NCBI RefSeq assembly: GCF_032118995.1 | Contig: NC_092666.1 | Location: forward strand, 12,102,501-12,166,500 | DNA: 64,000 nt | Reading direction: 5' to 3' | Origin: Asterias amurensis | Taxonomy: Eukaryota; Echinodermata; Asteroidea; Forcipulatida; Asteriidae | Shown: piece after piece, positions 1-64,000 of the stretch | Position numbering within the stretch: position 1 is the stretch's first letter | How the letters are laid out: each line of letters opens with the position of its first letter | Position numbers and translations under genes: made by a program | Notes under the pieces: generated by a model | What the model saw: the letters and a program-made list of their open reading frames with translations, nothing else | What the model was told of the DNA's origin: nothing | Databases searched by the model: none

Positions 1-380
1 TATACACTTTCGGAACAGAAGAAAAAAAAAAGTTTACAGATTTACAAATAACTTACAGGGTTTACAGAAGGTAATGGTGAAAGACTTCTCTTGAAATATT
101 ATTGCATAAAATGCTTTACTTTTTGAGAAAACATTAAAACAATTATCAATTCTTGATTCTCGGTATCGAGAATTACGGATTTATTTTAAACACATGTCAT
201 GACACGGCGAAACAAGCGGAAACAAGGGTGGGTTTTCCCGTTATTTTCTCCCGAATCCGACGACCGATTGATTGATTGAGCCTAAGTTTTCACAGGTTTT
301 TTATTTTATATATAAGTTGTGATACACAAAGTGTGGGCCTTTGGACAATACTCTTTACCGAAAGCGTCCAATGGCTTTAA
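1..380 (+). mobile_element. Foldback element family R5, cut by window start
   Basis: About 370-bp MITE-like repeat. The same sequence recurs at 14796-15151, 50665-51017 and 55089-55463: a start like AAAGCCATTATACACTTTCG, an internal small palindrome (ATTCTCGATATCGAGAAT), the shared core TTTTCACAGGTTTGTTATTTTA, and an end GAAAGTGTCCAATGGCTTTAA complementary to the start. Here the first bases lie outside the window. No coding capacity. Confidence 0.8.
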
Positions 381-519
381 GGAAGCAGCAACATTTGGGC
401 AATTCAAAAATCACTTTTACTCATGTATTTACCATTTATCACTAATTGTTCTTCTGATGGTTTTTCTTTTTTGCTATCCAGTGCATAGGGACTTAGCTGT
501 GATACGAGCTATGCAAATG

Positions 520-850
520 TGGTTTCAATCAATCAATCAATCACTTTATTTCCACAGTTTCAAAATCACAATCAGTATCAAATCATAGGCAATGTAAGTT
601 GGAAATAAAAAAATAAATAGTTGTTTGATAAGACTCATTAAATGAATAATAAGCATTGACATTCGTGAAACTGTGGGGGACCCATACAGAAGCAAGGCTT
701 GTAAGGGTATGGTTCCCTAATCAAGCTTGTGCATTGAGCCGATAATTATTTAAATTGATGTATTGTGGAAGAAGACACCCCTCCAGGTAGGAAACATGTC
801 CCGGAAAGGACAGGTGTACTCAAAAAGGCTCAATGCACAAGCTGCTAACA
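520..850 (-). mobile_element. Probable LINE/SINE 3' remnant, reverse orientation
   Basis: Begins with (CAAT)n followed by an A/T-rich reversed tail, and contains an 18-bp inverted repeat (723-740 against 826-843). The body is not assigned to a family. It lies in the intron before the last exon of the leftmost gene, so the open frame across it is not taken as coding. Confidence 0.35.
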
Positions 851-914
851 TTATTAATATTATCATTATCATTGCAAAAAAAACAAACATATTTCTTTTT
901 GCTTCTACCTCCAG

Positions 915-1050
915 ACGCATTTTAAAAACTGCCTTCGTGGGTTGGCGACAGTACCCGAAGATGCTGAAAGCAGAGCGGCTTCGTGAGAAACGCCTTGAAG
1001 ACATCCGGAAAAAAGTGTCCTCAATTCTGCCGGATTTTGGTGTCGGCTAG
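915..1050 (+). CDS. Last coding exon of a basic coiled-coil protein (CCDC191-like, tentative)
   Basis: The exon starts after a clean pyrimidine-rich acceptor (CTTCTACCTCCAG at 903-914), with the first base completing a split Arg codon, and ends at TAG 1048-1050. It encodes about 44 residues: a tryptophan-containing basic helix (FVGWRQYPKMLKAERLREKR), a second basic helix, and a closing LPDF motif. As I remember the family, CCDC191 (KIAA1407) ends with a similar basic helix plus LPDF, but this is recollection only and SFI1-like or other IQ-type proteins could look alike. The upstream exons lie left of the window. The frame stays open back to 763, but that stretch is repeat-like and there is no reason to translate it. 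Confidence 0.5.
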
Positions 1051-2296
1051 AATTAAAAAATTAAAGGATGCTAAAAGGAGACTATGCTTCACCCTCCCCC
1101 AACCCTTAATGACGGGTCACATGGAAATGCCTAACCAGCTTTGCCTTTTTCTGTAGCCTTTAAAACAACAAATTGTTAAAAACAGATACCCCTTTCCTTC
1201 TTTGCAGGTGACAACAAATAAATGCATACTTGCCAACTGTTCAGATTTTATTGGAATCGCCAAGATTTTTGCAATAACAAGCCGCAACAAATCAGAACAT
1301 TCCTATTTTTGATCGTGACCCTACTGTACAAGATTGTAAAGTTCTGGCAAAAGAGGGCGCCATTTGCTTTGGACTGTAGAGATTTTCTAACGAGATGTAC
1401 AATGTTTTACTGTACATAATTTTTTTGTGCACATGAAGCCTTATACTGGTAAGCTTTATTTGCATAACCTCTTGTGTTGCTGTCGCTGTACACTAAACTT
1501 GTAAAACTGTGTTCCTATAGACGATGTGACCTGTGACCTGTGACATCACATGTTTACAAAAGAGCCATAGAGCATGGACTTCATGCAGGCACGATTTGTA
1601 CACAGCCTAATGAATGAAAACATAAAATCTTATATTTTATAGAGATTGCACTGTCTAATTTTTATCAACTTTTGATATGATGAAAAGACTAAAATCTCAA
1701 TACTTGTCTAGCTTTTACTTTTATAAATCTTGGATTTATGTGGAAATTATGACACAAAACGTAAACCTTCCCATATGACCTGTGCAGTATCTTGCCTGCC
1801 AGAATACTCAAAGAATGTACAAGGTCACACTTATTGTAAACAGAGTTCTCAGGGTCTATTGTTTCAATACGAAGTGTTGTCAGAATATAGGGATGTCGGT
1901 CTTACACAGCAGTCACCAATGTTTTATATATTTATTTTAACAGAATACTGTCAAAAAATAAACTTTTATTGGAAATGTGTTTGTGTGTATGCAAGACATT
2001 CATTGTTCATCTACTTGAAAACTGTCGATAGTGGGTTGTGTGTTTTGGGGGCGTTTTTATTTATTTTTTTGGGGGGAGGGGGGAGGGTGAAAATTATTTT
2101 TATCTCAGTGAGGCAAAATTTATTTTAGCATATACAATGGATTTATGTGACTATCCTAAAAAACTTTGCTCTGTGGTTTTCATTGTTTTTTTTTCTCAAA
2201 AACTTGACTACTAATGAAGCTAAAGCTTCTTCATTCACAGTCAGTAGGGAACCATGTCATGGTCTAAAACTAGTTCTACCAAAGGTACAAAACCCT
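1051..2296. other. Gene-free 3' flank
   Basis: AT-rich DNA with no recognised gene or repeat family. A possible polyadenylation signal AATAAA for the preceding gene is at 1217-1222. A T-rich then G-rich run sits at about 2057-2087. Confidence 0.5.
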
Positions 2297-2630
2297 TTAA
2301 AGGCAGTGGACACTATTGGTAATTACTCAAAATAATTATCAGCATAAAACCTCACTTGGTAACGAGTAATGGGGAGAGGTTGATAGTATAAAACATTGTG
2401 AGAAACGGCTCCCTCTGAAGTGACGTAGTTTTCGAGAAAGAAGTAATTTTCCACGAATTTGATTTCGAGACCTCAAGTTTAGAATTTGAGGTCTCGAAAT
2501 CAATATTTCGCAACTTCGACGACCGATTGAGCTCAATTTTTCACAGGTTGGTTATTTTATGTATTTGTTTAGATACACCCAGTGAGAAGACTGGTCTTTG
2601 ACAATTACCAATAGTGTCCACTGTCTTTAA
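2297..2630 (+). mobile_element. Foldback element family R1, full copy with TTAA flanks
   Basis: Starts AGGCAGTGGACACTATTGG and ends with the complement (CCAATAGTGTCCACTGTCT). The bases just outside both ends are TTAA. Inside is a palindrome around GAGGTCTCGAAATC. This is the most abundant repeat of the window. TTAA target duplication is known for piggyBac-type transposases, but no transposase is present. Confidence 0.85.
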
Positions 2631-2867
2631 CCAAGATTTTCTGATTTTTTAAACAATATTTAGGGTCAGACAGGGAAAGGAGAAATTAATAACAAAACAT
2701 TTTCTTGACGAGTTGTTTATGCATTTAGAAATAGAAATTTTAATTCTCATCTACTTTTGGAAAAGAAAACCTGGTTAGGTATTTATTTAAAAAAAAATTA
2801 GTAATTGCTTTCGGTCAATATATTATATAAAAATCTGCTTCAGCAGAAAATATTGCTTACAAGTTTT

Positions 2868-3460
2868 TTTGGTTAGCAGAAACTATAGCAGGATACCAGT
2901 CACACGTTGTACACAAGACATGGTATTTGGCTAGTTACCTTATTCTGGTAAGCATATTTGTGTAAGCTATTTTTTGTGCTTAAGCAGCTCTATGCAATTG
3001 GGCCCTGCTGTACATAAACATGGCACCCAAAGAACATGCACTTGTTCAAACAACATGCCTGAAAATGCCAGAACAGCTTTAAAAATTGCAAGAAACTTGA
3101 CCCATTTAATAGAGCTGCTTAAAAAAGTAGCTAAACACAACAAAAGTATGCTTACGAAAATTTGTTTCCAACCCAACCATGTCACAAGTACCGTATATAA
3201 CTGGTTTCCTGTGCTTTTTTAGCTCATCAGAAAGGAGCTCTATCCAATAATTATGGGCCAGAGGGCCCAATTTCATAAAGCTGTTTAAATGCTTAAGCAC
3301 AAAAATTAAGCTTAGCAAATTTCTTCGCTGTGCAAAATAAAAATCAATTGCAACAAATCAAACTTAATGGAATTTTTGCTAATCACCAGTTTTGATAAGC
3401 AATATTTCCATGTGTTCGTATGCTTACATGCTCTATGAAAGTTGGCCCTGGTATGACAGA
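2868..3460. mobile_element. Cluster of family R2 foldback pieces
   Basis: Three partial copies of the R2 foldback, recognised by the terminal phrase GGGCCCAATTTCATAGAGCT (or its complement) and by internal GCTTAAGCA motifs. Boundaries of the pieces overlap and are approximate. Confidence 0.6.
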
Positions 3461-3798
3461 TTACACTATTAAAGGAAACAGCAAACATTATTTGTCAGGT
3501 TTAAATGACTCAAAATTTGATATCAATATAGAACAGAAACAATCATTTCTCAGTTTCAACAAGGGTACAAAAAAGTTGTTCTACTGTAGACTTAATTTCA
3601 AGTTTGAGTTCGCTGCTATTCAGCATCAGCCACGCAAAACTCCCACAGATTAGCTATCGAAGGTGTTCGTAGGCTAACGACGGAGATTAATCCACAAGTG
3701 GTGCGCTATTTAGCCAATGGCTAGCAATTTGCTTCTCTGTAGTATAGAATAGCCATCCTCAAATATTGTCCTGATTTTGTACTACGGGTGTCCTTTTT

Positions 3799-3804
3799 TT
3801 TATT
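3799..3804 (-). promoter_or_regulatory. Candidate polyadenylation signal of the secreted modular gene
   Basis: TTTATT on the plus strand reads AATAAA on the minus strand, about 310 bases downstream of the stop codon at 4112-4114. No other canonical hexamer was seen between them; an ATTAAA variant lies inside the R3 repeat near 3915. Confidence 0.3.
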
Positions 3805-3916
3805 CGATTTAGAGGAGAAGAAGACAAAACAATATTAGAAAATTTAAAATCACCATGACGGTGCCGATTTTGATGTACATGGTCTGGATAACAAACACCT
3901 AGACTAAAAGCCTTTG

Positions 3917-4071
3917 GGTCGATTTAATAAAGAACTTTGGACTGGCCCTAAGTTAATATGACTAGTCCTAGAAGATATTAAAAACTTCAGGCTAGGCCTA
4001 AGTTAAGACGAGTAACTCATCCTAACTCGAGATATAAGACTATTCCAAACCCTTTGTGAAATCCACCCCTG
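3917..4071. mobile_element. Foldback element family R3
   Basis: Short palindromic repeat built from GACTAGTCCTAA and ACTCGAGATAAGAC motifs, ending TTTGTGAAATCCACCCC. Relatives at 12554-12640, 38663-38830, 44279-44436 and, amplified in tandem, 57838-58333. It lies in the presumed 3' UTR of the modular secreted gene. Confidence 0.65.
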
Positions 4072-4111
4072 ATCACAGACTTGGAAACCAAGTCGAGTGT
4101 CGGTGCCTTCC

Positions 4112-4233
4112 TTAAGCTCCCATCTGTCGCTTCTTGAGGACATTCAACAGAGCCTTGGCTCGGAGAGCTTCCTTTCTTGGTCTCTTTGGCTGCATGTGTC
4201 CGTGCTTTGGCTCCTTGTGTTCAGCAGACTCAT
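4112..4233 (-). CDS. Exon 16: cationic C-terminal block and stop
   Basis: Encodes 39 residues starting DESAEHKEPKHGHMQPKRPR and ending LLNVLKKRQMGA before TAA at 4114-4112. Acceptor CTTTCCTCAG is strong. The KKRQMG ending matches the KKRQLG ending of the K exons, so the protein starts and ends with cationic modules. Confidence 0.7.
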
Positions 4234-7200
4234 CTGAGGAAAGAGAAAAACACTTTCAAATTTAATCTTGGGAAATGGGAAACGTTGACGGGGCCGTTGT
4301 CCTAGAGAAATTGGTCCACAGGAATTTCTGTCGTCCCCATGTGACAAAATTTACGTGGGGTAAGATGTTATAAAGATGGCACTATCAGAAGTGGTTTGCC
4401 GTACGGGGGGGGGAAGGGAAGCGCAGAATCTACGAATCTCCTTCCACACCGACCTCTAGAACTACATGGAAAAAAAATGTAATCCAGAGGGACCTCTCCA
4501 GACAACGCACTGGGTGGTCTGTTGAGGAGGCAGAAGTGTCAGCGCAAGATCGGTCTATTTGGAAGCTTCTCACCAGTCAGGCAGACGGTGCAGATATGCC
4601 TAATGCTAACTGATGATGCTGATGAATTTTGCAAGGGAACTTAACACTAACATGTACATTGTTCTTATTACAAGGAAGTTAACATGACACTTTGCTCTGT
4701 TGTTCGTCATATTTGTTATACTAACCTGAAGAATCAGAGCTTACGGAGTCGGAGCCAGAGCTGGAGCTGGAGCTGATTGATACTGTAAAAAAAAAAAATT
4801 CATTACAATGAAACTGATTCTGGATTTCATGGCCAGAGAGATTTGCGCGCGCAAAGTTAAAGGGTGAGTCCAACAGATCAATCGTTCATTGACGTCATAA
4901 GAAATTTATATTTAGACGCTTGCATAGGCCGCCATTGACACATGTAAGGGCGTGTACGCACAACACACAGCATTTAGCCAATGATGACTTTCTTTGACGT
5001 CAATGAGGGCGCTGTGTGAGTTTGTGCCGTCATTCAAGGGCATTTATTACTTCCATTGCACAAACGGTATTCGTAATACTAACCTGAAGAGTCGGAGCTT
5101 CCAGAGCTGGAGTAAGAGCTAGAGCTAGAGCTGACTGATACTGTAAAAAAAATATAAAGAAAATATCCTGCTCATTACAAGGAATTTGGTTATAGATTTC
5201 CTGGAGAGAGATTGATTTGCACACGCAAAGTTAGGGACACGTCCCAACCAGGGCCCAATTTCATAGCGCTGCTTAACGGTAAGCAAATTTACGTGCTTAC
5301 TGTAGCAGAAAAATTTGCTTAAGCCTTAGCGTATTTCACACGTGAGCAGAAAAATTGGGCGGCCATTATTGCGTGTTTACCGTGGATTTGCATTGTGACG
5401 TCATTTATTTTCGTGCGATAAGCACCGGAAGGTTAGCATGCCTTTTCGTGTGCTTACGGTTAGCAGCGCTATGAAATAGAAATTGCATAGTAAGCACAAA
5501 ATCGGCCGCTAAGCAGCGCTGTGAAATTGAGCCCTGATAGTTGGTGGTCAATCACGTCATAAACAATATTTAGACGCTTGCAAAGGCCGCCATCGGTGAT
5601 GATAAACAATGGACACGTGTAAGCGAGTACGCGCCACACACAACATTCATCCAATGATATTAGATCTTTCTAAGACGTCTACAGGGCGCTGTGTGAGTTT
5701 GTGCCGTCATTCAAGGGCATTATTTTACACTTCCATTGCACAAACGGTATTCGTAATACTAACCTGAAGAGTCGGAGCTTCCAGAGCTGGAGTAAGAGCT
5801 AGAGCTAGAGCTGACTGATTCTGTAAAATTAAAACAAAACAAAGAAACTTTGTTCTCATTACATGGAATTTGATTCTGGAGATTGATTTGCACGCGCAAA
5901 GTTAAAGGGACACGTCCCAACCAGATAGTTGGCGGTCAATTACGTCATAAGCAATCTATATTTAGACGCTTGTAAAGACAGCCATTGGTGATGATAAACA
6001 ATGGACACGTGTAAGCGAGTACGCGCCACACACAACATTCATCCAATGATGTTAGATCTTTCTAAGACGTCTACAGGGCGCTGTGTGAGTTTGTGCCGTC
6101 ATTCAAGGGCATTATTTTACACTTCCATTGCCCTAACGGTTTTCGTAATACTAACCTGAAGAGTCGGAGCTTCCAGAGCTGGAGTAAGAGCTAGAGCTGA
6201 CTGATTCTGTAAAATTAAAACAAAACAAAGAAACTTTGTTCTCATTACATGGAATTTGATTCTGGAGATTGATTTGCACGCGCAAAGTTAAAGGGACACG
6301 TCCCAACCAGATAGTTGGCGGTCAATTACGTCATAAGCAATTTATATTTAGACGCTTGCAAAGGCCGCCATTGGTGATGTTAAACAATGGAAACATGTAA
6401 GCGAGTACGCGCCACACACAACATTCATCCAATGATGATAGATCTTTCTTTGACGTCAAAGGCGCCGGAGCTGGTGAGTTTGTGACGTCATGTAAGGGAA
6501 TTTACAATTTCCGTTGCCCTAAAGGTATTCGTTATACTTACCTGAAGAATCAGAGCTGACTGAGTCGGAGAGTTCTGTGAACACAAAAAAAGAAATATAA
6601 TTATAATAATAACTGAGTCTGGATTTCCTAAAGATTACTTTAAAGATTGATTATTTCGAAGTTGCAAGAGGATTATGGAAGAAAAACCGCACTTGATGTA
6701 CAACTTTTGTGTGCTTTCAGATGCCTAAAAAAGGCTTCGGGCTTGAATTTATTATCTGGGTGAGAATTGATCTCTTTTTCAAAAAATACGTTACTTCAGA
6801 GGGAACCGTTCGCACAATGTTGTATACCATCAACAGCTCTCCGTTGCTCGTTACCAAGAATGTTGGTATGCTAACAAAATATTTTATTATTAACTACCGA
6901 AAGTGTAGAAATGTCTTTAGGGGATTTCTGGGTTTCAATGCGCACATGGAGAGATAAAAGGGGACGAGGGTACACCATGCCCATTATCGAGCACCACAAA
7001 TGTGGGGCTTGTCAAAACGTTTCGTCCATAAAAATATGGACACCTCGGCTTAATAGATCGAGTGGGCTTTTAGTCTCCTGCATTTCCCTCAAAACACGAA
7101 GTGAAAATACTGTTCTTGAACAGTTATTTACCAAACGTGTGCCTTTAAAGGATGTTGGTTCTTTTAGTAACACAAAACACAATGTCCACAGATACTACCG

Positions 7201-10200
7201 TTTGAAGATAATGATAGTAGCAAGCGTACCTTAAAATATGAGTTGCTATAGGGGGCGAGAAATGAGTAAAACAATGCCATGAAAATACGTTTTTAAACAT
7301 GCTAAAATAATTCTCGTCTCATGATCACTGAGACGAATTATTTCCATGACATCGTTTTACTCGCTCAAAAACTACATCACCTCAGCAAGTAATATTTTCA
7401 GGGAAGTTTTCTGCTATCATTGTGTTCAAACTGTGTTAGTTTAGTGTAAATCTGTAGACATTGTGTTAAATTTGTTTGTCCTACAAAAAGTACATTGCAC
7501 ATTTAACAAACCAAACCCCATATTGAAGTGTCTCAAATGACACGATACTTTTGTATGGATAGCATCGATCCTTTTAGTGTCATTACCTAGTTGCCTCTTC
7601 TTGTAAGCGTTCACCAGTTGACGTTTCATCGCCTTCATCTTCATTGCCTTCACGAGGGCCTTTGGTGGTCCTGCGGGTTTCTTCTCACCAGATTTGTCTT
7701 CTAAGAAATGGAAATCGTAACTGAGGATCAGGAATCTCTGAGAATCTTATTAATAATTCAGAGGATAGTATAGGAACATAAGGGATACTTGTGATACGAG
7801 AAGAAAATGATTTGTAAAAAGCTAAACTTTTTTTTTTTTTTTTTTTTTGGGGGGGGGGGGGAGGGGGGTGACTTGCCCTCTACAGCAAATCGGGCACGGT
7901 ATAATTGGTCAAGGACAAGTATTACTTTCTAGTTCGTGTAAAGCGCGTGCGCGACACACATCATTCAGCCAACAATAATTGATCTTCCTTATGATGCCAG
8001 TGAGGGCGCTGGCTGAGCTGTGACGTCATACAAGGGAATTATACATCACTATTGCTCTAACGGTATTCGTAATACTAACCTTCAGATTCGGATTCAGATT
8101 CGGAGCTTGCGGAGTAGGAGCCAGAGCTAGAGCTTGAGCTGACTGATGAACGAAAAAAAAAAAAAAAATGTTTTCATTACAATGAAACGGTTTGTGAGTT
8201 TCCTGAAGAGAGAGATGTTTGCCCAAGCAAAGTTAAACTTCCCGACCAGGAGTGCGTTTTGGCGACCCCAACCAAAAACTGTTTCTGACGTCATACCCAA
8301 AAACGGTAACCGAACTCACAACTCGGTTATCGTTCAGTCTGAACAGCAGAACCAACGACCAACAACCGAAACAGTTTTGGTTGGGGTCGCCAAAAGGCAC
8401 TCCTGACAAATGTCTTGCGGTCAATAATTACGTCAATCTATATGTATAAGCTTGTAATGACCGCCGTACGCCTTTCTTGATATTTATGCATGAGGTACGT
8501 CACAATGCTAATCAAAAACGATGCGATGGATGGGCGAAGCTGGCCGGCCACTGCAAGTAATAGACCTTATGCACATAACGTCATTTCAGTAGGGCAATAA
8601 CGCAATACTGTGCGCCGCGCGTACAAATCTGTGCGTCTCGATTGTTTCGTCACCGTTTTTCCTCGAAGATGGCGACTGGATGACGTCACTGCATAAGGTC
8701 TATTCCTAGCCAAAATGAGGCTATGGTCGCACGTTCCCCCATCACTTGCAGTGGCTGCGCCCATCGCCTCGTTTTGAGTTAGCATTGTGACGTACCTCAT
8801 GCATAAATATTAAGAGAGGCGTATGGGGGACGTGCGCGCCCATAGCCTCATTTTTGGGTATGAATTATGACGTCATGCATACATAATAAGAGAGGCGTAT
8901 TGCTGAGGTTACGCAATGGAGGCGTATAATAAGCACATACGCGCGCACCACACACACATCATTCATCCAATGATGATCAAGCTTCCTTTGATGTCGCTGG
9001 GGGCGCTGAGTGGGCTTGTGACGTCATTTAAGGGAGTTAACATATCACTATGCGCTGTAGTTCGTCATACTAACCTGATGAAGAACCAGAACTTCCGGAG
9101 TCGGAGCCAGGGCTTTCTTCTTCTGTGAACACGAAACATTGAAAAAATAGTTCTCATTACACTTAAACTGATTATGAATTTCAAGGAGAGAGATTTGCAC
9201 GCACGCGCAAAGCTTAAGGGACACGTCCCAAACCGATGTGCACTTTTATTACTTACCTAGTTGCCTCTTCTTGTAAGCGTTTACCAGTTGACGTTTCAGC
9301 GCCTTCATCTTCATTGCCTTCACGAGCGCCTTTGGTGGTGCTGGTCTCTCTTCACCAGATTTGTCTTCTAAAAAAATCAACATCGTAACTGAGAATTAGG
9401 AATCTCTGAAAATAATTATTACCAATTATTCAGATGATTAGGGCCTATTAAGGGGTACTTCTGATACAGGAAGAATTGGTTCTGTAAAGTAGTAGTTAAA
9501 CATTTCATTTTTTCGGGGAGGAACACCCCCCTATGCCACATATCGGGAGCGGTTCATTCGATTTAGTTGAAGGACTAGCTACTTTCTCTTTCGTGTAAAC
9601 GCGTACGTCATACTCAAAATTCATCCAATGGGTGCATTCGTTTAGCTTCCCTGGGTCGACCCCGATGTGGCGTATTTTATTTTTTTTCCAGGACTGTGTG
9701 CCTACGTACGTGGGGCACAATTACCCAACGTTCGTCCCGGAAAAATCGCCTATTTCGTTTTTTTCAGGTGGAGCGAGGGTAAACATCTGCACACGTTCGT
9801 CCTGGAAAACGAAATAGGCGATTTTTCCAGGACGAACGTTGGGTAATTGTGCTAGTTGAGCTTCTGACGTCATGCACGGGAAATTGTTTTAACGGTATTT
9901 GTCATACTAACCTTCAGAGTCGGAGCTTACGGAGCCGGAGCTCACGGAGTCGGAGCTTGCGGAGCCGGAGCTCACGGAGTCGGAGCTGATGGAGTCGGAG
10001 ACAGAGGAGCTATCTGTTTATGTGAGCACAAAACAAAGAAACCGTGTTTTCATTACATTGAACTGATTCTGTGTTTCCTCCAGAAAGACTTGTAAACGCA
10101 AAGCCAAGGGACACGTCCCACCCAGTGCTAATTTTGTGCATTTGGGATAAATTTGCGAATCATGCTTATACTGATGGATGATACTGAATGTTGACAAAAT

Positions 10201-13200
10201 AGATGACGTTTCAACGCCGTCATCACTGTATTCATGGGCGCCTTTGGTGGGGCTGTTTTTTTTTTACTTCTTAGGAATCGTAATTGGGAATCAGGAATCT
10301 CTGAGAACTATTAACAAAATTATTTAGAGGACTTTAGGATTTCTGACACAAGAAGAAAATGATTTATTTAAAAGTATTTAAACCTTTTTTTTTTTTGGGG
10401 GGGGGCACACTCTCTGCCACTTATCGGGCCCGGTGTATTCAATTAAACTCACCTTCTTCTTCCCTTTTTGATTCGGACTCAGACGATAATGTCAAGTCGC
10501 TTGATGACCAGGACTCGGGCCACTCAAACTCACTCAGCTTCCCCCATGATTCAGGCCACTCGGAGCTAGACCAGGATTCCGGCCATTCGAACGTGAAGGA
10601 CGATGATGCATCGGAGCCAGAGTCGGAAGCTGTACATTTATTTTGTATAGGAAATAATTTAAGGTATTTATTTATTTATTTATTTATTTTTATTTTAAAT
10701 CTTTAGACATACACAATAGTTACAAGTTGTACAGGGGCTGTCAAGGTTAAAACAAAAGTATAAAACTGTCATCAAAAGGTGTGTAAAACCATGTGTTGTA
10801 GACTGAGTTAAAGAGTTTGGATATCTTTTGTAATACGCCCTCAGATTTAAATTGAATTTAAATATAATTGGTAATAAAAACGTTCGGTAAGAAGCCTACA
10901 GCAGTTTTCGATTGAGTATAATGTGAACTTGTTCTTACCTAGCTGCCTCTTCTTGTGAGCGTTCACCAGTTGACGTTTCAGCGCCTTCATCTTCATTGCC
11001 TTCACGAGCTCCTTCGGTGGTGCCGGTTTCTTTTCACCTGATTTGTGTTACAAGAAATGAACATCGTTACTGAGAATCAGGAAGTTCTTGGAATTATTGG
11101 AAATTATTCAGAGTATTTTATAAATGGTGTATTTCGGATACAACGTCTTTTTTTGGTGTGTTAACTTTTTTCGGGGAGGGAGGGGGCACCCCTCTGTCAC
11201 ATATCAGGCCCGGTGTAATCAATTAGTTAGTCAATGACTATTTGCTTTCTCTTTCACCCTCACTTTGTGATTCGGACTCACCCAATACGGTTGGATTGAC
11301 TCACCTTTTCCCGCGGACTTTTTCATTTCGTTCCATTCCGATGATGTCCATACGCTTGGACCCCAGGAATCTTTCCATTCAAACTCGCTCAGATCCCACG
11401 ACTCGGGCCACTGGAAATCCGACCAATCAAACGAAGACCAGTCGGACTTCCCCCAAGAATCTTTCCACTCAAACTCGCTCAGATCCCACGACTCGGGCCA
11501 CTGGAAATCAGACCAATCAAACGAAGACCAGTCGGACTTCCCCCAAGAATCTTTCCATTCAAACTCGCTCAGATCCCACGACTCGGGCCACTGGAAATCA
11601 GACCAATCAAACGAAGACCAGTCGGACCAGTTGAAACTGTAAGAAGTGCTAGAATCTGACGGGGAGTCAGAGCCAGAGCTCGCCACGGGGCTAGGGTTTG
11701 ATGAGTCTGAGTCTGAGCTTGCTTCGTTTTCAATCTGCCGACGCTGCAGCAGAGCTTTCTTTGCGGACGCTTTCAATCCTGCGACCTTCTTGGCTACTGT
11801 TGGAGCAAAGACACAATACACAAATGCAATTTAAAAACACATTGCGCGTAAATCTGTAAAGGCGTTGTACTTTAATCTGATATAAAACCGTTCAAAGGTT
11901 CCGGTGTCAGATGCAAATGTGTCCGCCACGCTATGCTGTCCGCTCCGGACACTTTTGTATATGCAATCGTGTCCGGGGCTATGCAAAAACCGTCCAGCGG
12001 ACATGTACATGACTGTACATGTATATGCGCGCGTAAGCGAGCGTGCATGCACTGAACCTACGTAATGCAACATGAATATTCACGTGTTTTATTATTGCAG
12101 CGAATACCCAACGGCCAAACATTTCTCATGTCATTCATGACATGCACTTATAGCTTGTGAAAAAAATGGCGAACGTGTTCCGTCGACCAAGGCCGTTTAA
12201 TTTACTGCAAGGACGGTTTTGCACGGGGGCAGACACAATTGCATCATGCAGCAGCGTCCGGGTGGACACGATTGCATATGCAAAACCGTCCGGCGGACAT
12301 TATTGCATATGCAATAATGTCCTCCGGATACTATTGCATGGAGGACATAATTGCACGCGACACCGGTCAAGGTGAAACAGAGGGAAGTCTCAATGATAGG
12401 GAAAGCAAGTGTGAACAGGTGTGTCTTTAGTTGCAGCTAACAAGGGGGATGTTTTCCCTGAGGTGTTCTCATGAAGCGTTGACGCACTGATGATACAACT
12501 GGTGGGCAAACTGAGGGTTCATCGTGCATTTTTGTATGGGCTGATGGTGTCCTGGGTGGATTTCACAAAGAGTTAAGACTAGTCTTATCTCGAGTAGACG
12601 AGTTAAGACTCAGTCCTAACTCTTTGTGAAATCGACCCCTTGACCCCCAAATTAAAAAAACCTGCACAAAATTGTCTCCGGACCTCCACAACAGTCAATT
12701 ATTTTTGGAGTGAGGTACAAATCGAAAAAGAGTTGTTGGAAGGTGCCACATGTTTCCTTTCCTTCGCCGTTTCGGGGGTACGTTGTTTATACCCGGGTCA
12801 CACTTAGGCCCTTTTCGAAGTGACGGATTCGGCTCAGGCTTACTTGGCCCCGCCGGTTGTTTTGGCAATTCCGCGTGCTTTGCGTTCGAGCTTCAGACGA
12901 GAGGACGGAGCCTCCAGCCAAATCCAAAGCCAACGACGTAGTTTCAAAAAGGGCAATAAACGCCGCTTCTACTAATAACGATGAAAAAGTGGTCGAGGAG
13001 CGTGGTGATGAGCCAAACGATAGACTTGATTCAAGTCCCGTTCTCGTGTGAGAGGTCCCAAGGCATATCACGTCAACTACTATAGCAAACTGTCCGTATA
13101 GCAAGGCGCGCTCGCCGTCATAAGGTTGGGGATCGGAGTATCACAAAACATCAGTTTTCTGGCGATGGCATGGGATTGGGATTCGAGTCAAGTCTAGCCA

Positions 13201-16200
13201 AACGTTGGAGGGATTCCATGAGCGTGGTTAGGTCAGGGTTGGATCTCTTAATCGGGAAGCTGCATTATATTTCAGTTTTGGGGATAAAAACTTATGTCTC
13301 TTTCCATAACCACGTATCTTTACTCCGAAAACAAATGATTCTACTGTACTTACTTATATTATAACCAAATAAATTTTTATTGTCATTAATTTTACGAATA
13401 ACTGCCAACGAACATTTTACATTTAAAGGAACATTTGAAGGAACATTACGGAATGGGTTTTTGCTAACAAACAGTTGCTGTAAACGTTTGAGATCTGGAT
13501 CACGAGGAAAAAAGTGACACAACGATTACACATTTTTGCATGATATCGATTATACATAATCAAACGCTCACTGGGCGCTAAACTCCACAACGGGAAAATA
13601 GTTTTATTTATTTATTTCTCATCTAGTATGACATTTCAGACAGTAGACGTTTTCTACTATCATCATCATTAGTAAATCTGTTTTCTTAGATGATTGGTTT
13701 TCTTTTACCAATTCTGTAATGTTCGGGGTTTTTTCTCTCTCCTTTTTATTTATTTTTCATTTTTTTTGCTTACCCAATGCGGCCTTCAGTGCTTTGAGTT
13801 CAGGGCGGCGGGCGGCCTGTTGGTTTAAAGAAAAACAAGTTATTGGTTATGTTTATTAATTGGTTTTTACCCATACACCGATGTGTGTTAGCACTGTATA
13901 CTCAGTACTTTCCTGAGTCCTGTGTAAAAAATATCACAGGCATGTTACTCGGGTGGGATTCGAACCCACGACCCTTGCAATTCTAGAGCAGTGTCTTAAA
14001 GGAAGACGTTGCCTTGGATCGGACGAGTTGGTCTTTGAAAAGCATTTGAAACAGTTTGTTATGAAATGTATATGGTTAGAAAGATATTTTAAAAGTAGAA
14101 TATAATGATCCACACAAGTATCACTCAAAATTGCACGGTTTTCATTTTACGTCGCGAACTAACACGGTCGGCCACTTATGGAAGTCAAAGTTTTGATTCC
14201 CATAAATGGCCGACCGTGTTTGTCGACGAGGTTAAACGAAAACCACGCAATTTCGAGGCATATTAATTTGTTTAGATCATTGTATTCTACTTTTACAACA
14301 TCTTTCTAACCATATCGATTTTATAACAAACGGTTACATGACGCTTTTCAAAGACCAACTCGACCGATCCAAGGCAACGTGTTCCTTTAACAACTAGACT
14401 ACCGTTGAGCTCGTTTCCATGGTCAATATTCCAGCTGTATACATAACTTAACAATTACAAATTATAAGGCGCTATTCTATCAAGTTCATAGCGCACTTGA
14501 TTAAAACATGAATAAAGGTGTGTCTTATAAGAACCTAACGAAATGAGAAAAAGTAACAGATTCCCTGTTATTTATATAGACACGGTAATTGTCAAAGACC
14601 AGCATCTTTATTGGTATGTCCCCAAACATGCACAAAATCAATTAAACCAATCTGTGAAAATTTTGACTGAAAATGGTAATCGAAGTTGAGATTAACGACA
14701 AAAAAAAAAAAACACCTAAAAGGTCTTCAGACCTGAACTAAGTCGAGTGAGAAATTACTTTTTTTTTTAGTAATTACCGGGAGTGTCCATTGCTTTTAAA
14801 GCCATTGGGCCCTTTCGGTTCAGAAAAAAAATAAAAGTTCACAGATTTACAAATAACTTACAGGGTTTACAGAAGGCAATGGTGAAAGACTTCTCTTGAA
14901 ATATTATCCCATGAAATGCTTTACTTTTTGAGAAAACAGCAAAACAATATAAATTAGGGATTTATTTTAAACACATGTCATGACACGGCGAAACGCGCGG
15001 AAACAAGGGTGGGGTTTCCGTTGTTTTCTCCCGACTCCGATGACCGATTGAGCCTAAATTTTCACAGGTTTGTTATTTGATATAGAAGTTGTGGTACACA
15101 AAGTGTGGGCCTTTGACAACACTGTTTACCGAAAGGGTCCAATGGCTTTAAGTTTATATACTTGTACATGTAGGCTACACGTGTACACATAATAGTTATT
15201 CTGCTCAAGCCAGACTCCTACTATTGTGGATGGTGCCCATGACTACATTTACGGACAGTGAATGTAACACTGCTTCAGACCCAGGAGTTTTTCATGTTAT
15301 TCCATTTATTAATTTCACAGGTAAAACTGCAAGTACGGACAATAGAAACGGTAAAGAAAACAAATAAATGTACATACAATTAGGTGGGAGAACCCCCCCC
15401 CCCAAAAAAAAAAAAAAAAAAAAAGAAAAGAAAGTAAAACCAAAAAATAGCACCCATGATGGATTTCTGAAAAGTAAACTAAATTACTACCGAATTAACC
15501 TCCTGATACCACCATTTGAGAAGAGACATTATAAAAGGACATTAGATGGACAATATTGAATCATGGCTCATAGGGCCTACAGTAAAAAAATATAGAACTA
15601 TAATACAATCAATTCAAACTGTACACAAAATGGGCATTGACAAAATAAATACAAATTCGGTAAAAAAGAGATTCTGGTAACTTACAAAGTAAAATGCACT
15701 ACAAAAATTGAGAATAAGAACAAGCTACAAGGCATTTGAATGGGTATGGCAACTTGAAAGGAGAAGTGGCACTGTGCCCATCGACGGTTCATGATCAAAT
15801 CAGTGTAGCCCTCACCTCGAAATAGCCGTTCGGCCTTGTATTACGATAAGCGTTGCCCAGCAAGGCTCTTTACGCACGCACCAGCCCGCTCTGACTTCAC
15901 GAAATGCATAGATATACTATACCGCACGGCACATAACAGTACTTGATACCACGGGGTCGAAGCATGACTTTTCGAGGTATCAACGAGGTTACAAACAAGG
16001 TACTCATGGCGCTGAGTATTATTATTATACAAACTTTCAGAAAGATAGGTTGTAGTATTGCAGTCATGATTTCTGATACCCAATTATTTAGCACATTATT
16101 TAAAGGGTTTACAATGTGCTACACGGCGCATATAGCAGTCACAGCCATGAATACCGGGGCAAACCCTTTCTCTTTTCGAAAAGTACACAGGGTTCTTTTA

Positions 16201-16553
16201 CACGGGCTACACAACACATGGGACCAACGGCTTTACGTCCCATCCGAAGGACGAAATATCTGTGCATTTTTTATCAATATTTGTCCTTGTAATGCTACAT
16301 TATTCAGCAGTCGTGCTGCCAGGTTTTTATTTTTATTTTTTATAAATGAATGAATGAATGAATGAATTAAGAGATGAATGAATGAGTTAGGGTGTTTCAT
16401 TACATGGCGTTACCGCAAACTTCCACCATGCGAAGTTTCAAACACTTTCCAAAGAAATATATATAATATTGAAATAAGACTAACCGGTTTGCCTTGAGCC
16501 TCAAGCGAGACAGCAAGTAGAACTATACACACAGCGATCAGAAGACGAGCCAT
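4112..16553 (-). CDS. Secreted modular polyampholyte protein, 16 exons, family not recognised
   Basis: Coding exons in transcript order: 16553-16485, 13816-13774, 11796-11305, 11037-10939, 10629-10453, 10013-9912, 9367-9257, 9122-9075, 8142-8080, 7700-7587, 6574-6542, 6206-6156, 5820-5764, 5140-5084, 4782-4726, 4233-4112. All junctions are GT-AG and the frame is open throughout (1695 nt, 564 residues). Residues 1-20 are a signal peptide (MARLLIAVCIVLLAVSLEA, cleavage near Ala19), so the product enters the secretory pathway. The rest alternates lysine-rich helical blocks with Ser/Asp/Glu-rich and Trp-rich blocks. There is one Cys, in the signal peptide, so no disulfides. Every exon from the third onward begins in phase 1, and all but the last also end in phase 1, so modules can be added or lost in frame. 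Function unknown: a structural/adhesive phosphoprotein, a biomineral matrix protein and a multi-peptide precursor are all possible. Exon choice is by eye; some modules may be alternatively spliced. Confidence 0.72.
4726..4782 (-). CDS. Exon 15: Ser-rich block
   Basis: VSISSSSSSGSDSVSSDSSG, 57 nt, phase 1-1, acceptor TTTTACAG, donor GTTAGT. Older than its neighbours by sequence divergence. Confidence 0.62.
5084..5140 (-). CDS. Exon 14: Ser-rich block of the tandem array
   Basis: VSVSSSSSSYSSSGSSDSSG, 57 nt, phase 1-1. Identical to exon 13 except for the first base after the acceptor. The 680-bp distance to exon 13 equals one array unit plus the R2 insertion at 5248-5537. Confidence 0.65.
5248..5537. 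mobile_element. Family R2 foldback inserted into the exon array
   Basis: Begins AGGGCCCAATTTCATAGCGC and ends GCGCTGTGAAATTGAGCCCT, complementary ends, with GCTTAAGC/GTGCTTACGG stem motifs. It is present in only one unit of the tandem array, so it inserted after that unit was duplicated. Confidence 0.75.
5764..5820 (-). CDS. Exon 13: Ser-rich block of the tandem array
   Basis: ESVSSSSSSYSSSGSSDSSG, 57 nt, phase 1-1, acceptor TTTTACAG, donor GTTAGT. Spacing to the next copy is 392 bp. Confidence 0.65.
6156..6206 (-). CDS. Exon 12: Ser-rich block of the tandem array
   Basis: ESVSSSSYSSSGSSDSSG, 51 nt, phase 1-1. It differs from exons 13 and 14 only by loss of one Ser-Ser unit (6 nt). Exon plus flanking intron is a near-identical tandem copy of the neighbouring unit. 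Confidence 0.65.
6542..6574 (-). CDS. Exon 11: very short Ser/Asp block
   Basis: Eleven residues, ELSDSVSSDSSG; 33 nt, phase 1-1, acceptor TGTTCACAG, donor GTAAGT. The smallest exon of the array and the most diverged of the S-type repeats. Confidence 0.55.
6640..6870 (-). mobile_element. Family R1 fragment
   Basis: Carries the R1 internal phrases GTGTGCTTTCAGATGCC, CGTTACTTCAGAGGGAACCG and GCTCGTTACCAAG in reverse orientation. Both ends are lost. Confidence 0.6.
7137..7510. mobile_element. Foldback element family R7
   Basis: Starts TTTAAAGGATGTTGGT and has a large central palindrome (ATGAGTAAAACAATGCCATGAAAA against CATGACATCGTTTTACTC). A second copy is 61005-61365, also bordered by TTTAAAG; a fragment is at 51905-52005. 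Confidence 0.65.
7587..7700 (-). CDS. Exon 10: lysine-rich block K3
   Basis: EDKSGEKKPAGPPKALVKAM, then KMKAMKRQLVNAYKKRQLG. Acceptor CTTAG, donor GTAATG (weaker than consensus). Phase 1-1. Together with K1 and K2 it defines a conserved cationic module of 33-38 residues with a Lys-Met-Lys centre and a Lys-Arg-Gln-Leu-Gly end. Confidence 0.68.
7826..7868 (+). repeat. Poly-T/poly-G junction tract
   Basis: About 20 T then about 13 G with an A interruption. Similar T-to-G junctions precede related DNA at 9508, 10382 and 11160, each followed by a copy of GCCACATATCGGGCCCGGT. They are part of the duplicated intron cassette of the modular gene. Confidence 0.7.
8080..8142 (-). CDS. Exon 9: Ser/Glu-rich block
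   Basis: VSSSSSSGSYSASSESESES ending EG. The acceptor (TTCATCAG) is moved 6 nt relative to sister exons, which keeps the frame. Long poly-A (plus strand) lies just upstream on the plus strand at 8152-8167. Phase 1-1. Confidence 0.62.
8249..8404. mobile_element. Foldback element in intron 9-10 region
   Basis: Inverted arms of about 35 bp: GAGTGCGTTTTGGCGACCCC ... and GGGGTCGCCAAAAGGCACTC. Centre holds a small palindrome AACCGAACTCACAACTCGGTT. Single copy in the window. Confidence 0.65.
8484..8816. mobile_element. Nested foldback elements
   Basis: Outer arms: ATTTATGCATGAGGTACGTC near 8490 and its complement near 8795. Inner element: AATAGACCTTATGCA at 8560 against TGCATAAGGTCTATT at 8690. 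The inner foldback therefore sits inside the outer one. Confidence 0.65.
9075..9122 (-). CDS. Exon 8: Ser/Gly-rich block
   Basis: Sixteen residues, EEESPGSDSGSSGSSSG, acceptor TGTTCACAG, donor GTTAGT, phase 1-1. Flanked by the same CACGCGCAAAGTTAAGGGACACGTCC and GACGTCATTTAAGGG intron motifs as the other S exons. Confidence 0.62.
9257..9367 (-). CDS. Exon 7: lysine-rich block K2
   Basis: EDKSGEERPAPPKALVKAMK, then MKALKRQLVNAYKKRQLG. Acceptor TTTTTTTAG, donor GTAAGT, phase 1-1. Nearly identical to the K3 exon (7587-7700), with the same KKRQLG ending directly at the exon border. Confidence 0.7.
9716..9862. mobile_element. Foldback element
   Basis: Nearly perfect arms of about 47 bp, beginning GCACAATTACCCAACGTTCG and ending CGAACGTTGGGTAATTGTGC, around a 50-bp spacer. 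A fragment of the GGGTGCGTTCG element family lies just left, at 9628-9665. Confidence 0.7.
9912..10013 (-). CDS. Exon 6: Ser/Asp-rich block
   Basis: Encodes a nearly pure Ser/Asp/Val/Gly block (SDSVSSGSASSDSVSSGS and repeats). At DNA level it is a GAGCTCCGACTCCGTGAGC-type micro-repeat. SSDS/SDSE contexts are typical acidic-kinase phosphorylation sites (inference). Phase 1-1; donor GTTAGT. Confidence 0.65.
10201..10275 (-). pseudogene. Decayed copy of a lysine-rich exon
   Basis: Plus-strand text GATGACGTTTCAACGCC ... GGCGCCTTTGGTGG aligns by eye with the K exons (GTTGACGTTTCAGCGCC ... GGCGCCTTTGGTGG) but carries substitutions and small length changes, and neither splice site is kept. It occupies the place where a K exon would be expected between the acidic exons at 10453 and 10013, so a module was probably lost here. 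Confidence 0.6.
10453..10629 (-). CDS. Exon 5: Trp-rich acidic block
   Basis: Fifty-nine residues with four WPES- or EWPESW-type motifs (for example FEWPESWSSSEWPESWGKL) flanked by Ser/Asp and Ser/Glu runs, ending KREEEG. Related to the Trp repeats of exon 3 but not in a strict tandem. Phase 1 on both sides, acceptor TGTACAG, donor GTGAGT. Confidence 0.7.
10939..11037 (-). CDS. Exon 4: lysine-rich block K1 with shifted acceptor
   Basis: Encodes GEKKPAPPKELVKAMKMKAL followed by KRQLVNAHKKRQLG. The paralogous exons at 9257-9367 and 7587-7700 begin at TTAG|AAGAC; here that AG has become GT, so the expected acceptor is gone. An AG 13 nt further in (CAAATCAG|GTGAAAAG) keeps phase 1 and the frame, so I start the exon there. 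Its pyrimidine tract is poor, so the exon may be skipped. Confidence 0.55.
11305..11796 (-). CDS. Exon 3: cationic block, Ser/Asp linker and three Trp-rich 30-residue repeats
   Basis: The longest exon (492 nt, residues 38-201). Order: basic helix VAKKVAGLKASAKKALLQRR; an acidic Ser/Asp/Pro linker; then a 30-residue unit repeated three times over 11365-11634 at a strict 90-nt period. Each unit has 6 Trp, in phrases DWSSFDWSDFQW, PESWDLSEFEW and KDSWGKS. It ends with a variant unit and a basic tail KKSAGKG. The three repeats are almost identical in DNA, so the array is recent or homogenised. Confidence 0.75.
11880..12370. repeat. Cluster of GTCCGG / ATTGCATATGCAAT palindromes
   Basis: About 490 bp in intron 2 of the modular gene contain many variants of two motifs, GTCCGSNGGACA and TTGCATATGCAA. 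A 28-bp perfect palindrome is at 12295-12322 (GGACATTATTGCAT plus its complement). Could be collapsed foldbacks or a regulatory cluster. Confidence 0.55.
12554..12640. mobile_element. Foldback element family R3, short copy
   Basis: Palindromic, GATTTCACAAAGAGTTAAGA at the left and TCTTTGTGAAATCGACCCC at the right. Confidence 0.7.
12641..13773. other. Intron 2 remainder, nothing assigned
   Basis: Contains a more GC-rich patch (12780-13130) with long open frames on both strands but no recognisable domain and no supporting splice context. I see no gene here. Confidence 0.4.
13774..13816 (-). CDS. Exon 2: short cationic block K0
   Basis: Fourteen codons plus one base, AARRPELKALKAALG, between acceptor CCAACAG and donor GTAAGC. 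Basic and Ala/Leu-rich, predicted amphipathic helix. It is the bridge between the signal peptide and the large exon 3. Confidence 0.65.
13860..14000 (-). mobile_element. SINE-C, tRNA-derived head, reverse
   Basis: Reverse of a tRNA-like head with B box GGTTCGAATCCC (seen as GGGATTCGAACC at 13956-13967) followed by CACTGCTCTAGAATTGCAAG, and a body ending in ACACCGATGTGTGTTAGCAC. Other copies: 41575-41762, 45296-45475, 51685-51905 and 52578-52740. Confidence 0.7.
13996..14398. mobile_element. Foldback element family R4, full copy with TTAA flanks
   Basis: Starts TTAAAGGAAGACGTTGCC and ends GGCAACGTGTTCCTTTAA. Long symmetrical arms meet at ACACGGTCGGCCA / TGGCCGACCGTGT. Relatives at 21625-21898 and 33815-34168. 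TTAA borders both ends. Confidence 0.8.
14796..15151 (+). mobile_element. Foldback element family R5
   Basis: Full-length relative of the element at the window start, in intron 1 of the modular gene. Starts TTAAAGCCATTGGGCC, ends GGGTCCAATGGCTTTAA. Confidence 0.8.
15152..16080. other. Intron 1 unassigned DNA
   Basis: A/T-rich, with a C-run then A-run at 15395-15424. No gene or repeat family recognised. Confidence 0.4.
16081..16345 (-). mobile_element. SINE-B body, reverse, truncated
   Basis: Reverse of the body also seen at 54045-54440: GGGACCAACGGCTTTACGTC, CTTTCTCTTTTCGAAAAG and GGTTCTTTTACACG match in reverse. The tRNA head is missing. A (TGAA)n run follows at 16346-16370. Confidence 0.6.
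16485..16553 (-). CDS. Exon 1: signal peptide of the modular gene
   Basis: Start ATG at 16553-16551. Exactly 23 codons, phase 0 end, donor GTTAGT. A basic Arg at position 3 is followed by a hydrophobic stretch of about 14 residues (LLIAVCIVLLAVSL) and a polar cleavage region EAQGKP. The upstream DNA has TTTAAA-type A/T runs at 16604-16620 that could be a weak TATA element. Confidence 0.75.
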
Positions 16554-17214
16554 CTTGAACAAATTCCGTCAGAAACACTTCCTGAGATAAGTAAACTCCC
16601 CGGTTTTAAAGAATTTAAACCCTCCAAGACTGTCGCAGTAAAACCCCGTGAGAGATGGGCGTCAACACCGAAAGACTCATTCTGATTGGCCCAGAGTCCC
16701 TGAGCTGTCGTTTGACGTCACTGTTGCTCAGCAACCCATGGCAACATCCAATCCATTGGTCGTTTTTTTCAATAGTCCTAAAATGTTACTCTGGCTGATC
16801 AAACAAGTGTCTATTTGAAGACGCTTATTATAGAAAGTATGTATAAGAACAGGGTTATGTGAAAGTGTTTACACAAGGTGCTATTCTTGTTTTCCTTTTA
16901 GATGTAGATGTCCAGTTGAGATCAAAGACTTAGTTCAAACAACGAGTACAAATAATGTTTGGTGGTATATTTTGCGGACGTGTCATGGCAATGTGGGGAT
17001 TTCGGTACTTGTTTTGATACCAGTAACTAGGGCTACAGGGTCAGGATTCAGTTGCAAAAGAATTATGAACGAAAAACACCCTTGTGGCGCAAAATAATAA
17101 TGTGTTGTTTCCAGATGCCTAAAAAGGGGTTCAGGCCTTAGAGAGATTGGACACGTTTTGTAATGGTCAAAGGGTATAAAAATAAGCACGCAGCGCTATT
17201 ATTTGTAAAATTGT
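16554..17214. other. Upstream flank of the modular gene
   Basis: Contains the presumed promoter of the minus-strand gene (first ATG 16553). No clear TATA or CCAAT arrangement beyond A/T runs at 16604-16620. The rest is repeat-derived: GTTTGGTGGTATATTTTGCG at about 16957 recurs near 17726 and 19513. Confidence 0.35.
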
Positions 17215-17565
17215 ACTGTCACTCGGTGTATCCCAACATAGTATGCATAAAATAACAAACCTGTGAACATTATAATGATGCTTAACACTTTTAGTGCGCC
17301 ATGTCTGTCAATGATGGCACAAGGCGCAAGTTAGGACTCGTCGAAGTTGCAAGAAAATCAAGAACAAACAAAAACTCTTGCACAGTGTGGCTTTCAGATG
17401 CCTAAAAAGGGCGCCCGTCCTTAAAACTATGTTAATATTATTTGAATGAGAAATCACCTCTTTCTTAAAAACTGCGTTACTTCAAAGGGAACCGTTTCTC
17501 ACAAAATTGCATTTTATCATCAGCTCTCCATTGCTCGTTACCAAGTCAGTTTATGAATGTGAGAA
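17215..17565 (-). mobile_element. Diverged family R1 copy
   Basis: Shares TCGGTGTATCCCAACATA, AACAAACCTGTGAA, GGCTTTCAGATGCCTAAAAA and ATTGCTCGTTACCAAGTCAG with R1 in reverse orientation; ends not identifiable. Confidence 0.55.
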
Positions 17566-17959
17566 CTATAAGCATCTTATAGGGGCTTACAAGGTATAAT
17601 GAAAAAGTGTTTGCACAAGGTGTTATTCTCGTTTTTCATATAGCTGTCATATAGTCCAGTTGAGATTTCAAAGACTAAGTTTGAGACTTCAAAGACTTTT
17701 CAAATAACGGGTACAACAATGATATTTGGTGGTATATTTTGCAGACGTTTCGTGGCAATGGGGTTTTTGGTAACTATTTTGATACCAGTAACTAAGGCCA
17801 AAGGGTCGCTAAATCACATGGAGTCAGCACGTGATACTTAGCTACATTAAGATTCACGGGTTCAGGATTTTGATTTTCAAAGGAACCACCAAAAAAAACT
17901 ATAGAGGCCACTCACCACCGAGCCCAACTGCCTACCACTGTCGACTGCTTACTGCCGAC

Positions 17960-18318
17960 TTAAAGGCAGTGGACACTATTGGTATTTACTCAAAATAATT
18001 ATCAGCATAAAACCTTGCTTGGTAACGAGTATTGGGGAGAGGTTGATATTATAAAACATTGTGAGAAACGGCTCCCTCTGAAGTGACGTAGTTTTCGAGA
18101 AAGAAGAAATTTTCCACGAATTTGAGGTCTCGAAATCAAGCATCTGAAAGCACACAACTTGGTGTGACAAGGGTGTTTTTTTTCTTTCTTTCATAGTGAT
18201 CGCAACTCCGACGACCAATTGAGCTCCAATTTTCACAGGTTTGTTATTTTATGCATATGTTGAGATACAGTGAGGAGACTGGTCTTTGACCGTTACCAAT
18301 AGTGTCCAGTGTCTTTAA
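17960..18318 (+). mobile_element. Foldback element family R1, full copy with TTAA flanks
   Basis: Starts TTAAAGGCAGTGGACAC and ends GTGTCCAGTGTCTTTAA. One arm of the central GAGGTCTCGAAATC palindrome is missing compared with the copy at 2297. Confidence 0.85.
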
Positions 18319-18448
18319 TCGCTTATTGCTCCTATCTGTATTCTCACTTGGTTCCCCCCCCCCCCAAAAAAAAAAAAAAAATAATAATAAAAACAAAATT
18401 GCACAAATTTGTGTGGGTTTCAGATGCATAAAAACAGCTTCAGTCCTT

Positions 18449-18838
18449 CAGGCACATGGCCACTATTGGTTATTACTATAATAATAACAAATTGTTAGCA
18501 AATAAACTAACTTGGTAACAAGCAATAGCGAGCTGTTGACAGTATAAAACATTTTGAGAAATGGCTCAAGTAATGTAGTGTTTTTTTTTTTAGACAGAAG
18601 ACAGTCTTCACTGAAACATTTTAATTGTATTCGAGAGCTCAGCTGACGTCTCGAAATGAAGCAACTGAAAGCACACAACTTGACGTGCGAATAATGTTTT
18701 TCTACCATTATTATCTCGCAACTTCGAATTTTAGTTCAAATTTGTACATGGTTTGTTACTTTGTGTATAATTATGTTGAGATACACCAATTGAGAAACTG
18801 GTCTTTGCATCTACCAAGGTGTCCAATGTCTTTAACTC
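18449..18838 (+). mobile_element. Degenerate family R1 copy
   Basis: Recognised by GGCCACTATTGGTTATTACT at the left and AAGGTGTCCAATGTCTTTAA at the right. Directly abuts the next, inverted R1 copy. Confidence 0.7.
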
Positions 18839-18839
18839 T

Positions 18840-19229
18840 TTAAAGACAGTTGACACTTTTGGTAATTGTCAAAGACTTGTCTTCACAGTTGGTGTATCTC
18901 ATCAACATAATATGCATAAAATAACAAACCTATGGAAATTTTAGCTCAATCGGTCGTCGAATTTGCGAGATAATAATGAAAGAAAAAAACACCCTTGTCA
19001 CACGAAGTTGTGTGTTTTCTGATGCTTGATTTCGAGACCTCAAATTCTAAACTTGAGGTCTCGAAATCAAATTCGTGGAAAATTACTTCTTTCTCGAAAA
19101 CTACGTCACGTCAGAGGGAGCTGTTTCTCACAATGTTTTATACCATCAACCTCTCCCCATTACTCGTAATCAAGAAAGGTTTTATGATGATAATTATTTT
19201 GAGTTACCAATAGTGTCCACTGCCTTTAA
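18840..19229 (-). mobile_element. Foldback element family R1, reverse, TTAA flanks
   Basis: Starts TTAAAGACAGTTGACAC, ends GTGTCCACTGCCTTTAA. Forms a head-to-head pair with the copy to its left. Confidence 0.85.
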
Positions 19230-19806
19230 AAGGCACTGGATACTACTCAAAACAAAAGTTTTCTTGCTCACAATTATTTTTAGTAACTACGTCAGTGCCT
19301 TTAAGACAGTTATTAAAGTTTATGAATGTTACTATGAGACCCATAGCAGACAAAGGGTTTGTACAAGGCTATTGCAAAGTGTTTGCACAAGGTGTTATTC
19401 TTGTTTTTCATATAGCTGTCTTAGTCCAGTTGAGATTTTAAAGACTTACTTTGGGATTGTAGAATTAGTTTGAGATTCAAAGACTTAGTTCAAACAACGA
19501 GTACAAATAATGTTTGGTGGTATATTTTGCGGACTTGTCATGGCAATGTGGTGATTTCTGTAATTATTTTGATACCAGTAACTAGGGCTATAAGGGTCGT
19601 GATTTCGGGTTAGGAAAGGACACAGTAACACCCACGACGAGCCCATCGGCAACCTATTAACCCAACTGCCAGCCTTGAGTTCAGTTTAGTTCCGTTCATT
19701 TGTTGCTTGTGGTTTCCCAGGCTGGACTTTGTAGACATTTGAGTAACACATTATTTAATAGACAATTATATTTATACACATAAATTAAGTCTTAACGGAT
19801 TCAAGT
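19230..19806. other. Unassigned intergenic DNA
   Basis: Holds decayed repeat pieces that also occur at 16957-17040 and 17600-17780 (GGTGGTATATTTTGC). No gene seen. Confidence 0.4.
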
Positions 19807-20187
19807 CTTAAAGATGCTATGTCAGATTTTTGGCCCCAAACTCTAAAAAAATAGATTTTTTTAAGTTAATGGTATTTCAAAGAGTATCACCCGCTCTAAC
19901 GAAAAAAAAAAACTTTTACTTTTAATGGTCAGGAACCATGACAAAAATCTAAAACGTTTCTTATAAAACACATAAGAATTGGTTACGTGATATTATTGTC
20001 GGGATCCCAACAAAAACTCATTTTGAGCACTGTATTTCACTGCTACTAATAATTGGCGGACTTTTTCGAGCAATGGCTCAAATGAAAGCTTGTAACTTTC
20101 TCGACCCCCATCAAAGTACCTATTGAATCTTGAACCAAAATTTTGGGGTCAAATCAGTCAAAAATCTGACATAGCGTCTTTAACTAT
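19807..20187. mobile_element. Foldback element with TTAA flanks, AGATGCTATGTCAG ends
   Basis: Terminal inverted repeats TTAAAGATGCTATGTCAG and CTGACATAGCGTCTTTAA. About 375 bp of non-coding interior. Single copy in the window. Confidence 0.75.
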
Positions 20188-20388
20188 TAATTTTGTGAAA
20201 TCCACCCTCACGGCACTTTAAGCACATTGAGGCGGTTGTGAAATGCGCTATAAGAACTTGTTCTTATTCAATGCAGAAACATTTTTATTTCAATGCTGTA
20301 ATTCATTACAAAAAGCACATAATGTTGCAATTACCCAAGTAACACAGTAGCAAGAGATAATTATTAATATTTATTAGTATTAACTGTA

Positions 20389-20844
20389 TTAAAGCCAGTG
20401 GACTCTATTGGTAAAATGTCAAAGACCAGTCTTCTCACTTGCTGTATCTCAACATATACATAAAATAATAAACCTGTGAAAATTTGAGCTCGATTGGTCG
20501 TCGGAGTTGCGAGATAACTATGAAAGAAAAAACACCCTCGTCACTCGAAGTTGTGTGCTTTCATATTATGCTTGATTTCGAGACCTCAAATTCTAAAGTT
20601 GAGGTCTCGAAATCAAAATCGTGGAAAATTACTTCTTTCTCGAAAACAACTCCACTTCATAATTCTAAATAATTCCAAATTTTAAATATGAGGTCTCGAA
20701 ATCAAATTCGTCGAATACTACTCCGCTCCAGAGGGAGCTGTTTCTCACAGAATGTTTTAAACTACCAACCTCTCCCCATTACCAAATGAGGTTTTATGCT
20801 AATAAATACTTTGAGTAGTTACCAATAGTGTCCACTGCCTTTAA
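20389..20844 (-). mobile_element. Family R1 copy with internal duplication
   Basis: TTAA-flanked R1 element, longer than the others because the segment GAGGTCTCGAAATCAAA with its following sequence is present twice (about 20600 and 20690). Confidence 0.8.
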
Positions 20845-21624
20845 AGGATTGTTAAACAACATTTTCTGCGTAAAGCAGCTTTAGAAGTTGTGCCCTGAGC
20901 AGAAAGAGGCTTCGAGAGAGTTCGTTTCTCGGACCACCACGGGACAGCGGGCGCCCCAATTGACCAAACAGGAGACATGCACTGTTTGCTTTTGGTTGAG
21001 ACACTTGTCCTTGATAAAAGAAAAACACTCGGAAATGGTTTTATCTGATGATGACAAGGTGCGACCACTGCATTCACGTTCTTTCCTCGGGGACTAGGTA
21101 CACTGTAGCTGTTCTTTCCCGTGGACTAGGTACACTGTAGGCTACCCAGACTTATACTCAGATTTACTCCCCTCCAAACCATCTCAACTTCTAAAAGTAA
21201 GATTCAGTCATAAACATTCCCTTGCTTGGTGACACCTAATACGTGCACCCAGCTTACCATAATCATAGTGGACCCGAAAAGCCCATCACAAAAGAAGGCT
21301 TGGGGCAGTATACGTTGTTATTAATGTTTGCCTCCTTTTCAATATCGGAACAGACTGTTGATCTAAGATCTTTAAGTAAGCAGAGTATAGAGGCCCTACG
21401 CCTAGAAGGTGTAACACAAAAATGGTTAGCAAGTAAGAGCATTATTGTAAGTTATGGTATTTTTTAATTACCCTGCATTCAACACCCAAGCTGTAGCATA
21501 TCCCCAAAGTATACTTATTAGTTGAGAACTAATGTACTATACCAATAATTAAGTTTTCGTTTACCATCCAGATATCAACGCTAACCAGTTTAAGTTGTCC
21601 GGGATGGGGGTAACTTAAGTGTCC
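20845..21624. other. Unassigned intergenic DNA
   Basis: Contains overlapping open frames on both strands (20841-21097) with no recognisable domain, and a short tandem duplication TAGGTACACTGTAG at 21095-21140. No supported gene. Confidence 0.4.
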
Positions 21625-21898
21625 TTAAAGGAACACTGTGCGAACTAACACGGTCGGCCATTAATTTTATGGGAGTCAAAAATCTGACTCCCATAAATGG
21701 CCGACCGTGTTAGTCGACGAGGTAAAAGGAAAACCGTGCAATTTCGAGGCATGTTTGTGTGGATCATTGTATTCTACTTTTACAACATCTTTCTATATAG
21801 CCATTTATGCATTTTATAAAAAAAAAAAACGGTTACAGACGCTTTTCAAAGACCAACTCGACCGATCCAAGGCAACGTGTTCCTTTAAGAGTTGTGAT
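21625..21898. mobile_element. Foldback element family R4, half-length
   Basis: TTAA-flanked. Left arm is shortened to the TAACACGGTCGGCC palindrome; right arm complete to GGCAACGTGTTCCTTTAA. Confidence 0.75.
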
Positions 21899-22318
21899 TT
21901 TTTGTGAATGTGTGTGTACTGCGTTTCACTCTTTTGTCGCAATAGACTTGTCGACAAGTCGTTGTGTCTGTCACGGTCCACAAGTCTATTGTCCAAGTAG
22001 TAGTATGTTTTCCTCTTTCACTCGCGTGAAGTTTGAACGAACTTCATCGAGTGAAAGAGCCCGTATTTCACCCTAAAAAGAGTTGTCCGTCATAATGGTC
22101 ACATTTGCAAGTGGTGGTAGACGGAAATTAATGAGGTTTTTCGTATGTGCCCCTAACATTTACCATAATCACATAACAGGAATTTAATTAATAAGAACTT
22201 AATAATTATCCAAAACCAAACCTTCCGGTTTCAAATTGTGGGCATCCATTCGAGCGTTGGATTCATTTGCAAATTCCTATCCAAACCAGTTATTAATGAG
22301 TAGGATTTGAAACTTTGC

Positions 22319-22498
22319 ATGGTGGAAATACGATATAGAAAGGTTTGCGGTAACACCATGTAATGGCTCTCTCTAATAAGTTGGGTGGTTCTGAAAAGAA
22401 CGGGGTGGTTCTGAAAGAAAAACGGTTCTTTTCAGAACCACCCCAACTCACCAGAGAGAGTCATTACATGGTGTTACCGCGAACCTTTCTATATACAG
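22319..22498. mobile_element. Long perfect foldback element R6
   Basis: Arms of about 75 bp: AGAAAGGTTTGCGGTAACACC ... at the left and GGTGTTACCGCGAACCTTTCT at the right, with GGTGGTTCTGAAAAGAAC near the turn. Fragments at about 16395-16450 (CATTACATGGCGTTACCGC) and about 56260. Confidence 0.7.
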
Positions 22499-23229
22499 TT
22501 ATTAATGGTTGCTGGGTGTTTACTTTCAAGTTTCTTTGAATTTTACTAACATCACTCTTGAAAAGGCACCTGCTTATGGGCGGGATGGGTTGTAATGATT
22601 CCCATGGCAAGTTTTCGAAACGGTTGCCCGGCTGGGTCTACAGGCTATAGCACTGTTTGTCAGTCACTCATCCTCATGAAGAACACACAGGCAAATGCAA
22701 GTCCTTTGACAAACAAACACACACCCTGTTGATGGACAGAAACACCAAAGGTCTACTTTTGACACCTCAATTTTCTGCGAAGTCATCAGAACGATTGATT
22801 TATCGAGTGGCATTACTCTGTTCGGATTAATAAAGTAACGATGGCATAGGTTAAAATAATTTTTTTTTCATGATTTCTTGAGTGTGTCATAAAATAAAAT
22901 AAAAAGTATAGATTTTTTGAAACAAAATGCCAGGAGAATATTTGTTGTCACCTTTAGGTTGCGTGCGCCTTAAGGTAGTCGGCGACTGGTAAACTGCATG
23001 GAAAAGTTCGACTCTCTTAAGAAATTAATTTGTCTGACTCTTTTTTTCTTCTTTTTTTTTTTTTTTTTTGGGGGGGGGGCGTCTTACTACTGTCTTTTTA
23101 GTGGAGCGAGGAGAGAGATAGTGGGGGCGGGGGTGGGGGTGATGGCAGCAGTTACTCGGCCTTTAAAACAGAATAAACAGTTAAACAAAAAACAGAAGAA
23201 TAATGTCATCACCTTAAAGTTGCATTCAC
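22499..23229. other. Unassigned intergenic DNA
   Basis: Contains a poly-T then poly-G run at 23040-23079. No gene seen. Confidence 0.4.
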
Positions 23230-23611
23230 TTAAAAGGGGTGGACACTATTGGTAATTACTAAAATAATTAAAAGCATAAAACCTTTCTTGGTGACGAATA
23301 ATGGGGAGAGGTTGATGGTATAAAACATTGTGAGAAACGGCTCCCTCTGAAGTGCCACAGTTTTCGAGAAAGAAGTAAATTTCCACGAATTTTATTTCGA
23401 AACCTCAGATTTAGAACTTGAGGTCTCGAAATCAAGCATCTGAAAGCACACAACTTCGTGTGACAAGGTTTTTTTCTTTCATTATTATCTCGCAAGTTCG
23501 GTGACCGATTGAGCTCAAATTTTCACAGGTTTGTTAGTTTATGTAATGTTGAGATACACCAACTGTGAAGGCTAGTCTTTAACAATTACCAATAGTGTCC
23601 ACTGTCTTTAA
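23230..23611 (+). mobile_element. Foldback element family R1, TTAA flanks
   Basis: Starts TTAAAAGGGGTGGACAC, ends GTGTCCACTGTCTTTAA. Confidence 0.85.
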
Positions 23612-24253
23612 AGTATGAGTAGTTGGCGACGGGTAAACTTAGCCTCTCTCAAGAAATAATTGGTCTGATTATTGTTTAGGGTCCTTGCTGCTGTTTTATT
23701 TTAGAGGGGTACGAGGAGGGGGGGGGGTGATGGCATCAGACACTCGGTCTTTTTGCATTCCACCTGTTGCGCCCTTTGACTTTATGTTTAATTTGACCTA
23801 GGCTCTATGAAGAAGAAAACGTTCACAATAGGCCTAAAGAGAGGAAAGATGGACAACATTTGAAATACAAGAATAATTTAGTTAATTTCAATTTGAAATG
23901 TAAGTATTATCGACAACGGTGCCTATACGCATAATCTCAATGCGGAATCATTTTGGCCATGGTCCCCCCCCCCCCCCCGACTGATGGTACGGGTCCCAGT
24001 TTCGGAGGTACGAACCCCACTTTCAGAGATGGGACCCGAGCTAGCTGAATATCCTGACGTCGCACACTTCGAGGCTCGGGGAGCCTGAACATCTCATGAC
24101 GTCAAACTTCGATCAGCCCGCCCGCCTCGCCCGGACGGAGTTCACACTCACATTTTGTTGTCACCTCACCATTACATGGAGAGGTACGCACGCATTTAAA
24201 TCCTACACGGTACTCTATATACACAGATGACGTCCAAAAGTAAGGAAGGCACT

Positions 24254-24985
24254 AAACTAAACTCCACAGCGGTTCGGCCCATCGGAGAATACCCGAGCGA
24301 GAATGACCTTATGACGTCATTTTGCATATGCTTGCATCTTTTAGACATGAACATATTAACAACCAGGTCCTAGTGGTTAGTCCACTCTTATGTAACAACT
24401 CCCCAAACCTGCTGCTACAGATGTACTTGAATAAAGAGGTCTGAAGCAGTGCTTGTATCTTTTAAACATGAAAATATAAACAACCAGGTCCCAGTGGTTA
24501 GTCCACTCGTATGTAACAACTCCCCAAACCTGCTGCTACAAATGTACTTTAATATAGAGGTCTGAAGCAGTACTGGTCTTTTAGACATGAAAATATTAAC
24601 AACCAGGTCCTAGTGGTTAGTCCACTCTTATGTAACAACTCCCCAAACCTGCTGCTACAAATGTACTTGAATAAAGAGGTCTGAAGCAGTACTGATCTTT
24701 TAGACATGAAAATATTAACAACCAGGTCCTAGTGGTTAGTCCACTCTTATGTAACAACTCCCCAAACCTGCTGCTACAAATGTACTTGAATAAAGAGGTC
24801 TGAAGCAGTGCTTGCATCTTTTAAACATGAAAACATAAACAACCAGGTCCCAGATGGTTAGTCCACTCTTATGTAACAACTCCCCAAACCTGCTGCGTGG
24901 GGGATCGTCGCGAACCGTGCCGAGAGCACACGAAAAGTTCCAACCGCTGTAGAGGTTAGTTTTTTGTGCCTTCCCAAAAGGAAGC
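24254..24985. repeat. Five-copy 119-bp tandem array inside inverted arms
   Basis: Five direct copies of a roughly 119-bp unit from about 24332 to 24898; each has AACAACCAGGTCCTAGTGG, GTAACAACTCCCCAAACCTG and AATAAAGAGGTCTGAAGCAG. Outside the array are inverted arms: AAGGAAGGCACTAAACTAAA at 24256 and its diverged complement (GGTTAGTTTTTTGTGCCTTCC) at 24954. The whole may be one non-autonomous transposon with an internal satellite. Confidence 0.75.
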
Positions 24986-24989
24986 TTTG

Positions 24990-26110
24990 CGTTTTGGTTG
25001 GTCCCCGGGTGACGTGGTCCGAGGTGATGTTCGTCAGCCTCCTATACTCAGATCAGACCAACCAAAACTCAGATGAGCTAACGTCTCGTCACTGCACGTT
25101 TATCAAATGAAATCATTGTATGATGACATCAATGGTTATGAAAAACAAGTAGCCTAGGAGGGCTGGGCCTCGTAACTTAGCTGCAGAAAATACTGCTTAG
25201 CAATTTTTGCTAAATTTGCTAAGCAAATATTGACTGGGGCACCAGTTGCAACAGTAGTTTTGGCTGGTAACCTGTTAATCATGTTGAACAACACCTTTCT
25301 TTGCTTACAGGCTTTATGAAATTCCGGCCCTATCATACAAGACTGGCGGGCGGCGGGACCTCGGGACCGAGCGAATAATAATTCAAAGCATTCAATGTCC
25401 AACTATCAACAAATGGTGGCGCTATTTAGCGCATAACTTCGATCCACTCAATCAAGATCATGGTGTTGTGATAACCTGGAAAAAAAAAGTTTTGTATTTT
25501 GTGTTGACTGTTGTTGCACTGGGAATTGGGATAAGTTCCCGTAAACTCTGAACTTTTCAAAGTAAGTTACATCATTTAGTCAGGCTGTTACCAAACGGTA
25601 CATTGGTTAGCAGTATTATTGCATTTGTTGTTTTTGTTTACCAATCCTGCCGATCCCTTTTTTTCGGAGCTACTTTTAGTTTTTATACATACAAGACTGT
25701 GGACAAGACTTGAAGAGTCAAGACAAGCTGAATTGAGTTTAAAATACAGAGATTCATAAAAAGTAGAAATGTTAAAAATCCTGACAACAAACAACATTTT
25801 GACTTGACTTGAGTCTTGACATGAATCGTGACAACAATCAATACTGAAACTATTGCATCACTCTGTCTGCTGAAGGTCAAACTAAACAGAGAATATCAAT
25901 CAAAATACTCGGAAATTGAGAGGAAGGGTCGTTAAAAATACATTAACATAAACAATTTAAAAATAATTTTAAAAAAAATTGTGTATTAACTTATGTCTTT
26001 TAATTACCAGAAGAAGGAAAAAAAAAGGCAATCAAACAAATAAACAATAAGTTTAACTTTAAAAGTAGGCCTAAAGACGTTTTATGTTTCTCTTATGTAG
26101 TTGATTAAGA
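24990..26110. other. Intergenic DNA left of the ABHD10-like gene
   Basis: Contains an R2 fragment (25173-25333). No 5' untranslated exon of the ABHD10-like gene could be identified, though one is expected because an acceptor-like sequence precedes its ATG. Confidence 0.4.
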
Positions 26111-26265
26111 AAATCCGGATATCTGTATGGCGCCACCACTTTTTCACTAATTTTTACAAAAAAAGGATATCTCATTGAGGTAAATTAGATACTATATTAT
26201 TTCATATTGAATGAAAAAGGTATGGTGGCACCATACAGAAACTTTTCCGAAAATCCCTTTTGTAA
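26110..26265. mobile_element. Foldback element, TATGGCGCCACCAC ends
   Basis: TATGGCGCCACCACTTTTTCA at the left and its complement TGAAAAAGGTATGGTGGCACC at the right. One arm also occurs at 39025-39125 in TTC12 intron 1. Confidence 0.6.
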
Positions 26266-26435
26266 CACGCCTGACCAAGAAATCCACTAAGTTACAAATG
26301 TGTTTTGAAATGCTTTACCTCCAGCCAGGCCCGTACAATTTTAACTTGAAGTTGTACATCGGTAGACTATTCCTAATACATGTAATAAGTAAAGCAGATG
26401 AACATAATGAGTTGTACTTTTTTCAGTAGTTTTAC

Positions 26436-26826
26436 TTAAAGGCACTGTACACTTTTGGCAATTGTCAAAGACCAGTGTTCTCACTTGGCGTATCCCATCA
26501 TAAGCATAAAATAACAAACCTGTGAAAATTTGGGCTCAATCGGTCATCAAAGTTGTGACTGGAAAATGATGAAAGAAAAAACACCCTTGTTGGACGAATA
26601 TGTGTGCTTTCAGATAGGAATAAAGACTTAGCTAGAGTAGAATTTAGTTATTTTAGTGAGAAAATACCTCTTTCTCAAAAACTACATTACTTCAAAGGGA
26701 GTTGTTTCCACAATGTGGTAGGCCTATACTATCAACAATGATCAACAGCTCTCCAATGCTCGTTACCAAGTCAGTTTGTAAGTTAATATTTGTTTTAAGT
26801 AATTACCAAGGGAAGTACCAATAAAT
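26436..26826 (-). mobile_element. Diverged family R1 copy
   Basis: Starts TTAAAGGCACTGTACAC; internal AACAAACCTGTGAAAATT and CTCGTTACCAAGTCAG; right end decayed. Lies directly upstream of the first coding exon of the ABHD10-like gene. Confidence 0.7.
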
Positions 26827-26874
26827 ATTAATAACACAGATGAGCATCATTTACTTTTCTTGTTTTTCACGCAG

Positions 26875-29800
26875 ATGAAGAGTGCGTTACACCTCTGCAG
26901 GAATAAAAGTAAAAGCTTAGCATTCCAGAGAAGGATGTTACCAGTCTCAGGTCAACACACATTGAAGGCTTCAACCACGGCAGACAGAAGGCCAACAGAT
27001 ACTAGTACTTGTAGTATCAGTGGAGGAAGTAGCCCTACATGTACGCCAAATGTACAACACCTCTGTAGAGATGGGGGCAACACAGTGGCTTACAGGTTGG
27101 GGTGGATGATGTATAGCCCCCTATACAAAAATATAAGCACCCTAGAACACTGACCAGTGGGACCACACATACATGTAGAATTGCAACCCACCCCCATTAG
27201 GACAGCAGCAGATTTTACTTGCTCCGTAAAACTGGGGAGGTAGTGCTTTCTTCTCTAATGGCCAGGCTTCGGACTGATGATACCCAAGCCTACATCCTAC
27301 AGATTCCATATGGACTGTGAAAGGGGGTAACCCTGTTTCAGCCCTAGGAGTAGGTGGCAACGGCCTTTGGACAAAATAATTGTAGCCCACACCTTAGAGT
27401 GGCCTTCAGACATTGTGTTGTCTGGCGAAAATAGGAAAAAAAAGAAAAAATTGTGAGATGTGAGACCCCAATCACCATGTGTGTTAGCAAGGGGTATCTT
27501 TTTGGATACTCCTAGAACTATGAGGTTTGTTCCGCTAACGTCTTAATGGAGACGATAGCGGAATGAATCTATAGTTTTAGAAGTGTCTTTTGGACACCCT
27601 GTTTTTATCTGTCACTTACAAGTGTCAGAGAGTCATATCTAAGAATACGCGATGTGATGGATAGTCCAGTAGGATGTCCTAAAAGTCAGTGGGCACCCAG
27701 TTTTTAAAGTCCCGACAAATTTGAAATGCTTAATACCAAATTCTGGCTAAAACCTTACCAATCCCCCAAATAATATTTCTCCGCTTCTCCATGCTTCTGT
27801 TCTTCTTGTTTACAGACAAACTAATGGAAACGCACCAGGAGTTTTATTCTTGCCAGGCTTCATGTCGAATATGAATGGTGGCAAGGCGGTAGCTCTGGAG
27901 AGATTCTGTACAAAAGCAGGCCTAGCGTACATGAGGTAAAGTTACTTTTTGTGGAATAGGTAGTGTGCGTCAGTAGGGATTGACCTGGGCCCAACTTCAG
28001 AGCTGCTAAGCACACAAATTTGCTTAGCATGAAATTTCTTCTTTGATGAAAACAGGACTACCAACCAAAATTCCATTTGTTGCATATTGCTTGTTACTGG
28101 TATTCAGCTGTTGTTTGCTTGTCCTGAAAATCATGTGGACTAAATTTGGTTGGTAATCCTGTTTTTATCAAGGAAGATATTTCATGCTAAGCAATTGTTT
28201 TGTGCTTAGCAGCTCTATGAAATTGGGCCCAGCTGAGAAAGAAGAGGACGAACATGACCATTATGGAGAAAATCAGTTAATATAGAGAGGAAATAGGCCA
28301 TGAAGAGCTTTGAAAGTGAGATTTAACTTGGACGCGGTATGCAATTTAATTGGAAGACATTGTACTTCTTGTAATAGTTGATGTTTTTTTGTGAAAACGA
28401 GGTGTGCTTTTACATGTACATACACGTAACAAGTAAACGATTTGCTGGTGAACAAGAGCGCCTAATTCAAAGAGCAGGAATTTCAGCTAAGCAAAAACCG
28501 AGTAGGATACAAGTTTCAGATGGTGTGTATATAATTATGCGACATTTGCTTATAACCTTATTCTGATTAGCATAATTCTTATCCTGTAAACATAACTTTT
28601 GCTATAACCAGGTCTTTGATATTGGTCCATGGGATTTTATAACAAATTCCTGGAGATGAAATGTACTTACAAACAAAAATGTTTCTTGATGTATTTAGGT
28701 TTGACTACCAGGGATGTGGTGCATCCAAGGGCAGCCTTAAGCCTGGTATTGACGCTTTTGATGTCTGGCGATGGGATGCGTTAGCAGTCCTCGATCAGCT
28801 TACATCAGGTCCCCAGGTATTTCATGAAAGGTAAGGTACAGTGGCGTAACCATAGGAGGAAAGGTGGGGGGGGGGGTGATTGTAGTACCGTGCTCAGAAT
28901 CTTGCCCCCCCCCCCCTTCAATGAGATAGAAAAAATGCACAAAAATGATAGTCCTCCCACCCAAATTGTGCTCTTGCCCCCCCCCCCCCTCTTGAAAAGC
29001 CCCACTCCCAAGAAAATTTATAAGTAAATAAAACCCAAAAATAAGTAGGGCCCTTGACCCACACAGCCCCCCACTCCCCCTCGGATGGAAATGTTTTGAT
29101 TGGTTACGCTACTGCACATTATCATAGTATGCATTTCTGTTCAGTGTGCCAACATTCGGCCGTCCACGCCAACCAGTGCGATTTGTTTATTAACAAAACA
29201 CCTGTAGCACAACACCTGTAGTAGGTCTTAGTATCACTTACTGTACTATCAAATATTAAGTAATGGACATAAAGGGTGCGTTCAAATAGCTTCCCCGTGT
29301 CGACCCCACAGTGCTCGCTCGGGTGAGCCCCTGCCATGAGCTACATCAAACTATCATTCACCCTCTCTTGGTGTGACGTCATGCACCTGGTGGGGTCAGC
29401 TCCAAGTGACCCACTCCACAAGCAGGGCACTGGGTGCTGACCCAGATGAGCCTCTGGAATGACGACGAAGCTAGACCGGGTTCGACCCAGGGAAGGTAAT
29501 CGAACGCACCCATTAAGCCATCACTAAAATCAAGATTAAGAAATTTTGAGGCTCTTTTTTGTAATTGGATTATTTTCTATGCAGATTCTTGTTGGGTCCA
29601 GCATGGGTGGTGCGTTGATGTTATTGCTGGCTCTTGAAAGACCAAAGAGAATACAGGCTTTAATCGGGCTGGCAACGGCTGTCAGCTTTACGAAACAACT
29701 CAACGACAGCGACCTCAGTACGAAGCAGGTAAGCAGGGCCTAACTTCATAAAGTATGTCAGCATAAAAACTTAGCACAGATAAATCTTGCTTAATAGAAA

Positions 29801-31864
29801 CTGGTCACCAGCCAAAATTCCATAAGGTTTCAATACTGCAACTGGTGTAATTTAACTACGCCTGTAAGCATAAAAACTTGCATAACACAGAGAAAGTGAA
29901 ATGTTGCTGAACAGAAACTGGTTACAACCCACAAATTCAATGGACTTTGCAATATTGCAAATTGTGCCTCAGTAATTTGTTGCTTAGCAAAATAATTTGT
30001 TCAGCAGTATTTTCTGCTTACAGCTAAATGAAATTCGGCCAAGAAACATGGAATGATTTCTTCCAGCAAAATGTTAAAATTTCACCCTTTAAAGTCGTTA
30101 TCTATTTCAGGCCTGGAAACACACGCACTCCGTGGCCCATGGGGCCAATTTCATAGAGCTGCTTAAGCAACAAATTCGCTTCTAAAAGCACGAAAATAGC
30201 TCGCTTATTTTACACATGTTACTGGCAAAAATGTCATGCCATACACATTGCTTGTGACTGGTATTTAGCTGTTGTTTACTTAGCATAACAATTGAGTGGA
30301 GTTTTGGCCGGTAAATTAATTTTACTAGGCAAGGATTTTTTTGCTTAAGCAAAATTTTGTGCTTAAGCAGCTCTATGAAATTGGGCCCTGGTCTTGGGCC
30401 CGTGTTTCCCATTGACTTTGAGATTTTCCAATGCAAGTGTCCCTTGCGAAATGAAAGTGGCTTTGCCCTTTCAACATGTCCCAAAGATAAAATTCCAGAC
30501 CTGGGACCAATTTTACGGCCCTGCTTACTGCCGAGTTCTGTGCTTACTATCACGATTCTCCGCTTACATGCAAGCGCCGTGTTTCTGTGATAGCCTTGAA
30601 AGCGTAGAATGCCAAGTATGGTGGAGTACGCACGCGCAAAAGCCAAAATTCCCTGCTAACCAGGGAAACACACTTGCAGTAAGCACAGAATTCCCTGCTT
30701 CCGTAAGCGTCAATTCTGTTCTTACGGTAAGGAGAGCCATGCAATTGGGCCCTGCGTTTGCGTGTAGAGTCAACAAATTTTGGACAGAGTAACTCTGTAT
30801 TGTCACCGTAGTGTAAAAAACATACAAAAAATACTGTACAATTGAAGCATGAAGTCGAGACTCTACACACATGGCGGATTTGTGCCAGGAGTGATTACAC
30901 ATTGCAAGTCTCACGCATATCAAAATCAAGAAAACAACTCGGACGAAGACTATATTTTTCTATATCAGATCTCTTTAAATTCTTGTTTATATACAAAATT
31001 CTTGAATTTGTATAAAAATATGATAGTAATTATTAACAAACCAAATTTAAAATTTAAATGTGTTCATATTAACACTGAACAAAGTTGATGATTTTCAAGT
31101 AGCAAATTGTTAAGGGGATTGCTGTGCTATACAAGATTTGACACCCAAGAAATTAAAACCATTATCTGACAACAAATACATGAAAATACAAGGTCTGCTA
31201 ATGTCTAAATTTCACAATCAGCCCAAATGAGTTAATTTCACTTTTTAATAGGGCACCTTTACCTTATCAAAACTTTTCCCAGACAACTTGTGGAAAGGTT
31301 TTCCCGGAACCATTTGGGAACAACTGCTAGCTCCCAGTAGATAGCAGTCTTAGTGTGTGCGGTTTAACCAACATTAAACAAATGGCCCATAGAACTTTCC
31401 TGTAAACTTCTCCTGAAGTTTATACAGAATGCACAATATTTTGTTGAGGGATAACAAATCAGCTCCGGGAAAACTTTTCCCAAAGTTATCCGGGAAAAGT
31501 TTTCCCAAAGTGCCTAAGGCCTGTGATCATAATTGTTTTCGATGTCTTTTATTAGATCAGCTGAGCATACTCTTATTTTTGCTACCAGGTTACTTCTGAC
31601 GGGACGTACATCACACCGAAAGATTTCATTAACAAGAAGTATTGGCGTTGCTTGAAAGATGATAGCCTAGCGGTACACTGCCCAATCCGGCTACTTCATG
31701 GCATGCAAGATGAGACAGTTCCCTTCATGACGTCCTTAGATGTCGCACAGAGAGTGGAAAGTAAGGACGTTGATGTCATACTCAGAAAGAGCGGTGATCA
31801 TCGATTGTCACAAGAGGGCGACATACGCTTGCTCACGAAAACACTTGAATCACTGATTGTGTGA
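26875..31864 (+). CDS. ABHD10: ABHD10-like mitochondrial serine hydrolase (acyl-protein thioesterase family)
   Basis: Exons 26875-27095, 27816-27935, 28699-28816, 29585-29728 and 31589-31864 join in frame with GT-AG introns to 292 residues (human protein about 306). ABHD10 is known as a mitochondrial alpha/beta-hydrolase that removes S-acyl groups (depalmitoylation of peroxiredoxin 5) and cleaves acyl-glucuronides. Seen here: a Lys/Arg/Ser-rich N-terminus fitting a mitochondrial presequence; oxyanion-side motif LPGFMSNMNGGKAVALE; nucleophile elbow GSSMGG with Ser159; Asp242 in RLLHGMQDETVP; His272 in SGDHR. The start is the ATG right after an acceptor-like CACGCAG, so a 5' non-coding exon may exist; the frame is also open five codons further up. 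The region before CPIRLLHGM is shorter than in vertebrates. Convergent with the hot-dog gene. Confidence 0.9.
27222..27425 (+). mobile_element. SINE-A body without head
   Basis: GGGGAGGTAGTGCTTTC, CAGGCTTCGGACTGATGAT, ACCCAAGCCTACATCC and GTTTCAGCCCTAGGAGTAGG match the SINE at 55613-55912. It lies in ABHD10 intron 1, tRNA head absent. Confidence 0.7.
27987..28230. mobile_element. Foldback element family R2
   Basis: GGGCCCAACTTCAGAGCTGC at the left and GCAGCTCTATGAAATTGGGCCC at the right, in ABHD10 intron 2. Confidence 0.8.
28849..29118. mobile_element. Element with CAGTGGCGTAACCA ends, hAT-like
   Basis: Ends CAGTGGCGTAACCA and TGGTTACGCTACTG are complementary. CAGTGGCGTA-type termini are known from hAT-family non-autonomous elements. 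Interior has C- and G-runs. No clear target duplication was seen. Confidence 0.5.
29273..29513. mobile_element. Foldback element, GGGTGCGTTCGA ends
   Basis: Inverted ends GGGTGCGTTCAAATAGCTTC and GGTAATCGAACGCACCC; inner GTCGACCC/GGGTTCGAC. Second copy at 56826-57072, fragment at 9628-9665. In ABHD10 intron 3. Confidence 0.7.
29734..30754. mobile_element. Three consecutive family R2 foldbacks
   Basis: Copies at 29734-30042 (diverged), 30141-30389 (near-perfect ends GGGGCCAATTTCATAGAGC / GCTCTATGAAATTGGGCCC) and 30502-30754 (a variant with TTACTGCCG stems and GCCATGCAATTGGGCCC end). All lie in ABHD10 intron 4. Confidence 0.75.
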
Positions 31865-31967
31865 TGTGTCGGTGTGATCCTTTGTTATACGACAGTTACA
31901 AGTTGAATGGCTTCTGACTCCCGCATCTGAACAAAAATATTGACAATATAAGGAGACTGCTAACATT

Positions 31968-32035
31968 AGGTCTAGATAGCTCAGTTGTTAGTCTGATAAT
32001 CAGGAGGTCGCTTGTTCATATCCCATTCTAGTAGT
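31968..32035 (+). other. tRNA-like sequence, degenerate
   Basis: GGTCTAGATAGCTCAGTTG resembles a tRNA A box and GTTCATATCCC a B box. The anticodon arm does not fold into a normal 5+7+5 arrangement, so this is a tRNA pseudogene or SINE head, not a working tRNA. Confidence 0.35.
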
Positions 32036-32249
32036 TTTTTCTTTGTCACCCCACAATATAAAGAAGAAAACTTTTAAAGGTTTCTAATCCAGGCTTGAAA
32101 TTTCACTTAGGCCCTAGCCTCCGTTGACTTTGCCTTGATGCCCCTTCAAAAGTTTCCCAAAGATTTTCCAATGGAAGTGTACTTTTCAAAATTAAAATGA
32201 AATTAAAGATGAAATTCAAGTTCTGGAAATCAATAAGTCCCAATATAAC

Positions 32250-32255
32250 AATAAA
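32250..32255 (+). promoter_or_regulatory. Candidate polyadenylation signal of the ABHD10-like gene
   Basis: AATAAA 386 bases after the ABHD10 stop codon and only about 17 bases from the stop of the convergent minus-strand gene, so the two 3' ends would overlap. Confidence 0.4.
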
Positions 32256-32271
32256 AATTCAAAATAGTCAT

Positions 32272-34432
32272 TCACAGTTTTGAAGCGGCCATGCATTTTT
32301 GTTCTCCCGGGTAGAATTTTAGTTGACATTGGGCGACTAAGAGATCTTCTATTTTGACCTCAACCCAAATGACATGTTGGATAATTCCATCCGCCCAACA
32401 GCTCACTGTAACCTCCTGCCCAGCATCTGCCTCTTTAATATATCGGATCCACACCTCTTCTGCTTTCCCGTCAAAACTAGCCCCTGCTGGAAACCCGGTC
32501 AAAAGTCCATCTTCAACGGCCATAGTGCAACAGTCCAAACAATAGCGTATGACTACAGCCTGGTTGAGGTGCAGGTTTAAGTCTGTATCACCAGACATAA
32601 CAGTCCTCTTGTGTGTGAAGTAAACAGCAGGTCGCTCTGGAAACTGTGGACCAGACACTGGTCTCTTTTCCCGGGATAGGATAACGGTCGCGAGGTCTCG
32701 TACTTCAGATGAAATCGCGGTCGGTCTGCGTGTCGTTTTTGAAACCCTCACTGAGTGAGTACTGGATGAAGCTAGAAGCTCATTGGTCAAGACATCTACG
32801 ATGTTCGTATCGGTACACAATGAGGTCTTGCCAATGTGGCTGACACGGAGGTTGATTTTAATGGACCGACCTCGCTTTAATACAGTGTAGAAGGCTGGGT
32901 AAATCTTGAACCAGTTTGAACGAAAGAAGAACACAGACGGGTTGTGCTCCTGAGACGGCAAACCTTTGATGTACAAGCCCATCGAGACACGAGCTCCTTC
33001 AACTAACTTGGACAGCTTCCATATGCTAACTTTGCCTGGATGTAAAATCAATGGGTAATAAAATTAATTAGTAAACCTTCAAAACACTGCAAATCTTCCC
33101 TTTCAGAGCTTTAATTTATTTTCTACGGAAGTATAGTTAGGACATACCGACAAAAAAATGTGGCTCCACTATTCCGCCAGGGCGGATTACCAAAACAAAT
33201 ATAAACACATACCAACAGACATCCTCATTTCACTGTTAATCCACCCGGGCGGATTTCTGTTCTGCCCGGGAGGCCCCCGGTGGATTACTATTCCCCCTAG
33301 GCGGAATAGTGGAGCTTGATTTTAAATTTTCGGTACGTCCTATTACACTGCCGTACTTTTCTCCTTACCCCTACAAAACTGTACAATTGTGGTGGAACAG
33401 CTCTTAAAAGGTGTTCATCTGTGTTGCTGCTGACATTGAACATGTAATAATTGCTGTGTCTTTTGTGGTTTGTTTGATTGTAATAAAAGGCAATTAAGCT
33501 GCTGTAACTACTGAAAAGAAACAACTTGTCAAGGAAAAGGAATAAAACTTTTATGAGAAAAATTTGAAGCACTCGCTTTAATTGTATTATAATTAAATAA
33601 TGTTTTTGAAGGTTGAAGTGTGTACATTGATCTAGACCCAATTACTTACGGGGGTGGTGTACTCCTTATTTTCAATTTGACATAAATAAAAAAAAAGGAG
33701 TACAGCGCGCTGCAGCGCCCCAGAAGTTGGTACCTGGGTCTTACAGTCACATTCATTTGGGTGTGTTTTTTAGTGAGTGTTGCGTTCGCATTGGACTTCT
33801 CGTCCCTGTTAAGTTTAAGGAACCCGTTGCCTTAGTTCAGACGAGTTAATCATTCTGTGAAAAGTGTTTATTAGAAAGATATTTTAAAAGTAGAATATAA
33901 TGATTCACACAAGTATCACTCGAAATTGCGTGGTTTTCTTTTTACCTCGTCAACTAACACTGTCAGCGATTTATGGGTGTCAAAAAATAATGGCAGACTG
34001 TGTTAGTTCGCAAAGTAAAAGGAAGACCGTGCAATTTTGAGGCAAATTTGTGTGGATCATTGTATTCTACTTTAAAACATCTTTCTAACCATATGCATTT
34101 TATAACAAACGGTTACAAACACTTTTCAAAGACCAACTCGACCAATCCAAGGCAACGTGTTCCTTTAACTTTGTTAAGTTACCGTGGCTCAAATCTGCCT
34201 GTTAAGTACACAGCGCCATGGCGGTAATTTACCGGCTGTTCGCACTTATTATGGGTTAACAATTTGAGGTGGTAAGTTAACCATTTTAAGTCGAATGCGA
34301 AAACGGCTTTAGCATCCGGCAAACACTTACCCCACTTGTCAAAATCTCCGTATGAAAGCCCCTCAATGACATAGTGAAGCACCCCATCTTCTCCATATTC
34401 GCACCTCATGGTGTCATGCAAACTCAAATTAG
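32272..34432 (-). CDS. Double hot-dog-fold thioesterase-like protein
   Basis: Exons 34432-34331 and 33035-32272; the split Gly codon (G|GC) joins exactly, donor GTAAGT, acceptor ACATCCAG. From the ATG at 34409-34407 the protein has 280 residues; the exon is in frame upstream of that ATG, so the true N-terminus may be longer. Two hot-dog halves are visible: YGDFDKWGKVSIWKLSKLVE at residues 20-39, followed by the AR of a typical long helix, and SGDTDLNLHLNQAVVIRYCL at about 174-193. Both resemble the D-x-D-x-x-x-H/G-x-x-N signature of 4HBT and acyl-ACP thioesterases, where the helix follows the substrate-binding Asp/Asn. The half-to-half layout is that of a fused acyl-thioesterase; substrate is unknown. 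Convergent with ABHD10, itself a thioesterase, but I see no functional link. Confidence 0.72.
33139..33345. mobile_element. Foldback element in the hot-dog gene intron
   Basis: Arms AGGACATACCGACAAAAAAA with CTCCACTATTCCGCC at the left and GGCGGAATAGTGGAG with TTTTCGGTACGTCCT at the right. The interior repeats CCGGGCGGA / CCGCC motifs. Confidence 0.65.
33815..34168. mobile_element. Foldback element family R4
   Basis: TTAA-flanked; AAGGAACCCGTTGCC at the left and GGCAACGTGTTCCTTTAA at the right, central AACTAACACTGTCAGCGATT arm. Confidence 0.75.
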
Positions 34433-34663
34433 CTGAAAGACAGAAAACATAATACATCTATAGTACAAGTTGAATCAAAGAAAACAAATGAACTTAAAAA
34501 ACAAAATTGTCTGTTAGGTGTGGTGTACATGTAGATAGTTTAAACATTGCAAAGGCTATAAAGTTGTACTCGGGCTTAAAGATAAAAAAAACTAACAATT
34601 TAAATAATCAAAATTAGTCAATAATATTTCCTACATTATTTCCTGCACTATAATAACATCATG

Positions 34664-35640
34664 CAGTGGGGCTACTTTGTCAGGGCAGGGGTGACTTTGT
34701 CAGGGGGTTACTCTGTAAGGGGGTGACTTTGTCTGGGGGACTTTGTCAGGGGGCAACTTTGTCAGGGCGGGGGGCGACTTTGTCAGGGGGCAACTTTGTC
34801 AGGGCAGGGGGCGACTTTGTCATCAGGGAGTGACTTTGTCAGGGGGCAACTTTGTCAGGGGGTGTATTTGTCAGGGCAGAGGGCGACTTTGTCAGGGGGT
34901 GACTTTGTCAGGGCAGGGGGGCGACTTTGTCAGGGGGGTGACTTTGTCAGGGCAGGGGGGCGACTTTGTTAGGGGTTGACTTTGTCAGGGCAGGGGGGTG
35001 ACTTTGTCAGGGGGTGACTTTGTCAGGGGGTGACTTTGTCAGGGGGTGACTTTGTCAGGGCAGGGGGGTTGCTTTGTCAGGGCAGGGGGGCGTATTTGTC
35101 AGGGGGTGACTTTGTCAGGGCAGGGCAGGGCAGGGGGTGACTTTGTCAGGGGGACTTTGTCAGGGGAGGGATGACTTTGCTAGTAGTAGTAGTAGCCTAG
35201 GTTCGGGGCGACATTGGGATGACTTTGTCTAGTCTATGGGCGACATTGTCAGGACAGGGGGCAATTTTGTCAGGGCAAGGGTTGACTTTGGTAGTAAAGT
35301 AGCCTAGGGGCGACATTGTTTGGGATGACTCTGTGTATGTCTGTGTGTGACTCTGTCAGGGGGCGACTTTGTCAGGGCAGCGGGTGACTTGGGATCCGGT
35401 GACTTTGTCAGGGGGTGACCTTGTCAGGGGGCGACTTTAGTATCCTGGGCGACATGACTGTCTGGGATGACTTTGTCTAGTCTGTGGGCAACATTGTCAG
35501 GTCAGAGGGCGACTTTGTCGGGCGCAGGGGGTGACTTTTGTCTGGTATGACTTTGTGAGGGATGTGGGCAACTTTGCTAGTTAGTGCAGTGTATGAGTAC
35601 ATCATGACATGATACACTTATAGTTTATACAGCCTTGCCC
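34664..35640 (+). repeat. GTGACTTTGTCAGGG minisatellite, about 1 kb
   Basis: Dozens of variants of (G)GGGTGACTTTGTCAGGG(CA), unit about 18-30 bp, strongly G-biased on the plus strand, becoming degenerate toward 35640. A lone unit (GGTCAGGGGCGACTTTGTTGG) lies at 37792. The open frames through it are a product of the repeat and not a gene. The G3+ runs could form quadruplexes. Confidence 0.9.
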
Positions 35641-38200
35641 TAGGTCTAGGCTAGGGCAGGGGCGACTTTGATTCTTTTTAAATAAAACCATTAATTAATT
35701 GGACACTTTCTGAGCAGAATAAAATACTGTTTAGACAAAACTGTGAACCGATGTTGTGCGATTGCTTCAATGACCCGGCATGACGTGTCCAGCCCTTTAA
35801 AAAATATTGCTGGTTTCACACATACTTTTGGAGGATCCTTAAGTAAACACACTGTCCTGGCATCCAACTGTGATAATCTCTTTAATCCCTTAAACAAACA
35901 ACCTGCTCTGGACGGGCCTGACTGGATGATTTCTGGAACTACTTTTAAAAGCTACATGAAATGGCCATTGGCAATGGCAATAACTGAGCAGTATGTGTAT
36001 TTTAAAATTAGTACTTTTTACGTAATTCTGTCATTAATGGGTAAATTAAGCTTATTGTACATTGCTTCTAGATTTTGATCAGGCATTATACATTATAAAC
36101 ATGTACAAAAGTGTTTTTTTTTCCTTTTCTTTTTTGGCAAAAGGTATTGTAAGCAGTTCATAGCCCAGTATGGATGCTATAATTGCAGCTTTCTTTGCAA
36201 ACTGTGACTACTTTGTACTTACAGTATTTAATATTCAAAGGGAAATGACGCAAAACAACGTTACAAGACCCATGCGCTCTTGGCCAGCTTTTATTAAAAG
36301 CATTCTAAGTTTACCAGGGAACGATTTCGTCCAGTATTTTTGCATGGACCGTTACGCATTTTTTTTTTGTATAGCTAAATCAAAATTTTGCATAGCAGTC
36401 CATAAATTTAGTATCTAACAGCAAAATTTTAAAAATCGCTTAAACTGCAGACACATAAATTTGCGAAGCGGGCTAAAGTGTTAGGGCAAACATAGTACAG
36501 CCTATAGTAACTTTAGTTGGTTTTTTTTGCCTTTTTTGTGTGTAAAAATTTAGGGCACCAAGGCAATTTTCAAAAATTTCAAAGGGCATCAAGGCAATCA
36601 TAAAAAAAGTTGCGAAGGGCCCGACGGCAATTTGGAAAAAAAAGACAAAAAAACAGTTCTTCCAATTTGTCCATTTCAATTTTCAATCGATTGCCTCCTA
36701 ACTATCGTATTTATTATACCCAATATGCACTAAAAACTAACCCACAGAAAAAGAAAGCATTCATCTAACTGAACAAAATAAACAAAATAAAGAACAAATC
36801 TTACAATACACAATGAAATAATATTTTTGTTCATACGGCTACTATTGGTCATGCTGGTTGTGTAGTTTGTCGTAGAGACGCTAAAATTCCCACGCAACTG
36901 CTCGGTTTTGGGCGATGTTGACAGAAAGATATATATCCATGTGCGCGACGACTATGCTGTACATGATGTATGTATGTACGTTATGTAAGGTATACTATTA
37001 TGCATGCATCGTGGGGGAGCATGTGCAGACACGTCAAGTCGTTCTCTCAAGGCGTGTGTGTTTCTAGTTCGCGTAAATTTACCAATAGAGGGCGTTTAAT
37101 CTCACGCTATCGCATTGTTCTGAAGCGCCCTCTAGCGTTCAAAGTTTCTTGTATTTTTGTGTCGCACGCAAAGAACAACGACTAGTGGGCTTGAAATCTG
37201 CTGTTGTGCGTGAAATCTGGTGCTATTTCTATTCGTGTTTGCTGACGTTCGAGGGCCAGTGCAGCGGTTAAAAAGACAAGTTATTTGTCACTCATAGAAC
37301 TTCTTCCAGATGTTTTATTTTGTAAAATTAATTGAAAGAACAAGTTTGCCTTTAAAAAACGTTCGCATGCATGTTTGTCACGGACAGGGCCTAGCAGCAC
37401 TACTTTATCTATAAACAGTATTAGTGCGCACGTACGGCGTAGCCGGCGGAACGAAAGTCGACACAAACAATAACCGTTCTTTGCTATTCATGGATGGATT
37501 TTTACCATTCAAAAAAGAAAACCAAGTAACTTTTTACAATTCTAATCATTTTAAATATTGTAACAATCAATATCTTAGTCTTCAATTGAAATAAATCCAC
37601 ATGGATTCCTTCAGGCAGGATGGCTTTGTCAAACCCTATCGGATTAGTGGTGATAACGATCTTAATCCCCCAACTCCCAGCTGATTTTTCTCACTTTAAA
37701 AACCTCCAAAAGTATGCGTCCCGACCCGACCAGATACAAGGTTTGGTCGGGTCGGGTTTTAGAGGGCCGGACACGTAATGCGGTGCGAGACGGTCAGGGG
37801 CGACTTTGTTGGGTGCGAGCTTTCTAGCCCTTCCTCTAGGCACTAGGGGGTGAGATCACCAGCCCCCGGCCCCCATCACACACACACACACACGGCCCTA
37901 CTGCCCCAAGTTTTAGGCATCATGCTGACACTAGTGACAGTCATGAGTGACATTGACATGACAATGACAGTGCATGCAGTGACACACCTCACCAATCCCG
38001 ACCGCCAGCTCGACTGCGCAAAAAAAATCCTACAATTTTACAATTAATAGCGCTGCATGCTTATTTTTATACCCTTATCAACCTGGGCTATCTTAGTTAT
38101 TAGCCAAGGTTGGACTCATCCAATGCAAATAACAAAGCAGCTTTATGAAAGAAAAATGCGAAAAATACCTCATCTCTCTGTCCTTCCTCTATGATCTTAC
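35641..38200. other. Long intron or spacer, little assigned
   Basis: A/T-rich; contains AGGGCACCAAGGCAA motifs (36550-36640) shared with 59750-59850, a short palindrome TAGAGGGCG/CGCCCTCTA at 37085-37133, and (CA)n at 37877-37893. No coding exon recognised. Confidence 0.4.
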
Positions 38201-38276
38201 CTCTCCTGTCCTTGGTTGGACTGGTTGGTGAACTTGCAATGTTGATGCTGAGCGCAAAGTAGAAACCCAGACCCGC
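38201..38276 (-). other. Candidate upstream exon of the hot-dog gene
   Basis: A good minus-strand donor (GAGAG|GTAAGA) ends this stretch. In the one frame that joins the exon at 34432 it is open for 25 codons, including LGFYFALSINIASSPTSPTK, but there is no ATG before the in-frame stop at 38277-38279. It is therefore either an untranslated first exon or an internal exon with a further upstream start. Confidence 0.35.
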
Positions 38277-38279
38277 CTA

Positions 38280-38486
38280 TGTTGTTGATTACTATTATTC
38301 GCGCATTTTCAGACATGCGCGGGGATCACTTTGCACGAAAAACTTATCTAGTTCAAGAGAGGGCGCTATATCCATCGATTTGTCGATTTCTGACGAGAGA
38401 GACAGACCATGAGACGCTGGGGGATACACCGTACTGCATGCTTGTTTGTTTACAAGGTTGGTCAACTATCGAGTAACTACGTAGTC
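38280..38486. promoter_or_regulatory. TTC12: Presumed bidirectional promoter region
   Basis: About 200 bp between the candidate first exon of the minus-strand gene and the TTC12 start codon. It holds GCGCGC-type CpG-containing stretches and no TATA box. Divergent arrangement is inferred only from the two exon ends. Confidence 0.35.
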
Positions 38487-41400
38487 ATGGCGGGTGGATC
38501 AAAAACTAGTAACCCAGATCTCGACGATTTTTTACGGCGTATTGACGAATTAGGTATGTATGTGTAGTACTACTAGTAGGCATAACATTAATATTACAAC
38601 ACCTTGTTCTTACTTTGGGAAGATTTCCCAACCAAACTTAACATTAACAACTGTCTGACCAGCCGTCGATTTCACAAAACTCTTCCTAACTTAAGACTAA
38701 TCTAAGGACTTACAACGAGTCCCAACCCTGCACTGTAGCATGCAGACCTTAAAACTAATCATAAGTTAGGACGAGTTACTCGTCTTAACTCGAGATAAGA
38801 CGAGTTCTAACTCTTTGTGAAGTCGACCCCCTGGACTGTGCCGTCAGTTGTGTCTGTCAACGCTACCCCTGTCAACTGGTCGATCCTCCTGTGCCACCAT
38901 GTAATGTATTGTGTTTAAAACGTAATCTGTGTAGACACTGTACCGTGTACATGTATTTGAACTATTGAACTGTGTGTACTTTATTTACAGAATTCACATT
39001 GTTACTAATTTTGTGAGAAAATTTGCGTATGGCGCCACCACTTTCCCTTTGACTTTTTCATTCGATATGAAATAAAATAGTATCTTATTAAAAACCTCAA
39101 TATCCCTTTTTGTAACAATGACTGAGTGTCGCTGATGGAGCAAACTGATAAAAAGCACGGTGGGGATTGGTGGTGATGGTGAGAGTAGTTGCGATAACGT
39201 AACCCTCCTGCTACGCCGTCGGCAGGAGGGTTACGTTATCGCAAATATGGTGAGAGTTAAAATCCAGGGTCTTGTGAGTTGTGGAGCTGTAGTCCCCCTG
39301 TACGTAGCCCTATTCCTTATAAGAAATTTACATATCTGGTCTGCGGTTTGTGTTACAAATATTTTTTAGTAGTAATTAGTATGCACCCCAATTTATTTAA
39401 ATTAGTTAGGATTCAAGGTTTTTTTTTAACACTCAACACTCAACTGTTGCCTTTGAGAGTATTTTGTTTAAGTACAGTGACTTTGCATTGTTTAACTTGA
39501 AACATTTATTTGTTTTCTTTATTGTGATTTGCGTTGTGTTGTTGCAAAACATTTACTTATTTTTATATTTTCGTTTGAATGATACATGTACACAGAGTCA
39601 GTGGTGAAAGGTGACGAGTCTCTGGATGCAGTGAAGGAGGTTGGTTCCTCCGCCGGTCCAGGAAGTTCACTAAACCGCCGGCAGCAGCAGAGCCCTGTTG
39701 ACCGTACAGTCATCAACAAAGCAGCTTTTAAGGATGAGACAGCTAAGGTGAGTGCAGTTGCGACTAATGCCAGGCCTGGGCCCAATTTCATAGAGCTGCT
39801 AAGCACAAAAATTTGCTTAGTATGAAATTTCTTCCTTCATAAAAACAGGATTACCAACCAAATTTCCCCATGATTTTCAGGATAGGCAAACAACAGCTGA
39901 ATAGTAAGTAAACAAGCAATAAGCAACAAACATGGTAATCCTGTTTTTATCAAGGAAAACATTTCTTTCTAAGCAAATTTTTGTGCTTAGCAGCTCTATG
40001 AAATTGGGCCCTGGAGTTACACGCAGGCCATGGAGGCCATAAGCTTTTTTGAGATGGTGGACACGCTACAACACTATGGTTTGGGTAAACTGTGTGTATA
40101 CACCCAAACCAAACAGTACACTCCTTTCAAGTCCGCCATACCTCAAAAAGGCTTGCTTCCTTGCCCCTGGTCTTGGCCTTTGTGCCCCTTCAAAAGTTTT
40201 CCGTTGACTTTAAGATTTTCCAATGGATGTGCCCTTTGCAAAACGAAAATGGCCTTGCCCTTCAAATGTCAGGCCTGTAATGCATCCCATCCCTCATTTT
40301 CCAAACGGTTGTTGTCTAAGCGAAACTGGCAAACTGAGGTATGTGACTAATAGACCAATCCATTAGGCTCTGCCCACTACGCACGTGTATTTTTAGCAAG
40401 AACACAAGATTCTTTCCAATGCCTTTCTACACAATCTGCCGCGCGCGCCAAGCATATGCGCACGCATGTCGAACCTTATTTGTCGGACATTCGTTGCGTT
40501 GTGATTGGTCATTATAAATGCATTGGGGCGGAGCTTAATGGATCGGTCATTATGCCATAACAAATATTTCAAAAAGGGAAAATTGTAGAGCTATTTCTTC
40601 AGGAAAGTCCCATAAGTCCATTTATATTGATTGACACAGTGCCCCCTGTGGCAAGACACAAGAGTTTAAAAGTTAGCAGCATTGAACAAGTTTGGGTGAG
40701 CGACTAGACTAGAATTGACCAGAATCTGTGACATGGCTTTCGAATTGACCGTTTCGACCATGCTCCAGTGCATGGTTCGAAAGGCCTATTATAGGCAATC
40801 TCACTGTGCTCTAGTTGGTCTAGTCAAGTCTTGTCGCCACCCAAACTTTCTGGTTTATGACACAGAGAGCGTGTTATAAAAGGTCACTCTGGCAGCCATA
40901 AAAGGTCAATCTGGCAGTCATAAAAAGTCACTCAGGAACAATATATGGGTGCGACAAGAGCTACAGTATCCCAGCTATTAGGAGATGTCACAAGTGGCTT
41001 CTCAATGGATGCTTAAAAGTTTTATTTACAAATGAAGAGGAGCATCTTGGATGACTTTAATCTCCTTTAAGGCCAAGTCACACAGGCCCCGATAACAAGA
41101 ACGAAAACGACAACGATACAAATGCACGCCCTTGATTGGTTGAATGAGTGAGGGCGTATTCTGCGTGGAGCATTTCAACCCATCGAGGGCGTGCATTTTT
41201 ATCATTTTCGTTATCGTTATCGTGGCCTGTGTTACTTGGCCTTTAGGCTTAGCCTCATTCAAAAATTACTTCTTGTAAAATGGTGTTTGAAGGTTTGCAT
41301 GGTGTGGAGAATAAGAGCAACTATATATAAATATTAATAGTAAACTTGCGGGTACAACCATGGGTAAAAACCACTCCCTCAAAAGAGTTTTTACCCATGG

Positions 41401-44400
41401 TTGTACCCGCAAGTTTACTATTAATATTTATATTTATAGTTGCTCTTTTACTTCTTGTACAATTGTTTGTAAGATTGTTTGCTTTTTATTTAGCTTCTTA
41501 AAACATTCATGCTTTTGATTCTGGTCAGGCGGTTTTCTTGTTTACTTGTTTTTACCCTGCCAAAACATAGGATTCGATCTGCCTCTAGCTACAGGGCAAC
41601 CTAGGTAGTCTAGGTGGTAAAACACTGCTCTAGAATTGCAAGGGTCGTGGGTTCGAATCCCACCCGAGTAACATGCCTACGTGATTTTTTTTCACAGGAC
41701 TCGGGAAAGTACTGAGTATACAGTGCTATTAAACACACATCGGTGTATGGGTAAAAACCAAAAATTAATACTTGTAGTTGATCACTTGAAACTCTTTCTC
41801 TGACTATTTTACAGGGCATTGCTGGAGGAAGTAATCCTTCATTGGATCAAGGTTTGTTCATCTGTCATTTGTGTGATGAAAAAAACTACATACATGTAGT
41901 TAGTGGCCTGAAGTTTGGACCCTAGCAGAGTCGTTCTCAAAGGCTCATACACTACATCCATGAAAGCAGTCAACTGAAAGCACTCACAAAAAGCAGGGGG
42001 TTTACGAAAAGAGAGAAGTGACAAGGGAGAGGGGGGTGTTGTGATAGTAGGTGAAGGGGCTGTTTTAACCATTGACCACAAGAAGTGCCAGGGAACACTA
42101 AAGAAAAAGTCAATGACGGGGGAAAAAAGTAACTAATTAGTGAATGAGACAGATTAAAAGAAAGGGGGAGGAGTGTCATCATTGATAGGCATGGCACCCT
42201 AGAAAAAACCTGTTATGATTAACTGCGGTAAAAAGAAGATCTAAGGCAAAGACACAAATTATAAGTCGTTTCTGTCTTGGGTGTTTAATCCATGGGGTTG
42301 AATGGTCTGGGGGTTGCTTATCCACAGTTCCTCACTACTCAGATGAACAATCTTTCTGTGGTTACTTACATGTAGTGCCTCAGTTTCCTGTAAAATTGTG
42401 TCAGAAATGGAGCGGTAGGAAGAATGAAGTGATGTCCTGTGCATGGAGGTGTCTATTTCTACCTCCATGTCCTGTGTATATCCTGCTTTTGGGTGGTGAC
42501 TATTTTATGTGTACTTAAAAGTAATGTAGCTCTATTAAATTGAGCTCTGGTTTCATTATCAAATGGGAAGGGACAAAGACAGTTGCAAAATGTTGGAGGT
42601 CATACATAGGTCAGAGTTCATGTCAAAGGTCATGCATGTTATTCTCCTGCCCCTTCCAGATGGTTTCTTGAGGTCCATAGAAGCGGACGCCAATGAGCGC
42701 GCTATGAAGCGCAAGAAGAGGAGAGAGGAGGCCACCATCTTTAAGAATCAGGGAAACGAGAAATTCAAGACGGGCAACTTCCTTCGAGCCGTGGAGCTAT
42801 ACACACAAGGTCTGGAGCGCTTGAAAGATTTCACAATACTGTATACTAACAGAGCTCAGGTACGTGCAACCATAAGACATGCAAGAAGGCAACAGGAAAT
42901 AGTTTTCCCTCACAAAATGTTCACAACAGTTGACTCTTGTAATAAGAACAGGCCTTGAACTTCCCTCTTGAAGAGGCACAGCAATTTTCCTTGAGTAAGA
43001 GGCACTTCTATGAGGAAAATTTGTGTGGAAACCTTGGTACGTCTGCACATCAGAAGGCGACACAATAATTTGCCCTCACAAAAATTTCACAACAGTTGAC
43101 TCTTGTTGTATAACAACTGTCCTCAAACATGCTCTTAAAGGAGCACAGTGATTTTCTCCCCTATTAGGAAATGAAAATTTGTCTGGAACTCTAGCAAAAG
43201 ACTCCACAGCAATGGGTCCTTCCCATGAAATACACTACATGCATGCAGACAGACCCTTTTGGTTGGCGAACGCCATAGAGTTATGCACTAAGCAGAGCTC
43301 AGATACGTGTCCATCAAAACGCGATAGCATAAATTCCCCCCTCACAAAGTTTTTGCTATGGTTTACTCTTGAATTTACAACAGGCCTAGAGCTTTGCTTT
43401 TTGAGGGGCGGGGGGGGGGGGGGGCACGCACAGTAATTTTTCTCTTGAGGGGCATTCTATGAGGAAAATGAAAGTATGTATGGAAACCTTGCAAAGGGCA
43501 CCACAGCAAGAAAATCAAAGGACACCACAGCAATTACCCTTCCCAAGGAAATATGCTACCACTCACGCATGCGAACAGACCCTATTGGTTGGCAAACTCC
43601 TAAGAGTTATTGTGCATAGCAGACGCGCAAACACGTCTGAGCACGCAGCAATTAGCTGTGTACAAAACAGCGTGATGTTATTTTTGCCAACCAAAATTTT
43701 AGTGTTCACGCGTTATGTGCAATTTACCTATTTCATGGGAAGGGTCTATTGCCGTTGGTGATGTGGGTTAATTTGATTCCTGTAACAAGCCATTGGAACT
43801 GGCGAAATAATCTACTCGTAACAGGAATTTTGTATGAGAGGATAGCAAAACAAACACAGTACTGACTGAGGCTATTGCAAATATTCTCAGCTAGGACATT
43901 TAAAAGGTTCTGGAAAACTCATGTAAAGGGACTGGATGGACACTATCGGTTATCACTCAAAATAATTGTTAGCATAAAAACTAACTTGGGAACGAGCAAT
44001 GGAGAGCTGTTAAAACATGAGAAACAGCTCCCTCTGAAGTAACTAATTAAGTTTTTGAGAAAGGTTATTTTGAATTGAATAACAGATCTCAGCTGAGGTC
44101 TCAAATTTTAAGGCATCTAAAAGCACACAACTTGAGCAACAAGGGTGTTTTTTCTTCCATTGTTCTTTCGCAATTTCGATGACCAATTGAGTCAAAATTC
44201 TCACAGATTTGTTTATTTTTTGCATGTTGAGATACACCTAGTGAGAAATTGGTCTTTGAAAATTACAAAAGGTATCCAGGGGTGGATTTCAAAAAGAGTT
44301 AGGACTAGTCTTATCTCGAGTTAGGACCAGTTACTCGTCCTGACTTGGGACTATCAATGCAATTTGTATACACAATGTATCTCCTAGGACTAGTCCTAAG

Positions 44401-47400
44401 TTAGGACTAGTCCTAACTCTTTGTGAAATCGACCCCAGTGCCTTTAATCTTGCAATTTTTAATTTTATTTTCCCTTTGTTTTATTTGGGTATTACAGGCC
44501 CTCAACAAACTGTCACGTTTTGAGGAAGCTAAGGAAGATTGCCATACAGCCTTGCAGCTTGAACCCAACCACGTTAAGGCTAGAATACATCTTGGGAAGG
44601 CATACCTTGGACTGAAGGAATACGACACTGCTGTCAAGACGTACCAAGAAATACTAGAGATCGACCAGAATCAAGAAAAGACTGTCAAAGGTTTGTACAT
44701 TGTTATATTCTTTCATTCATGTAAAGACACTGGACACTATTGGTAATTGTCAAAGACCAGTCTTCTCCCACTTGGTGTATCTCATTCTCAAGATATGCAC
44801 AAAATAACAAACCTATTTGAGCTCAATTGGTCGTCGAATTTGCGAGATAATAAATATAATGAAAGAAAAAACACCCGTGTCACACGAAGTTGTGTGCTTT
44901 CAGAGGCTTGATTTCGATACCTCAAATTCTAAACCTGAGTTCTCGAAATCAAATTCGTGGAAAATTACTTCTTTCTCTAAAACTACGTTACAGAGGGAGC
45001 CGTTTCTCACAATGTTTTATACTATCAACAGCTCCCCATTACTCGTTACCAAGTAAGGGTTTATGCTAATAATTATTTTGAGTAATTACCAGTACTTTGA
45101 GTAGTGTCCACTGCCTTTAAAAAGACTGAATGAGCAGGATACCAGTAAACTCTACCACTTTACATGGTATTTTGGCTGGTCACCATATTCTGGTAAACAT
45201 AATTTTGTTTTGCTTAGCTGATTTATGTGCTTGAGCAGCTCAATGAAATTGTGCCCTGTTTTAATTGGAACTGCAAATATTTTTGTTTCTATTCATTTTG
45301 GTTTATCCATACATAGATGTGCGTAAACACTGTATACTTGATACTTTCCCGAGTTCTTTGGAAAAAAATCACAGGCATGTGGTATTCGAACCCACGACCT
45401 TTGCAATTCTAGAGCAGTGTCATACCAACTAGACCACCGAGGTTGCCCGGTGGCTAGAGGCATTTCGAATCCATAGTTTTAGCAGCGGGTACTGCAACAA
45501 TTTGATAGATGTTAAATTTGCATCGTGGATAACGAATCAACACTTTGGTTTTACCGATATTTTCTGGTGCTATTGGAACTGTAATTTTTATCGCTTTTAT
45601 TTTACTGCTTAGGGTATATCGCTGCAGCTCGCTTAGCAGAGTCCTTAGCAACATCGGCGATGGAAGCTGAGAGACTGTTTAACGAAGGTGATACAAAAGC
45701 GACCGGGGTAGTTCAGATCCTATCCAAGCTCAAACAACCACATCAACCCATCCCATATTATGCCGGGGGATTCAGAATTCTTTGTACTGCTATAAATGAC
45801 AGTAAGTAGAAAGTGTAAAGCCTGTTATATGGGTTCATGGTTCAAATCCTGTTCAAGCTCGAACAGCCCAATCAACCCATTCCATATTACATGTATGCCA
45901 GGGGATGTAGAATTCTTTGTACTGCTATAAATGACAGCAAGTACAATGTATTAAAGTGTCATGGCCTAGCCCTAGCAGGTAAGAGCACTGGACTCAAGCT
46001 CTGGCGTTTCTGATCGAATTGGATGTAAAGTCCTTGGTCCTGTTTCTGAACCCGGTGCACTTATCAAAAAGAGAAGGAGTTCGCCCCGGTGTTCCTGGTT
46101 TGATAGGCTGCATATTGAAAAACCATAACACGATGCTATAGAGAAATAGGTCTCATACTTCAAAAAGTAGCTCTGCATACCTTGCAGGAAAAAATACCGA
46201 GCGCTTTGATAAAGTGATAGAGAAATAAGAACTTATTTATATTGTTACTGTTATTATTGTTATTATGGTGAAAGCAGCTTGTCAAATCACAGCTTTTTAA
46301 GTTGTTCTCATGTTTTTAATTTCTTGCTACAGGCTCATCGCAAGCACTTTTCAGACAGTATGGAGGCTTTCACCTTTTAAGAAATGTCACAGCAATAAGC
46401 CAGTAAGTTTTTTGCGAATAGGGCCCTGGGGCCGATTTCACAATGACCTAAGATTAATCGTTACTGCAAATCAATTGCAGTTGCTAAGTCAAACATAATG
46501 TCACAATACAAATCACTATGGTGATACTGAAATTTTGTCTTGCGATGAATTTTATTGCTTTGTGAAATTGGCCCCTGTTCTGGTTCTGCTTACCATCAGC
46601 TAAGAGCAAAGAATTGTTGCTTACGGAACCAGGGAATTTTAAGCTTACACTGTCAAGCATAATTCACGGGTCTGGCGTGTCATGGTCGAGCGGTTAAGAC
46701 TTTAAGAGCACTGGATTCCTGGTCGTGACATTTGCTACGTAAAATTGGGGAGGTAGTGCTTTCTGCTCTACCGGCCAGGCTTCGGATTGATGATACCCAA
46801 GCCTACATCCGTATGGACTGTAACGGGGGTAACCTTGTTTCAGCCCTAGGAGTAGGTGGCAACGACCTCTACTTGTGTGTGTGCAGACTCCATGTTTCTA
46901 GGCATTCTTCGCTAATACACAGCTATATAGTGCAGAAATTTTGCGACTGCACAGTGTCACGCTATGAGAATGGTGATCATAAACAGCGCAAAATGTTGCT
47001 GTAAGCAGAGCCATGAAACTGGGGCCAGATCATAAGCCATCCTGATCGATCCCACAAAAAATTGAAAAACAAATCTGAGAGGTCAAGGGAAATTCTTGGT
47101 TAATTTGACATGGTTTGGCCCATAACTGATTAGTGATCCCAGGTCAAAATTCCAGTTGAACCCAGTTAACTGGGGTCAACTGGTTCAACTGGATAGTGAC
47201 CAAACTTGTCCATTTTCCATATTAACAAACTGGTTTGGACTAGGTTTAACTGTGTTCAACTAGGTTTAAATTTGAAACCAGTTGGTTTCTGTCCATTTTT
47301 CATAATAAACCAGCTGGTTTTAACTGGGTTTTAACTGTGTTTGATCAACTGAGTTTCAACTAGTTCCAGTTAAACCCAGTTTAACTAGGTTCAATTGGAA

Positions 47401-50400
47401 TTTTGACCTGGGATTCCTTCATCTTTCTACCTTATGTTTTGTTGTTGTAATATACTAATAAATAATAATGATCCAGCCTGGTCTCATATTGCGTAATGTT
47501 GACATACAACTTTTACATGTTTCAATGTAGATGCCTTGATGACGCAATAACATGCGATGATCTTAGTTCAGATGTCGAAGACCTCATTAATGTGATCCTT
47601 GAAATGTTGACAACTGCTGTTACGGACAACAGTAAGTACTACCCATTCTAAACGGTGGGTCAGGATCACTGGCCTTGGGGAAGTGGGTTCCAGGGTGAAT
47701 GTTCTTACTACAGGGCCCGATTTCATAGAGCTGCTAAGCACAAACATTTGCTTAGCATGAAATTTCTTTCTTGATAAAAACAGGATTACCAACCAAATTT
47801 CCATATATATTGCATACTTGTTGCTGGTATTCAGCTGTTGTTTTCTTATCCTGAAAATCACGTGAACATTTTGTTGGTATCCTGTTTTTATCCAGGCAAA
47901 AATATCAAGCTAAGCAAGTTTGTGTGCTTAGCAGCTCAAAGAAATTGGGCCCTGATAACGAAGCCTGTGCGACTAGAAATTTACTACTAGACTAGTCGCG
48001 CCCAAAATAGGTGCGACTTTGACTTTAGTCGCGACGAATTCCTAAGATGCATTGCGGCGAGTGTTTGCCGCTGGCGTAAAAGTAAAAATCCAGGAATGGA
48101 TGTCTGTGTTACTGGTTTGATTGTGTTTCACATGTAAATTATGTTGTCTTGAGTGACACAATTAGTTTACCAAGCAGGAAGTCCTGACTATTTTTGTAGT
48201 AGTTGTGGAGGCACGATTAACCGAGTAGTTGCCATAATGGTAGTCGCTACTCGACTAAGCAATCAAAAGTCACGTTTTCAATACTAGTCGCAGCTTATAA
48301 GTGTCGCAGTAAACCAGTGAGTAGATTTCAGAGAATTTGGGATAAGGGGAAATTCACATGGTGGGCATCTACAAAAATATATATTTTTTATTTATTATTA
48401 TTTTATTTTTTATTTTTTATTATCATATTCTTCAATAATTCATTTGTAAAAAATAATTACATTTTGTTGAAAGGCTTTGCATCATTGGTAATTACTCAAA
48501 ATAATTGTTAGCATAAAAACTTACTTAGTAACTACCAATGAAGAGCTGTTGATACATTAAAACATTTCTCACATTTTGTATACTATCAACCTCTCTCCAT
48601 TACTCGTTACCAAGAAAGGTTTTATGCTAATAATTATTTTGAGTAATTACCGATAGTTTCCACTGCCTTTAAAAGAAGACAAGGGTGTTTTTCTTTCATT
48701 ATTCTCTTGCAAATTCGATGACCAATATTGGGTCCAAATTTTCACAGGTTATTTTATACATATGTGTTGACTGGTCTTTAAAGGCAGTGGACACTATTGG
48801 TAACTACTCAAAATAAATATCAGCATAAAACCTCACTTGGTAACGAGTAATAGAAATAGATTGATAGTATGAAACATTGTGAGAAACGGGTTCCTCTGAA
48901 GTGACATAGAATTCGAGAAGAAGTGACTTTCCACGAATTTGATTTCGAGACCTCAAGCATGTCAAGTTTAGAATTTGAGGTCTCGAAATCAAGCATCTAA
49001 AAGCACACAACTTCGTGTGACAAGGTTGTTTTTTTCTTGCATAGATATCTTGCAACTCCAACGACCAATCGAGCTCAAATTTTCACAGGTTTATTATTTT
49101 ATGCATATGTTAAGATACAGCAAGTGAGAAGAATGGTCTTTGACAATTACCAACAGTGTCCACTGCCTTTAACAATTACCAAGAGGTGCCTTTATGAGTT
49201 TAAGCCTGACATTGTTCTTTTTCTCTCTTCTATTTTTTAGTCGAAAATTCTGCTTTTCTGGTGAATCTTAGTGTTTTTCCATCCCTCGTTCTTGGTCTGC
49301 TTAGACAAAAATCAGAAGGGGGGCTGCGACATCGATGTGTTTTGATGCTCTCCACGTTGTCCAAAAACGCAGAGGGACAAAGTGGAGTTGTTAAAAATGT
49401 CGACCAACAGGAGTAAGTATCTATATTTTTATAGACAGATAGATAGATATAGATAGATAAAATGGTTTATTAAAAAACTGTCCTCGCAGCGCAAAGGCTG
49501 AATTACAACAAGTTTACATAAATTTTAAATAAAATAGGAGGCCAATTGGTAATAAAAAATATGTGGAATAGTCAAGCCACTCCCTAAATTATGCCATCTT
49601 ATTTTGAGTTTTCCTCCCTTAACAAAAACTGAGTCATTTCTTGTTTCATATCCATCCTGTTATTGGTGTAAGTCATGCTTTTGGGTGTGTAACAAATAAC
49701 CAAAATGAAGAAAGAAAAGAAATGGCGCTTGACAAACCCTTTTTTAACCCTTGTCCTTCCATATAGGATGCTGTCTCTACTAGTGACTTTCATCCAATCG
49801 TCTTCTCCACTGGAAGTACGCACTACAGCTTGTAGGCTTCTCAGAGATCTAGCAACGAACAAGGAGTAACTATAATTTTTTCAATAATATTTCATGCTTT
49901 CATTTCAAGGCACTTGACATAATTGGTAATAATTACTAAAAATAATTGTCAGCATAAAAACTTACTTGGTAAAGAGCAATAGAGAGCTGTTGATAGTATA
50001 AACATTTGTGAGAAAGAGGTAATTTCACACTCAAGAAATAAAGGATTTAATAAAGGGGCACACCCCCAAAAACATTGTTTTTGAGAAAGAAGTTATTTCT
50101 CACTTGAATTTTCAAGACCTCAGAATTTGATTTTGAGGTCTCAAATTCAAGCATCTGAAAGCGCACAACTTCATGTGAAAAGGATTGTTTTCTTCCTTTT
50201 TTCTTCCATTTATCTCGCAACTTCTGTAACCAATTGAGTTAAAATGTTCACAGGTTTGTTATTTTGTGCTAGTGTTGAGATACACCAGGTGAGAAGACTC
50301 GTCTATGACCAAGGTTTTAGCCAGGATTTGGTAAAAGGGTGTCCAAATTTGCTGGAAATTTTAAAACTGGGTGTCCAAATTGTTCACCTACAATAAATTT

Positions 50401-53400
50401 ACATGTAAATGACAGATGAAACAGGGTGTCCAAATTAAAAACAGGGTGTCCAAAAGACACCCAGACACCCCTCTGGCTAACACTATGTCTATGACAATTA
50501 CCGAAGGTGTCCAGTGCCTTTGATTTAATTGTTAATTTACTATCATGTGTTTTCACAGGTTTCAATCGAAGTTACAATATGGAGCCGATTCGCATTTAAT
50601 CCCTGCGCTTGAAAGACTGCTGGTAAGAATAAACAATCATTTCATTTCAAATGTATTTTCCAAAAAAGCCATTATACACTTTTGGAACAGAAACAAACAA
50701 AAAAGTTCACAGATTTGCAGGGTTTACAGAAGGTCATGCTGAAAGACTTCTCTTGAAATATTATTTCATAAAATGCTTTACTTTTTGAGAAAACATTAAA
50801 ACAATTATCAATTCTCGATATCGAGAATTACGGATTTATTTGAAACACATGTCATGACACGGCGAAACGTGCGGAAATAACTTCCCGTTTATTTCTCCCG
50901 ACTCTGATGAACGATTGAGCCTAAATTTTCACAGGTTTGTTATTTTATGCATAATATGTTGAGATAGACCAACTGTGAAGACTAGTCTTTGACATTTGCC
51001 AATAGTGTCCAGTGCCAACAGGGGTGCTGTTGAAATATTTTGAGAAAAACACGGTTGAACATGTTCTTTTCTTGCCTTTTTAAAAATTAATCTGTGCACC
51101 AAAGGGATAAGCGCTTTATATATGCATTTAAATAATTATTATTATTATTATTAGGGAGGTTTAGCTGCACGTTACGAGAGCAAACATGTGAACGTAAACG
51201 TCACAAAATTGTGTCGTTTCTAGGTGACGTCCCCATTTTGGGCTTATTGCATGCCCACGTGTGGCGTCTGCACGTACGTACCTGACGTGACAAATGGTTA
51301 CTCCATGTATGCTTAAAACTTGAGTTTTTAACAACACAATTTTCTGACGTTCACATTCAGCTGATTATTTTTAAAATGCTTTTCCATTTTACGTCTTTCA
51401 GGTGAACACTGCTCCTTCCGAAGACTCTTTACTTATGTGCTGCCTTGCAATGATGGACAGTATGGCAGTTAACCCAAAAATCCGTCAAGCAATGTATTGT
51501 AACGCTCCGTTTGTGCGGGCTATCGTCAAAATCATTGTAAGTTGTTGTTGTTTAAAGGTACTGGGCACTATTGGTAATTGTCGACCAGTAACCCACTTGG
51601 TGTATCTCAACATATGCACAAAATAACGAACCTGTGAAAAGTTTAACTCAATTGGTCGTCGAAGTTGCGAGATAATAATCAGATGTTATTTTCGGTTTTT
51701 ACCCATACACCAATGTGTAGTAGCAATGGTAGCAATTGACCCTTTACAGTAGTCGGTACTTTCTTGTGTCCTGTCAAAAATTACTCGGGTGGGGTTCGAA
51801 CCCACGACCCTTGCAATTCTAGAGCAGTGTCTTACCAAGACTACCGAGACTGCCCGGTAGCTAGAGGCAGTTTGAATCCAATGTTTTGGCAGCAGGTACC
51901 GTACTGATACAATATAATGTTAAATTTAAATCTTCAAACCGTGTAAGTTAAATGTAAATCTGTGAACATTGTGTTTTGTGTCCTACAAAAAGTACCCAGA
52001 CTCTTTAAATATAATTTTTGGTTTTCAGGAGACTTATTCTCGGAAACAAGAGATGGAGCTGCAGAGAAACGTCCTCTTATATGTGATGAACCTTCTCCTT
52101 AACATGTGCGTTAAGTGGACCCCCAGATTTGATGAAAAGAGAACCCCATTACCCATAGAGGGTAAGGTACTTTTCCCAACATTACTGTTCTTGCTGGACA
52201 GTGGACAAGAAAACATCAGAAAAGTGAGTAGACCACTTTTTGGATTACCTCCATTAAAGAAAGAGGCTAAGACATGTAAGATCAAACATCGCTTTCGTCA
52301 AACAACTCACACACCTGTTTTCTCCATGTAATTCCTTTTGTAAACTGGACTTAACTGGATCATGGTTTAACCAGTAAGGCTGCTGACTGCCCCTTCAGAT
52401 TAACTACTTATGAATTAAGTTAAATGACCCAAGTTCATCAATTTAACTTCACCCTCTTTGTGAAAATAAAAACATCAATTTTGTCAGACAACTCACACCT
52501 GTTGTCTTCATGTATTTCCTTTTGTCAACAGGACTTAACTTAAGAGATGTTAAATTTGCATTTGGGATAAATAATATTAGTTTTGTTTTTTTACCCATAC
52601 ACCGATGTGTGTTAGCACTGTATACTCGGTACTTTCCTGAGTCCTGTGAGTAACATGCCTGTGATATTTTTTCACAGGACTCGGGAAAGTACTGAGTATA
52701 CAGTGCTAACACAAATCGGTGTATGGGTAAAAACCAAAACTAATGGACTTATTAACTTGATTATGCTTAAATCGGTAGGGTTGCTGCCTGCCCTGTCAGA
52801 ATAACTTCTCATCCATTGTGTTTAATGACCCAAGTTAATCATTGTAGCTACACCCACTGACATGACTGAGTGAAAAGTATGGAGTTGTTATGACCAAACT
52901 TAGAAATTCTTGAACAGAGCTTTACGACAATCTTTAAGTCAGTTCTACACTGTGTATCTAGTAAAACCCATATAGCTCCTCTGTATATGTATCGGTTAAT
53001 ACATTTGATATTTCATTTATTTTTATTTTTATATAGTAATGTTTTTAATGACTATTTTGTAAACTGAACATTTCAGCTTTTAGCCACTGTATTGCAGTGT
53101 TTTAATAAGTAAACCATGAATATTAATAATATTAATATTAACTTGCCCCCCAAAATCATATAGAATTTATATGATTTTTTAATGGACTCATATCAAAGAC
53201 AGTTGTTTCACATTAAATCATTTTTCTTCTTGTAGCCCCATACCAAGAGTGGCTTTTAGCCTTGTTTGGGACAAACTTGCATAAAAGAAGAAGAAAAAAA
53301 AATAAATTATATAATGACCCCTTGCACATGGTCACACGTGGCGACTGATGCCACGCTCACCATGTTGGTGGGCAAGTTAGGTTTACGTGTATTAACGCCG

Positions 53401-56400
53401 CGTCGCCTAAAACGCGCACTTCCCTGCATTACGCACAGCATACTCAATGCATAGAGTTATATATGAAAACGCACAGTGAAATTGCCCACCAGTATGGCGC
53501 ATTCAAGATTTTTCTGATGATGACGTCAGGTGAAATGGGTCAATATGTTTGTTTTGCAGCGTTCCCTTGGAATACTCAGTCATGTCTTACCTTTCGGTGA
53601 TGAGAGTCTAGCGGATGTAGCAAAAGGAAACTACATTCCAAAGATAATCAGGGTCATGAGGGTAAGGTGACATTTTTCATTCTTCTTGTGTCCATGATGC
53701 TCAAATTATGTTTGAATAGTTGTGTAGCATTGTTTTTCAAATTGTAGCCATCTGTTTTTTGTTTTGCATTTATGGCTTTCCATAGTTTTCTAACCTGGGC
53801 CCAATTTCATAGAGCTGCTTAAGCACACAATTTTGCTTAAGCAAAAAAATCCTTGCTTAGTAAAATCAGATTACCTGCCAAGACTCCACTCAATTGGTAT
53901 GGTAAGTAAACGACAGCTAAATACCAGTCACAAGCAAAGTATATTGCATGAAATTTTGGCCAGTAACATGTGTAAAATAAGCGAGCTATTTTCGTGCTTA
54001 AGCAATTTTTTTGCTTAAGCAGCTCTATGAAATTGGCCCCTTTTTTGAAAGTTTCGTGGCTGAGTGGTTAAGACCACCGAATTGGAATGCTGGTTTTTCT
54101 GATCAGCAGAGTGTGGGTTCGAATCCCCAGCCGTGACACTTGAGTCCTTAAGCTTTGTCATTCAGATGGGACGTAAAGCCGTTGGTCCCATGTGTTTTGT
54201 AACGCATGTAAAAGAACCAAGTGCACTTATCGAAAAGAGAAGGGGTTTGCCCCGGTGTTTCTGGCTGTGGCTGCTGTATGCGCCATAGCACCTTGTAAAC
54301 CCTTAAAGGTGTTACAATTGGGTCTCAGAATCCATCACTTCTATAACCTATCTTTTTGAAAGTTTGTACATATACTCAGCGCCTTGAGTACCTTGATGGT
54401 AGATACATTGACGTGCACTAAGACTTCAATAATAGTTTTATTATCATGTCAATTTGATTCACTTACAATATGGTATTTCTGATGCACACAGCCATCGACT
54501 GCGCTCCTTATCAGACTTGACCCGGCTCTCCATTCCTAGATCCAAAAGGAAAGCCAGGGACACGGCCTTCGCGGTTGCTGCACCGCGCTTGTGGAACGCG
54601 CTGCCAGGGAATCTGAGAGGGGCTGCGTCGTTGGCTGTGTTTAAACGCCTCCTCAAGACATTTTTGTTTCCAGAACCATCCTTATTGGCCCGTCTTTTTG
54701 TTTCTCTATTTGCCCGTCGTTGGTCTGGTTTTGTTTTTTGTTCTTATGTTGCCCTCCCTTTGTTAATGTTAGGCGCTCTGTTCTTTGTATAGCGCCGTAT
54801 AAATGCTTTGTATTATTATTAATTATTATTATTATTCTTTATTGCTACCCTCTGTCTGACAGGGTGGGGACCTGACTTGTGGCCACTATGGCATTAAGTG
54901 TCTTGCAGTTCTTACACAGAGGAGTGATAAAGCTAGGAACGATATGGTCAGAACAGATCCAGGTAAATTCTAGCCTTTTTAATAATAACAACTAGTTTTT
55001 ATATAGCGCTTTTCACACCCGAAAAGCATCTCAAAGCGCTTCTACAATGTACATTATTAACCTTGGTCACAGGGCCTTAAATCATTCCTTAAAGCCATTA
55101 TACACTTTCGGAACAGAAAACAAATAAAAGTTCACAGATTTACAAATAACTTACAGGGCTTACAGAAGGTAATGGTGAAAGACTTCTCTTGAAATATTAT
55201 TTCATGAAATGCTTTACTTTTTGAGAAAACATTAAAACAATTTTGCCAATTCTCGATAGCGAGAATTACGGATTTACTGTAAACACATGTCATGACACGG
55301 TGAAACGTGCGGAAACAAGGGTGGGTTTTCCTGTTATTTTCTCCCGACTCCTATGACCAATTGAGCCTAAACTTTCACAGGTTTGTTATTTTATATTTAT
55401 TGTGATACATGAAGTATGGGCCTTTGGAAAATACTGTTTACCGAAAGTGTCCAATGGCTTTAAACCATCTCAGCTCCCTGGGGAGTATAATGTATATTCA
55501 TAGGGAAAGATTGCAAAATTTAACATGCGGTATTTACACTGGTACCTCTGATTTTTTTCCCAGCAGTACTGGTGTAGGGTTTGTTGAAAGTAGGTATGAA
55601 TATACAATGTATGTGGCGTGTCATGGCCGAGCTGTTAAAAGCACCTGATTGAAGCTCTAGTGTTTGATCAGCAGAGTGTGGGTTCGAATCCCGGTCGTGA
55701 CACTTGCTACATAAAGTTGGGGAGGTAGTGCTTTCTGCTCTACCGGCCAGGCTTCAGACTGATGATACCCAAGCCTACATCCGTATGGACTGTAAAAGGG
55801 GTAACCCTGTTTCAGTCCTAGGAGTAGGTGGCAACGGCCTCTGGAAAAAAAAAATGTTGCCCACACCTTGAAGTGGCCTTTAGGTCTTGTGTGTCTGGCG
55901 ACTTGCATAAAAAAATATAATAAGAAAAAGAAAAAAGAAATAGATTCTTGTAAGCCTGAATAATCGTTGATGCATGAAAGATCATTCCAGGCTCATTAAG
56001 AAGATGTAGCTACTCAAAGGAAATATTGGCTGTAATCGTTTTGAATCGTAAAACAGTGCCGTCATCAAACTACTAGATGTGTATGTTGGTTGTTAGATAT
56101 ACATTGTATTTGTCATGTTCTTAGCATGTATAAGTCACAGACAACTAGAATCTGACAGCATTTCAGATTTATTGCTTTGTCTAGATAGGGCCGTTTCAAA
56201 TTTTGTTCAATCTTGAAGATGATCAGAGCATACTGATCGGAATGTTGAACTGTTAACCACCGGTTCTTTTCAGAACTAACACTACCCAAAAAGGGATTTC
56301 CATGTGTTATTCACTATCACTCAACTATCGCGATCCCCCGCTCCACTTCTCCACACCGCCTTCATTACTATTGAACAGACGCTTTGGGAAAACTTCAAGG

Positions 56401-59400
56401 TCATCCCACCAGTGAGTGTATGGGGCATATTGTACATATACAAAGATGCTGACCAACTCAACAAGACCTTTTTGCACCAACACCTACTTCCACCATGCAA
56501 AGTTTTAATTCCTACTTTACTAACGAAATCTCGTACTTGTCTGTCCGTTCTCAGAACTGCAATACACCCTGGGGCTTCTGAAGACAGATAGTGATGTAAT
56601 GATTGGCAATGCTGCTCTAGTGCTGAGCCACTGTACACAGGTAGCTGGATTGAGTAGCTCTCTTGTACACACAGACATCATTAAGACGCTTCTATCCGAA
56701 ACAGACTCCTCGGACGAGTCTGTTAAAAAGAACTGTGCTATTGCAGTAGCCAAACTGGCGACAACTGATCAAAGGTATGTTCATGTTTTTATGCTCTGCC
56801 AGTGAAGCAAGCCATAGGAGCATTTTGGGTGCGTTTGATTAGCTTCCCTGGGTCGACCCCGGTACGTTCGAATAGCTTTGACGTCATTCAAGGGGGCTCA
56901 CCCGGGTCAGCCCCCTGTGCCCTGCTAATGGAACGGGTCACTTGGGGCTGGCCCGACGTGCATGACGCCACCACAAGAGGCAAGTGTGATCGTTCGAATT
57001 AGCTCTTGTCGTCGGGGGCTCACCCAGATGCACCGCGAGGAGGACCCGAGGAAGCTAATCGAATGCACCCATAGTGTTTGCCTTGTTCTTCTGTGGGTGT
57101 GTGTTTATGCATGTAAACACATTCTAACCAGGGACTCTATAACAACAAAAAGGACAATAGAGTCCATGGTTCGGGAAAGGTCCACAGTTGGAAAACGTGT
57201 ACAAAACCAATGGGAGCTAATGCCAAAAATTTAGTACAAACAAAACAGGGACAATAGGAGGTCCATGGTTGCAGGTGTATACAAGCTTGTGCGAGTCTGC
57301 ACGAGTGAAATCATTGTTCAAGTGAACTCGAGAAGGTCTTTTGTTGTGTATTAACTCTAAACTTCTTTTGTTTTTTTTTCTTTTTCTTATGGGTATATTT
57401 TATAAACATATCAAAGTGTGAAAAAGGGTCAAATTCCATGACAAATTGTCAGAAAAAACTGTATATAAAATTAACAATAATTGTAAATTGGAAAATGGCC
57501 AGTAAAAGTGTAAAAGAACAAGAGAAAAGAAAGTATACACATTGCACATACTGCGCAATGTGTATGTAGATTTGTCGGCCTCAAATCTGTAAAAAGTCTA
57601 TTAAATTAAACTTTCACTTCTAAAAGACTGCAAGCAAAAAAGTATTGATCAAAAAGTGGGGGAAAAGTAGTAGGGGTGTGAAATTATAAAGAGAGTCTGT
57701 AAACCTCTAAAATGAAACATTAACCCTATTGCAGTAGCCAAACTGGCAACCACTGAGTTTGGCCGGTAATCAGTTTTTGATATGCAAGAGTTCCATGAGC
57801 TTAGCATGCTTTTATGCTTGCATGCTGTATGGCCTTGCCGTCGATTCCAACAAACTCTTCCTAACTTAGGATTAATCCTAGGACTTGGGATGAGTTGAGT
57901 TCCGTATCCATAGACGTTGCATTGAACCCATCCTAAGTTGGGACGAGTTACTCGATTTCAACAAACTCTTCCTAACTTAGGATTAATCCTAGGACTTGGG
58001 ATGAGTTGAGTTCCGTATCCATAGACGTTGCATTGAACCCATCCTAAGTTGGGACGAGTTACTCGATTTCAACAAACTCTTCCTAACTTAGGATTAATCC
58101 TAGGACTTGGGATGAGTTCAGTTCCGTATCCATAGACATTGCATTGAACCCATCCTAAGTTGGGACGAGTTACTCGATTTCAACAAACTCTTCCTAACTT
58201 AGGATTAATCCTAGGACTTGGGATGAGTTCAGTTCCATATCCATAGACGTTGCATTGAACCCATCCTAAGTTGGGACGAGTTACTCGAGTTACTCGAGAT
58301 AGGATTAATTCTAGAGTTTTGTCAAATCAGCTCCTTGAATGAGCTACACAGATTGTTGACTATGTCAAGGGTCAAATGCCCCAGTACTCCATCCCTCAGC
58401 TTCGCTGACAACTATTTTGAATAATTACCAAAAGTGTCCAGTAGCCTCTACCTTGTCCAAGATTGTTCACCTCTTTAGTATTTATAGCATTTCCTGCTGG
58501 TTGCAGTGGAAAGCATTGTCGGGAAGGAAATGCACCCTGGTTTCGATTTGTTCAAACGGATGAAACAAAGTTCCTGAACGCAGATAGATCCGCTTTTCAC
58601 TTTTTCCCTGAATCCTTGCAACCTGTTCCCCTAATTTGTTTGAAATGTTGACTCTTGGATTGAAGATTTCCAGAGTTTTAATTAATTTAAACATTTTGGG
58701 GGATATTTTTTTCTTCATTTATACGCAGAACATGTATTTTCTTTACAATAATGCCACATAATACGTTTAAAAAATAGTGAATTACATACTTTTGAAGACT
58801 GTGAGAGGGACTTTTGGGAAAAAAGGGTAACCCACTCCCCCCCCCCCCCCCCCCCCGCCCCTTAAAAAAGAATTGTGTATTTCCTTGTGTCCCCTTTGAT
58901 GTGTTACAATGTACCTTAGTTTTCATGCTGGAAACGTTTACCAACTACCAAGTGTGAATAATAAGCCGTTGTCTTTCTCATTGACTTTGCTGGTTACTTG
59001 CTAGTGTGAGGTCCCGGATAAATGGATTTTTTTGACATGTAGATGTTCTGAAAATACAGATGTCTACAATAAAAAATATGTGAAATTTAATTTCCAAAGG
59101 TGCATGGTTGCAGCTTTGAGATTTCACCAAAAAATCCGGAGAGAATATTATCACTGAAAATCAGGAGAGAATCTCTGGGGTTTTTTCAGCGATAAGTATC
59201 TCAAAAATTGCAACCAACTTTTTAAATTAAATTTTCACATGTCAGTATGTTTCCTCAAGAAGAATGAGCCCTAAAATTGGAATTCTCAATCTGAGAAGCA
59301 TTACTTTTCTATTCTAATTTGGGCCATATGTAAAAACTGACACAACTACTACGAAGAGAAATGGGGTTGATTTACTCTGGGTCCGCCTGACGCTTATTAT

Positions 59401-61466
59401 TTTGTACTTTATTCTGTGTAATATGATTGTTTGTATTGCAATGTTTTTACTAATTTCTTGCTACTTTTTTAACTGTTGTGTATTTTTTTTTTTTTTTACA
59501 TATTGCTATTTTTCTCATGTTTTTTAATCCTGCATTTTAATGTTTTTCTTAACTGTACAGCGCTTTGAAACAGTGTTAAAGCGCTTTATAAATGCATTTA
59601 AGTTAAGTTAAGTTAAGTTAAATGTTCTCAATATGCCTTAAAACTATCAAAAGCCGGCTGTAGACTTCTAACCAATGTTTTGTATTGCCATTCACTCTAA
59701 GAGTGATAACCAAACCTAGGCCTGTATGCTTCGTTTTTGAAAGGGCAAGGGCACCAAGGCATGTTCTCCTTGGTAAAGGGCACCCTATGAGGAAATTGTA
59801 AATTTCTACTGGAGCATTTCAAGGGCACCAAGGCAATGGCAAGTTGGCATGTAGGCAATCACCACCATTGCCACCGTAAAGTATTTGGCCTGAAAACCTA
59901 ACCTACCCTTTAAACAGAATTTGGCTTGAACTAGAAGTGTGACAAATGTTTGTCGGTACTTGTTGCAAGTCCTGTGGACATTTGTTTAGTTTACTCTTTA
60001 CCTGCTTGAGGTCAGAAGGATAAATGAACAGGAAAAAGGAAACCAAGTGTTGCTTTGTGTTTTATTATCACTCTTGTCTAGTCTAGGCAATCGGTGTTGC
60101 CACACAGACAAAATAATTTTGTATGACTGATTTAAACTAAACAGATGAAATCAGACTTCTCCTTTTGAATTTGATCATGAATTTAGTATCATATTTAATT
60201 ATGTGATACTAAAAACAGTACAGTGGACTCTCGTTATAACAAGATCGCTGGGACAACTGGTTATCAACTGGTTTTATTATAACGTCATAAATGGTTATCA
60301 ATTGGTTTTATTATAACGTCATAAATGGTTATCAATTGGTTTTATTATAACTAATGTACATAAATGGTTCAACTGGTTTTATTTAAAGGCAGTGAACACT
60401 ATTGGTAATTACTCAAAATAATTATCAGCATAAAACCTCGCTTGGTAACAAGTAATGGGGAGAGGTTGATAGTATAAACCATTGTGAGAAACGGTTCCTC
60501 TGAAGTGACGTAGTTTTCGAGAAAGAAGTAATTTTCCACATGTTTGATTTCGAGACCTCAGATTTAGAATTTGAGGTCTCGAAATCAAGCATCTGAAAGC
60601 ACACAACTTCCTATTGCAAGGGTGTTTTTTATTTCATTCATATCTCGACGACTTGAGCTTAAAGTTTCACAGGTTTGTTATTTTATGCATATGTTTAGAT
60701 ACACCAAGTGAGAAGACTGGTCTTTGACAATTACCAATAGTGTCCACTGTCTTTAAGCAGAATCGGGGAATAGCCAAATTACCTCTTTTTAACATGAATG
60801 TTGTTATAAGAGGACAGCAAAGCAAAGAACAAGAAAGACAAGGCAGAAATAAGATTCAGGACTTCAGAATGTGCTCTTTATATAAAGCAGAACCTCTTCT
60901 AAGTACTCTTTATAATGGGAGCCAACTCTGCATCTTTGGTGCAGTCTCGGAACTCGTCTTCTGAAATCCATCAAACTTTTCTTCTGCTAGCAGTGTATAT
61001 TTTTGTAGGACACAAAACACAATGTCAACAGATTTACATCAAACTCCACAGTTTGAAGATAATGATGGTCGAAAGCTTCCCTTAAATTATTACTTGCTGA
61101 GGTGCTGAAGTTTTCGAGAAATGAGTAAAACAATGCCACAATAATAATTTTTGTCTCAGGAGACAAACATTATTTTAGCATGTTTTTCGTGACATTGTTT
61201 TACTCAGTTCTCAAAAACTACAGCACCTCAGCATTTTTGTGACATTGTGACATATTTTAAGTGAAGCTTTGTACTGTCATTATCTTCAAACCACGTAAGT
61301 TTAATCTCAAAATCAGTGGACAATGTGTTTGTGTTAAAAAAAGTACCCAAATTCTTTAAAGTTGCTTTACCGCTTTCTTCCTGCTCTATTTTTCAGACAT
61401 CTTGAAGAATTGAGAAAACTCGGTGGAATGGGAATCCTTCACTCTTGCATGAAATACATCAAATAA
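38487..61466 (+). CDS. TTC12: TTC12, tetratricopeptide/ARM-repeat dynein assembly factor
   Basis: Seventeen exons: 38487-38553, 39596-39747, 41815-41851, 42660-42859, 44498-44690, 45613-45801, 46333-46402, 47531-47631, 49241-49412, 49767-49865, 50559-50622, 51402-51536, 52029-52223, 53560-53661, 54863-54962, 56555-56774, 61397-61466. All junctions are GT-AG and in frame: 2166 nt, 721 residues (human about 705). TTC12 is a cytoplasmic factor for axonemal dynein arm assembly; human loss causes primary ciliary dyskinesia. Seen: N-terminal helix DLDDFLRRIDEL; acidic/polar linker; charged helix NERAMKRKKRREE; TPR repeats about residues 110-215 (NQGNEKFKTGNFLRAVELYT, LYTNRAQALNKLSRFEEAKE, HLGKAYLGLKEYDTAVKTYQ); then leucine-rich ARM-type helices to the end, with IGNAALVLSHCTQ and the closing GGMGILHSCMKYIK, which match vertebrate TTC12. 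Introns carry many foldbacks and SINEs. Confidence 0.93.
38663..38830. mobile_element. Foldback element family R3
   Basis: GTCGATTTCACAAAACTCTT at the left, AACTCTTTGTGAAGTCGACCCC at the right, with CTCGAGATAAGACGAG in the centre. TTC12 intron 1. Confidence 0.7.
39189..39244. repeat. Perfect 23-bp hairpin with 10-nt loop
   Basis: Arm 39189-39211 (TTGCGATAACGTAACCCTCC plus TGC) is exactly complementary to 39222-39244; the loop is TACGCCGTCG. In TTC12 intron 1, on the transcribed strand. No family match. Confidence 0.85.
39778..40012. mobile_element. Foldback element family R2
   Basis: GGGCCCAATTTCATAGAGCTGC and its complement at the right end. Starts only about 30 bp after the donor of TTC12 exon 2. 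Confidence 0.85.
40349..40552. mobile_element. Foldback element, AATAGACCAATCCATTA ends
   Basis: Ends AATAGACCAATCCATTAGGC with TCTGCCC, and GGGCGGAG with CTTAATGGATCGGTCATT, are complementary. Single copy here. Confidence 0.65.
41064..41255. mobile_element. Foldback element R8, GGCCAAGTCACACAGGCC ends
   Basis: AAGGCCAAGTCACACAGGCC and GGCCTGTGTTACTTGGCCTT flank an interior with CGATAACGAAAACG-type motifs. A relative is at 61826-62002. Confidence 0.7.
41311..41455. mobile_element. Nearly perfect long palindrome
   Basis: Arms of about 65 bp (AAGAGCAACTATATATAAAT ... GGGTAAAAAC) meet at a short loop ACTCCCTCAAAAGAG. One central palindrome in TTC12 intron 2. Confidence 0.75.
41575..41762 (+). 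mobile_element. SINE-C, forward, with full tRNA-like head
   Basis: Head TCTAGGTGGTAAAACACTGC (A-box region) and GGGTTCGAATCCCACCCG (B box), body CACAGGACTCGGGAAAGTAC ending ATCGGTGTATGGGTAAAAAC. It ends about 50 bp before TTC12 exon 3. Confidence 0.75.
43213..43755. mobile_element. Diffuse foldback with GGGTCCTTCCCATGAAAT ends
   Basis: Left TCCTTCCCATGAAATAC and right TATTTCATGGGAAGGGTCTA are complementary; two internal copies of CAGACCCTNTTGGTTGGC. A G-run lies at 43408-43423. Confidence 0.5.
43924..44436 (+). mobile_element. Family R1 copy followed by family R3 copy
   Basis: R1 (43924-44280) is diverged, with GGATGGACACTATCGG at its start. R3 (44279-44436) starts GGTGGATTTCAAAAAGAG and ends CTTTGTGAAATCGACCCC. 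The pair ends about 60 bp before TTC12 exon 5. Confidence 0.7.
44721..45264 (-). mobile_element. Family R1 copy followed by an R2 half
   Basis: R1 reverse copy to TTAA at 45117-45120 (GTGTCCACTGCCTTTAA), then the right half of an R2 foldback ending CAGCTCAATGAAATTGTGCCC. Starts about 30 bp after TTC12 exon 5. Confidence 0.75.
45296..45475 (-). mobile_element. SINE-C, reverse
   Basis: TTTATCCATACATAGATGTG body and reversed head GTATTCGAACCCACGACC, TTGCAATTCTAGAGCAGTGT, CCGAGGTTGCCCGG. Confidence 0.7.
45835..45952 (+). pseudogene. TTC12: Partial duplicate of TTC12 exon 6
   Basis: Immediately behind exon 6, the last 90 or so exon bases recur (GTTCAAATCCTGTTCAAGCTC against GTTCAGATCCTATCCAAGCTC; GAATTCTTTGTACTGCTATA identical). 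The copy keeps an open frame and ends in a GC-type donor (GACA|GCAAGT) where the true exon has GTAAGT. It lacks the 5' part of the exon and any acceptor, so it is probably a silent exon fragment. Confidence 0.8.
45960..46265 (+). mobile_element. SINE-B, degenerate
   Basis: Head TCATGGCCTAGCCCTAGCAG with GAGCACTGGACTCAAGC; body GTGCACTTATCAAAAAGAGA and CGCCCCGGTGTTCCTGG; tail with (ATT)n. Ends near TTC12 exon 7. Confidence 0.65.
46675..46895 (+). mobile_element. SINE-A, forward
   Basis: tRNA-like head GGTCGAGCGGTTAAGAC, then GGGGAGGTAGTGCTTTCTGC, CAGGCTTCGGATTGATGAT and CAGCCCTAGGAGTAGGTGG. The B-box segment is shortened compared with the copy at 55613. Confidence 0.7.
47141..47414. mobile_element. 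Foldback with internal ACTGGTTT repeats
   Basis: Terminal arms CCCAGGTCAAAATTCCA and TGGAATTTTGACCTGGG are exact complements; the interior is a dense array of AACTGGTTC / AACTGGGTT-like motifs on both strands. Confidence 0.7.
47713..47954. mobile_element. Foldback element family R2
   Basis: GGGCCCGATTTCATAGAGCTGC ... GCAGCTCAAAGAAATTGGGCCC in TTC12 intron 8. Confidence 0.8.
48478..49172 (+). mobile_element. Two or three family R1 elements in a nested arrangement
   Basis: A shortened R1 (48478-48672) forming its own palindrome, a broken R1 tail (48673-48777), then a full TTAA-flanked copy (48778-49172). The last ends about 70 bp before TTC12 exon 9. Confidence 0.75.
49907..50523 (+). mobile_element. 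Family R1 copy interrupted by another foldback
   Basis: R1 features run from GGCACTTGACATAATTGG to GAAGGTGTCCAGTGCC. At about 50310-50487 an inserted element has inner ends GTTTTAGCCAG and CTGGCTAACAC plus repeats of GGGTGTCCAAATT. TTC12 intron 10. Confidence 0.7.
50665..51017 (+). mobile_element. Family R5 element with an R1-type right end
   Basis: The left two thirds are R5 (AAGCCATTATACACTTTTGG), but the right end GCCAATAGTGTCCAGTGCC belongs to R1, joined at the shared TTTTCACAGGTTTGTTATTTTA core. A recombinant element or a third related family. Confidence 0.65.
51110..51158 (+). mobile_element. LINE or SINE 3' tail
   Basis: GCGCTTTATATATGCATTTA followed by (ATT)n, the usual 3' end of CR1/L2-like elements in this window (compare 54790 and 59580). 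Confidence 0.5.
51548..51905 (-). mobile_element. Truncated R1 joined to SINE-C
   Basis: R1 reverse start TTTAAAGGTACTGGGCAC to about 51682, cut by a reversed SINE-C (TTTACCCATACACCAATGTG ... GGGTTCGAACCCACGACC). TTC12 intron 12. Confidence 0.65.
52578..52742. mobile_element. Inverted pair of SINE-C bodies
   Basis: TTTACCCATACACCGATGTG near 52590 and ATCGGTGTATGGGTAAAAAC near 52712 form a foldback of about 75-bp arms, both from the SINE-C body, without heads. Confidence 0.65.
53797..54040. mobile_element. Foldback element family R2
   Basis: GGGCCCAATTTCATAGAGCTGC to GCAGCTCTATGAAATTGGCCCC, TTC12 intron 14. Confidence 0.85.
54045..54440 (+). mobile_element. SINE-B, nearly complete
   Basis: tRNA-like head TTTCGTGGCTGAGTGGTTAA and B box GGGTTCGAATCCCCAGCCG; body GGGACGTAAAGCCGTTGG, AAGAGAAGGGGTTTGCCCC. 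Directly followed by the LINE remnant, suggesting the SINE body shares the LINE tail region. Confidence 0.75.
54446..54840 (+). mobile_element. LINE 3' remnant (CR1/L2-like)
   Basis: A 112-residue open frame ends the reverse-transcriptase ORF of a LINE: KARDTAFAVAAPRLWNALPG and FKRLLKTFLF are the usual C-terminal motifs of the CR1/L2-type family. It is followed by TATAGCGCCGTATAAATGC and an (ATT)n tail. Strongly 5'-truncated. Ends just before TTC12 exon 15. Confidence 0.75.
55089..55463 (+). mobile_element. Foldback element family R5
   Basis: TTAAAGCCATTATACAC to GTGTCCAATGGCTTTAA, TTAA on both sides. Confidence 0.85.
55613..55920 (+). mobile_element. SINE-A, complete
   Basis: tRNA-like head TCATGGCCGAGCTGTTAAAA, B box GGGTTCGAATCCCGGTCG, full body and A-rich tail (AAAAAAATATAATAAGAAAA). 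The best reference copy of this SINE in the window. Confidence 0.8.
56826..57074. mobile_element. Foldback element, GGGTGCGTTCGA ends
   Basis: GGGTGCGTTTGATTAGCTTC and GAAGCTAATCGAATGCACCC are complementary. Inside, a second level GTTCGAATAGCT / AGCTAATTCGAAC-like repeat. Starts about 50 bp after TTC12 exon 16. Confidence 0.75.
57724..57757 (+). pseudogene. TTC12: Fragment of TTC12 exon 16
   Basis: CTATTGCAGTAGCCAAACTGG followed by CAACCACTGA repeats the 3' end of exon 16 (56738-56770) about 1 kb downstream with a few differences and without the donor. Confidence 0.65.
57838..58333 (+). repeat. Four tandem 111-bp units derived from family R3
   Basis: Units begin at 57842, 57953, 58064 and 58175 (exact 111-bp period); each holds CAACAAACTCTTCCTAAC, GGATTAATCCTAGGACTTGG and GGGACGAGTTACTCGA. 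Near-identical, so recently amplified. Begins and ends like an R3 foldback (right end CTCGAGATAGGATTAATTC). Confidence 0.85.
58834..58858 (+). repeat. Poly-C tract
   Basis: About 20 consecutive C after CCCACT. In the last TTC12 intron. Confidence 0.8.
59400..59622 (+). mobile_element. LINE 3' tail
   Basis: T-rich region, then ACAGCGCTTTGAAACAGTGT, AAAGCGCTTTATAAATGC and (AAGTT)n, typical of CR1/L2 3' ends. Confidence 0.55.
60220..60382 (+). mobile_element. Tigger/pogo-like terminal piece with 38-bp tandem repeats
   Basis: ACAGTGGACTCTCGTTATAA resembles a Tigger-type terminal repeat. It is followed by three tandem copies of a roughly 38-bp unit containing AACGTCATAAATGGTTATCA. The next R1 element (60383) appears inserted in it. 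Confidence 0.45.
60383..60756 (+). mobile_element. Foldback element family R1, TTAA flanks
   Basis: TTAAAGGCAGTGAACAC to GTGTCCACTGTCTTTAA. Confidence 0.85.
61005..61365. mobile_element. Foldback element family R7
   Basis: GTAGGACACAAAACACAATG ... AATGTGTTTGTGTTAAAAAA with a central GTCTCAGGAGAC turn; related to 7137-7510. Ends about 30 bp before the last TTC12 exon. Confidence 0.7.
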
Positions 61467-61558
61467 CAGTTAGAGGCTCATGGTCCTCTTTCCCTGCCTG
61501 GTGTACACAAAGTGACAATTGCTTCGAAATCTGGGAGACAGGTATTGCAATCGAGACC

Positions 61559-62002
61559 AGGGCTTAATTTCATAGAGCTTCTCAGCACAAAAATTTGCTT
61601 AGCATGAAATTTATTCCTTGACAACAATAGGATTACCAACCAAGATTCCATTCGTTGCATATTGCTTGTTACTGGTATTGTTTGTTCATCCTGAAAATCA
61701 TGTGGACATTTGGTTGGTACTCCTGTTTTCATTGAGGCAGAAATTTCATGCTAAGCAAATGTTTTGCCTAGCAGCTTTTTGAAATTTGGCCCTGAATCTC
61801 GTAGAATCTAGTAGATCAGGGGCTGAAGGCCAAGTTTCACTGCAGCGATAACGAAAATTTAAACGATCTCGACGCAAAGAGAAGGCATTATATTGGTTGG
61901 ATTGCTCTACGCAGAGTATGCCCTTGCTCATTCAACCAATGGAGGGCGTGCATTGGTAGCGTTTTGGTTCTCGCTATCGAGGCCAGTGTGACTGCACCTT
62001 AA
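61559..62002. mobile_element. R2 foldback followed by R8 foldback
   Basis: R2: 61559-61793 (GGGCTTAATTTCATAGAGCT to TTTTTGAAATTTGGCCCT). R8: 61826-62002 (AAGGCCAAGTTTCACTGC to GGCCAGTGTGACTGCACCTT). Both lie within 550 bp after the TTC12 stop; no canonical AATAAA was seen there. Confidence 0.7.
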
Positions 62003-62227
62003 CTGGCATTGTTGTAGTCGAGACCAGACTTTCCTAGAATTTGGCAGACCATGGGCTGGACAGTGCTGAATTCAAGACCGACACCTCATATGGAAAACCA
62101 GAGTCTAAGTAACTTTTTTTTCTCCCAGACCAAGACCAAGGGCCAGCAACCCAAAACCAAGGCTGGGACCAGGAGTGTTTTCAACACCGAGATCGCAAGA
62201 CCTCACGCTTAATGTATGTACACAATT

Positions 62228-62385
62228 TTTAGGTGTTCGGGTATTGAACCCGAACACCTCTTATTTTTGTTCGTTTTTTTTTTAGCTGTTCGGACTCGAG
62301 TCCGAAGACCTCTTATTTTTTTTCGCTTTTTTTTTTTTTTTTTTTTTAGGTGTTCGGGCCAACAGCCCGGAACACCTCTTATTTT
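62228..62385 (+). repeat. Three tandem hairpins with AGGTGTTCGGG stems
   Basis: Hairpins at 62231-62260, 62283-62312 and 62348-62378, each followed by CTTATTTTT. The stems keep AGGTGTTCGG/CCGAACACCT-type pairing while the inner stem and loop differ. Confidence 0.8.
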
Positions 62386-62413
62386 TGTTTGGGTTTTTTT
62401 TTCTTTTTCATCA

Positions 62414-62417
<4 letters not shown>

Positions 62418-62445
<28 letters not shown>

Positions 62446-62477
62446 CTTCTTCTTCTTCTTCTTCTTCTTCTTCTTCT
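62418..62477 (+). repeat. (TTC)n microsatellite
   Basis: Twenty TTC units without interruption. The long open frames through it (poly-Phe, poly-Leu) are not genes. Confidence 0.95.
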
Positions 62478-62479
62478 GA

Positions 62480-64000
62480 CCATCCCTTGTCCGCTAACAA
62501 AAGCGCCTTTCCAAAACTCGTATAACTTGAAACTTCACACATAGTTAGCGATTTATTAGGAGAAGAAACCGTGTGAGTTACGTTATGATGACGTCATTAA
62601 TTCTTGAGTTATGAATATTCAAAGTTTATTAATTAAAAAAATCATAACTTTTGATCTACATGAGGGATTCTTACAATCGAAACATCATCGGAATCGTTAT
62701 TGAAAACTCCGTAAACGCCCCACAGGCATGACCCCATTTTGATGTTGTCTTCCGGCTCAAAAGAGAGGTTGAAAATTTCAAAATTCACGTCTAAAGAACA
62801 ACGTAAATCCCCATTGGTATGTGCATAAACATTGCACGTAGGCATACACACAACGTGTAGTATATTGGCGGTGCAGCAGAGTCACGCTCCAGTGATCATC
62901 CATAGAGCGCGAAAAAGCTTCATGAAGAATAGTCTTCGTTCAAGGCGGTTAAAACATACATGCCCCTTACAGTCTTTTCTACAGTCGTCAATATTTCCTC
63001 TATAACCTAAACTACATAAGCTATTTTGACAATCTATACATCATACGAAAGGGCGTTACGTACTTTACAGAAATGGATATGTTGGTGAACTTTCGTTGAC
63101 CTTTTGACCTGTTTAAACCGGATGTGACTGTGAAATGATTTGAAAGGGCGTTGTTTATTGCCTTTTAGGTTGAAATATACATCCTTTGATGCTTAACCAT
63201 CACCACAGCATACAAGTCTGGCAAAGGTCTGGTTTAAAAGACATACTTGCAAAGCTCACATAAACTTGAAACTTCACACATAGTTAGATATTCATTAGTA
63301 GATGAAACCGTTTTAGTTTCGTCATGATGACGTCATCAGGTGTCGAAATACAAGGTTTTTAGGTTCAAAAAGTGACCATTTGCTTTTCGCTATATGTCTT
63401 CGAATTTTACAGTTATGATGTTCATAATTACGCATCTGATAGATCAAGACTGGGACTACATTTGAAAAGTTAGCGTCAAAATCGTATGACCCCTCCTTCC
63501 GTTCGTACCGGAAGGTCAAAGTTTGCAATTGTATATTTTTCTTCAAAAATACATCTCCGTCCCTTGCCCTCTAACAAAAGCACACTTCCCAAACCTGTAT
63601 GAACTTCTAACTTCACACATAGTTAGATATTTATTAGGAGAAGAAACCGTTTGAGTTACGTCACGATGACGTCATCAATTCTTGAGTTATGAATTTTCAA
63701 AGTTTATTATTTAAAAAAATCATAACTTTTGATCTACATGATGGGTTGTTACAATCGACACATCATCGGAAAGTTCGTTAAAAACTCTGTAAATGCCTCG
63801 CAGACATGATCCCATTTTGATTTCGTCTTCTGGTTCAAAATCGAGTTTGAAAATTCATAATTTCATGTAAAAAGAACTACGAAATTTCCCCATTGGAAAT
63901 TGCAAATTAAAACCTAAAGCCAATCTCACACAAAAATATTGCATTTGTGAAGAAAAAAGGAGTCGTTAAAAACTGCCGACACAAGTTTAACTATAAAAAT
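62480..64000. repeat. Unclassified interspersed repeat running off the window
   Basis: Two direct copies of a roughly 350-bp segment (62485-62830 and 63545-63890) share CTTCACACATAGTTAG, GATGACGTCAT, AATTCTTGAGTTATGAAT and CATAACTTTTGATCTACATG; a diverged third copy begins about 63240. Period about 1.06 kb. No open frame of note. Confidence 0.6.

Follow-up and report, generated by a model that had tools for sequence, protein, structure and literature searches.

A predicted sea star gene assembled from two exon cassettes and probably encoding a secreted, cysteine-free charge-block protein without known relatives

On the minus strand of a 64,000-nucleotide window of the Asterias amurensis genome (the window being the whole stretch of DNA that was analysed), 16 predicted exons running from 16553 to 4112 splice into a single open frame of 564 residues. 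The initial annotation had taken 4112..16553 for one gene with a 16-exon chain, and this is upheld: the start and stop codons fall on 16553 and 4112, every intron has GT-AG ends, and the joined frame of exons E3 to E15 has no stop in 486 codons. The other two frames on the same strand carry 30 stops in 487 codons and 32 in 486, and the three reverse frames carry 18, 28 and 11. The exons and associated features, in the order of transcription, are as follows.

16485..16553, minus strand: E1, carrying the start codon and a segment resembling a signal peptide, MARLLIAVCIVLLAVSLEAQGKP; donor GTTAGT; phase 0
13774..13816, minus strand: E2, a short exon of basic character, AARRPELKALKAAL; phase 0 to 1
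11305..11796, minus strand: E3, basic start (VAKKVAGLKASAKKALLQRR), then a Ser/Asp stretch, then a Trp-rich acidic block; 21 Trp
11361..11627, minus strand: three 90-bp tandem repeats within E3 (three 30-residue repeats of the Trp-rich block), 97% matches
10939..11037, minus strand: E4, Lys module, net charge +9
10453..10629, minus strand: E5, acidic Ser/Trp-rich block with WPESW repeats; 6 Trp, net charge -12
10190..10267, minus strand: decayed copy of the Lys module, outside the chain
9912..10013, minus strand: E6, Ser/Asp module, internally repetitive (15-bp repeats), net charge -6
9257..9367, minus strand: E7, Lys module, net charge +7
9075..9122, minus strand: E8, acidic Ser-rich module
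8080..8142, minus strand: E9, Ser/Glu module
7587..7700, minus strand: E10, Lys module, net charge +9
6542..6574, minus strand: E11, Ser/Asp module
5536..6557, minus strand: tandem duplication (386 bp) of recent date, about 2.6 copies with 91% matches
6156..6206, minus strand: E12, Ser-rich module
5764..5820, minus strand: E13, Ser-rich module
5084..5140, minus strand: E14, Ser-rich module
4726..4782, minus strand: E15, Ser-rich module
4112..4233, minus strand: E16, terminal basic exon with C-terminal end LLNVLKKRQMGA-stop
3799..3804, minus strand: AATAAA, a possible poly(A) signal some 310 bases past the stop (pattern match only)

An ATTAAA at 3928 likewise lies downstream of the stop, again as a pattern match only. 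All 13 exons from E3 to E15 have lengths that are multiples of three and are of phase 1-1, a uniformity that is partly by construction, some borders having been picked with the frame known. The initial exon scan, at its thresholds, caught 6 of these 13; the other seven were assigned manually, with the help of less stringent site lists and a reading of homologous exons, and several splice sites of the chain have low scores. The signal peptide of E1 was called by eye. From the start codon onward, the encoded protein has a signal-peptide-like beginning and no Cys after residue 20.

Two exon cassettes with shared intron flanks, one Lys-rich and one Ser-rich, have been amplified within the gene. 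The Lys-rich family comprises E4, E7, E10 and the decayed copy, with E16 as a relative. Pairs of the three intact exons are identical at 91 of 99, 91 of 99 and 93 of 100 positions (92-93%), whereas their upstream flanks, which are homologous, reach 66%, 62% and 77% (P 2.5e-6, 1.3e-7 and 0.0012 for exon against flank); this comparison uses the upstream flank alone because the downstream one is not homologous, DNA matches ending about 5 bases past the exon. Values of dN/dS are 0.25, 0.18 and 0.18 across 32 codons, each pair providing no more than 4-4.5 synonymous and 3-4 other changes. The decayed copy behaves differently: in the alignment its frame is broken by length changes, the site listing has no donor there with a score above 0, and against E4, E7 and E10 it is conserved no better than its own upstream flank (P 0.40, 0.45 and 0.09). 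Taken together, high exon identity over homologous flanks, dN/dS near 0.2 and the contrast with the decayed copy indicate, at the level of sequence comparison, that the Lys module is an exon whose coding sequence is under constraint.

The relationship of E16 to the Lys module is more distant (shuffle P 0.0095 with E4 and 0.001 with E10; none of 2000 shuffles reached the score with E7). E2 together with the basic start of E3 was also considered as a copy, and it has no detectable relationship to the Lys modules or to E16 (P 0.20-0.40). Elsewhere in the 64,000-nucleotide window, no match overlaps an exon at E 1e-6. Pieces of the gene's introns do recur elsewhere in the window.

The Ser-rich family consists of E6, E8, E9 and E11 to E15, and its amplification continued until recently. 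The 386-bp tandem duplication carries E12 and E13 with their introns and extends into 16 of the 33 bases of E11. On whether the Ser modules are constrained, these alignments give a mixed answer: with E6 left out, 12 of the 21 pairs are more alike in the exon than in either flank, and 9 are not. The excess over both flanks is greater than 5 points in seven pairs, six of which include E15, and with the upstream flank alone four of the six E15 pairs remain below P 0.05.

The protein had been described as unrecognised, and none of the resources searched supplied a relative. When the 564-residue chain was scored over residues 1-290 against the 8000 candidates sharing most words (lengths about 310-987), there was no match at E 0.1; the first 235 residues gave none at E 1 among 1145 candidates (lengths about 129-411), and with this scope both searches could miss relatives beyond these lengths or those resembling single modules only. 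As a control, an open reading frame from the same window (32272-33063, minus strand) drew 443 candidates and three matches, from A. amurensis (100%), Acanthaster planci (45%) and Patiria miniata (48%), so sea star proteins are present in the searched database. Pfam returned no domain at its cut-off (FERM_M, at 17.7 bits against a cut-off of 23.8, was taken as chance), and PDB gave no match at E 1 with the first 254 of the 564 residues as query. No such protein was found described in the literature searched, which excluded supplements and most subscription papers. Across the two homology searches, Pfam and PDB, the predicted product is thus without known relatives. Because no protein matching this gene was found although the database holds an A. 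amurensis protein from the same window, the gene may have escaped annotation.

That same absence could instead be read as a sign that nothing functional lies here and that the frames are open by chance in repeated DNA, a reading to which the decay of one Lys-module copy and the setting of some exon borders by eye also lend something. We regard it as very improbable. Set against it are the stop-free frame flanked by stop-laden alternatives and the low dN/dS of the Lys modules, whose conservation is confined to the exon and missing from the decayed copy. The starfish gene is probably real and its predicted product probably secreted.

The composition of the encoded protein is strongly patterned. 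In 30-residue windows the variance of net charge is 23.3, compared with 8.1 in 500 shuffles (sd 2.1, maximum 16.3), which corresponds to a z of 7.3 with no shuffle as high; segregation of opposite charges at this scale thus exceeds what composition would lead one to expect. At 5 residues the pattern is less extreme (z 3.8, with at least 1 of 500 shuffles higher). All 27 Trp sit in E3 and E5, both of them net acidic, and 20 of the 26 spacings between them are of 4 or 5 residues. Over 544 residues there are 86 Asp/Glu and 68 Lys/Arg. With its two cassette families, its 30-residue blockiness and its signal-peptide-like start, the protein answers to the earlier description of a (probably) secreted block polyampholyte built from exon modules. 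The accompanying claim that opposite charges occupy discrete exons holds generally; the exception is E3, a single exon that begins basic and continues as acidic Ser/Trp sequence.

Several near-identical cationic modules (+7 to +9) with acidic blocks between them invite comparison with antimicrobial-peptide polyproteins, in which each Lys module would be excised to give a cationic peptide, kept neutral by the acidic Ser/Trp blocks until its release. Anionic propeptides have an echinoderm precedent: in sea urchins, the propeptide of a centrocin or strongylocin is described, in the available portion of one account, as a short anionic segment by which the mature peptide is neutralised (PMC10608444). 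Candidate cleavage sites are present as well, a basic pair followed by Gln and then Leu, Ile or Met occurring at 8 sites among 17 basic runs; five of these end basic blocks at the C-terminal side (E3 start, E4, E7, E10 and E16) and one more lies inside each of E4, E7 and E10. A single cut could free the N-terminal basic segment, and likewise the C-terminal one.

For the internal modules the picture is less favorable. While the C-side KKR-Q is kept in E4, E7 and E10 (only convertase motifs being considered), the N-side basic pair is unconserved, reading EKK in E4 and E10 and EER in E7, and all three modules have a KR inside them. In none of the six basic segments does amphipathicity exceed that of the segment's own shuffles (P 0.61-0.78, by hydrophobic moment with one hydrophobicity scale at one angle). 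Unlike the centrocins, the protein lacks Cys after its signal peptide, and its Trp belong to the acidic blocks, not the basic ones. Precursors of both urchin families share with it a signal peptide and cationic parts accompanied by an anionic propeptide; those of Echinus esculentus, as partially available descriptions have it, are 89-121 residues long with Cys-containing mature peptides, and their bromo-Trp lies in the cationic peptide (PMC4805251, PMC10608444). We consider an antimicrobial role rather unlikely.

The same sites, written as KR-Q followed by L or M, or as RR-QI, could also mark a peptide-hormone-like precursor, with K/R-R cleavage before Gln yielding pyroglutamate-starting fragments such as QLVNAY; three modules have QLVNAY or QLVNAH bracketed by KR and KKR. 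Common descent from one cassette deprives six of the eight sites of independence, the hexapeptide is not directly followed by an amidating Gly, and the Ser/Trp/Asp/Glu bulk of the protein would have no evident use in such a peptide's production. We give this reading only a slight chance.

A further parallel is with skeletal matrix proteins, the acidic Ser/Asp/Glu blocks binding calcium or calcite and the Lys blocks linking chains. S-x-E is the Golgi kinase context for Ser in biomineral phosphoproteins; the chain has 12 such sites, compared with 14.5 (sd 3.1) in shuffles, so that sites do exist and are not enriched. The general type is familiar from mineral matrix, in which disordered, secreted, repetitive, low-complexity and often duplicated proteins are typical and for which a brittle star skeletal protein with several Ser- and acid-rich repeats has been described (PMC4336488, in part). 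Closer to hand, phosphodontin of the sea urchin tooth is, like the predicted starfish protein, a secreted, repetitive, acidic Ser-containing echinoderm product; it has a signal sequence, 35 short repeats of the EISSGEGEQPK type, an Asp-rich C-terminus and a pI of 3.9, and the available part of its description mentions neither Lys modules nor Trp repeats (PMC2830187). The starfish protein has no Asp-rich tail of this kind, its acidic share is modest by the counts given above, and no Pfam domain, hence no C-type lectin domain, reached the cut-off. Mineral binding would also leave the Trp content unexplained. A biomineral function is accordingly judged unlikely.

Amphipathicity no greater than in shuffles, unconserved N-side sites and unenriched S-x-E weaken both the antimicrobial-precursor parallel and the phospho-Ser part of the adhesive or biomineral parallel that the initial annotation had offered. 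What survives of the latter is the notion of a cohesive matrix or granule material, which we infer to fit better than either. Our favored explanation, to which we would assign an even chance, is a sea star gene without known relatives whose secreted, Cys-free, charge-block repeat protein associates with itself as matrix, granule or adhesive material. After secretion or within granules, Lys/Arg blocks would pair, both in the same chain and across chains, with Trp and with Asp/Glu and (possibly phosphorylated) Ser blocks by way of salt bridges and cation-pi contacts. Through such pairing the protein is proposed to condense into a cohesive coacervate or gel, which would serve as matrix, granule-packing or adhesive material.

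Precedents are partial, and what follows draws on the available portions of the cited papers, the comparisons being by description. In the sandcastle worm, coacervation of oppositely charged proteins has been proposed for the cement granules (PMC4275877). That cement and similar complex-coacervate adhesives, like the predicted starfish protein, are secreted, with oppositely charged polyelectrolytes proposed to condense in granules; there, polyanions and polycations are separate acidic and basic proteins (PMC4275877), whereas here both charges lie on one chain. Exon-coded charge blocks and Trp in the acidic part further set the starfish protein apart. Caddisfly H-fibroin likewise alternates repeats with serial Ser motifs, in its case of the form (pSX)n, X being aliphatic or Arg, with calcium as the cross-linker; it exceeds 300 kDa and carries phosphoserine (PMC4929942), while the starfish protein has 564 residues, Lys modules and Trp-rich blocks.

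Within the genus, the footprint proteins Sfp1-15 of Asterias rubens include many with a signal peptide and some that are repetitive, Sfp4b being Ser- and Gly-rich (PMC9382459). The large majority of them have functional domains, and those designated AC1-only are high in Cys (PMC9382459). Neither trait, extracellular domains or high Cys, is present here, there being no Pfam match at cut-off and no Cys after residue 20. For Sfp12 and Sfp14, of which only part is known, no domain is annotated, and no charge-block Lys/Trp protein is among the Sfp proteins as described in the portion available (PMC9382459). The starfish protein could conceivably correspond to Sfp12 or Sfp14.

The gene has been built up by duplicating a Lys cassette and a Ser cassette; under the coacervate explanation, the number of Ser modules would set the length of the acidic tail. 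A more specific version can be entertained only tentatively: a sea-star-lineage-restricted polyampholyte that coacervates with itself as one chain, its exon-coded Lys blocks pairing with Ser/Asp/Glu blocks and regularly spaced Trp, and its tail length adjusted through tandem duplication of the Ser cassette in the very recent past. Because that duplication is so recent, tail length would, on this version, probably differ among individuals. If expressed, the gene would offer a compact natural case in which both partners of a complex coacervate are encoded together. The duplications that produced it from two exon cassettes are still traceable, and it would provide a direct test of how charge-block structural proteins arise through exon duplication.

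The minus-strand gene at 16553-4112 is a real and unusual orphan, the role of which is a guess. A splice-site scan combined with a reading of homologous exons yields a 16-exon model (E1-E16) that bears out both the coordinates, 4112-16553, and the exon count of the initial annotation, and the joined exons form an open frame of 564 residues that starts with ATG and stops at TAA. Every intron is bounded by GT and AG; the phase is 0 at the end of E1, passes from 0 to 1 across E2, and is 1-1 for each of E3-E15. Joined E3-E15 carry no stop in the 486 codons of the used frame; the remaining forward frames have 30/487 and 32/486, and the three reverse frames 18, 28 and 11. Splice sites came from a simple scan, then a relaxed listing, then comparison with homologous exons. 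Since some sites score low (e.g., the acceptors of E4, E5 and E6) and some exon borders were picked with the frame already known, individual small exons may differ from the model.

By eye, the E1-coded N-terminus appears signal-peptide-like, and charge alternates along the chain that follows.

Net charge per exon
E2 to E8: E2 +3, E3 -17, E4 +9, E5 -12, E6 -6, E7 +7, E8 -4
E9 to E16: E9 -4, E10 +9, E11 -3, E12 -2, E13 -2, E14 -1, E15 -2, E16 +6

E3 is itself mixed, with a basic start and an acidic remainder. From residue 21 onward, the 544 residues comprise 30% Ser, 68 Lys/Arg, 86 Asp/Glu, 27 Trp and no Cys. Charge segregation exceeds that expected from composition at the 30-residue scale (z 7.3; 0/500 shuffles as high); at the 5-residue scale z is 3.8, with at least 1/500 shuffles higher. 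Every Trp lies in one of the two Trp-rich acidic blocks, E3 (21) and E5 (6), at a spacing of 4 or 5 residues in 20/26 cases, and E3 contains three 90-bp repeats with 97% matches.

Self-comparison reveals two cassette families that have introns as well as exons in common:

E4, E7, E10 and a decayed copy near 10267-10190, minus strand: Lys cassette
E6, E8, E9 and E11-E15, minus strand: Ser cassette

Their order (Lys-Trp/Ser, decayed Lys-Ser, Lys-Ser-Ser, Lys followed by five Ser) hints at repetition of an older Lys-Ser unit. E12 and E13 lie within a 386-bp tandem array (91% matches) extending into E11; with identities of 100% and 97% in the 120-base flanks of these two exons, this part is very recent. 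The terminal basic exon, E16, is a distant relative of the Lys modules (shuffle P 0.0095 against E4, 0/2000 against E7, 0.001 against E10); for E2 with the start of E3, kinship with the Lys modules or E16 was not detected (shuffle P 0.20-0.40). Intron pieces 6656-6906 and 7143-7498 have many further copies in the window, in either orientation, and are probably dispersed repeats.

The Lys exons are under constraint. Pairs among E4, E7 and E10 are identical at 91/99, 91/99 and 93/100 positions (91, 90 and 93 when aligned jointly with the decayed copy), against 66%, 62% and 77% in their upstream flanks (P 2.5e-6, 1.3e-7 and 0.0012). Downstream flanks are 49-60% identical, an unfair control because DNA matches stop about 5 bases past the exon. 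Over 32 codons, dN/dS for the three pairs is 0.25, 0.18 and 0.18, values based on few changes, namely 4-4.5 synonymous ones in each pair and 3-4 others, after removal of one E10 codon. The decayed copy provides a control within the gene: identity to the intact exons is 67-68% in its exon part and, in the upstream flanks, 61%, 73% and 78% (exon versus flank P 0.40, 0.45 and 0.09), and with both flanks pooled the exon exceeds the flanks against E4 (P 0.006) but not against E7 or E10. Constraint on the Ser exons is mixed: leaving out E6, identity exceeds that of both flanks in 12/21 pairs and not in 9/21, with E15 pairs the clearest (P < 0.05 against the upstream flank in 4/6).

Two protein searches found no relative: one scored residues 1-290 of the 564-residue chain against proteins of about 310-987 residues (none at E 0.1), the other took the first 235 residues against proteins of about 129-411 (none at E 1). 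Pfam gave no domain at cut-off, and PDB no match for the first 254 residues. Because the searched protein database holds sea star proteins (Asterias amurensis, Acanthaster planci and Patiria miniata were matched by another frame, 32272-33063), the gene may lack annotation, or its annotated form may be split or of a length outside the reach of both searches. Other features of the window are as follows:

32272-33063, minus: 4HBT/thioesterase-like frame (sub-threshold Pfam 4HBT_2 hit), matched along 97% of its length at 100% identity by an uncharacterised A. amurensis protein; next matches A. planci 45%, P. miniata 48%
42539-42955, plus: frame without Pfam match, a TPR coding piece by eye, possibly one TPR-protein gene with the next
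44417-44743, plus: frame with a clear TPR match
22419-22464, plus: Rfam histone 3' stem-loop, just above cut-off (35.4 against 34 bits); no histone-like frame seen by eye among those listed at 21700-22500
34688-35519: long tandem array, units about 14-92 bp
24329-24896: long tandem array, units 119 or 240 bp
57841-58288: long tandem array, unit 111 bp
51781-51850, minus: tRNA-Ser (AGA), called by ARAGORN and overlapped by an Rfam tRNA match
41599-41670, plus: Rfam tRNA match not found by ARAGORN

An antimicrobial precursor, with Lys modules as cationic peptides and acidic blocks as their anionic partners, would resemble sea urchin precursors in outline (PMC4805251, PMC10608444). KR-Q[LM] or RR-QI stands at 8/17 basic runs, 6 of these 8 descending from one cassette, but amphipathicity is not above shuffles in six basic segments (P 0.61-0.78) and no basic pair is conserved on the N-side of internal Lys modules; we consider this role unlikely. 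Also unlikely is a biomineral matrix protein, which agrees with the general description of mineral proteins (PMC4336488) but lacks any specific supporting feature. Counting against phospho-Ser, S-x-E occurs 12 times (14.5, sd 3.1, expected in shuffles) and S-x-x-D/E 25 times (26.0, sd 3.9); S-x-S, in contrast, is frequent at 86 against 49.1, an excess that we attribute to Ser runs.

Footprint proteins of Asterias rubens, in the available part of their description (PMC9382459), mostly have domains and include one group high in Cys, whereas this product has neither a Pfam domain at cut-off nor Cys from residue 21; the same excerpt gives Sfp12 and Sfp14 as partial and without domains. The composition, the blocks and the Lys-block constraint are shown by the sequence; beyond these, the favoured reading, given an even chance, is a chain that would be secreted or stored in granules and would self-associate by pairing of oppositely charged blocks and by contacts between Lys/Arg and Trp.
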